IMG/VR virus record: IMGVR_UViG_3300040751_001100
Span: 1-31,086 of that record
Length of the DNA: 31,086 bases
Source: a virus
Strand: one strand, 5' to 3'
Part shown: piece by piece, positions 1-31,086 of the stretch
Position numbering within the stretch: the first letter of the stretch is position 1
Layout of the letters: the number at the start of each line of letters is the position of its first letter
Made by a program: the position numbers and the translations under genes
The notes under the pieces: model-generated
The model's database searches: none
What the model saw: only the letters and a program-made list of their open reading frames with translations
What the model was told of the DNA's origin: nothing

Positions 1-1347
1 TGGGTGTCCCTTGAAGACAATTTGAGGAATATCATCTCTTGTGTTTGCCATGTGACATAACTGAGTCACAAAGTGTTCTACACTAAAATCAGAGTGGTAC
101 TTGATTGTTTCGTCGTGCGGTAACTGTAAAGGAACAACAATGTAATTATCTTTTTCGATCAAATGCCATGGAGTTTTATCTGATTGAAGATGACCAAACT
201 TGCCCTCTCCCAACTTTTCTTTCATCATATAATATGCATCATCACTGTAATCTTCTTCTGGATCAAACGATGCAATGTATTGCGCACCACCCGCCCATCC
301 CAAAGGATCAACAGTAAACAACCAAGGGAATACAGTTTGCATGTAAAAATATGTACGATGACCACCACCCCAATTGTGTTGCTCTACATGAGGAACAAGA
401 AACTGTGCGTTTGGGAAGTACTTCTCAATTTTTGCATTAAACATCCAACGAGGTGAGGACACTTTGTAATATCCTTCGTCAACTTTTTTGTCGATAAAAT
501 TTTGCCAGTGTTTGCGGATTGGTTCGTTGACAGATCCTGCCTTGACAAAATCAAATTGCTTGAAAGGAATATCAAGACGAGGAGCAAGAATGACCTTTTC
601 GATAATCTCTTCGTTATCGTAGTTCATGATACGGTCATGGTACTTGTTCTGCTGATTAACGTATGTTTGGTTCTCATACTTTCTCGGACCTTTGCCAGTC
701 CAAATAGCAGTACCTTCTCTAAACTCCCAATCCATAACCTCACTATCGAATTTATGAACGTGTTCTTCTGGAACTTGTTGCATCACATGATTCAGTGCAA
801 TCTGGTCATTAAACCATCTCAGTTCAATGCCACTTAAAGTTTCAGAAACAGCATTAGACACATTTAATGCGTCTTTATGAAAGTATACACATCCTGCGGC
901 ACATTTTGTTCCCTCTGCTTCCCAACCAACTGTCCCATCTAAAGACTTTCTTGGGAAGTACCCGACTGGTTTTGATGGGAACTCAAAGTCTTCCATCACC
1001 AAACAATCTATATCCAAAATCATCAGTGATTCTGCAGACTGCAAGAGAAACGGTGCAACAAGAAAACGAGAACTTGCATACAAAGCACGTTTTTGCTCAT
1101 CAGTATATTGGTCTAAGTCAGAATCCTGAAACGTATACGTTACCTTTCTACTAACTCTAGAGTTTAAATACGTTGCCAATGCATATACTTCTAGGTTCGG
1201 ATTAATAACATGGATATGTATATTGTGATGATGGTTATCATCGATACTTTGCACGAATGCGGGAGCAAACTTCATAAAGTAGTTTGCATCGCATGCCGCA
1301 AAAAATACTTTTCCTACAGGAACTTCCCCATAACGACGATTTTTCAT
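1..1347 (-). CDS. Two-domain glycosyltransferase / capsule polysaccharide synthesis-like protein (3' end cut by window)
   Basis: An uninterrupted minus-strand frame of 449 codons runs from ATG at 1347 to the window edge without a stop. Residues about 10-245 look like a GT-A nucleotide-sugar transferase: a hydrophobic strand ending LDIDCLVM with D112-x-D114 as probable metal/nucleotide-sugar site, and WFNDQIALN near 178-186, a pattern seen in GT8-like enzymes. Residues about 250-449 resemble the capsule polysaccharide biosynthesis/export family (KpsS/Capsule_synth): YIVVPLQLPHDETIKYHS near 402-418 and IVFKGHP at the edge. It therefore probably transfers sugars onto a surface glycan. Its ATG overlaps the stop of the GT8-like gene by one base (TAATG), so it is the last visible gene of a translationally coupled glycan cassette. 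Family assignments come from motif recognition only; substrate is unknown. The true C-terminus lies outside the window. Confidence 0.8.
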   Translation of the reverse strand, partial: MKNRRYGEVPVGKVFFAACDANYFMKFAPAFVQSIDDNHHHNIHIHVINPNLEVYALATYLNSRVSRKVTYTFQDSDLDQYTDEQKRALYASSRFLVAPFLLQSAESLMILDIDCLVMEDFEFPSKPVGYFPRKSLDGTVGWEAEGTKCAAGCVYFHKDALNVSNAVSETLSGIELRWFNDQIALNHVMQQVPEEHVHKFDSEVMDWEFREGTAIWTGKGPRKYENQTYVNQQNKYHDRIMNYDNEEIIEKVILAPRLDIPFKQFDFVKAGSVNEPIRKHWQNFIDKKVDEGYYKVSSPRWMFNAKIEKYFPNAQFLVPHVEQHNWGGGHRTYFYMQTVFPWLFTVDPLGWAGGAQYIASFDPEEDYSDDAYYMMKEKLGEGKFGHLQSDKTPWHLIEKDNYIVVPLQLPHDETIKYHSDFSVEHFVTQLCHMANTRDDIPQIVFKGHP

Positions 1348-2150
1348 TATTCACCTTGTGTTACATCAAATCCATTTGCCGCACGATAACCTTTCTGCGA
1401 CTCTTTTTGATATGCAATCCATTGCTTCGATTCATATGCTTGTGGTAAATACCCTGCATCCAATGCTTCAGCATACATTGAGTCAAACAAATCTTGCACA
1501 TCTTGACGACGATGTGGACGAATCTCACCATCGTACCAATGTTTCCTTCCGGTCTCTTCCAGTCGAGGAATTGCGTATTTGAAATGCATCTGCGTACTCA
1601 TATCAGTATAGTGTAAAATCTTGATGTCGTCAAGTGAATCATTTTCACCATCAAAGTTATTCCACTGACGATCAAAGATCTGCTCTAAATGTTTCATTTT
1701 AGGGAATGAGTGTGCAAGAAAGTGGTGCGCATTTGGATTGTTTCTAATAACATCTACTTCTGGCAGAACTGTTTTGGCACGTTCGCAATTCCATTTTGCG
1801 ACACAGAAACGCCAACCACCTTTGCCCATGATGACTGCTTGATCATTCCACGGTTCGTTCCACAGTTCTGCAAGATCATGCTGAATAATCATATCACTAT
1901 CCATGTAGATTGCTTGACCTTTGAATCCGCAGAACTCTGGAATGCCCCATCGAAAACCACTAAATGGAGTTGCCCACATCTGGGATTGCCATCCATACCA
2001 GAACGACTTGGGATCAGTGCTGTGCTTCATCCAGTGAATGTTAATTGGTAAAGAGGAATGTTTCCTTGCAGTATACTCCAATACCATTTGTGATTCTGCA
2101 TCTTCACCGTTAGGTGCACATCCAACGAATAGTTCGATTGTTTCACTCAT
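1347..2150 (-). CDS. GT8-like glycosyltransferase
   Basis: 267 residues from an ATG start. The fold pattern is that of a GT-A glycosyltransferase: N-terminal strand IELFVGCAPNGED, then QAIYMDSDMIIQHDLAELW around residues 79-97 with the metal-binding D84-x-D86, and a late His in ILHYTD that may match the C-terminal metal-ligand His of GT8 enzymes, although the usual HxxGxxKPW motif is not intact. It would use a nucleotide sugar to extend a glycan; donor and acceptor cannot be read from sequence. It overlaps the upstream sulfotransferase gene by 8 bases and the downstream two-domain gene by 1 base, so the cassette is probably one polycistronic unit. No signal peptide or membrane segment is visible, suggesting cytoplasmic action. 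Confidence 0.75.
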   Translation of the reverse strand: MSETIELFVGCAPNGEDAESQMVLEYTARKHSSLPINIHWMKHSTDPKSFWYGWQSQMWATPFSGFRWGIPEFCGFKGQAIYMDSDMIIQHDLAELWNEPWNDQAVIMGKGGWRFCVAKWNCERAKTVLPEVDVIRNNPNAHHFLAHSFPKMKHLEQIFDRQWNNFDGENDSLDDIKILHYTDMSTQMHFKYAIPRLEETGRKHWYDGEIRPHRRQDVQDLFDSMYAEALDAGYLPQAYESKQWIAYQKESQKGYRAANGFDVTQGE

Positions 2151-2751
2151 AAAGGTATCCTAAATGACTAATTTCTTTTTTAAACAGGAATCTAACCTTC
2201 TCTATAGTCTTAGAGTTATGCATTTCTTTATACCCTTGCACTTTACGTATACCAGACTTAAGACGAGTATTTTTCCAGTCGTCGGGTGTTATATTAAATC
2301 CAAACATATCATTTAGTTCAGAATACATGTCACCCATATTTTCATACAACCATATATTATCGACCATGACATCATTTTTTCTTGCATATTTTAACCAATC
2401 CGTCGGAAGCAGTTCACACGTCTCAATATACTCTTCAAATGGCATTGTACCAAACTGATTCTCTTTTATAGTCTTGTGCCAGAAATATGAACTAACAACT
2501 TTATCCCAAGGGTTTCGTTCGATGGTGAACTTGTAATAGTCTTTCCATTCTTGCGGATAACTGTTTTCGATCTGCGTCCAATTCATATGTCCATTTCTAT
2601 CACTGGTGTTCAGTGGAGGTGTTCCGTCTCTTTCCGATCCAGTACATATATCAAACTCTCCCAAGTAAGGGTATAAAATTTTTTCTAATGTTGACCCTGC
2701 AGTCTTACGAGTTTTAAGAAAAATAAATTTGTGTTTATGAGATATGATCAT
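2143..2751 (-). CDS. Sulfotransferase (PAPS-dependent, carbohydrate-type)
   Basis: 202 residues. The N-terminus carries a 5'-phosphosulfate-binding loop, KFIFLKTRKTAGST (residues 8-21), and FTIERNPWDKVVSSYF (75-90) matches the 3'-phosphate-binding motif with R79 and S87. These are hallmarks of sulfotransferases of the carbohydrate/heparan-sulfate type, which move sulfate from PAPS to a hydroxyl on a sugar. I chose ATG at 2751 because it overlaps the upstream methyltransferase stop as ATGA and places the PSB loop next to the N-terminus; an in-frame alternative start at 2784 would add 11 residues with no family similarity. Acceptor is unknown; the neighbouring glycosyltransferases point to a glycan. 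No targeting signal is seen. Confidence 0.82.
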   Translation of the reverse strand: MIISHKHKFIFLKTRKTAGSTLEKILYPYLGEFDICTGSERDGTPPLNTSDRNGHMNWTQIENSYPQEWKDYYKFTIERNPWDKVVSSYFWHKTIKENQFGTMPFEEYIETCELLPTDWLKYARKNDVMVDNIWLYENMGDMYSELNDMFGFNITPDDWKNTRLKSGIRKVQGYKEMHNSKTIEKVRFLFKKEISHLGYLYE

Positions 2752-3410
2752 TGCGTTACTACTACAGTTGCTCCTTGAAACCAATTGCGTGAGAAAGGCA
2801 CAACCTTACGATCATACTTCTCTAACCATTCATTTAGTGATTTCCATTCATGATCTTTCCATGTTGTGTATAAAACACGGTTTGCTTTATTTTTTGGTGA
2901 TGCTTCTTGAAAAACATGTCTCCAACATGCCAACTCATCGAAACGAATAATTGTACCCGGTACGATACGATCATTCAACAGATTCAGTGCGTAATCAGTG
3001 CTACTGTAAATGTCGCAGTCCACATGAAGAAAAGAAATGGAAGAAAGTGTCTCACCGAGGAAAGGAGGTAGGGTTTCATTAAACCATCCTTTATATAATT
3101 TAACATTGTCTGGTACATCAGGCAGTTCTCCTTTCCGATCAAATGCTTCTGCTTTTACATTCTTCTGTCCCATGTCCCAATCTTCTGGTAATCCCTCAAA
3201 GGAATCAAACCCATGGAACTCTAAGTCTGGTCTGGCAGATGCAAGGAAATTAATTGTTACCCCTTTGAATACCCCTAACTCAACGTTAAGGCCCCAGTTG
3301 GGAAGATACTTTGCCAAATCATTTAATTCTCTTAGTCTAACGTCATTAGTATTTTCATCATCAGAAAAAAACTTATATTTTTTAACATCTTTAAATTCAT
3401 TAATTTTCAT
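2748..3410 (-). CDS. SAM-dependent methyltransferase, TylF/MycF-like
   Basis: 220 residues from ATG at 3410 (a TTG one codon upstream is less likely). Motif I VELGVFKGVT (residues 43-52) is the SAM-binding loop; FHGFDSFEGLPEDW (65-78) and FLHVDCDIYSST (127-138) followed by FDEL (157-160) match the TylF/macrocin O-methyltransferase family, whose acidic residues bind Mg. Such enzymes O-methylate sugars in antibiotics and surface polysaccharides, which suits a place directly before a sulfotransferase and two glycosyltransferases. It overlaps the upstream nuclease gene by 11 bases and the downstream sulfotransferase by the ATGA tetranucleotide. Methylation of a sugar is inferred, not shown. Confidence 0.82.
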   Translation of the reverse strand: MKINEFKDVKKYKFFSDDENTNDVRLRELNDLAKYLPNWGLNVELGVFKGVTINFLASARPDLEFHGFDSFEGLPEDWDMGQKNVKAEAFDRKGELPDVPDNVKLYKGWFNETLPPFLGETLSSISFLHVDCDIYSSTDYALNLLNDRIVPGTIIRFDELACWRHVFQEASPKNKANRVLYTTWKDHEWKSLNEWLEKYDRKVVPFSRNWFQGATVVVTQ

Positions 3411-3840
3411 CAACTAAACCCTTCACATGAGATGAATGTATCTTAACTTGTATTATACCATTATAATAATCTTTGCGCAACAGAACTTTTCTGTCAACTT
3501 GCTCTTTGAGTTCCATATATGATAACTCACCTTTAGATTTACACAGATGGAGTATTTCCCTCGAAAAAGTTTCACCAGATTCAATGAGTGTCTTAACCTC
3601 GTCACTTGATCCGTAGTAAGTTTTCCAATCGGACTCTTTAATAATTGTGCGTTTTCGAGTTTTACCTTTGAGTGGGGGTGCTCTGCGTTTTGAAATGAAT
3701 AATTTCTTACCCACATATTTTTTGCCGTTAGTATCTGTTATAAGATAAACGAACCCTATGTACTCACCGATTTTTTCGGAAGTAAAGGGTTCATTATCAT
3801 AGTACCAAGGATTGTCGTAGTCAAGAATTCCAGTTTCCAA
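3400..3840 (-). CDS. GIY-YIG-type putative endonuclease (Seg/homing-like)
   Basis: 146 residues. GFVYLITDTNGKKYVGKK (residues 29-46) is a divergent GIY-YIG core; basic SKRR (50-53) could hold the catalytic Arg, and a Glu in ELSYMELKEQ (105-114) is a candidate metal ligand. W72 and YYGSS (75-79) match a family common in T4-like marine phages and usually annotated as a putative endonuclease. The only start in frame after a TAG is TTG at 3840, inside the end of the zinc ribbon gene (20-base overlap). It may be a freestanding homing nuclease or a domesticated DNA-processing enzyme; there is no target evidence here. The assignment of catalytic residues is uncertain. Confidence 0.65.
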   Translation of the reverse strand: METGILDYDNPWYYDNEPFTSEKIGEYIGFVYLITDTNGKKYVGKKLFISKRRAPPLKGKTRKRTIIKESDWKTYYGSSDEVKTLIESGETFSREILHLCKSKGELSYMELKEQVDRKVLLRKDYYNGIIQVKIHSSHVKGLVDEN

Positions 3841-4105
3841 AATCTATCTCATCTGATGCATTATCTAATGACTCATCATCGATGTCTGATAGATCTACGT
3901 CCACCCCACAAAATGGGCAATACATCGGTTCATTTGAGTCGTCCTCTACTATATAGGACAACTCCCATTGACTCCCGCATTGATCACAATTTAATTCAAA
4001 GATTGTGTGTGGCATATTCGTCCTCTGGAATTCTGCTAAGTTAATAGTATATAGTTTATACAGTTTTTCCAAATCGTGTTGATTTAACTCTATATTTAAC
4101 TTCAT
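3821..4105 (-). CDS. Small zinc ribbon protein
   Basis: 94 residues. Two CxxC knuckles, C40-DQ-C43 and C63-PF-C66, 19 residues apart, form a probable zinc ribbon; the C-terminal 25 residues are strongly acidic. The N-terminal half (LNQHDLEKLYKLYTINLAEFQ) looks helical. I do not recognise a specific family. Its ATG overlaps the NrdB stop as ATGA, so it is translationally coupled to the nucleotide-reductase genes, and its 3' end overlaps the nuclease gene. A nucleic-acid or protein-binding role is plausible from the ribbon alone. Confidence 0.7.
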   Translation of the reverse strand: MKLNIELNQHDLEKLYKLYTINLAEFQRTNMPHTIFELNCDQCGSQWELSYIVEDDSNEPMYCPFCGVDVDLSDIDDESLDNASDEIDFGNWNS

Positions 4106-5343
4106 GCCGCATATGCGTCATCCCAACTACCCGTCAAACCTGCTACTTCATATTCTGTTACACGATTCTCAAAGAAGTTGGTGTGATCCGCACCATTCAA
4201 TACCCATTCCAACCATGGCAGTGGATTCTCACGCACATGGAAGTTTGACTTCAGACCAAGTTGAAGTAGACGACGATCAGTGATATAACGAATATACTGC
4301 TTCACTTCTTCTTTGCCTAGTCCCTCGATGTCACCCATCTCATATGCAAGGTCAATAAACTTGTCTTCTAGTTCGACTGCCTTACGTGACATTTCATAGA
4401 TCTCACTCTTGAAGTCGTTATCGACAATACGTGGATGCTCTTTACAGAATGAACGGAACAACTTCGCATTTCCTTCTACGTGCATTGACTCATCACGGAT
4501 CGACCATTCGACAACCTTACCCATACCCTTCATCTTGCCGAAACGTTGGAAGTTCAGCAACATTACAAACGATGCAAACAATGCTACACCTTCATTGAAT
4601 ACAGACTTTGCGAGGCAGTGTCCTAAACCACGAACGGTTGACGGGTCTGCTTGCATAATGAAATCAATCTTATCGACCATTTCCGTATACTCAAGAAACT
4701 TATGATACTCTGACTCTGGCAGACCAAGTGTCTCGTTCAACAATGCATATGCACGTTGATGGATTCCTTCACGAGCTGCGAACGATCCTAGCATATTACG
4801 GACTTCGTTGTTCTTAAACTTTGGAATAAACTGGTCATAGTAGTTCTGTCCTACTGCGACATCTGACTGAGTGAACAGACGCAGAATGTTTGTTACATAT
4901 TCTTTCTCTGTTGCAGTCATCTTGCCACCTTTCCAATCGGTCACATCTTCTGATAGATCAATTTCATCTTCGATCCAATGTGCCTTCTCGTGACGTGTCG
5001 TAATCTCGACTGCCCAAGGATAGTGGAATGGTTTGTATGTCTGTGAGAACTTTGTCAGTCCACCAGACTTCTTCTTCAGCAAATCATCACCCTTTGCCAT
5101 GAGATCATCATATCCACCGATACGTTTGTCATCAATAAAGATTTGAGGCATCGAGTTTACTCGACGTTGTTCTGTACCTTTAGTAATTTCTTCCTTGTTA
5201 CCATTCAATTTCTGATAAAAGGCAAGTCGTTGTTCTTCGTCATCTAACACATTTTCTGTGTATGTGAAACCGTGACCAGTTAACCAGTCCTTTGCTTGAA
5301 CGCAAAAAGGACAATTCGACTTTGAATATACAGTTACTTCCAT
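4102..5343 (-). CDS. nrdB: Glutaredoxin-ribonucleotide reductase beta subunit fusion
   Basis: 413 residues in two domains. Residues 1-90 are a glutaredoxin with a C11-PF-C14 redox site and the conserved NSMPQIFID and GGYDDL segments. Residues 100-413 are a class I NrdB (R2): the di-iron ligands are D161, E192, H195, E251, E285 and H288, and the radical Tyr is Y199 in EGIHQRAY, so it looks like a tyrosyl-radical subunit. It pairs with the NrdA encoded just upstream to reduce ribonucleotides, while the fused glutaredoxin probably re-reduces NrdA directly. ATG at 5343 was chosen because AGGGG lies 6 bases upstream and the glutaredoxin fold starts there; an upstream alternative at 5367 would overlap NrdA. 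The stop overlaps the zinc ribbon ATG. Confidence 0.93.
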   Translation of the reverse strand: MEVTVYSKSNCPFCVQAKDWLTGHGFTYTENVLDDEEQRLAFYQKLNGNKEEITKGTEQRRVNSMPQIFIDDKRIGGYDDLMAKGDDLLKKKSGGLTKFSQTYKPFHYPWAVEITTRHEKAHWIEDEIDLSEDVTDWKGGKMTATEKEYVTNILRLFTQSDVAVGQNYYDQFIPKFKNNEVRNMLGSFAAREGIHQRAYALLNETLGLPESEYHKFLEYTEMVDKIDFIMQADPSTVRGLGHCLAKSVFNEGVALFASFVMLLNFQRFGKMKGMGKVVEWSIRDESMHVEGNAKLFRSFCKEHPRIVDNDFKSEIYEMSRKAVELEDKFIDLAYEMGDIEGLGKEEVKQYIRYITDRRLLQLGLKSNFHVRENPLPWLEWVLNGADHTNFFENRVTEYEVAGLTGSWDDAYAA

Positions 5344-5345
5344 AT

Positions 5346-7124
5346 TTACCCCTGACATGCTACGCACTCTTCTTGTGATTGTTGTGATTCTGTTTCAGAG
5401 AACTCTACGAGACGATCTCTTTCGATTTTTTGTGCAACATTCTCTGCACGATTTGATGTTTCGGTACGCAAGTAATACATACCCTTACACCCATACTTCC
5501 ACGCATTATAATGTACCTTATGCAAGTATGCCTTACTCGCACCTGCAGGAAAGAACACATTCAGTGACTGACCTTGACATAGGTACTTTTGTCGAATACC
5601 GCCTTGATAGACAACCCAATCTTGGTTAATCTCAATCGCAGTTTTGAACACTGCTTTGAGATGATCATCGAGGAAATCTAGATGTTGGACTGAACCACCA
5701 TTGGTAATGACCGACGACCACACCTCTTCTGTGTTCTTTCCCACTAGTTCTAGTTCTTCCTCTAGATACTTATTCTTACTCAAATGTGAACCCGCACGTG
5801 TACGTGAGGTAAATGCATTTGCTTTAAGAGGTTCAATCGATGGTGAAGTCCCACCAATCAAACTTGAATTAGCATTAGGAGCAATAGCAAGAAGATGTGC
5901 GTTACGACGACCAGTGCCTTCCATGTCCGGTGCCTCACCCTTTTCTTTTCCGAGACGTACAGATTCTGCAATTGCTTTGGATTGTATGTCTTTAAATATT
6001 TCCTCATTGACTTGTCCTGCTTCATCGGACTCAAATGGCAAACGGTGCTTTTGTAGATAGGAATGGAATCCCATTGCACCGAGTCCTAAACTTCTTTCTC
6101 GACTTGCACTGTAACGTGCACGTGAGATCTCGTCTCCTGCGTGGTCAATGAAAAACTGCAAGACGTTATCAAGAAAGTGGATAAGGTCAGCAATAAGAGT
6201 CGTATCTTTCCATTCATCGTACTTCTCCAAGTTGACAGATGATAGGCAACATACAGCACTACGTTCTTCGTTAGTCGCAAGGTGAATCTCATTACATAAG
6301 TTCGAACCACGAATCTTTAGTCCCAGTGCTTTTTGCGTTTCTGGTAATGCATTGTTTGCGGTATCGATAAAGTTGAGATATGGTTCACCAGTACGGTAAC
6401 GTGTCTCAAGAACAATCTCCCACAGTTTACGTGCCTTCATCGTATCACGAACTTCCCTTGATGCGGGGTCAACCAAGTTCCAATCAGCATCTTGCTCAAC
6501 TGCTTTCATAAACTCGTCGGTGATATTTAGTGCGTGGTGTAAGTTCAAACACTTACGGTTGACATCACCAGTAGGAACACGCATATTGATGAACTCGATG
6601 ATGTCTGGATGATCGATGTCCATGTATGATGCATACGAACCCTTACGAGTGCGACCTTGACGATATGCAACCATATCCGCATCTACTGTATGGAGGAACG
6701 GCATCGGACCGGGTGCCTTATTCGACACTGCACGAACATCACTCCAATGACCACCAACACCACCACCCTTGACTGATAACCAACGGAGTTCTGCAGAGTG
6801 CTCGATGAGTCCTTCCAATGAATCTGGCACATAAGTCAAGAAACAAGAGATAGGCAGTGCCTTAACCTTTTCGTCCGGTAGAGGTGCGTTTGAGAGGACT
6901 GGGGACGCATACATGAACCATCCTTTTGATACTGCATCATATACTCTCTGTGCCAGTCCCATATCTCCATACGAGTATGCGACCGCGGCACGTGCGAATG
7001 CATATTGCGGTGACGGTTCATCTTCTTGGCAATAGTAGTCGATTAATAATTTAAGTGCTTGTTCGTTTAACACCGAGTCTTTAGACAGATCTATCTCAAT
7101 GCCTAGATGATTTTTTTTCGTCAT
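5346..7124 (-). CDS. nrdA: Ribonucleotide reductase alpha subunit (class I)
   Basis: 592 residues. Active-site residues are present: C94 (in ISCFLTYVPDS), the NLCNE motif with N275, C277 and E279, C292/C293 in AVCCLSS, the radical-transfer pair Y550-Y551 in GMYYLRT, and a C-terminal C587-VA-C590 redox shuttle. The protein starts almost directly with the catalytic domain and lacks the about 90-residue ATP-cone of E. coli NrdA, so it should not be shut down by dATP through that site. It makes dNTPs for phage DNA synthesis with NrdB, whose ATG follows 2 bases after this stop. AAGGA lies 7 bases before the ATG. The gene follows thyX by 12 bases in an early-type operon. Confidence 0.95.
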   Translation of the reverse strand: MTKKNHLGIEIDLSKDSVLNEQALKLLIDYYCQEDEPSPQYAFARAAVAYSYGDMGLAQRVYDAVSKGWFMYASPVLSNAPLPDEKVKALPISCFLTYVPDSLEGLIEHSAELRWLSVKGGGVGGHWSDVRAVSNKAPGPMPFLHTVDADMVAYRQGRTRKGSYASYMDIDHPDIIEFINMRVPTGDVNRKCLNLHHALNITDEFMKAVEQDADWNLVDPASREVRDTMKARKLWEIVLETRYRTGEPYLNFIDTANNALPETQKALGLKIRGSNLCNEIHLATNEERSAVCCLSSVNLEKYDEWKDTTLIADLIHFLDNVLQFFIDHAGDEISRARYSASRERSLGLGAMGFHSYLQKHRLPFESDEAGQVNEEIFKDIQSKAIAESVRLGKEKGEAPDMEGTGRRNAHLLAIAPNANSSLIGGTSPSIEPLKANAFTSRTRAGSHLSKNKYLEEELELVGKNTEEVWSSVITNGGSVQHLDFLDDHLKAVFKTAIEINQDWVVYQGGIRQKYLCQGQSLNVFFPAGASKAYLHKVHYNAWKYGCKGMYYLRTETSNRAENVAQKIERDRLVEFSETESQQSQEECVACQG

Positions 7125-7136
7125 TTATTTTCCTTA

Positions 7137-7799
7137 TTATGTCAAATCAAGTGCTTGAGGGTAAATCTTTGAGATTGCCTCTGCGCATGCTTTTGCTATT
7201 TCAATATGCTCTTTCTGTGTGCCATTTGATGCACGGAGTTCAATGTAGTGAATCCAAGATCGGATTGTACCATTCATGTAAAGTCTGGATGTTGTGAGTC
7301 CCTCTGGTAACAATGCCCTTGCTTGCTCCTTTGCGATTCCTAACTTGATTGCTCGTTTGTATTCTCTTTCTGCCATCCACATGACTCGACCTTGAATACG
7401 ATACCACTCACGTTCAAGTTCAATGTCATCGACTTCGATAGAGTTCTGACGGTTCTTTTCGTCCTGTAAACGTGCTTCACGTCTGACAAACATCTCATCA
7501 AACTCTTGCTCTGGGTTTGCATACCGTTGCGAGAACTCTTGAAATGAGAACGAACGATGACGCAGAATCTGTCGTGCGATGTCTCGTGTTGTCTCAATCT
7601 CTAAGCAAGCAGATGCCATTTCAAAGGGGGACCAATGCTTGTGCTTTGCCAAGTATTGGAGTAACTTAGAAGAGGTCTCTGAATTGTTTTGATTCGATGG
7701 GTTAGATACCCTAGCACAAAACGCAACCATATCTTGAACATTATTTAATCCTTCAATCTCACCCGCAGGTTGACTATAACTTACTAATCTTACTTTCAA
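7137..7799 (-). CDS. thyX: Flavin-dependent thymidylate synthase
   Basis: 220 residues. The ThyX signature RHRxxSxxxxSxR is seen as RHRSFSFQEFSQR at residues 80-92, and the C-terminal RSWIHYIELR segment supplies dUMP-binding residues. It converts dUMP to dTMP with FAD, NADPH and methylene-tetrahydrofolate. Start choice: a TTG at 7799 overlaps the primase TGA as TTGA and has GGAG 6 bases upstream; a GTG at 7811 in frame is the alternative and would add four residues. Lying between the primase and nrdA it belongs to the nucleotide-supply operon. Confidence 0.94.
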   Translation of the reverse strand: MKVRLVSYSQPAGEIEGLNNVQDMVAFCARVSNPSNQNNSETSSKLLQYLAKHKHWSPFEMASACLEIETTRDIARQILRHRSFSFQEFSQRYANPEQEFDEMFVRREARLQDEKNRQNSIEVDDIELEREWYRIQGRVMWMAEREYKRAIKLGIAKEQARALLPEGLTTSRLYMNGTIRSWIHYIELRASNGTQKEHIEIAKACAEAISKIYPQALDLT

Positions 7800-8797
7800 A
7801 CCTTTCTCCACTCACTTAGTTTTGCTTTTGCCATCAATCCATTGAAGGTGTTATTACTTATAATCGCAGAGATTTCATTTACGTCTCTCCCTGCCATCAC
7901 CATGTCATTTATGTCTTTTTCTTCCACATAATCAGGCCATATCACTACTGACCTTCCGGAATCAATCGCACGTTCTAAACGTTTGATATTCTCCGCACTA
8001 CGAGGTTCGTTGTCCCAACAGTATACAGTATTCTCTGCTGTAAATCTAGCAGAATCGGAACCTGCCATTGCGATGGCATTGGGAATGAACATTGCATCAA
8101 TTGGTCCCTCAACAATCACTACTGACTTACTCCAATCTGCAGACTCTAATCCAAAGATCTTAGGTGCGTCTTCGTCCAACATAATCGTAATATACTTAGG
8201 TTGAGACTTACCGAACGCACGTCCTTGAAACCCAATGAGTTCTTCGTGTTCGTTGATGAACGGAATCACAAGTCTGGGTTCATCCTTCTGTATACTAGGA
8301 AACTTGTTTGGCACCATCGTGTTTACCCATCGATAAAACTTAGGTGCGTAAAATAATTTATAATGTTGAGATTTTGGAATACGTCTTTTTTCGACATATT
8401 TCCTTGCAGGATGATCAATTTTTAATTGAGATATTTTATGGATATCTTTTAATTGATTGGTCCACTTAGGTTTACGAATTTTACGAATGTCCACCTTTTT
8501 ATACTTAGGTTTCTCTTCACGTTTTCGATCACCGAACGTTTCCAACACATACTCTTTATGTAGGTGAGGGTTGACGTACTTAATTAAGTTTGATAGACTA
8601 GCACCTTGCGCACAATTATGGCACTTAAAGATATACTTGCCCTCACGTTGGAAGACGTATCCTCGTGCTTTGGTCTTATCTCTTTGGGAATCACCACAGT
8701 ATGGGCAACGGAAGTTCCATAAGTTGTCATTCTTACGTTTGAACTGACCCAGTTGTGCGGATATTAGGTTTAGGTATTTTGCATCAATATAACTCAT
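7796..8797 (-). CDS. 61: DNA primase, T4 gp61-like
   Basis: 333 residues. An N-terminal zinc finger (C31-PY-C34 and C59-HN-C62) is followed by a TOPRIM-type catalytic domain with VVIVEGPIDAMF (residues 226-237, E230 and D234), WDNE (261-264) and KDINDM (294-299). It synthesises RNA primers for lagging-strand replication, working with the gp41-type helicase encoded in block 1. The length matches T4 gp61. ATG at 8797 is preceded by a perfect sigma70-type promoter whose predicted start is the A of the ATG, so the mRNA may be leaderless. AGGTGA directly before the ATG is too close to act as a normal ribosome binding site. The stop overlaps the thyX start. Confidence 0.93.
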   Translation of the reverse strand: MSYIDAKYLNLISAQLGQFKRKNDNLWNFRCPYCGDSQRDKTKARGYVFQREGKYIFKCHNCAQGASLSNLIKYVNPHLHKEYVLETFGDRKREEKPKYKKVDIRKIRKPKWTNQLKDIHKISQLKIDHPARKYVEKRRIPKSQHYKLFYAPKFYRWVNTMVPNKFPSIQKDEPRLVIPFINEHEELIGFQGRAFGKSQPKYITIMLDEDAPKIFGLESADWSKSVVIVEGPIDAMFIPNAIAMAGSDSARFTAENTVYCWDNEPRSAENIKRLERAIDSGRSVVIWPDYVEEKDINDMVMAGRDVNEISAIISNNTFNGLMAKAKLSEWRKV

Positions 8798-8803
8798 TCA
8801 CCT

Positions 8804-8832
8804 ATTATATATGGGAATAAGTGATATGTCAA
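8804..8832 (-). promoter_or_regulatory. Perfect sigma70 consensus promoter before primase
   Basis: Reading the minus strand, TTGACA (8832-8827) and TATAAT (8809-8804) are separated by exactly 17 bases. Six bases separate the -10 box from the primase ATG, so the usual +1 falls on the A at 8797. The -35 box overlaps the stop codon of the upstream 111-residue gene. It probably drives the whole primase-thyX-nrdA-nrdB-glycan operon early in infection through host RNA polymerase. Confidence 0.85.
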
Positions 8833-9164
8833 GAGAAGAAGGTTGCGAAATCCATCTGTGCAACAAAGAAACCAAGTGCGCATGCACCACCAACAACAAC
8901 CCACTTCCATCGTTCAAGTTCGGAAAGTCTTGAGTCCATCTTCTCGTGATGAGACTTGGACTCTTCTTTCATCTCTTTGATTTCTTTCATGATCTCTTTA
9001 TGAGATAATGCAACTTCTTCGTAGAGTTCGTCTCGCAATGAACCAATCCTTTTGTGTAGGGTTTCGTATTGTTCTTGTGCTTCCACACGTCGAGACTCCA
9101 GAAGTTCGAATAAATTAATATCCGGTTGTTCGTAAACAAACTTTGTTAATTTTTGATCTGCCAT
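8829..9164 (-). CDS. Coiled-coil protein with C-terminal membrane anchor (XhlA-like layout)
   Basis: 111 residues. Residues about 20-85 are charged and heptad-like (for example RIGSLRDELYEEV and ELERWKW), and residues 88-108 form one hydrophobic segment (VVVGGACALGFFVAQ). This layout, a coiled coil leading through an ERWKW turn to a C-terminal membrane segment, resembles XhlA-type haemolysin-associated phage membrane proteins, but I cannot prove homology. It lies alone between the late fibre gene and the early primase operon. An AATAAATA motif lies about 80 bases before its ATG, so late expression is possible. A lysis or membrane role is a guess. Confidence 0.6.
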   Translation of the reverse strand: MADQKLTKFVYEQPDINLFELLESRRVEAQEQYETLHKRIGSLRDELYEEVALSHKEIMKEIKEMKEESKSHHEKMDSRLSELERWKWVVVGGACALGFFVAQMDFATFFS

Positions 9165-9202
9165 GTCTCTATTCCGTAAAGATACCAGTCTGTATCAGAA
9201 TT

Positions 9203-9238
9203 TTGACACTCTCCTCTACTATGCAAGAAGTGTGTCAA
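9203..9238. repeat. Inverted repeat TTGACAC / GTGTCAA
   Basis: In the 90-base gap between the LamG fibre gene and the 111-residue gene, TTGACAC (9203-9209) is repeated in inverted form as GTGTCAA (9232-9238) with 22 bases between. Each arm contains TTGACA, a -35-like box, on opposite strands, but neither has a -10 box 17 bases away. It could be an operator or a hairpin at the late/early boundary; nothing more can be said. Confidence 0.4.
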
Positions 9239-9241
9239 TTG

Positions 9242-9249
9242 TATTTATT
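9242..9249 (-). promoter_or_regulatory. Weak late-promoter-like motif AATAAATA
   Basis: On the minus strand this reads AATAAATA, one base from the T4 late promoter TATAAATA, in the gap upstream of the 111-residue coiled-coil gene. It partly follows the fibre gene stop. It is the weakest of the five such motifs because it differs at the first base and is followed by C rather than G. Confidence 0.35.
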
Positions 9250-9254
9250 AAAAG

Positions 9255-11783
9255 TTATGATTCTGCCTGATATATTCGACCTTGAGTTGAAGTAGGTGGT
9301 GTAAAGTTAGTGGTGTACTTTGCAACACCTTTGAGGATTTGGAGGTTTTCGATGTATCCATTTACAGCATATTCTGCACCACTGGCTTGTACATTTTCAT
9401 AATTTGCTCCAATACATAATGGTAGAGATGTGTCTTTGAGAGTAATACTAATTGTTGCGGACATCTTTGCAACACCGTCAATAAACACCTTAAAATCATT
9501 GCCACTCCTAGTTACTGCAATATGGTGCCAAGTATTTAATGTAAGTCCATGATTAGATGTGTTTAATGTAGTAACAGCATTGGTACCGTCTGATGACATA
9601 TAAAAAACTAAGTTAGATCCATCCAATGCTAAAATAAAAGACCTTCCGACCGATGCCGGATTTCCCCATTTACTTATCCACGAGGTTCCAGCTGACCCTC
9701 TTGCAGTATCATAAACAAACATCTCAATAGTAAAATCGGAGGATCCCAAATCAAAGGTACTATTATCAGACAAAGTCGCATAGTCACTCGACGTACCACC
9801 AAAATACATCGCAGTATCAGCAAACTTCGTCTGAGTAGTAGATGTTGCAGTACTACCAACAAGTGTCAGGGTATTTGTTCCAGTCTTATCAAAGATACCT
9901 GCGTTGTCCATTGGAAGGTACAAGGATGCGTTGGTGTTATTGATTGGTAATGTTGGAACTGTTACTGAGGTAACACCAATAGCCTTAGTTATTTTAAGAT
10001 CAGAAATATAACCTGCCATCCTTCCATTTGCATTGTTTGCATCATCACCAATTCTCCAATCATTAGTAGTTAAATCGTAATTATTTGTGTCTGATACGGA
10101 TAAGACTTGTGACCCATCAACAAAAATTTTAGCAACTCCACTGGATCTTGTTGCAACAACATGGTGCCATTGATTATTAATTATACCTGCTCCAGTACTG
10201 GTTTTAATTTGTCCTGCACTATTGAACAACATAATTTCATTAGAATTAGTATAATATAAACTCCATCCATTAAATGGAGTACCATTTCCACCAACAATAC
10301 TATGGTACGAGGATGTTGGTGTTGCTGTTCTATAAATCCAACACTCAATAGTAAAGTCTCCTGTTCCAAATTCTAATGTCGGGTCTTCAGTCCCTTGAAT
10401 ATAATCTGACGATCCATCAAAATAAGTCGACCCCTTATTCTCTCCCACCGCATACTCAGACTCTTGACCGAATGGGTTGAAGGCGGAGACTTGCGGTAAA
10501 ATACTACCTAAAGTTTCAACAGTAGTTGTTAAAGAACCTCTATTCTTAAATGAATTTCCTGCGTTGAGAAGTAATACTGTATTAGCAGTTACTGACAAGG
10601 GTCCAGTAGGAACAGTAAAGTTTGATGTATATATCGCATCTCCTTTAATTACTCTAAAGTTCGAAATCCAACCCGGCCAAACACCCGCACCATAATTCCC
10701 AACGTCAACAAAATCGACTTCACTAAAATCATAGGTATATGATGCTATCGTTTGTTTAGCAACACCATTAATATACCATACAAGAGTTCCACTGCTTCTA
10801 ACAAAGGCGTGGTGCACCCACTCATTTAATGGATTTGCAGAGTTAGCATAAGTTACTGTAACAGGGCTCTCTGGGTATGGAAAAAGTTCCCATACTTCTG
10901 GAGTTACGGCATTTCTAAGCATAAATCTATAAGCCCCTGAAGTACTATTAAAGTTAAATAAAGCATCTCGATCTACGTTAACATATGATTTACACCAAAG
11001 TTCAATTGTAAAATCTCCCGTGCCAATACCAAGAGATGAAGGAAATGTATGTTTCAGCCTCGTGGTTGTGTCATTTGCACCATCTAAAAATACACTCCAG
11101 TTATCCAGATATGGATGGAACGCAGTTTGGATTGGTGATCCGGTTGCTGTAACAGTATGAGCATTCGTCGAACGATCAACGAACGTACTGTTGTCTAAAC
11201 TATTTGTGCTTGATGTTCCAATAGACAACACGGTCTCATCCCATAATGCTGATATATAACCGACAGTCAAAGTCACAGTTCCGAATGTTTGGTCAATACC
11301 ATCAGTTGCAGTTAGTGTAATATTTGCACTGTAATCTGTTGCAGACAAGTTTTCAACAGTCACTGTACTGTTTGATGTATACAACGTGACGTTTGCTTGG
11401 GAAGTATTGGCAGTCGTTGTCATGGTCACAGTAGGTTCTGGTCCATCTGGGTCCGATGCAGTATAAGTGAAGTTAATTGTATTTCCAGTTGCGCCCAATG
11501 AAATATCCGACACGCTGATACTCAATGATGGTGACTGATTAATCAATGCGACTGAATACCAACCAACACCATTAGTAATAAACAGTGTATTCCCAACTAA
11601 TGCGAACTCACCAAATGTCAAATCTGTTTTAGGTAACGATGCAGTATTCGCATACTGAGTAGCACCACCAGAACCACCAGTTAAAGGTGCACCACCAACC
11701 GTGACACCAGTTCCAGTGATTGTTGTGTTTCCAACTGAGAGGGTGTCACCTGTCAGATTGTTGAAGTTGACCTTTTGTACCAT
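9255..11783 (-). CDS. Fibre/adhesin-like virion protein with three LamG-type domains
   Basis: 842 residues. Residues 1-85 are a phage-structural type N-terminus (VGNTTITGTGVTVGG). Residues about 86-175 form a cadherin/Ig-like beta domain with TASDPDG and TATDG. Then three concanavalin/LamG-like domains follow at about 225-395, 445-610 and 655-830, each with FTIE(L/C/M), a W-H-H strand and a (Y/V)I(N/D)G turn, and each ending in a YISDLKI-like strand. Such domains bind glycans, so this is probably a receptor-binding or decorating protein. It starts inside the end of the lipoprotein gene (38-base overlap) and is the last gene of the late block. The three domains are diverged, so duplication is not recent. 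Confidence 0.8.
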   Translation of the reverse strand: MVQKVNFNNLTGDTLSVGNTTITGTGVTVGGAPLTGGSGGATQYANTASLPKTDLTFGEFALVGNTLFITNGVGWYSVALINQSPSLSISVSDISLGATGNTINFTYTASDPDGPEPTVTMTTTANTSQANVTLYTSNSTVTVENLSATDYSANITLTATDGIDQTFGTVTLTVGYISALWDETVLSIGTSSTNSLDNSTFVDRSTNAHTVTATGSPIQTAFHPYLDNWSVFLDGANDTTTRLKHTFPSSLGIGTGDFTIELWCKSYVNVDRDALFNFNSTSGAYRFMLRNAVTPEVWELFPYPESPVTVTYANSANPLNEWVHHAFVRSSGTLVWYINGVAKQTIASYTYDFSEVDFVDVGNYGAGVWPGWISNFRVIKGDAIYTSNFTVPTGPLSVTANTVLLLNAGNSFKNRGSLTTTVETLGSILPQVSAFNPFGQESEYAVGENKGSTYFDGSSDYIQGTEDPTLEFGTGDFTIECWIYRTATPTSSYHSIVGGNGTPFNGWSLYYTNSNEIMLFNSAGQIKTSTGAGIINNQWHHVVATRSSGVAKIFVDGSQVLSVSDTNNYDLTTNDWRIGDDANNANGRMAGYISDLKITKAIGVTSVTVPTLPINNTNASLYLPMDNAGIFDKTGTNTLTLVGSTATSTTQTKFADTAMYFGGTSSDYATLSDNSTFDLGSSDFTIEMFVYDTARGSAGTSWISKWGNPASVGRSFILALDGSNLVFYMSSDGTNAVTTLNTSNHGLTLNTWHHIAVTRSGNDFKVFIDGVAKMSATISITLKDTSLPLCIGANYENVQASGAEYAVNGYIENLQILKGVAKYTTNFTPPTSTQGRIYQAES

Positions 11784-12162
11784 CGTCCGTCACTGCCTTT
11801 TCGTAGTAAATGATTACCTGAGTTTGTTGATTCAGAAATCGTTTTAATTCTGATATATTTAGTGCGAGGTTTTCGTAGTCTCGCATCGATAATGCAACAA
11901 ATGCAACGTCCCCATGAATTTCTTTGAATTCTACTAGGAACGATTCCAAGTTGTCTTCTGTGACAACGTAGACTTTTGTATCAGTTAACTGTACTGGTTT
12001 CGGTCTCGATACTGTCGGTATCTGCACCTTCTCCAACTTTGTCACCACCTTCACTTCCGGTTCCGGTTGGGACATCAGACTGCAACCAGTCAGGGAGATT
12101 AGGATCAGAAACCCCACCAGTGTCTTCAACAATTGACCGCCATAGTTTTGCTGTCGCACCAT
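11746..12162 (-). CDS. Lipoprotein, probable outer-membrane spanin (Rz1-like)
   Basis: 138 residues. The N-terminus is a lipoprotein signal: basic start, hydrophobic LLKTLVGFLILISL, and lipobox LTGC with C27 as the lipidated residue. The mature part begins with a proline-containing stretch (QPEPE, VQIPTVSRPKPVQ) as in Rz1-type spanins, then a mixed domain. Its first 182 bases lie inside the 3' part of the upstream TM/coiled-coil gene in another frame, the overlapping Rz/Rz1 arrangement. The pair would fuse inner and outer membranes at the end of lysis. At 138 residues it is longer than lambda Rz1 (60 residues). Host must be Gram-negative if this is right. Confidence 0.7.
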   Translation of the reverse strand: MVRQQNYGGQLLKTLVGFLILISLTGCSLMSQPEPEVKVVTKLEKVQIPTVSRPKPVQLTDTKVYVVTEDNLESFLVEFKEIHGDVAFVALSMRDYENLALNISELKRFLNQQTQVIIYYEKAVTDDGTKGQLQQSDR

Positions 12163-12487
12163 TCATCCTACCTTCTAATTTTGCCGCATCTTTCATTGCG
12201 TCTTGCACTAAATCTAATTGTCTTAATTTGTTTCTCAAGTCGTCACCATATTGTTCTGCCTTTCGCAGTTTCTGCGACAACTCGTTCATCAATTCTTGAT
12301 TCTTTTCCATCTCATCTTTCATGAGGTCCATACTTTCATTCGCAGTATCGATAGCAACCTCTAACTTCGCATTGTTCTCACGTAGTATCTCGATACGTGC
12401 TTGTGTGTCCTTGTAATACCACATTGCACCGTACCCTACCCCACCAAGGATTCCGAGGATAATGATCAGTGCGTAGAGTTTAAGCAT
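11981..12487 (-). CDS. Probable inner-membrane spanin (Rz-like)
   Basis: 168 residues. Residues about 2-22 form a single N-terminal membrane anchor (LYALIIILGILGGVGYGAMW), followed by a long charged coiled coil (about 28-95) and a flexible Gly/Asp/Thr-rich tail. This is the layout of an i-spanin such as Rz. ATG at 12487 was chosen with GAAGAAGAG before it; a TTG at 12502 is the alternative. Its last 182 bases overlap the lipoprotein gene in another frame, supporting a spanin pair. The start overlaps the end of the upstream 140-residue gene. No endolysin or holin is recognised beside it. Confidence 0.7.
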   Translation of the reverse strand: MLKLYALIIILGILGGVGYGAMWYYKDTQARIEILRENNAKLEVAIDTANESMDLMKDEMEKNQELMNELSQKLRKAEQYGDDLRNKLRQLDLVQDAMKDAAKLEGRMNGATAKLWRSIVEDTGGVSDPNLPDWLQSDVPTGTGSEGGDKVGEGADTDSIETETSTVN

Positions 12488-12888
12488 CTCTTCTTCTTCC
12501 AAATTGTCATATACGATTCAACTGCTAACTCTGGGTTCGGTGTCTTAAAGTTCTTCTTGCGCATGATTGTTTTCGCAACCAACTCCAACTCACCATTCTT
12601 GAAGTTCAGCACGAAAGGCATATTAATGTCAGTGCGCATATCCTTGATGACTGCCTCTGCATCTGGTCCCATCTTAGGAATCTTCTTACCGTGTTTCGCA
12701 AACGTCTGCTTGAACAACCGTGTCAGTTCCGCAGTGGTAATCTGTTTCTTGTTGCGTTCGTCGTTGACACGATCCAAGAAGTGTCGTGTGAACTCTACGT
12801 CAATACCAACCTTTGCGAATATCTTGTCCGCATATTTTTCGATCTGATCCAAGTCGGACTTGGTAATGAACTTCTCAGTGAGAATCAT
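12466..12888 (-). CDS. Conserved hypothetical protein of T4-like marine phages
   Basis: 140 residues, basic, mostly helical, no membrane segment or signal peptide. The central part reads as a compact domain: FTRHFLDRVNDERNKK near residues 33-48, then IPKMGPDAEAVIKDMRTD and MPFVLNFKNGELELVAKTIM. I have the impression of this family in other T4-like marine phages near structural genes, without a known function. Its ATG overlaps the upstream stop as ATGA and its 3' end overlaps the i-spanin gene, so it lies in the late unit. Packaging, structural or regulatory roles cannot be separated from sequence. Confidence 0.65.
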   Translation of the reverse strand: MILTEKFITKSDLDQIEKYADKIFAKVGIDVEFTRHFLDRVNDERNKKQITTAELTRLFKQTFAKHGKKIPKMGPDAEAVIKDMRTDINMPFVLNFKNGELELVAKTIMRKKNFKTPNPELAVESYMTIWKKKRCLNSTH

Positions 12889-13439
12889 TTTAATCCCATC
12901 TTCTTGAGGAAATCATTACGTTCCTTGATCTTCTGACGTTTGTTCTTATTTTCCATGTACCGACGTAAGAATGCTTTCATATCTTTCTTACGTGCATCTG
13001 GTTTCCAATGAACTTTATCGTCACCAGTACCTGCGACGTTGGCACCAGTTGCATTAGTTGGTGCGTCTTCCATGAGTTCTTTCAAATTTTTTCCGGTTGC
13101 TTCTTCTAGTTCATTCATGGCAGTGTACCATCCTTCAACAAGTTCTTCTTCGGTGTAATGTTTTTTTGGATTAGAAGATTCCCTAATCAAAAAAAGTGCC
13201 GCGGCATAACTGCCTAATTTAGACCGACCACCCGGAACTTTCTCGACCAGTTTTTTAATATTAAAAACGAGACGATCAAAATATCCATAAGACTCTTCTT
13301 CTTCACGAGTCTTTGGATCTTTTATTTTCTTACCTTTTTCATCAATGATGCCCAGTTTAAACGCATCGGTTTCATCAAAAGGTGTTACTAACCTTTTAAT
13401 AAACTGGTAGATAAAAATTAAATCAACTGCCTTGTTCAT
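12885..13439 (-). CDS. Conserved hypothetical protein, probable virion-related
   Basis: 184 residues. A helical N-terminal half (AVDLIFIYQFIKRLVTPFDETDAF, then GYFDRLVFNIKKLVEKVPGGRSKLGSYAAALFLIRE) is followed by a Gly/Thr/Ala linker around residues 125-140 and a very basic C-terminus (KAFLRRYMENKNKRQKIKERNDFLKK). I do not recognise a named function. It overlaps the next upstream gene by 17 bases and the downstream gene as ATGA. A basic helical tail could bind DNA or scaffold proteins, but that is only inference. Its place among fibre-type and spanin-type genes supports late expression. Confidence 0.65.
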   Translation of the reverse strand: MNKAVDLIFIYQFIKRLVTPFDETDAFKLGIIDEKGKKIKDPKTREEEESYGYFDRLVFNIKKLVEKVPGGRSKLGSYAAALFLIRESSNPKKHYTEEELVEGWYTAMNELEEATGKNLKELMEDAPTNATGANVAGTGDDKVHWKPDARKKDMKAFLRRYMENKNKRQKIKERNDFLKKMGLK

Positions 13440-13827
13440 TGATCGTTTGCCTTATTACTTTTACAACAGTATTATCTAAACTAATATCCGAATCTATGAT
13501 ATATTTTCCATCAACTTTTCCGATGTTAGTGGTCCAATAGTTTAGTGCCATCAAAAAAGGTTTTAAACAATCCAAGTGATCAGACAGTTTTAAAATCAGC
13601 ATCCGTGTCAGTGCACGTGGTTCAAAAGTATTATAAAGAACCATAATATGATTTATGATTAACCTGTCTTTTAACTCACCTGTTTCTTTGTACTTTCTAA
13701 ACAGTCGTTTTAAATATCCTATTCTTTTCAAATCGTCATGAAATTCTAACACATCGGTGCAGTTAGGATTTGTATAGTTTTTCATAGCAAAAATCTGAAA
13801 ATTACTTTCAGTCAAATTTTCAAACAT
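13423..13827 (-). CDS. Conserved hypothetical protein of T4-like marine phages
   Basis: 134 residues. N-terminal FAMKNYTNPNCTDVLEFHDDLKRIGYLKRLFRKY (residues 13-46) is followed by an alternating helical region with KDRLIINHIMVLYNTFEP and by IGKVDGKYIID. No catalytic motif, signal peptide or membrane segment is visible. The composition suggests a helical cytosolic protein. I associate this pattern with conserved late genes of marine T4-like phages but know no function. It sits 3 bases after the upstream structural gene and overlaps the downstream one by 17 bases. Confidence 0.62.
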   Translation of the reverse strand: MFENLTESNFQIFAMKNYTNPNCTDVLEFHDDLKRIGYLKRLFRKYKETGELKDRLIINHIMVLYNTFEPRALTRMLILKLSDHLDCLKPFLMALNYWTTNIGKVDGKYIIDSDISLDNTVVKVIRQTINEQGS

Positions 13828-13830
13828 AAA

Positions 13831-14400
13831 TTAAAAATCACTCAGTGTTACTCTTTTTATAGTATTCTCGTCTGTAGCAACATACAAGTGCGTATTACTG
13901 TAAAATATAGAACCCGCACTAATCCCTTCATTCAATGCATTTGATGATGCGGGGTCAGTTGCTTTACCTCGCAAAATAAAAGTATTTGCTGATACAGAAG
14001 TATTTGCAAAAAATGTATTTGCAATTGCAGATTGTATAATATTTGCCGACAAAATAGTTTGGTCATTTACTCTGGCATTATCAGAACTTTTTTGCAGTGT
14101 CTGTGCTTGATAGGTATTCAATAATACCAAAGTGTTAGAAACATCGATTTTATTATTGAATTGTAAGGTTGCGTTTGCAACTTGCAATCTATCGTTGATC
14201 CCCGCACCTACACTGACACCATTTGCTACTAGACCTGCAGTGAACACGGTGTCAATGTTTACGTTCCCTAAAAAATTACCAACGGCAATTTTGCGTGAAG
14301 TAGGACTTCCGTCAGGATCATTGACAACCATCAGAAGGTCATCACTACTTACATTTACGAGCGGAGTTAAATCCGAAACCTTCTTATCTTGTACTGCCAT
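13831..14400 (-). CDS. Virion structural / short fibre-like protein
   Basis: 189 residues. The start DKKVSDLTPLVNVSSDDLLMVVNDPDG resembles the N-terminal attachment region of phage fibre proteins (KISDLTP...DDLLVVVD). The rest is rich in N, T, S and A with repeated short motifs such as VSNTLVLL, VSANTFIL and ANTFFANTSV, as in the neighbouring fibres. It probably forms a trimeric beta-structured piece of the tail or capsid surface. AAGGA lies 7 bases before the ATG; the gap to the gene before it is 10 bases, so it is in the late unit headed at 14783. Confidence 0.7.
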   Translation of the reverse strand: MAVQDKKVSDLTPLVNVSSDDLLMVVNDPDGSPTSRKIAVGNFLGNVNIDTVFTAGLVANGVSVGAGINDRLQVANATLQFNNKIDVSNTLVLLNTYQAQTLQKSSDNARVNDQTILSANIIQSAIANTFFANTSVSANTFILRGKATDPASSNALNEGISAGSIFYSNTHLYVATDENTIKRVTLSDF

Positions 14401-14410
14401 TAGTTATTCC

Positions 14411-14749
14411 TTAGTTCTCTTCAGGTGCAACTGCATCATCTGCCGCATCACCAGTAATCGAACCACCTGCAACAAGTGTTTCATACTGCACACGACCTGC
14501 ACGACCACCAGTGCCTTCCTTACGGAGCACCCATCCTGCATGTGTTACTGCGTCGACTTCGGTATCAGCAGTGTTTGCATATGCCATTTCATCTGCCGAA
14601 ATTCCGAATACACCAACTTTAAGGTCTGTGATTACGTCATCTTCAGTAGTATTAAGAAACAGTTCAGTCTGGTTCTTAGTTGAGTTGAGTGTAGTATTAG
14701 CATACCGAGGTGAATCGGATGCTTGGTCTGTACTTCCCCATTGTGCCAT
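14411..14749 (-). CDS. Small virion-associated protein, marine T4-like family
   Basis: 112 residues beginning MAQWGSTDQASDSPRYA, a start I associate with a small structural protein family in cyanophage-type T4-like phages; the C-terminal WVLRKEGTGGRAGRVQYETLVAGG segment also fits that pattern. It is acidic at its end (DAADDAVAPEEN). No transmembrane segment. It is the first gene after a CATAAATA late-type motif and has AGGAG 7 bases before the ATG, so high late expression is likely, as expected for a capsid or tail component. Confidence 0.68.
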   Translation of the reverse strand: MAQWGSTDQASDSPRYANTTLNSTKNQTELFLNTTEDDVITDLKVGVFGISADEMAYANTADTEVDAVTHAGWVLRKEGTGGRAGRVQYETLVAGGSITGDAADDAVAPEEN

Positions 14750-14775
14750 TGTTATTCTCCTATTGAGTTATTTAC

Positions 14776-14783
14776 TATTTATG
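14776..14783 (-). promoter_or_regulatory. Late-promoter-like motif CATAAATA
   Basis: The minus strand reads CATAAATAG, one base from the T4 late -10 element TATAAATA. It overlaps the stop of the 835-residue gene and lies 27 bases before the ATG of the small virion protein gene, a spacing that fits a short leader containing its AGGAG ribosome binding site. It would start the unit 14749-9255. Confidence 0.65.
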
Positions 14784-17286
14784 CGTTTTTCTTTGCCATT
14801 TTGACAGCAGTGCGATTCATTACTTCTATTGCACGGTCACCATACTTTTTCACAAATTGTTCTTTTTTCTTTTCCATAGACTTTAAAATTTCGTCTTTCT
14901 TTTCTTTTTCAGAGTCGGACATATCTTCGTCTAAAGATGGGTTCACATCGACTTTAGTCTGCTTTCCAGATTTGCCGACCTTCTTTTGCTTTTCATCTTT
15001 ATCTTCTTCTCCTTCGTTATCATTTTTGTCTATTGCTTTAGATACTGCCTTACGCTTATTGTGTAGATACTCATCCGAGTCATCTGTATCACCGTCATTA
15101 TCGATGTCTTTGTCTTTGCGGTCCTTGAACTTTTTCTTCAATGCTTTAGGTTGAACCTTGTCCATACCTTCACCGTCATCGGACTTATCGTTTGTATTGT
15201 CTTCTTTGACTTTCTTTGCTTCACCAAAGACAGACAGCATAACTGCTTCTTCCAATGTCATAGTGTTTTCCTCTACTTTTTCTTCGTCGATGCGAGTTAC
15301 TGATGCTTTTGATAAATCCAAGTTGCCCATTGAAGGTCTTGCTTTCTTGACTGCCTCACCTGCATTACGTGCAGTTCCTCTCCATACCTTGGCACCAACT
15401 TTGACTTGCCACTTCACGAATGCTTCGTCCAAAGATTCTTCTTGCAAACTATCAAGAATATCGCCCAACATATCATTTCGATAATCCTTAGACCTGTTCA
15501 TCATATTCAATGCCTGTTGCATACCCAACTTTTTCAACACATCAGGGATCTTCTTAATAACATCTGCTTCTTTTGCATTAGATTTGACACCCATCTTTTT
15601 CAGTGCTTTCGCAACTTGCATTGCTGTATCTTCTTTCTCAGTCAGTTCAACTTCTTCTTTGACAGGAACCATTGGGATGTTTGTCTGTGCGAGTCCCATT
15701 TTGGTTCTAAGCATGGTCACGTCAATCCTTTTACCCTTCAAGACAACAGTGCGTCCCTTCCTTGAATACTCAATGTTTTTCTCTTTGGCAGTCCTTTCCA
15801 GTTTACTTGCCATGTCGGAAGTAACATTCGGAACAGTAAAAGATACCATTGGAGACTCTTCCATTTCAAATGATTCGGTTATGTATGGTGCTAAGTCTTT
15901 TTTGAGATAATCCGCATCATAGTTATCCTTAGCAAGCATTTTTATCAATGCTGCCATGTCTTCTTTAGACATAACACTTGGAATGTGGTCGCTAACTTCT
16001 TCCTCAGGGGGTGTTCGGTATCCCGATTTGTTTAGTGTTTTGAGGCGTTCTTTTTTGATTGTATCGTAGATTTTACGAACTTTATTTTTATTGACTGCCT
16101 CTTCCAACTCTTCGTTCTTCAACTTATCGATCTTTCTTTGGAGTGCAAACTTCTTCATCTTTACTGAAGATGTGTTACCACTGATGCGATCCAACATTTT
16201 TTCTAAGTCAGCGATTTGCTGTTCTTTAGATTTTGCTTCGTCCATTTCAACTGACTCTTTATACATGTTGAGTTCGTACTTCTTATTGTCTAGGTTAGCA
16301 ACTTGAATCTGAACACCCTTCTTGCCATCCTTGCCTTTTAAACGATAAGAGTTTGTCTTACCTGCAGATGGTTTGCGAGGACCAGATGCTACTTTGTCAT
16401 CGATCTCTTTTGGATCAATCTCAATACCGAACTTCTTTTTTGCATAGTCATACGCATGCTTCATTGCAGACGAAAAGTCCTTATGATATAAGTCGTATCC
16501 AGAACCACCTGACTTCGATGGATCTCTTGCTTCGTCCATAACCTCTTCAAACATTTCATCAACACTTTCCTTGACATCTTTCTTTTTGCCATGGTCACCA
16601 AGAGTGGCATGCATATCCTTTGCTTTTTCGTGTAGACCAGATAACTTATTCTGCATCCATTCCGGAAATTCTTTTCCACCCTTAACATGCTCTGCTACTT
16701 CACGACCAACATATTGAATAAATTCTGCTTGCTTTGATGCCATTGAACTTTCGTCTGGTGACGCAGGTTCTTCATCTTCTTTTGCTTCATTAACATCTTC
16801 TTTAAACACATAGAAAACTCGACCAACCTGTTTAACTCGACCACCGTTCTTCTTAGCAAAGTTGTCTGCTTGAGTGCGGTTTGCGAATGTCTTGTCAAAA
16901 ACTTCTTTACCACGAACCATTGCTTCCTCAAGTTCATCAAATTCTTCTAATTCTTCGATAGTGTAGTCTTCGATCTTAAATCCACCACCTTGAACCGATA
17001 CCTTGATGCCGTTGTTACGCATAACACTAACAATCTTCTCACGAGGTGAAGTGTCTAAGTCCATCAGATCACGAGCAAATTTTGCCGTGACACGAGGTGC
17101 TTTCTTATTTGCGATTGCAGACATGCGGTTTGCAAATGCTAAGAAATCGTTCTTATCCATGCCCCCCTTTGTCTTTGCATACTGTGTCAGTTCTTTTGCC
17201 GCACCTGCATAGTCTGCTTTAGAGACATCGAATGGAGGGTCATTGCGTTTTTCATTTAACATTCTAATTGTGTTTGCTAGGTTCAT
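14779..17286 (-). CDS. Large modular virion-type protein, possible capsid-internal polyprotein
   Basis: 835 residues. The sequence is a chain of small basic modules separated by acidic linkers ending in (L/M/F/V)-x-E-A: LEEA 119-122, VNEA 165-168, MDEA 250-253, MDEA 348-351, LEEA 394-397, LDEA 619-622, LEEA 678-681, FGEA 687-690, plus related FEMEES 473-478 and VELTEK 546-551. The N-terminus MNLANTIRMLNE resembles a T4 capsid targeting sequence ending in L-x-E. Residues 727-738 (D-I-D-N-D-G-D spacing) form an EF-hand/dockerin-like loop. The C-terminus is lysine-rich. T4 prohead protease cuts after (L/I)-x-E, so I infer, without proof, that this is a packaged and processed polyprotein. AAGGA lies 8 bases before the ATG; it follows the 759-residue gene by 29 bases. 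Confidence 0.7.
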   Translation of the reverse strand: MNLANTIRMLNEKRNDPPFDVSKADYAGAAKELTQYAKTKGGMDKNDFLAFANRMSAIANKKAPRVTAKFARDLMDLDTSPREKIVSVMRNNGIKVSVQGGGFKIEDYTIEELEEFDELEEAMVRGKEVFDKTFANRTQADNFAKKNGGRVKQVGRVFYVFKEDVNEAKEDEEPASPDESSMASKQAEFIQYVGREVAEHVKGGKEFPEWMQNKLSGLHEKAKDMHATLGDHGKKKDVKESVDEMFEEVMDEARDPSKSGGSGYDLYHKDFSSAMKHAYDYAKKKFGIEIDPKEIDDKVASGPRKPSAGKTNSYRLKGKDGKKGVQIQVANLDNKKYELNMYKESVEMDEAKSKEQQIADLEKMLDRISGNTSSVKMKKFALQRKIDKLKNEELEEAVNKNKVRKIYDTIKKERLKTLNKSGYRTPPEEEVSDHIPSVMSKEDMAALIKMLAKDNYDADYLKKDLAPYITESFEMEESPMVSFTVPNVTSDMASKLERTAKEKNIEYSRKGRTVVLKGKRIDVTMLRTKMGLAQTNIPMVPVKEEVELTEKEDTAMQVAKALKKMGVKSNAKEADVIKKIPDVLKKLGMQQALNMMNRSKDYRNDMLGDILDSLQEESLDEAFVKWQVKVGAKVWRGTARNAGEAVKKARPSMGNLDLSKASVTRIDEEKVEENTMTLEEAVMLSVFGEAKKVKEDNTNDKSDDGEGMDKVQPKALKKKFKDRKDKDIDNDGDTDDSDEYLHNKRKAVSKAIDKNDNEGEEDKDEKQKKVGKSGKQTKVDVNPSLDEDMSDSEKEKKDEILKSMEKKKEQFVKKYGDRAIEVMNRTAVKMAKKNA

Positions 17287-17315
17287 CTCTGTGTTCCTTA
17301 GTTAATTTAAATCTG

Positions 17316-19595
17316 TTACCAATTCTTACAAGACCAATAACGAGCTTTCCATTTTGGTCCGGGGTTATCGCAATTGTGACGTGCTCTAAATGCTTTTCTT
17401 CTTGCAGGGTCATCTCTCTTGATTTCCATGTTTGGATCTCCAAAAGAAACTTTTACCACATTGCCTTTGTCATTTTTGACATAGACATAAAACTTCTTCG
17501 ACCCACCACGGACAGGTTTGTTAAGTGTGACCTTTCTCTTTTGACCATCTGCTTCAAGAATAGTCACTTCTTCTTCAATGAGTTCTTCGTCACAATCATC
17601 ACAACAAGATTCCATCGGGGTGTCTTTCTTGTATTTGTTTTTGAGTTTATCAGTTCCCCACTCACCTGCACCACCTTCTTCTGCAACCATCTTTGCAAGG
17701 TCTCTCGCATCAACACCTTTGTATTGCTTTGCAATTTGTTGTGCATAGTATTCTACACTATGGTTGAGTTTACCTTCTTTCTTTTTGCGATCCAACACTT
17801 GACGCAAAACTTCTTTTGCATACTTGTAAGTGCGAGGTTTGATCAAGTATTTATTCATTAGTTTAGTGAACCAATCCTCATTAATTTGCTCGACCTCTTC
17901 ATTTTTTTCTTTTTTAGAGATTGCAATCGCTGCTTGTTGTTTTGCGTTTATTGCTTCTTTGGTTTCTGGCACACAATCAGGAACCATCTTGTCCCCTTTC
18001 TTCTTCATGCCGACTTGCTTATAACCGTCCCAACACTTTTCGTCGAGTTCAACAGATTCTTTCTTTACACCCTTTGCGAGGTCTTTATCTGCACCACCCC
18101 AAGTTCCTTTGCCCTTGGTGATGAATGAGTTGACTCGTGCAAATCCCCACTGCTGTTGTGTTGCACCGGGACGATGACCTGTCTTCCACGCAGCCATGCC
18201 ACGATCATAAACTTTCTTTAATGTGCCATATGGAATACCAGACTTTTCTGACTTCTTCATCAAAGATGCTTTCGCATCCTCTGTCAACTCGAACTCTTCA
18301 GTCTTGATATTTTTTGCACGAGTATCTTGTGTACGTGCACGATCTAACATGCGATCATGCTTTTCTTTATCTTGTTCTTTTTCTTTATTGATAGCATTAC
18401 GTGCGTTTTTTACGTTCTCTGCTTCTCCGTACATATCACGGTATTTGCGTGTGTGTTTGCTTGGTTTCGTTTTCGCATCAGCATCACCCGGTGCAGGTTT
18501 ATACGCCTTCGGATCATCATCCGATGCCTTCTTACCTGCCTTAAAGGACGCATCTCGTTTCTCCTTAGTGGATTTCGAAAGATCTTTAAAGTATTTCTTT
18601 GGTTGCGTACCTTCTCTATCCTTGATGGTAGAGTCCTGTGCGACCTTTGCTTCAAAGAGTGCGTTGATATCTAATTCTTCTGATTTCGTTGAACGTGCCA
18701 TTTTTAATCTTTCACCCTCGTCCTTTCTAACTTTAGGCAATAATTTCTTTGCTAGTTTTGAAATAACAGCAGATTTTTTCTGCACTAATTTATCAATAGT
18801 AATTTTTTCTGCAGTACTCAGGTCTCTATAATTTTTTCCACGATCACCTGCAACTTTTGCACGGACAACTTCTCGTGCTTTTTTCATTGCTCTCTTTTTT
18901 ATGGTATCACTATCTGCTCTGCGTTTTGCTTTAACTTTTCTCAATCTTGCAAGTTTTGGTGCAAGTCGTTTCATTCTTCTTCCAATGTCTCTACGTTGAG
19001 AAATCGACAATGGTTTGCGATCTTCTTCCATCTCTACCTCTTCTCTGATGGCATTATTAATAATGTCGTAAACCTTCTTTGCGTCACTCTGAATCTTAGG
19101 AGGCAGACCAGTTTTGAATGTGTCAAAGTCACCTGCCTTTGCAAGTGCTCTTAATTTAGATGCAGACATTCCTTCAACACCTTCTGCATCAGGATCTCTT
19201 TCACCTGCTGATACAACTTCAATTGAATCGAATGTATAATCTTTTCCGTTATACTTTGTAAGAAGTTTTTTAAATTCAGAAACTCGATCAGATCCGACAA
19301 CAAGGATTAAATCGGTATATCCACTCTTTTCAAGTTCTTGCGCAATTTGGATAATAGTTTTGCTTTGGGATACTTTGATGATCGATCCGAATGCTTTTGT
19401 TGCAAACTTGATTTTTTCTCTATAACTGAGTGGATCTTTTTTATTTTTAGGATCAGTTTGGACTGAGGTGTGTGACAGATACACTCTTGCGTCTGCCCGA
19501 TTTGATTTAGCAACGGTATTTACTTTGTCCACCAGTTTCTGGTGACCAATAGTCGGAGGGTTCATGCGTCCAAATGTGAACACGATTTTTTTCAT
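17316..19595 (-). CDS. Nucleotidyltransferase fused to multiple phage internal-protein-like modules
   Basis: 759 residues. Residues 1-180 are a cytidylyltransferase/NMN-adenylyltransferase-type enzyme: FTFGRMNPPTIGH (6-18) with the TxGH nucleotide motif, VVGSDR (99-104) and GMSASKLR (142-149). The rest is a chain of modules: a very basic one (about 193-302), KYFKDLSK...KYRDMYGEA (about 334-392), a GMAAWKTGHRPG module (about 441-512), CWDGYKQVGMKKKGDKMVPDC (521-541), a helical module (574-637), and a C-terminal KFYVYVKNDKGN...WSCKNW module (about 685-759). Linkers have (L/I)-x-E sites: LFEA 313-316, LTED 437-440, LDEK 517-520, INED 571-574, ILEA 679-682. Start at ATG 19595 has AAGGA 7 bases upstream. 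The enzyme may be packaged with the modules; the reaction substrate is unknown. Confidence 0.75.
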   Translation of the reverse strand: MKKIVFTFGRMNPPTIGHQKLVDKVNTVAKSNRADARVYLSHTSVQTDPKNKKDPLSYREKIKFATKAFGSIIKVSQSKTIIQIAQELEKSGYTDLILVVGSDRVSEFKKLLTKYNGKDYTFDSIEVVSAGERDPDAEGVEGMSASKLRALAKAGDFDTFKTGLPPKIQSDAKKVYDIINNAIREEVEMEEDRKPLSISQRRDIGRRMKRLAPKLARLRKVKAKRRADSDTIKKRAMKKAREVVRAKVAGDRGKNYRDLSTAEKITIDKLVQKKSAVISKLAKKLLPKVRKDEGERLKMARSTKSEELDINALFEAKVAQDSTIKDREGTQPKKYFKDLSKSTKEKRDASFKAGKKASDDDPKAYKPAPGDADAKTKPSKHTRKYRDMYGEAENVKNARNAINKEKEQDKEKHDRMLDRARTQDTRAKNIKTEEFELTEDAKASLMKKSEKSGIPYGTLKKVYDRGMAAWKTGHRPGATQQQWGFARVNSFITKGKGTWGGADKDLAKGVKKESVELDEKCWDGYKQVGMKKKGDKMVPDCVPETKEAINAKQQAAIAISKKEKNEEVEQINEDWFTKLMNKYLIKPRTYKYAKEVLRQVLDRKKKEGKLNHSVEYYAQQIAKQYKGVDARDLAKMVAEEGGAGEWGTDKLKNKYKKDTPMESCCDDCDEELIEEEVTILEADGQKRKVTLNKPVRGGSKKFYVYVKNDKGNVVKVSFGDPNMEIKRDDPARRKAFRARHNCDNPGPKWKARYWSCKNW

Positions 19596-19618
19596 AGGGT
19601 TTTCCTTAGACTTACCTA

Positions 19619-19647
19619 TTGACAATACTTTATAAGTTATGTATAAT
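19619..19647 (+). promoter_or_regulatory. Perfect sigma70 consensus promoter on the plus strand (antisense)
   Basis: On the plus strand TTGACA (19619-19624) and TATAAT (19642-19647) are exactly 17 bases apart in the gap between the 759-residue gene and the 92-residue gene. Predicted +1 is near 19654. No plus-strand gene follows; the transcript would run antisense through the 92-residue gene and into the fibre gene, and it faces the late promoter at 19670-19677. Confidence 0.6.
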
Positions 19648-19669
19648 CAATCTGTGATGTTTCTGATAC

Positions 19670-19677
19670 TATTTATA
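19670..19677 (-). promoter_or_regulatory. Late promoter TATAAATA
   Basis: The minus strand reads TATAAATAG, identical to the T4 late promoter element. It lies 75 bases before the ATG of the 759-residue modular gene and after the 92-residue gene, so it would start the unit 19595-14779. Confidence 0.75.
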
Positions 19678-19692
19678 CAATTATGATATCTA

Positions 19693-19971
19693 TTATTCCA
19701 TATTTTCAGGAGGTGTATTTGCCATAATGAATAATGTTTCAGGATCTATATATTCTTCATTAAGTGTAAAATTTTGTCCATCATAGAAATATTTATTGAC
19801 AGCAAAGTCTTCTGGAGGAGTGACATCATCATAAATTGTAGAATTATCAATTGTCATATCTAAAATGTTTTGCTCGTCTGTTGTTGTAGATGTATCTGTT
19901 TGAGTTACAGTGTAACCATTATCCCAAATAAATTTACATAAATTTGTTTCATTTTCAACTAAAATTTTCAT
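19693..19971 (-). CDS. Small fibre-associated hypothetical protein
   Basis: 92 residues, acidic, no membrane segment. It starts MKILVENETNLCKFIWDNGYTV and has KYFYDGQNFTLNEEYIDP near 60-77, a pattern like the short proteins that follow fibre genes in marine T4-like phages. Its ATG directly abuts the fibre stop (TAAATG), so it is almost certainly co-translated with the fibre. A fibre assembly or chaperone function is a guess from position. An antisense promoter points into it from its 3' side. Confidence 0.6.
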   Translation of the reverse strand: MKILVENETNLCKFIWDNGYTVTQTDTSTTTDEQNILDMTIDNSTIYDDVTPPEDFAVNKYFYDGQNFTLNEEYIDPETLFIMANTPPENME

Positions 19972-22242
19972 TTAAACTCCTGTCAAAATCATAGTGTTTG
20001 CACTAACTGCTTTTCCAATTTTTAAAGATGCTACATTGTAAGTTGCATCTATTGTTCCATTAGCATGTACGTAATAGTCCGATGATGGACTTAGACTAGA
20101 AAACGCACTTGACACGGATCCTCTTGGTGTAACTGTTACAGTTGCTCCATTTGCCGCACTACTTTCTGCAACACCGATAACCAAATTAGCATCAAAATTA
20201 GTAGATCTAGTATCTGCTTCTAAACTAAAAATATTAATTCCTCTGGCATAATTGTTATTGCTATCATACCCATTAATGGCATATCTATTATTTCCTAGGT
20301 AAGCTCCAATCGTAGCAAATCCAAATCCAGCAACACCTGTTATTCCTATTCGATTTTCGGTGTTTGCGACATATGGTGCTGTAGTCTTATCAAGTTCGAT
20401 ATCAAATCTTGAAAGTCCACCATTAACGGCATCAGTATATATCATAGTTCCAGTATTAATTGTATACGGACTCATATATAATTGACTATAACCCGCTCTG
20501 ATCGTGGTTCCATAACTTCTTGCGTAAGTGACATCCCACTGAGTTACTGGGAGAGTGGTACTATTTAATTTTGCTATTCCTTGATACAAAACATCATTTG
20601 TATAAGAAGCATATGAAGTAAAAGTGAAATGACAAATCTCTGGATGAAATGGATCCCAAGTAAGATAAGGGTTTGCCATATACTTATTATCTTGTTGAGG
20701 ACCAACAACACCAGCGTTCATTAATGTTACTCCACCAGCTCCATTCATGCGTCCGGGTCTTATCCACATATCTGACTTTCGATAACTTCCGTTATTCCTA
20801 AACCCTAGTGCAAATACACTTTCACCTTGATTGTCTACAGTCCACAGTGGACTAAATGCCACAGGATAGTAATAGTGAGGTCCAGAAGTATCAACATAGT
20901 TCTGTGTCAGTGCACTGACCGTGTTCGTAGTAAAATCAAATTTTCCTGATACAAGTATAAGATTGGTTCCTGCTTGGAACATCCATATAAAACCATCTCG
21001 ATCACTTAAATCAAAATGATTTCCTTGGAGTGCAACCCATGGAAAATAAGTTTGTGAATACAAAACAACTTCATTAGAATAATTGACAAGATTATCTGAA
21101 CCAATAGTCACTTGTCTTAGACAAGGATAACCACTAGCATTACTATAAAAAAGTAATATTTTGCTTGGATCAGTTTTCGAACGTTTTGCGGCTATACTGC
21201 CGTGTGTTCCTGTAGTACCTCGTGCGGCAGTGAACGTAAAGGTTCCATCTGATGCAAGTGTACATGACGTACCTTGAAGCTTTCTCTGGGTACCAGAATT
21301 GTCATCCCAAAATATATAAAATTTACTTGGATCACTTGGATCAGGAACTATTTCGCCAGCATAGTAAGCATTAACGTTAGTTGATCCGGGGCTGCTGTGG
21401 AAGTTTTGAATGAAACTAGTAGATCCATATGGATAATCAAATTCTTCAACTCCTCCAGAACCTATAATTGGATATACTGCACCATTAGTAGCAATTTGAA
21501 CTGCATCTCCTAATGAAAATACTCCATTAGCAGTAAACTCTAGAGTTGTTCCACCTCCACCACTTGATTCTGCAACGGTTGCAATATATGCATTGGTATT
21601 TGCAACAAACGATTGGAAATCGGTGTTGGTAGTGTATGTGCTTGTTAAATATGCATTAGATGCCTTTGTGCCGATGAGAGCAGTAGTTGTCGTAGCAAAG
21701 TTAGCATCATCTCCTAATGCTGATGCCAGTTCGTCTAATGTGTTTAAAGTTGTAGGAGCACTATTAACCAATGACGCAACTGATGTGTCCACATAAGATT
21801 CAGTTGCAAATCCGTAACTAGAAACGTTGGCAACTTGTAAGTACTGGCTCTGTGCATCTGATACACTAGCAACATAAGCATTAGTATTTGCAAGAACTGT
21901 TTGAAGTTCTGCATTAGAGATTCCCGGGTGTGAACCAATTTTAGTTCCTGCAGGAAGTGCAATAGTACCACTTTCAGTTGAAGTGATTGATGCAGAACCT
22001 AATACTAATGTATTACCTGACAAATATAGATCTTTGAATGCTTTATCTGCAGTACCTAAATCATAGGTAACATTTGCAGAGGGAACTAAATTTTGGTCAA
22101 TTGCGTCTGCAGATACACCATCAATAGTTGTAGTTGCAACCACCGACCATTTATTCTTTGTAGAGTTGTACTGATAAGTCAACCCATCGTATGAGTAAGT
22201 ATCACCGTTTGAGGGACTTGAAGGAAATGAAATACTTGCCAT
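19972..22242 (-). CDS. Tail fibre-like protein
   Basis: 756 residues. N-terminus SPSNGDTYSYDGLTYQYNSTKNKWSVV-type is the short beta unit seen at the start of many phage fibres. Residues about 110-230 contain repeats such as ANTNAYVASV / ANTNAYIATV and the widespread fibre motif SAPTTLNTLDELASALGDD. The C-terminal two thirds (about 250-700) is beta-rich with DPSDPSKFYIFWDD, KTDPSKILLFYS and DPFHPEICHFTF at intervals, suggesting a beta-propeller-like receptor-binding head. The last 50 residues are VTVTPRGSVSSAF-like. AGGAT lies 5 bases before the ATG and a TATAAATA motif lies 26 bases upstream. Propeller assignment is inference. Confidence 0.75.
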   Translation of the reverse strand: MASISFPSSPSNGDTYSYDGLTYQYNSTKNKWSVVATTTIDGVSADAIDQNLVPSANVTYDLGTADKAFKDLYLSGNTLVLGSASITSTESGTIALPAGTKIGSHPGISNAELQTVLANTNAYVASVSDAQSQYLQVANVSSYGFATESYVDTSVASLVNSAPTTLNTLDELASALGDDANFATTTTALIGTKASNAYLTSTYTTNTDFQSFVANTNAYIATVAESSGGGGTTLEFTANGVFSLGDAVQIATNGAVYPIIGSGGVEEFDYPYGSTSFIQNFHSSPGSTNVNAYYAGEIVPDPSDPSKFYIFWDDNSGTQRKLQGTSCTLASDGTFTFTAARGTTGTHGSIAAKRSKTDPSKILLFYSNASGYPCLRQVTIGSDNLVNYSNEVVLYSQTYFPWVALQGNHFDLSDRDGFIWMFQAGTNLILVSGKFDFTTNTVSALTQNYVDTSGPHYYYPVAFSPLWTVDNQGESVFALGFRNNGSYRKSDMWIRPGRMNGAGGVTLMNAGVVGPQQDNKYMANPYLTWDPFHPEICHFTFTSYASYTNDVLYQGIAKLNSTTLPVTQWDVTYARSYGTTIRAGYSQLYMSPYTINTGTMIYTDAVNGGLSRFDIELDKTTAPYVANTENRIGITGVAGFGFATIGAYLGNNRYAINGYDSNNNYARGINIFSLEADTRSTNFDANLVIGVAESSAANGATVTVTPRGSVSSAFSSLSPSSDYYVHANGTIDATYNVASLKIGKAVSANTMILTGV

Positions 22243-22267
22243 GATGCATCCTGAGAATTATTTCTTC

Positions 22268-22275
22268 TATTTATA
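22268..22275 (-). promoter_or_regulatory. Late promoter TATAAATA
   Basis: The minus strand reads TATAAATAG, identical to the T4 late element, in the 35-base gap before the tail fibre gene. It would start the fibre and 92-residue gene unit. Confidence 0.75.
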
Positions 22276-22277
22276 AT

Positions 22278-23504
22278 TTATTTTTGCCAACCTTTGATGA
22301 CATCATCGGAAAAATTAGCACGTGAAAACTCTAATCGATTTACAAGTTTGACTGCATCACCATTATTATTGATTGCGACATATCCTTCAGGGGATGTCAC
22401 TTCGAATCCATTCGCAGTTTTCAAAAATGTTCCGATACTTGATGCTTTGTCCATCTTCTTTATGATCAACTCCTTCGCATCGATGATCTGATTCATCAGT
22501 GTGAAGATCTTCACCAAATCTGCTGAATTGGAGGAGCCAAAGAATTGCATCATTTCTTTCTTTTTCTGTATCCACGGTGCCTTTCCCTTTTCTGTTTTCT
22601 TCGATTCAATTTGCTTATTGTAATATTGAATAACATAGTTCACGAGACCACGCACGTGGTTTCTTGGGTTCGCAATCTTCTCACCCGCACGAACTTTCGT
22701 GTTGAAGTGAGTCTTAATTCTATCTTTAATATCTTTGTTATCAGCAATAGCATTCAATGTATTTGCACTGATACCACGAAATGTCTTACCCGCAGATGAT
22801 AGTAGAGATGTGACTGCGGCAGTTTCTTTTGCAGTCATTGTTGCAGAACCTGACACGTCTTTGTAGGTTGCATCAGTGTGCCATACTGATTTTGATTTCT
22901 TGAGTTTGGTGCTAATGTCTTGACCGAACGATGCTTTCATAGACTCAAAAGAATCTCCTCTATAAACAGTATGCCATACGATCCCAATACTAGACTTGCG
23001 TATAGTCCGACCCAGATCGCTATTGTAAGGCACAGCATATACGATAGTGTTTGGATGAAACGTGATAACTTTCTCACCGTCGATTACCTCCGTTTTGAGA
23101 GTATCGTTTGAATAGAGAAAGTCTCCCTGAATGACTCCCTCAATTCCTAATGCGGGTAGATTTTTGAGTGCAAGTTTAAACTTGTCTGCAAGGTCACCAG
23201 AGATATCTGCATCTATCTCAGATTCTGTCTTGTAGATTTTGGGGTTGACATTAAAGACACCTTTCTTTGCAATGAAAAACTTTCCATCACGTGGATCAGT
23301 CCCTGCAAAAATAGCAGGAGCACCATCCCACTTAACAGTGGTATTAACAGGACGAGCAGTACTGCCAGATAACATATCCCTGAGACTTTGTAAAAAATTG
23401 ATTGCATCCCTCGCACCCTTGACACCAAAGTTGAGCACCGAATCTTCTAGGTGCTCCATGTGTGTGTTCTTTTCTTCTGTTAAATATGTGGTGAACTTTT
23501 TCAT
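22278..23504 (-). CDS. Ligase-like nucleotidyltransferase family phage protein with capsid-targeting-like N-terminus
   Basis: 408 residues. VKWDGAPAIFAG (residues 57-68) contains K58-x-D60-G61, the covalent-lysine motif I of DNA/RNA ligases and capping enzymes; GIEGVIQGDFLY further on could match a later acidic motif and RKSSIGIVWHTVY a motif V-like strand. I recognise the family as a conserved phage protein (DUF6267-type, name from memory). The first ten residues MKKFTTYLTE end in L-T-E and match the shape of the T4 internal-protein capsid targeting sequence. ATG at 23504 overlaps the upstream stop as ATGA; an ATG three codons earlier is the alternative. It may be a packaged enzyme acting on nucleic acids; activity is unproven. 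Confidence 0.65.
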   Translation of the reverse strand: MKKFTTYLTEEKNTHMEHLEDSVLNFGVKGARDAINFLQSLRDMLSGSTARPVNTTVKWDGAPAIFAGTDPRDGKFFIAKKGVFNVNPKIYKTESEIDADISGDLADKFKLALKNLPALGIEGVIQGDFLYSNDTLKTEVIDGEKVITFHPNTIVYAVPYNSDLGRTIRKSSIGIVWHTVYRGDSFESMKASFGQDISTKLKKSKSVWHTDATYKDVSGSATMTAKETAAVTSLLSSAGKTFRGISANTLNAIADNKDIKDRIKTHFNTKVRAGEKIANPRNHVRGLVNYVIQYYNKQIESKKTEKGKAPWIQKKKEMMQFFGSSNSADLVKIFTLMNQIIDAKELIIKKMDKASSIGTFLKTANGFEVTSPEGYVAINNNGDAVKLVNRLEFSRANFSDDVIKGWQK

Positions 23505-24943
23505 CGTTTCCATGTTACCTTTGGATCTTTGCGCATAGTAGGTTTCTTGTTTGTAAATTCTACCACCTTTCGGTAACTACTGACAAATAAAGATTTTATC
23601 TTTTTAAAGATAGCAAGAACAAATCGTTTATAAAATAATTTGAGTTTATCTTTAATTCTCCCAAGAATTCCTTCATTGAGAACGTCAGCAGAGAACGGAT
23701 CGACACCATCTTCTGCAAATTCTTTTAGGGTGTCGTCGAACGATTCACGCATCAGTTCCTTTGGAATTTTAGGTTTCTTAGGAACCGTTACTCGCAAATT
23801 GGTATATGGTTTAGAACCACCCCCACCAGTCTTAAAATTGATCTGAAATTCTACTTGTCTCGCAACTTCAGTAACAAGTTTATCATCAATAATTTTATAT
23901 GATGCTTTGCCAGTGATATCGTCGAATACCATAATATGAGTTGCTTTTGCAATTGCATCGGCAAACTTATTGTTTCCAGTCATCGCTTCAAGAACGATTG
24001 CCTTTCTTGCTTCCAATGAAGAAAATATATTTCGGATTGCATCTTGCATTGCGGTATGCTCTTGCAAAATTTTCGAAACTTGAGTGTGTACTTCTGACTC
24101 GACACCTGCTTTGATTTCACGTTTATAGTCAGTAACATTCTTTCCTTTCTCGACTGGAAGTTTAGTAAACTTATTTGCAACATCTTCTGTCAATTGATTG
24201 AATGCGGAATCAAACTCTTTTGTTTTGATCTTGCTTGGAATTTGTTTGTATGCAAACTCTAGTGTTGCAAGTGCTTCGGCAACACCACCAGACATCAATT
24301 GTGAACCACCTTCTTTCTTCAGAGAAATCTTTTGATTACCAATATACATATCAGTCTTTGGTGTTTTTGTTGGTGTAGGTGCACTAGAACCAGTTGCGTC
24401 TAAGAAGTATTGATCCCATTCTTTTGTCAGAGATACATTATCAGAACCAAAGTGTTTCATCACACCTTTAGGATTTTTACCAAATGCATCTTCAACTAGT
24501 TTATGACCAGTATCCATTACACCATCATAAATGCTTTTCCAACTTGCTTCTGCGAGTTGAAGTGCTTCATCCTTGCCAACTTTCTGTGATGCCATATTGT
24601 ACGCAACACAAATCACAACTTCCCAATCTGCACCCTTTAATGTTCCACCACTGGAATTGACAGAACCTTGTCCTTGATCTAAAACTTTTTTCGATACCTT
24701 GACACCGTTTTTAGTTTTCCATGAATCGAGATCATACGAACGGTCTCTAACTTTGATGGAGTTAGGTTTCTTACCAGTGTCTACTGCGAATGGGATATCT
24801 ATAGACTTCTTTAACTCACGAAACAATGACTTCAACAAATCTTTATCTATAGGTGTGTCTAGACTGTCGATTTGCTTTTCGTCATCGATGCCTGTGGTGA
24901 ATCCCTCACTGAGGATCTTTGTGCTAAATTTTTCAAGTGGCAT
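23501..24943 (-). CDS. Conserved virion-type protein with capsid-targeting-like N-terminus
   Basis: 480 residues. N-terminus MPLEKFSTKILSEG has L11-x-E13-G14, and near the C-terminus VLNEG (421-425) repeats the pattern, both fitting T4 prohead-protease-type sites. Between lie a domain with WEVVICVAYNMASQ, a conserved-looking region DAFGKNPKGVMKHFGSDNV and a GGGGSKPYTNLRVTVP strand. The C-terminal 55 residues are strongly basic with amphipathic KLFYKRFVLAIFKKIKSLF. I do not recognise a function. AAGGA lies 6 bases before the ATG and a GATAAATA motif lies upstream. It is translationally coupled to the ligase-like gene, so the two may act together inside the capsid. Confidence 0.62.
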   Translation of the reverse strand: MPLEKFSTKILSEGFTTGIDDEKQIDSLDTPIDKDLLKSLFRELKKSIDIPFAVDTGKKPNSIKVRDRSYDLDSWKTKNGVKVSKKVLDQGQGSVNSSGGTLKGADWEVVICVAYNMASQKVGKDEALQLAEASWKSIYDGVMDTGHKLVEDAFGKNPKGVMKHFGSDNVSLTKEWDQYFLDATGSSAPTPTKTPKTDMYIGNQKISLKKEGGSQLMSGGVAEALATLEFAYKQIPSKIKTKEFDSAFNQLTEDVANKFTKLPVEKGKNVTDYKREIKAGVESEVHTQVSKILQEHTAMQDAIRNIFSSLEARKAIVLEAMTGNNKFADAIAKATHIMVFDDITGKASYKIIDDKLVTEVARQVEFQINFKTGGGGSKPYTNLRVTVPKKPKIPKELMRESFDDTLKEFAEDGVDPFSADVLNEGILGRIKDKLKLFYKRFVLAIFKKIKSLFVSSYRKVVEFTNKKPTMRKDPKVTWKR

Positions 24944-24965
24944 AGTGAGTCCTTATTTGTATCCA

Positions 24966-25145
24966 TTATTTATCTTTTCTAAAACCCATAAAGTTATTTG
25001 GGTCAACATGTTTTAGAACAGTTTCTTGGACTGCATTGACATATGCGTCATATAAAAGTGTATTGAACTCCACTTGCTTTTCTGAAGGAACAAAAAACTC
25101 TTTTGCTTCCTCGGGTGTCAGATCAAACTCAATCTTTATCTTCAT
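24966..25145 (-). CDS. Small conserved hypothetical protein (59 residues)
   Basis: 59 codons from ATG 25145 to TAA 24966. It begins MKIKIEFDLTPEEAKEFF, a start I associate with a short conserved protein in marine T4-like phages, and continues with a helix (LYDAYVNAVQETVLKHV) and a basic end. No membrane segment. It overlaps the upstream 28-residue gene by 17 bases, and its stop codon overlaps the GATAAATA late motif, so it is the last gene of the early/middle unit. Function unknown. Confidence 0.68.
   Translation of the reverse strand: MKIKIEFDLTPEEAKEFFVPSEKQVEFNTLLYDAYVNAVQETVLKHVDPNNFMGFRKDK
24967..24974 (-). promoter_or_regulatory. Late-promoter-like motif GATAAATA
   Basis: The minus strand reads GATAAATA, one base from the T4 late element, 24 bases before the ATG of the 480-residue gene and overlapping the stop of the 59-residue gene. 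It would start the unit 24943-22278. Confidence 0.5.
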
Positions 25146-25215
25146 CGTCTTCCCATCCTTTCACTAAAAACCAAAGTAGTCCTAGACACAATATTAATGC
25201 TGATACTATTTCCAT
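25129..25215 (-). CDS. Tiny single-pass membrane protein (28 residues)
   Basis: 28 codons from ATG 25215 to TGA 25129. The sequence is one hydrophobic segment (IVSALILCLGLLWFLV) followed by KGW and an acidic tail EDDEDKD. It overlaps the end of the 107-residue gene by 10 bases and the start of the 59-residue gene by 17 bases, the tight packing expected of real phage genes. The clean membrane/acidic layout and the packing argue it is translated. Function unknown; a membrane-active early peptide is one guess. Confidence 0.6.
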   Translation of the reverse strand: MEIVSALILCLGLLWFLVKGWEDDEDKD

Positions 25216-25529
25216 TTCTGAATACTCACTTTCTCATCATCACGGTCATCTCCGTTGAGAGGTTCGTAGTTCATTTCTTCTGCAATATGAACTTCACGTC
25301 CCCAACGATTCTTTTTTGTCTTGACTTTGAACCGTGCAGGTTGCCACCCCTCTGGAGGAGTCGGCAAGTTTTTATTATAGTTTTCATATGTTTTAGTGCC
25401 GGTAAACAGGCACCCCTTACGTTTACGTTTAGTTGCACGAATACACGAATGGACTTGTCGATTGAAGTACCTGTCGAATGCAGGTACTCCATTTAACGTG
25501 TAGTGAACTTCTACTACAAAGTCTGACAT
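25206..25529 (-). CDS. Hypothetical protein (107 residues)
   Basis: 107 residues, basic in the middle (ATKRKRKGC) and acidic near the end (NGDDRDDEK). It begins MSDFVVEVHYTLNGVPAFDRYFNRQVHS and has a PTPPEGWQPARFKVK segment. No signal, membrane segment or catalytic motif is visible. The ATG overlaps the stop of the 407-residue gene as TAATG, so the two are coupled. I do not recognise the family. Confidence 0.62.
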   Translation of the reverse strand: MSDFVVEVHYTLNGVPAFDRYFNRQVHSCIRATKRKRKGCLFTGTKTYENYNKNLPTPPEGWQPARFKVKTKKNRWGREVHIAEEMNYEPLNGDDRDDEKVSIQKWK

Positions 25530-26752
25530 TACAGATCCTTATTCAGAAAAGGAACTTCAGTTTTCTTTTGCGGATATCTTTTCGTAAACTCTGCCATAAA
25601 CTTCTCTGGAGGAACAATTGAACCAAACTCCCAAAGGTCTTCAAGTTCTTTTACTTGTTGGAAGAATCCCAAAAGTTTAAACTTTCCACTATCAACAGGG
25701 TTGCGGTATTTTTGTTGATCATATGCCTTCATTTCAAGATACTCATAGTAAAACTTATAGTAAGTCATGAAAAAGTCTTTTATTGGATTCTTTGGATCAG
25801 GTGCACCCATGTGCACAATCGTAGATACACCAACATCAGTCATATCAATCCCAGTATCTGGTTGAGCATTAAAAAGTCTCACGAGTAAGTTTTTCTCTGT
25901 AGTTTCTTGCTTTTCTACTGTTGAGGAACATGCGTGATATACGTGATTAGGTGTATCGATGTAACCTTTTAGACGAGCAAGTTCTAGAACATCAGCACCA
26001 GTGTTGACTGATATGACACTCTTCTTCCCTGTCTGTGATTCAACGACACCGTTGATATACTTACGAACCATCGCAGTATCAGGTTTGAACTTTCCTGCAG
26101 AAGCATATGAGATCTTGTCACCTAGCAAAAGCACAAAATCATTTACATCCTTTTTTGTTGGGTTCTTTGGAAGTTCTAGAGACCCGTCATCTAAAAGTTC
26201 ATCAATAACTTTCATGATATCTTGCCAAGATGCTTCACCCGCAGGGTTTTGAATGACATTTAATCGCAATCCAATTAGTGACAGATTCCCTCTAACATAC
26301 TTGTCGTTAAATTCATATACTGCGACGAGTCTGTTGGTTAAGTTTGTATACTTTGTCAGTATGTCATTTGTTGTATTGCCGTTAAATATTGAATAAGGAA
26401 TTGCCTTAGAATCTACAACAACTTGCAATGGTTTCTGACGCAAGTCATATCCATTATCGATAGAATCTTTAATATCGTTGTACCTTGAGTTTAAACCAAA
26501 ACGATACTTTTGACATCCTTTCTTCTTCATTTCCCACGCATCAGGAATTAAGTCTTTGTCCCAGAGTACGGTTTCTTTATAAGTTAATCCCATCTCTTCT
26601 AGAGCGTCGTAGAACTCTGGTTGGAAATATGGGTTGTGTGCTTGTGTGTGGAGGGTCAAATCCTCTTTTGTAAATTCTTTTCGTCCAGTATTCTTTCCGA
26701 CAGAAATAACAAAAGGGTTTTTCTTAGGTGATAATTTTAATATTGCTGACAT
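25529..26752 (-). CDS. Hypothetical protein with ParB/sulfiredoxin-like segment
   Basis: 407 residues. Residues about 88-150 read like a ParB/Srx fold: NSRYNDIKDSIDNGYD, KPLQVVVD, then IFNGNTTNDILTKY and RLVAVYEF, where NGNTT stands where ParB proteins have a G-x-x-R box. ParB-like folds include CTP-binding partition proteins, nucleases and kinases, so no activity is claimed. The C-terminal half contains SYASAGKFKPDTAMVRKYINGVVE and a helical end. ATG at 26752 has AGGA 9 bases upstream; an upstream non-ATG start at 26833 is less likely. It has its own promoter-like boxes and a hairpin-bearing leader. Confidence 0.55.
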   Translation of the reverse strand: MSAILKLSPKKNPFVISVGKNTGRKEFTKEDLTLHTQAHNPYFQPEFYDALEEMGLTYKETVLWDKDLIPDAWEMKKKGCQKYRFGLNSRYNDIKDSIDNGYDLRQKPLQVVVDSKAIPYSIFNGNTTNDILTKYTNLTNRLVAVYEFNDKYVRGNLSLIGLRLNVIQNPAGEASWQDIMKVIDELLDDGSLELPKNPTKKDVNDFVLLLGDKISYASAGKFKPDTAMVRKYINGVVESQTGKKSVISVNTGADVLELARLKGYIDTPNHVYHACSSTVEKQETTEKNLLVRLFNAQPDTGIDMTDVGVSTIVHMGAPDPKNPIKDFFMTYYKFYYEYLEMKAYDQQKYRNPVDSGKFKLLGFFQQVKELEDLWEFGSIVPPEKFMAEFTKRYPQKKTEVPFLNKDL

Positions 26753-26814
26753 AACATAATATCCTATGTTTAAGTTTAAATTTGTAGTGTGGATATCCCC
26801 ACATCTACTCTGTG

Positions 26815-26835
26815 AGTTGAGTAATTTCCTCAACT
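26815..26835. other. Inverted repeat in leader of the 407-residue gene
   Basis: AGTTGAG (26815-26821) and CTCAACT (26829-26835) form a perfect 7-bp stem with a 7-base loop. It lies in the predicted 5' leader of the 407-residue gene. On the minus strand it is not followed by a T run, so it is not a simple terminator. A weaker stem TGTGG/CCACA lies at 26788-26803. Either could affect mRNA stability or translation. Confidence 0.4.
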
Positions 26836-26844
26836 TCTTTTAAA

Positions 26845-26873
26845 AGTATCTCACATTTTTATATCTGTGTCAA
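26845..26873 (-). promoter_or_regulatory. Promoter with GTGAGATACT extended -10
   Basis: The minus strand has TTGACA (26873-26868), 17 bases, then GATACT (26850-26845) preceded by GTGA. Predicted +1 is near 26838, giving a leader of about 85 bases before the 407-residue gene. It overlaps the 3' end of the metallopeptidase gene. The same GTGMGATACT box recurs at 27444 and 30463. Confidence 0.55.
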
Positions 26874-27245
26874 AACTTTTGCGTATTTTTTTACAAGTAT
26901 TTTTTCCATTGAATACGCTTCTATTTCGTGAGGAGCATTTTCGTATTCCTCTTGACTACTATACCCTAACTTTTCATTGATGTCAAGTTCTCCGCGTGCG
27001 TACTGTTTTACGTGCGTCATCTCGTGCGCGATGGTACCAAGAAATTCGATGTCATCCAATTCTTCATTGATCTCAATGACAAACTCTCGTTTGCTGACTG
27101 CAAGACAGTAACCACATGCATCACTTTCCGTGATATCAACTGTAATATCTAGAGTTCTCATACGTGGCATTAATTCAGCAATACAGAAATGGACAATCTC
27201 CTCTGCCCAATCTCCCCGATCACCCCAAGCACTTACAATGTTCAT
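26859..27245 (-). CDS. Putative zinc metallopeptidase (HExxH)
   Basis: 128 residues. IAHEMTHVKQY (residues 72-82) is a classic HExxH zinc site with H74, E75 and H78, and EIEAYSME (107-114) supplies a likely third ligand, E109, as in SprT-like/phage metallopeptidase-domain proteins. An N-terminal part with CIAELMPRMR and DACGYCLAV precedes it. No signal peptide, so it would act in the cytoplasm, perhaps on DNA-bound or host proteins. Its ATG overlaps the stop of the 55-residue gene as TAATG. Length is short, close to a minimal minigluzincin. Confidence 0.72.
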   Translation of the reverse strand: MNIVSAWGDRGDWAEEIVHFCIAELMPRMRTLDITVDITESDACGYCLAVSKREFVIEINEELDDIEFLGTIAHEMTHVKQYARGELDINEKLGYSSQEEYENAPHEIEAYSMEKILVKKYAKVLTQI

Positions 27246-27412
27246 TACCGAACTACCTTTGCAACTGCAAACAACTCACCTTTTACATTGTCGCACAACC
27301 GTGCAATTCTAATACCTTTCATCATTGCTTCACGTTTGCATGTCGCAAAAACACGGAAGGTCTCGTGGAATATTGTGTCTTTGTTATTTACTGTCACATC
27401 GAATAAAGTCAT
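27245..27412 (-). CDS. Small hypothetical protein (55 residues)
   Basis: 55 residues from ATG 27412: MTLFDVTVNNKDTIFHETFRV followed by FATCKREAMMKGIRIARL and KGELFAVAKVV. It looks like a small beta-alpha-beta domain. GAGAAAG lies upstream of the ATG; an earlier GTG at 27439 is possible but lacks support. It is the first gene after the terminator at 27455-27480 and has a promoter-like GTGAGATACT box just upstream. Function unknown; it is coupled to the metallopeptidase. Confidence 0.62.
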   Translation of the reverse strand: MTLFDVTVNNKDTIFHETFRVFATCKREAMMKGIRIARLCDNVKGELFAVAKVVR

Positions 27413-27443
27413 AATTTCTTTCTCTCTCTCAATCAACACAGGT

Positions 27444-27473
27444 AGTATCTCACGAAAAAGGGGGTCATGTAAA
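27444..27473 (-). promoter_or_regulatory. Promoter with GTGAGATACT extended -10, nested in terminator
   Basis: The minus strand has TTTACA (27473-27468), 18 bases, then GATACT (27449-27444) preceded by GTGA. The -35 box lies inside the terminator hairpin at 27455-27480. It would restart transcription for the 55-residue and metallopeptidase genes. Confidence 0.45.
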
Positions 27474-27480
27474 CCCCCTT
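27455..27480 (-). terminator. Rho-independent terminator after the 34-residue gene
   Basis: AAGGGGGT (27458-27465) pairs with ACCCCCTT (27473-27480), an 8-bp GC-rich stem with a 7-base loop. On the minus strand the stem runs into TTTTT. It ends the uvsX-gp41 unit. The plus side also has a T run at about 27487-27493, so it may work both ways. Confidence 0.8.
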
Positions 27481-27505
27481 CCTCTGTTTTTTTCTCCGTT
27501 ACATA

Positions 27506-27610
27506 TCAAGTAGTTACAGACTTTTCCTCAAGTTGTTTCTCCAATTCTGCAACTCGACGTTGCAGTTTTCGAACCATTTCTCTTAGTGTGTAAAAGTCTC
27601 TATCTGACAT
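27506..27610 (-). CDS. Tiny coiled-coil protein (34 residues)
   Basis: 34 codons from ATG 27610 to TGA 27506. After MSDRDFYTLREMVRK it is a short charged coiled coil (LQRRVAELEKQLEEK). AAGGAG lies 9 bases before the ATG, a strong ribosome binding site that would be unexplained otherwise. It lies between the gp41 helicase gene and the terminator, so it is the last gene of that unit. Function unknown; it may be an interaction peptide or dimerisation element. Confidence 0.65.
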   Translation of the reverse strand: MSDRDFYTLREMVRKLQRRVAELEKQLEEKSVTT

Positions 27611-27623
27611 ATAGGCATACTCC

Positions 27624-29039
27624 TTATAGTTTTAATCCAGAGAAGTCCTTCCGACCAAGTTTTTTGGTTGCCCAGCCCATTTGGTCTTCTTCCTTCCACC
27701 TTTTTCCATAATCACCTTTATCGAACACAGGTCCGTCATCAATAACATCTTCTTGTGCGACCTGCTCACAATCAAATAATCTCATCTTAGCACGATCAAC
27801 CCCAATCACGAATCGTTTCGGGTTGATATCCGAATATCTATTTTTAAGTTGCTTGACCATAATTTGACCAAGATCCTCTAACTCCTCAGACGTGATGAGA
27901 GCGAACATTAGATCTGCGGTAGCTGGTAGACCGAACGACTCACTCGTGTCTTCTAGACCAACGTCAGAATTTGTATAACCGGAACGGGTTGTTTGAGTTG
28001 CTGATACAAGGGGAACGTTGAACTCAACTGCAAGTCCTCGTAGTTCTTCTGCGATTGCTTTCACCATAGTGTAACTATTAACTTGCGCACCTGAACGAAT
28101 TCTTGACGATGTACAAATATTCAGATAGTCAACATAAATGATATCTGGGACGAAAGACTTTTTGAGTCGGAGTTCGTTTAGCAAATGTCTGAAGTGTCCA
28201 GAACCTGCACTAGCAGTAGGATATTCTTTAACAATAAGTTTACCACTTGTCTTCCCCTTTATGCGTTCAATCTTCTTGTCGTACATATCTTTAGAGAGAA
28301 CCTCAAGGTCATCTAAAGTCACATTTAACAAGTTAGCATCAATTCTTTGTGCGATGCGACATTCTGACATCTCCATGGTAATATAAAGGACGTTAGATCC
28401 ATTCAATAGATTAGCAGATGCCATATGACACATCGCAAGGGATTTGCCGACACCAGTACCTGCGAGAATAATATTCAGAGACTTGTTTGGCAACCCACCC
28501 TTTGTAATTTTATTTAGGTATTCAAGGTCAAAGGGAATGCGTTCTTCTACCTTATGATAAAATTCATATCTAGATTCTGCATCTTCAATAAAATCGTGTC
28601 CGATGTTTGGGTCAAAGGATACACCTAATGCATCTGACAGTAATTTGGGGATTGCACCCTTGTCGTTCTTCTTATCATCACCATCGAGAATTGAGATCGA
28701 ATTCATGATAGCATTGTAGATAGCACGTTCTTGGCACCACTTTTCAACAGTATCAGTTAACCAGTGTGAATCTACTTCTTCGTTTTCAAATGACTGAATG
28801 AGTTTAGAGCACTGATCAAACTCTGAATCGGACATCTGCGCACTGTTGTCGACATGAATAGTCAGTGCTTCTTTTGTAGGTAGAGAGTTGTATTCCTCAA
28901 TAAAAAGTTTTGTTTGCTCATAGATTATTTTTTCAAGTCGGTCTTGAAAGTATTCTGATTGCAAATAGGGAAGAGTTTTTCTTGCAAACTCTTCATTGTG
29001 AATCAAGTTCCTCAGTATCAGTGTTTCCGTTTTCGGCAT
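27624..29039 (-). CDS. 41: Replicative DNA helicase, T4 gp41-like (DnaB family)
   Basis: 471 residues. The DnaB-type RecA core has Walker A AGTGVGKS at 193-200, YITMEMSE (219-226) and Walker B-like IIYVDYLNI (300-308), with ATQTTR carrying the sensor residues further on. The N-terminal 170 residues form the helical collar domain. As a hexamer it unwinds DNA ahead of the fork on the lagging strand and recruits the primase. The length is close to T4 gp41 (475). Its ATG lies 47 bases inside the upstream small gene. It lies between uvsX and a small coiled-coil gene, as in other T4-like replication clusters. Confidence 0.94.
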   Translation of the reverse strand: MPKTETLILRNLIHNEEFARKTLPYLQSEYFQDRLEKIIYEQTKLFIEEYNSLPTKEALTIHVDNSAQMSDSEFDQCSKLIQSFENEEVDSHWLTDTVEKWCQERAIYNAIMNSISILDGDDKKNDKGAIPKLLSDALGVSFDPNIGHDFIEDAESRYEFYHKVEERIPFDLEYLNKITKGGLPNKSLNIILAGTGVGKSLAMCHMASANLLNGSNVLYITMEMSECRIAQRIDANLLNVTLDDLEVLSKDMYDKKIERIKGKTSGKLIVKEYPTASAGSGHFRHLLNELRLKKSFVPDIIYVDYLNICTSSRIRSGAQVNSYTMVKAIAEELRGLAVEFNVPLVSATQTTRSGYTNSDVGLEDTSESFGLPATADLMFALITSEELEDLGQIMVKQLKNRYSDINPKRFVIGVDRAKMRLFDCEQVAQEDVIDDGPVFDKGDYGKRWKEEDQMGWATKKLGRKDFSGLKL

Positions 29040-29310
29040 TCTTCTCTTGCTCTTTCAAATAATCTTCTAGTAATTCCACTAAGATGTCTCCCATTATATC
29101 AGACATCTTATCATCAGTCAAATCCATACTATTTGGGTTTTCTAAATTGATTACATTGAAATCTAATATGACATCCTCACCCTCTTCTTTCAGAGATACT
29201 GTATCATATTGATAGATGACACCTTCATACTCACCCTCATCAATTCTGATAGACCAGTGCTTATCATGAAAGGATTTATTATGATCAACTAGTTGATACT
29301 TCCGGTTCAT
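28993..29310 (-). CDS. Small conserved hypothetical protein between uvsX and gp41
   Basis: 105 residues from ATG 29310. The core is KYQLVDHNKSFHDKHWSIRI and GVIYQYDTVSLKEEGEDVILDF-type beta structure, followed by an acidic helix (DKMSDIMGDILVELLEDYLKEQ) and an acidic tail. I recall this gene in the same position in other marine T4-like phages, function unknown. ATG 29310 is preferred because GAGG lies 9 bases upstream; an in-frame ATG at 29337 has no ribosome binding site. It overlaps the end of uvsX by 26 bases and the gp41 gene by 47. Confidence 0.68.
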   Translation of the reverse strand: MNRKYQLVDHNKSFHDKHWSIRIDEGEYEGVIYQYDTVSLKEEGEDVILDFNVINLENPNSMDLTDDKMSDIMGDILVELLEDYLKEQEKNAENGNTDTEELDSQ

Positions 29311-30328
29311 CTTCAACCACCTCTTCTTCTCGTCCATACATAAATTCTTTTTGTGATGCGACTTCTAGTTGTGCCATAATATCGTCTGTAAAGTAATCTT
29401 CTGGATTATCATTAATTGCCTTACCGAATACTTTACGACCATCTGGAAGTTCATATCGTGTTGCGACTTTCTTTATAATATTGTATCTCTCAGCAAGATC
29501 AAGAAGACCGTAGTAACGGTCAAGACCAGAATCATAAGATAACTTGGTTTCGACGACTTTGTTTTCTTTTGTGAATCGAGACTTATGCATCTTGACTTTA
29601 ATGATGTTACCAACAATGTCGGTTCCGTCTTTGTCTTTCTTTTTGGTAAGCATGCAGATAGAAGACGCTGCGTACTTGAGACCAGACCCACCAGAGATTT
29701 CTTTAGTTGGGACATATGCACCTACTACGTCATAGACGTGATTAGTTACAAGCAATGGCACATTTGCTTTTGCGAGTTTCAGAGAAAGAACTCGGAACGT
29801 ACCACGGAGTAACTGTGCCTTAGTCATGTCACGTGCGTTCTTACCAGAAGCAGTATCTTCTAGTTCTTTCTCACTTGATAACATGCCTAAAGAATCGAGC
29901 ACCATCATCATAGGAGGTTGCTCTTTACCTTCAATGTATTGATCGAGCATTCGCACTGCTTGAGTACGGAACTCTTCAATAGATTGTGGTTCGACGATTG
30001 CGACTCGTTTGGTATCGATACCTCGGTCACTCATCATCTTCTTAGTCACTGCCGCTTCGGTGTCAAAGTAAATGACACCCCCGTCTTCATTCTGTTCTAA
30101 GAATGTCTTAAGGACACCAAGAACAAAGAATGTCTTACCAGTCGCAGACTCACCTGCAAACGCAGTAATCTTATTATTAGGCACACCACCATAGAGTGAA
30201 CCAGATAACACTGCATTCATAATGTAAGAACCAGTATCAATACTTCCACTGTATTCCGAACTGTTACCACCTTCGTCAAGGATATTTGCATTGTCCATGC
30301 CCTTAACTAAATCACCTAAAAAATTCAC
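29285..30328 (-). CDS. uvsX: Recombinase UvsX (RecA family)
   Basis: 347 residues. Walker A is GESATGKT (59-66), followed by VIYFDTEAAV with a catalytic Glu, the Walker B-like MMMVLDSLGML, and an ISGGSGLKYAASS L2-like segment. It coats single-stranded DNA for strand exchange and recombination-dependent replication, central to T4-like phages. The C-terminal tail is acidic (EEEVVEDEPE), as in RecA/UvsX proteins, where it modulates DNA binding. The start is GTG at 30328, overlapping the upstream stop as GTGA with GAGGT 9 bases upstream. A promoter-like pair of boxes lies inside the previous gene. Confidence 0.95.
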   Translation of the reverse strand: MNFLGDLVKGMDNANILDEGGNSSEYSGSIDTGSYIMNAVLSGSLYGGVPNNKITAFAGESATGKTFFVLGVLKTFLEQNEDGGVIYFDTEAAVTKKMMSDRGIDTKRVAIVEPQSIEEFRTQAVRMLDQYIEGKEQPPMMMVLDSLGMLSSEKELEDTASGKNARDMTKAQLLRGTFRVLSLKLAKANVPLLVTNHVYDVVGAYVPTKEISGGSGLKYAASSICMLTKKKDKDGTDIVGNIIKVKMHKSRFTKENKVVETKLSYDSGLDRYYGLLDLAERYNIIKKVATRYELPDGRKVFGKAINDNPEDYFTDDIMAQLEVASQKEFMYGREEEVVEDEPEVSTS

Positions 30329-30588
30329 GATGTATATACCTCATCCATTTTATCACGAAATTGTTCTATTTTACGTAAACGATCTTTACCATTCCATCTA
30401 ATGTAATCTTTATCAGGATTTGCCGACAGATTATTCAGTAGTGGCAAAACCATGTTGTATAAAGTATCGCACTTTTTTTTGTATTTGTCAACCTCTGCTT
30501 CTGATGCAGATGCATACGTCTTGGCATCTTTTACGATGTCAAGTTCGTCTTCGTCGACCATACTGAACCCGAAATCAAAATCAGACAT
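30325..30588 (-). CDS. Small acidic/helical protein upstream of uvsX
   Basis: 87 residues from ATG 30588, with GGAG 6 bases upstream. Begins MSDFDFGFSMVDEDELD, a start I associate with a conserved gene before uvsX in cyanophage-type genomes; the rest is helical with a coiled-coil-like ASEAEVDKYKKKCDTLYNMV and KIEQFRDKMDEV. No enzyme motif. An in-frame TTG at 30600 is less likely. Its position suggests a recombination or replication accessory role, not shown. Confidence 0.7.
   Translation of the reverse strand: MSDFDFGFSMVDEDELDIVKDAKTYASASEAEVDKYKKKCDTLYNMVLPLLNNLSANPDKDYIRWNGKDRLRKIEQFRDKMDEVYTS
30463..30491 (-). promoter_or_regulatory. Promoter with GTGCGATACT extended -10 before uvsX
   Basis: The minus strand has TTGACA (30491-30486), 17 bases, then GATACT (30468-30463) preceded by GTGC. 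It lies inside the 87-residue gene and would give a leader of about 130 bases before uvsX. The spacer is A-rich. Confidence 0.5.
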
Positions 30589-30796
30589 GTTTAACTCCAA
30601 ATTTTATGTGTTTGTACCATAGTCGTTCGTGTGCATAATAGAGAATAAATTTAATAATCAAATCAGCAACGAAAACCGCACCAACTGCTTTGGGGGGCAA
30701 TCCAAAATACCATGCTATTACGGCAGTGGTGATCGATGCGATGATTCTCCATGTCACTGCTTTTGCTAAATGTCTACTCTTGGTTACTTCACTCAT
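30581..30796 (-). CDS. DUF2061 family small membrane protein
   Basis: 71 residues. The family pattern is clear: SRHLAKAVTWRIIASITTAVIAWY then ADLIIKFILYYAHERLWYKH. It has two hydrophobic helices (about 16-32 and 38-54) flanked by basic residues, so it is an inner-membrane protein of unknown function found in bacteria and in marine T4-like phages. Its ATG overlaps the polymerase stop as ATGA, placing it directly after DNA polymerase in the same transcript. Confidence 0.85.
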   Translation of the reverse strand: MSEVTKSRHLAKAVTWRIIASITTAVIAWYFGLPPKAVGAVFVADLIIKFILYYAHERLWYKHIKFGVKHV

Positions 30797-31086
30797 CCAA
30801 AAAAACTCTCTAGTGTTGCTCTCTTCTCAGCATCCCATCCTATAGCATTCATGATAGTGCTGATTGGTTCGAGGAATGCTTTATCGAATTGCAGATCATA
30901 ATCAATATATTTTTCTAAGTCAAACTCTTTCGGGAGGGAAGACAAGACACTAAGAACATTTTGCCTAATAGGATTTGGAGTTTTAAGATAACAGAACTTG
31001 ATCTTTTCACCATCTTTGATTGATTCATAACGTTTCTCTAATTTGTGCTGTTTGATCAAATGATTGTAGAGCAGACTACCCCGCAC
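30793..31086 (-). CDS. 43: DNA polymerase gp43-like, C-terminal fragment (5' end outside window)
   Basis: The last 97 codons of a family B polymerase of T4 gp43 type. EKIKFCYLKTPNPIRQNV, EKYIDYDLQFDKAFLEPI and the ending AIGWDAEKRATLESFFG are characteristic of the gp43 thumb and C-terminus; the final residues are those that bind the sliding clamp (a FF-containing tail). The gene continues beyond the right edge, so the first Met seen here is internal. It is the replicative polymerase working with gp41, gp61 and UvsX encoded downstream. Confidence 0.9.
   Translation of the reverse strand: MRGSLLYNHLIKQHKLEKRYESIKDGEKIKFCYLKTPNPIRQNVLSVLSSLPKEFDLEKYIDYDLQFDKAFLEPISTIMNAIGWDAEKRATLESFFG

Follow-up and report, generated by a model that had tools for sequence, protein, structure and literature searches.

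The adjacent proteins A and B are probably polyprotein forms of the T4-type internal head proteins, packaged into the head and cut by the prohead protease gp21. The window analysed here, a virus record of 31,086 bases, covers part of the genome of a T4-like marine phage of the Kyanoviridae type; it was placed with the T4-like marine phages because genes for a helicase, UvsX, a primase and ribonucleotide reductase are present in it. The two adjacent open reading frames (ORFs) recognised in the first-pass annotation (14779-17286, 835 residues; 17316-19595, 759 residues) proved to be real and lie on the minus strand, and the closest named relatives of protein B are those of Pelagibacter phage HTVC008M, Methylophilales phage Melnitz and phage C48C1. 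The interpretation that these proteins are packaged into the prohead and cut into many small products was supported. A was divided at 12 candidate sites into 13 segments, and B was divided at seven candidate sites into eight segments, as listed below (a slash after E marks a candidate cleavage position).

14779-17286, minus strand: protein A, 835 residues, modular, with the N-terminal leader MNLANTIRMLNE/
17251-17286, minus strand: A1, the leader MNLANTIRMLNE/ (in relatives MNLANTIRMMAE/ and MNLMNTIREMAE/)
16924-17250, minus strand: module A2 (KRNDPPFDVSKADY...), ending LEE/A
16786-16923, minus strand: module A3, ending VNE/A
16531-16785, minus strand: module A4, ending MDE/A; elsewhere single as MKSFVDFMSE/APED...
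16237-16530, minus strand: module A5 (YDLYHKDFSSAMKHAYDYAKKK...), ending SVEMDE/A
16099-16236, minus strand: segment A6, ending LEE/A
15856-16098, minus strand: module A7, ending MEE/S
15637-15855, minus strand: segment A8, ending LTE/K
15424-15636, minus strand: module A9, ending LDE/A
15247-15423, minus strand: module A10, ending LEE/A
15220-15246, minus strand: spacer A11, between the sites LEE/A and FGE/A
14926-15219, minus strand: module A12, with the EF-hand-like loop DKDIDNDGDTDDSD, ending LDE/D
14782-14925, minus strand: module A13, C-terminal and helical, the last module of A
17316-19595, minus strand: protein B, 759 residues, modular, net charge +59
19023-19595, minus strand: module B1, a PPAT/NMNAT-fold nucleotidyltransferase, ending MEE/D
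18651-19022, minus strand: module B2, Lys/Arg-rich (+25), ending LFE/A
18423-18650, minus strand: module B3, ending YGE/A, which is not a strict [LIMF]xE
18279-18422, minus strand: segment B4, ending LTE/D
18039-18278, minus strand: module B5, the second half of DUF5824, ending SVELDE/K; elsewhere single as MIKFKAYINE/DATA...
17877-18038, minus strand: module B6 (CWDGYKQVGMKKKGDKMVPDCVP), ending INE/D
17553-17876, minus strand: module B7, ending ILE/A
17319-17552, minus strand: module B8, basic (+14), the last module of B

The nucleotidyltransferase that had been proposed among the modules was recovered as B1 (phrog_3041, E 7e-89). B1 has the CTP_transf_like fold and the sequence signature of the HIGH superfamily nucleotidyltransferases; its best Foldseek matches were PPAT and NadD (E 6e-5), and its match to PF01467 (8.5e-4) was slightly under the family cut-off. 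Beyond B1, A and B match almost no curated family apart from DUF5824, which in Pfam consists of modules B3 and B5 joined, and a few PHROGs of unknown function. No gp22 or gp67 family was among the Pfam and PHROG matches of A and B, and a PDB sequence search with a profile of B gave zero matches. The earlier description of the modules as mostly basic held for B (net +59) and failed for A (net +3, segments from -10 to +4).

Many of the single-module proteins in T4-like phages start with M-K-x-F-x-x-[YF]-[LI]-x-E followed by the module, as in MKTFKQYITE/A, MKSFVDFMSE/A and MIKFKAYINE/D. A strict leader pattern was present in 42 of the 126 single-module proteins, while others had longer leaders still ending in LxE and some had none. 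When the T4 genes were read, IPII started with MKTYQEFIAE/ARV, IPIII with MKTYQEFIAE/ASV and IPI with MKTFKEFTSTTTPVSTITE/ATL (MKTFKEF...ITE/A). In IPIII, residues 1-10 form the capsid-targeting sequence, and T4 gp21 cuts after (L/I)-x-E (PMC9026906). Judged from the residues, the stand-alone leader MKTFKQYITE/A is nearly the same as the T4 capsid-targeting sequence MKTYQEFIAE/A. Leaders of the capsid-targeting type occur in many stand-alone homologues and in neighbours of A and B in the window. B2 is a separate gene in Melnitz, starting with MGQMKKFSELTSELIE/RKA, and in other phages too it is a leader-bearing gene by itself; the Melnitz nucleotidyltransferase starts with MKKFSEIIE/ARG. In the window, the leader of A is divergent (IRMLNE/K), and B, and with it B1, has no N-terminal leader. 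The two neighbours in the same cluster are as follows.

22278-23513, minus strand: DUF6267 protein, with the leader METMKKFTTYLTE/
23501-24943, minus strand: weakly virion-structural-like protein, with the leader MPLEKFSTKILSE/

Several other features of these neighbours and of the rest of the window were observed. In the DUF6267 protein, KWDGAPAIF and GVIQGDFL resemble the nucleotidyl-transfer motifs of DNA/RNA ligases; a search with this protein gave no convincing match, and a single profile, phrog_455, covers both DUF6267 and the nucleotidyltransferase of B. The protein at 23501-24943 and its equivalents in two relatives (L015 and L018) keep KTPKTDMYIGNQKISLK, which by eye could be a candidate PD-(D/E)xK nuclease motif. 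A tail-fibre-like gene (19972-22242) lies between those for the DUF6267 protein and B; in relatives this interval holds different genes or is empty, and the position is an insertion spot. At 4102-5367, an N-terminal thioredoxin/glutaredoxin-like domain is fused to the small subunit of ribonucleotide reductase.

The candidate cut sites of the (L/I/M/F)-x-E/ type total 19 (12 in A and seven in B). All 12 in A fit [LIMFV]xE, as do six of the seven in B, the exception being B391 (YGE). At least fifteen acidic linkers, most often of the form (L/I/M/F)-x-E-A, had been described; [LIMF]xEA itself was found in just 9 of the 19, the remaining 10 having K, D or S after E, or another P3 residue. The linkers were indeed acidic as claimed, the 12-mers that end at the sites having a net charge of -0.25 per residue, whereas the value over all 12-mers was 0.00 in A and +0.07 in B. 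[LIMF]xEA occurred seven times in A against 1.1 expected, and none of 3000 shuffles reached that count. In B alone, it occurred twice against 0.7 expected (p 0.15), so the motif count was no better than chance and the sites in B rest on position and homology.

The sites were also evaluated at 107 non-redundant joints of 32 module pairs across relatives, with shuffles of the same joints as the null. [LIMF]xEA was found 33 times versus 7.0 ± 2.5 in the shuffles, and [LI]xE was found 146 times versus 61 ± 7. Controls with the wrong spacing showed no excess at the joints ([LIMF]E, 86 versus 105 expected; [LIMF]xxE, 106 versus 98), nor did the control with D in place of E ([LIMF]xD, 47 versus 55 expected); the spacing controls rule out that the linkers are mere acidic composition. 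Module interiors were depleted of both [LI]xE (41 versus 65 ± 7) and [LIMF]xEA (1 versus 10). At the N-terminal edges of modules, [LIMFV]xE was present in 305 of 354 cases, compared with 7.6% of interior windows; A4, A13 and B6 have a high interior background, with many interior matches in A4 and A13, and make up a minor share of the N-edge weight. A site was found at the N-terminal edges of B2, B3, B5 and B8 in 83-98% of homologues and at those of B4 and A12 in just 45-60% of cases. In the AlphaFold model of B (the Melnitz row was left out of the alignment), five of the seven sites fall within dips of pLDDT<50 that comprise 18% of residues (p = 0.003), a placement that also supports the sites of B; the model of A (five sequences, mean pLDDT 44, three compact pieces) was too poor to judge linkers. 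Neither a significant dip in BLAST coverage depth nor a significant pile-up of alignment ends was seen near the sites. Initial linker regular expressions for HTVC008M and Melnitz were too loose for ranking proteins.

The modules occur both alone and reshuffled in other phages. Two IMG/VR scans yielded 135 loci with relatives, and a search of their 6,038 ORFs with the separate modules revealed 74 distinct module orders, among them permutations, combinations of modules from A with modules from B, and many proteins of just one module. Swaps of order were seen between B5-B6 and B6-B5 and between A2-A5 and A5-A2. In close relatives, the linker of A5 is kept and unrelated modules follow it. A search with module B6 by itself hit parts of nine PHROG families (E below 0.001), and the module is present in many phage families. 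A tblastn search of the phage collection with A12 gave no match, although HTVC008M and Melnitz contain recognisable copies, which the search setting missed. In the alignment of A, module A2 is preceded by the leader MLNE/K in the window and by the internal linker EEVKLDE/KKDEPPFDVSKADY in a relative (L108); leader and internal linker are thus interchangeable. Large modular proteins near the terminase genes of two cyanophages, S-SZBM1_194 (L006, 28253-30376) and S-RIM8 gp147 (L193, 1058-2833), have the internal leader-like sites FITYREFIAE/G and ISFQQFQE/K, respectively, and the pattern is therefore wider than this cluster.

A search for a gp21-type protease, which the proposed processing calls for, succeeded in relatives, while in the phage itself gp21 lies outside the 31-kb window, which is too short to hold the gene. 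gp21 (PF03420) was detected in HTVC008M, Melnitz and C48C1 and is annotated in S-CREM2 and S-SZBM1, thus in all five named relatives checked. It was also present in eight of the 17 relative contigs, the closest metagenomic relative among them; several of these contigs are fragments. In this relative, gp21 has YISE/A and gp23 has LLGE/A at the expected positions, following the same rule, and by inference from T4 both would be cleaved there.

Module B8 provides a natural control, since it also occurs in small pelagiphages and roseophages; ten records were compared. Flavobacterium phage immuto is the sole record of the ten with detectable gp21 (PF03420), and its B8 protein has a long leader ending LDE/GEYRG. 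In eight records, in which PF03420 was undetected, a short B8 protein starts at or near the module without a leader (e.g. MAKYQGRTVKLNKP). The leaderless form typically starts M/AKYQG..., which minus Met equals the N-terminus that the predicted cut gives in T4-like phages (e.g. ITE/AEYQG). In the tenth record, Roseobacter phage CRP-6 (L183, 1435-2124), B8 is joined to a second domain, whose match to the prohead protease family S78 is sub-threshold (E 8e-4), and this fusion links B8 to head assembly outside the T4-like phages. The leader is likewise absent from the single copy of B5 in the small pelagiphage HTVC202P. The B8 comparison is strong but not conclusive support for an association between leader and gp21, because these phages differ otherwise and a divergent protease could escape detection.

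Homologues of the nucleotidyltransferase are present in purified virions of S-CREM2 (PMC10665884) and S-SZBM1 (PMC9146016), and it has likewise been reported in virions of other cyanophages. S-CREM2 gp160 and S-SZBM1_139, both detected by mass spectrometry (MS), each contain a B6-type module. This virion evidence thus concerns homologues of B1 and B6-bearing proteins in other phages rather than full-length A and B, and the MS papers report protein identifications, not cleavage sites (PMC10665884, PMC9146016). Among the non-T4-structural proteins of S-CREM2, the leader was found in 7 of the 27 detected by MS versus 6 of the 152 undetected (p = 8e-4), and its carriers include a SAM hydrolase, a kinase and Cas9; the authors of that study caution that abundant proteins may co-purify (PMC10665884). 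The DUF6267 protein of S-SZBM1, which has no leader, is absent from the virion list, and the leader-bearing S-SZBM1_140 is present. S-SZBM1_194, with its internal leader-like site, is absent from the MS list of S-SZBM1. The Cas9-like protein of S-CREM2 (L162, OR473000), gp12 (7704-10313, minus strand), has been reported in purified virions and bears the leader RFASFMAE/A, which suggests that Cas9 may be packaged in the head of S-CREM2; the SAM hydrolase gp6 and the kinase gp14 have capsid-targeting-like leaders too.

Based on these results, the processing of A and B may be envisaged as described below. A and B would enter the prohead core, and a gp21-family prohead protease would cut each (L/I/M/F/V)-x-E linker after its glutamate. 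A would give roughly twelve small products and B roughly eight, among which would be the nucleotidyltransferase B1 and the basic B2 and B8. After packaging, the products would stay together with the DNA and probably accompany it into the cell. Each linker would do the same job as the leader cut site of a stand-alone internal protein, and modules could therefore be joined, swapped or split there. For the leaderless B, we would guess that internal linkers target the protein or that its modules bind the core. We infer that every linker is cut, that the head retains the products and that they are ejected into the cell. Points that count against gp21-cut polyproteins are the missing leader and chance-level motif count of B, the omission of S-SZBM1_194 from the MS list, M or F at P3 (wider than the L/I of the T4 rule), the weak edges of B4 and A12, the negative BLAST-depth result and the location of the protease gene outside the window.

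A and B might instead be sacrificial core proteins, which gp21 cuts into fragments that serve prohead assembly and mostly leave, none being delivered except perhaps the nucleotidyltransferase. In T4, gp22 and gp67 are processed to several fragments, most of which leave (PMC9026906); in the closest relative, the linker-like PVELDE occurs within gp22; and gp22 and gp21, the expected substrates, have the highest motif z-scores in S-CREM2. Such a role is nevertheless unlikely, as the modules are folded units conserved in diverse phages, including some without detectable gp21, the nucleotidyltransferase and B6-bearing proteins occur in mature virions, and the architecture turns over too fast for a shape-determining scaffold.

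It appears still less likely that A and B stay uncut, as beads on a string, and act as modular head or DNA-condensing proteins whose flexible acidic linkers bind the scaffold. In the AlphaFold model of B, low-confidence linkers lie between folded modules. Acidic and hydrophobic residues alternate in the linkers, so that the reversed motif Ex[LIMF] was enriched at the joints as well (156 versus 101), which would suit uncut chains. However, the enrichment peaks at the protease spacing, [LIMF]E, [LIMF]xxE and [LIMF]xD are not enriched and interiors are depleted; moreover, the same site ends the T4-type leader in stand-alone copies, and B8 has no site where gp21 is undetected.

That A and B are polyvalent proteins cut by another protease is very improbable: cleavage of polyvalent proteins has been ascribed to zincin domains (PMC5512222) and a gene for a small zincin-like protein (26859-27245, with IAHEMTH) lies within or near the same cluster, but no peptidase domain, zincin-like ones included, turned up in A or B in the Pfam and PHROG scans, an HExxH scan of the syntenic clusters of HTVC008M, Melnitz, S-CREM2 and S-SZBM1 found no zincin equivalent, and the site matches the gp21 rule.

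If A and B are indeed gp21-cut polyproteins, ocean viruses of an abundant group make protease-processed cargo polyproteins. Protease-processed polyproteins are a familiar strategy of RNA viruses and retroviruses. For tailed phages, the literature searched, which was thin on subscription journals, offered no account of cargo polyproteins among the internal head proteins, and for cyanophages and pelagiphages it described neither capsid-targeting leaders nor cargo polyproteins. The leader M-K-x-F-x-x-[YF]-[LI]-x-E and the linkers [LIMFV]-x-E/ would together be a simple predictor of the marine phage proteins that travel in the head, and this rule fits the published virion list of S-CREM2. The spread of these proteins over many unrelated 'unknown' database families would be explained as well, since such families would be one set of modules strung together in shuffled order. 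More broadly, we lean slightly towards the view that marine T4-like phages carry head-cargo cassettes, in which short genes for internal proteins are joined, separated and rearranged at gp21 sites and each phage has its own injected set. If so, the leader motif would predict injected cargo, including the Cas9 and SAM hydrolase of S-CREM2 virions, and the prohead protease would double as a polyprotein-processing enzyme.

Among known systems, the T4 internal proteins IPI, IPII, IPIII and Alt resemble the proteins described here in a near-identical leader, which here is that of stand-alone homologues, in a predicted cut between [LI]xE and A that would give small products, and in the protease family, which is present in relatives; this likeness is drawn from leaders, cut sites and protease family. 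The T4 proteins differ in having one cargo per gene and one N-terminal cut, whereas A and B consist of chained, reshuffled modules with internal sites. T4 gp22 and gp67 resemble A and B in having several gp21 sites per chain, and gp22 of the close relative has its linker-like PVELDE, but they are assembly scaffold whose fragments mostly leave, unlike the folded, widely exchanged modules and the enzyme of A and B. Polyvalent proteins (Iyer et al. 2017, PMC5512222) are likewise multi-domain proteins with disparate activities and pervasive domain shuffling, and are predicted to be packaged, processed and injected; gp21 goes unmentioned in that paper. They often, not universally, carry a zincin peptidase domain (PMC5512222), while A and B have none and bear head-protease sites instead; because a peptidase domain is absent, A and B were not filed as polyvalent proteins. 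The giant phages phiKZ and SPN3US also have a gp21-type prohead protease (e.g. gp245) that cuts several head proteins after a short x-E motif. In SPN3US, however, the sites are A-x-E and cutting at 13 of 14 takes off an N-terminal propeptide (PMC10052503), and no string of interchangeable cargo has been described for either phage, whereas A and B appear to be chains of exchangeable modules joined at head-protease sites.

Follow-up and report, generated by a model that had tools for sequence, protein, structure and literature searches.

A consensus promoter opposing the genes of a T4-like phage

Why does a phage that carries essentially all of its genes on one strand have a perfect consensus promoter on the other? 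The question is raised by a 31,086-base viral contig (IMG/VR record IMGVR_UViG_3300040751_001100), referred to here as the window, by which the whole of this stretch of DNA is meant. All long genes in the window are on the minus strand, and an exact TTGACA-N17-TATAAT, with 12 of 12 positions and a spacing of 17, is found at positions 19619-19647 of the plus strand, both as described in a first-pass annotation. The genes of the window code for a UvsX-like recombinase, a DnaB-like helicase, a tail fiber, a cytidyltransferase, a primase, thymidylate synthase, and both subunits of ribonucleotide reductase. The nearest cultured relatives of the cytidyltransferase (∼50% identity) come from the Pelagibacter phage HTVC008M and the Methylophilales Melnitz phages, T4-like phages that have been placed in the Kyanoviridae. 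The window phage is a marine relative of T4 and, as judged by its sequence, only distantly related to cultured phages; a nucleotide search of a phage collection with the promoter region gave no match. The features of the locus are as follows.

19619-19624, plus strand: -35 box TTGACA of the predicted antisense promoter; TTGAC is kept in relatives
19642-19647, plus strand: -10 box TATAAT, 17 bases from the -35 box; invariant alignment columns
19650-19658, plus strand: short dyad ATC-TGT-GAT at the predicted start (G at 19654)
19670-19677, minus strand: T4-type late promoter TATAAATA of the cytidyltransferase gene, assigned from a 54:2 strand bias
17316-19595, minus strand: cytidyltransferase gene (phrog_3041, 7e-89), whose leader holds the promoter
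19594-19619, minus strand: predicted RNA hairpin, ATAGG-TAAGTCTAAGGAAAAC-CCTAT, that encloses the ribosome-binding site and shares its last position with the first base of the -35 box on the opposite strand
19693-19971, minus strand: 92-aa gene with no assigned function, antisense to the predicted RNA, in an apparent insertion
19972-22242, minus strand: tail fiber gene, further along the predicted antisense RNA, in the same apparent insertion

The plus-strand hexamers fit a sigma70-type promoter (TTGACA and TATAAT 16 to 18 bases apart); the use of such a promoter is assumed from the hexamers. Transcription is predicted to start near 19654, in agreement with the first-pass annotation, which had also noticed the late promoter that the site faces: TATAAT is separated by 22 bases from TATTTATA, i.e., from the octamer TATAAATA at 19670-19677 of the minus strand. 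The latter is positioned like a T4-like late promoter, close upstream of a gene and on the coding strand. In the window and five related records, its intergenic copies number 54 in the sense orientation versus 2 in the antisense one, so that TATAAATA can be regarded as a real late promoter motif. The “intergenic gap” of the annotation is better described as the leader of the cytidyltransferase gene; the antisense site lies between the ATG start codon of that gene, at 19595, and its late promoter.

With both window strands taken into account, a first-order Markov model predicts 0.014 chance occurrences of the exact match at spacing 17 and about 0.04 for spacings of 16 to 18. There are two exact TTGACA-17-TATAAT matches in the window. 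The second one (8804-8832, minus strand) is in the sense orientation, directly upstream of the primase gene (7796-8797).

Conservation in the cytidyltransferase leaders

The check proposed in the first-pass annotation, conservation of both boxes, gave a positive result in close relatives. Of the 31 cytidyltransferase leaders compared, from the window and 30 relatives, nine (L004, L005, L006, L007, L009, L010, L011, L021, and the window) contain an antisense sigma70 site with no more than one mismatch, compared to 0.12 expected from shuffled leaders; a sense site of the same quality is found in none of the 31. The invariant columns in the alignment of the nine leaders comprise most of TATAAATA, the ACA, all of ATTATA, and the G and AA of GTCAA. 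The spacer is variable, and so are the neighboring genes. The late promoter is 22 to 23 bases away from the antisense site in most cytidyltransferase leaders and 29 to 30 bases away in two. In certain relatives, such as L029 and L030, the late promoter and the ribosome-site hairpin are present but the antisense promoter is not, which indicates that the antisense element has been gained or lost between lineages.

The role proposed in the first-pass annotation, aimed at the tail fiber, does not agree with this distribution, as the same promoter is found in relatives that have neither the fiber nor the 92-aa gene. In G001, for example, a phrog_455-type gene adjoins the cytidyltransferase gene with nothing of the kind between them. 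Since the fiber genes appear to be an insertion special to the window, a delay of fiber expression would not be the general purpose of the promoter, and the fiber as a putative target is incidental. The apparent insertion (19693-22275, minus strand) lies between the phrog_455 gene and the cytidyltransferase gene and consists of the fiber and 92-aa genes with their own late promoter (22268-22275). A search for relatives of the 92-aa protein found none.

The hairpin at the ribosome-binding site of the cytidyltransferase gene has a fixed 16-base loop, TAAGTCYAMGGAAAAC, which holds the Shine-Dalgarno sequence, and stems of 3 to 6 pairs. In 19 distinct leaders, its stem covariation score is 0.99 versus 0.27 for shuffled ones (0/500). 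No match for this hairpin was found in Rfam, and it looks like an undescribed translational control element.

A recurrent class with a start-site signature

The window site belongs to a recurrent class of predicted antisense promoters, in which TTGAC-16/17-TATAAT is followed by TGTNG at the start site. The class consensus is TATAAT-N5-TGTNG, inside a short dyad with covarying arms, and it recurs at three loci: in the leader of the cytidyltransferase gene, in the leader of a 57-aa histone-H1-like gene beside gp25, and inside uvsW. A broad module scan with a free gap gave mostly chance matches and was replaced by a tight pattern (the late octamer, ACA five bases before ATTATA, then GTCAA) with a spacing-broken control of eight bases. 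The tight pattern had 27 matches in viral contigs versus 1 for the control; these matches precede the cytidyltransferase gene, the short histone-H1-like gene, and a tail-tube-like gene.

In long records, TGTNG is found five bases past TATAAT on most antisense sigma70 sites, whereas the many sense sigma70 sites in the same phages almost never have it, save for a few loose matches; with at most one mismatch, there are 13 antisense cases and no sense ones. The strict class pattern was detected at 21 sites in 17 of the 43 records searched, always antisense wherever the orientation could be traced. Among the same 43 records, it is absent from the long relative G011 and from the cultured phages HTVC008M and Melnitz-3; the search turned up no cultured phage with the class. 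Two antisense sites within coding sequences (G001 77311 and G002 58506) have no TGTNG and were left out of the class. All these counts come from contigs that are fragments and are inflated by kinship among the sequences. Module collections picked by their hexamers cannot measure hexamer conservation, a bias avoided by the leader counts and by the uvsW codon test described below. A literature search of open-licence papers found no earlier description of the class.

In the 133-kb record G001 (L231-L237), class sites are found at sense coordinates 23964, 68212, and 110328, about 44 and 42 kb apart. Such even spacing is not general, as the distances in other records range from 33 to 60 kb.

The second locus is represented by 66 distinct leaders of the H1-like gene, gathered by protein similarity alone. 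An antisense site with at most one mismatch is present in 35 of them (0.25 expected from shuffling), and a sense sigma70 site of this quality in none of the 66. When aligned on the -10 box, the start regions of the H1-like and cytidyltransferase leaders have an identical consensus, even though the genes are unrelated. The distance to the late promoter varies widely at the H1-like gene, from about 9 to 78 bases. In G001, this gene comes just after the genes that we take, from our own reading of the sequences, to be gp5 and a PAAR gene and before those that we take to be gp25 and gp6. The 57-aa protein itself (GNKTAGTRARKALAEI core; L354-L433) has at least 588 relatives in viral contigs and no match in a PHROGs search.

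The third class site is located ∼190 codons into a gene that we read as uvsW and has no late promoter beside it. Here, codon usage could be compared in 17 uvsW sequences that had been chosen by peptide, not by DNA. In all 17, two Tyr/Asp codons end in T, so that a Tyr-to-Asp change preserves ATTATA, the Gln codon in the -35 box is CAA, and the codon preceding the first Gln ends in A despite coding for six different residues; Gly is encoded by GGT in 16 of the 17. The neighboring spacer codons vary freely. Among the 160 invariant residues of 15 aligned uvsW proteins, the codon is invariant in 4 cases, and the -10 and -35 codons account for two of these. This pattern, seen without recourse to the window, shows that the predicted boxes are under selection as DNA or RNA. 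Plain promoter counts in the uvsW loci (L274-L353) were rejected as evidence, because sense sigma70-like sites with at most one mismatch are as frequent there as antisense ones (31 versus 27 of 63).

The predicted antisense promoters of this class are kept by selection at three loci and constitute a real control element. Their pairing with a late promoter, emphasized in the first-pass annotation, is retained at a near-fixed distance in the cytidyltransferase leaders but does not define the class, because the uvsW sites have no late promoter beside them.

The start-site dyad

The arms that flank the ACA/TGT core are complementary, forming 72 pairs at 25 sites versus 39 plus or minus 5 after arm swapping. 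For 60 sites, covariation of the arms against arm swaps has a z value of 9.6, which is not a strict probability, as the sequences are related. The arms change together, e.g., AAAAC/GTTTT, AGAAC/GTTCT, and AAGAC/GTCTT. The window copy is weak, with 3 pairs and TGTGA instead of the TGTNG of the class. The dyad stays 4 to 5 bases from the antisense -10 box, even in uvsW and in those leaders where the distance to the late promoter shifts. Sequence conservation stops about 20 bases past the predicted start.

Absence of a conserved product

No conserved ORF was found downstream of the class start in the window or its relatives. In the window, the first 350 bases of the plus strand downstream contain no ORF of at least 25 aa with a Shine-Dalgarno sequence, in line with the first-pass description of a putative antisense RNA with no evident ORF, and the first 600 bases contain no terminator; a few relatives have sporadic weak ones. 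Rfam searches, at the gathering score and at E ≤ 1, returned no match. The genes crossed by the predicted RNA differ among loci and lineages, and there is no conserved body or terminator of the kind expected of a discrete CfrI-like RNA. Given that the promoter, its direction, and the start region are conserved and the product is not, the function is probably local; the absence of a conserved ORF or terminator suggests a cis-acting role.

Possible functions of the antisense promoters

The function that we favor, albeit at somewhat short of even odds, is interference with transcription early in infection, lifted at the switch to late expression; priming of replication comes close behind, and both can be true. 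Early in infection, the host RNA polymerase would initiate at the antisense sigma70 site, and an engaged or head-on polymerase would block sense transcription in cis, namely the read-through from upstream early promoters and, at the window site, the overlapping late promoter. Replacement of sigma70 by the late sigma factor (gp55) would then silence the antisense promoter and free the late one. The covarying dyad across the start could stabilize the polymerase held at the promoter. We infer such transcription, its timing, the interference, and the part played by the dyad from the promoter match, its conservation, the antisense-only start signature, and the selection within uvsW, all of which can be read in the sequences themselves. 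The lack of a conserved ORF or terminator and the end of conservation ∼20 bases past the start point to the act of transcription, rather than its product, as the functional element. Early silencing of uvsW would be plausible because UvsW is made late in T4 and unwinds the R-loops of origins (PMC3016281). Occlusion of the late promoter is not the whole story, given the uvsW site with no late promoter and the varying distance at the H1-like gene; the majority of late promoters in these phages are not paired with an antisense one. The absence of the strict class from G011, HTVC008M, and Melnitz-3 and the weakness of the window dyad also count against interference. Taken together, the first-pass interpretation, which invoked an antisense or noncoding RNA that delays fiber expression or interference with the late promoter, is partly supported.

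The class sites might instead, or in addition, be R-loop replication origins, a possibility to which we assign roughly one chance in three. An untranslated early antisense RNA would stay hybridized and prime leading-strand synthesis, as at the T4 oriE, which reportedly requires an early-mode promoter (PMC3016281). According to the T4 record (AF158101), the oriE primer RNA is complementary to the gene 5 transcript, and T4 has an antisense TTGATG-17-TATAAT at this position. The class sites likewise combine a predicted early-mode promoter with an RNA that would be complementary to a late transcript. The H1-like element of G001, just past the presumed gp5 and PAAR genes, reads back into gp5, near the oriE position, and the uvsW element adjoins uvsY, the site of the T4 oriF. 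An untranslated RNA, few sites per genome, and no downstream sequence conservation also fit an origin. However, only the H1-like members are near gp5; the window site is outside the gene 5 region, and the cytidyltransferase site has no counterpart among T4 origins. Further, the T4 oriE lacks the TGTNG dyad, the T4 oriF RNA is the sense uvsY transcript, and related phages lack the class. GC skew at third or fourfold codon positions revealed no consistent origin signature at the class sites; T4 origins do not all show a strand-composition shift (PMC3016281). The broader proposal that TTGAC-17-TATAAT-N5-TGTNG and the dyad mark a set of R-loop origins in marine T4-like phages, several per genome, is given a slightly lower probability. 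The class sites have one common signature, unlike the T4 origins, which are said to have no common local motif (PMC3016281).

A regulatory antisense RNA that pairs with the late mRNA or acts in trans, like CfrI of cyanophage S-PM2, appears improbable. Antisense RNAs are known in T4-like marine phages, CfrI being the example given in PMC2984593, but the RNA predicted here would begin ahead of the ribosome sites of the cytidyltransferase and H1-like genes and extend in the direction away from both, and its downstream sequence differs among relatives, with no conserved terminator or RNA family match.

The dyad could also act in the sense late mRNA, as a hairpin close to its 5′ end that is selected as RNA, with the antisense promoter being separate or secondary. 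Sense-strand G-T pairs do add more stem pairs than A-C overall (206 versus 190), and in several leaders the predicted late start would precede the dyad by a few bases. However, sense-type wobble pairs prevail only in the H1-like and uvsW sites, the cytidyltransferase group showing the reverse (39 versus 52), and the dyad keeps its place relative to the antisense -10 box, not the late promoter, which makes this explanation slightly less probable still. Finally, a chance match with no function is very improbable: AT-rich DNA often yields promoter-like sites, and loose 9-of-12 sites in the window are indeed at the chance level, but an exact match is unlikely to arise this way, and the site persists in leaders that have diverged, as well as at silent positions of codons.

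It is easy to write off antisense early promoters as chance or noise when they are met in lytic phages. The class described here is selected at three unrelated loci, even at silent coding positions, and its signature is absent from strong sense promoters. Should it prove to be an early-off, late-on device, it would suggest a way in which single-strand gene arrays might be kept in order by phages that lack the T4 middle-promoter system. Should it prime replication instead, origins in marine T4-like phages could be searched for by their sequence.

Comparison with known systems

Antisense transcription in a marine T4-like phage has a precedent in CfrI of S-PM2 (Millard et al. 2010, cited in PMC2984593), a discrete RNA of ∼225 nt that spans psbA and a homing endonuclease gene; the class, known from sequence, recurs at three loci and has no discrete conserved product. 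The oriE promoter within gene 5 of T4 (AF158101; Kreuzer and Brister 2010, PMC3016281) is likewise of the early sigma70 type and antisense to a late gene, and the H1-like member of the class resembles it in position and direction. In contrast to the class, the T4 oriE strand encodes RepEA and RepEB and T4 has no TGTNG dyad; origin activity of the class is putative. The late promoter that faces the window site has the same octamer as those of the T4 type, TATAAATA, with the same orientation along the genes and a position shortly before the start codon, but most such late promoters have no antisense sigma70 site in the leader. Face-to-face promoter pairs that can interfere in cis are found in temperate phages such as 186 and P2. 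The opposed promoters of the window would differ from these in using the host sigma70 on one side and a late gp55-type sigma factor on the other and, as proposed here, in serving a one-way change from early to late transcription instead of a lysis-lysogeny switch.
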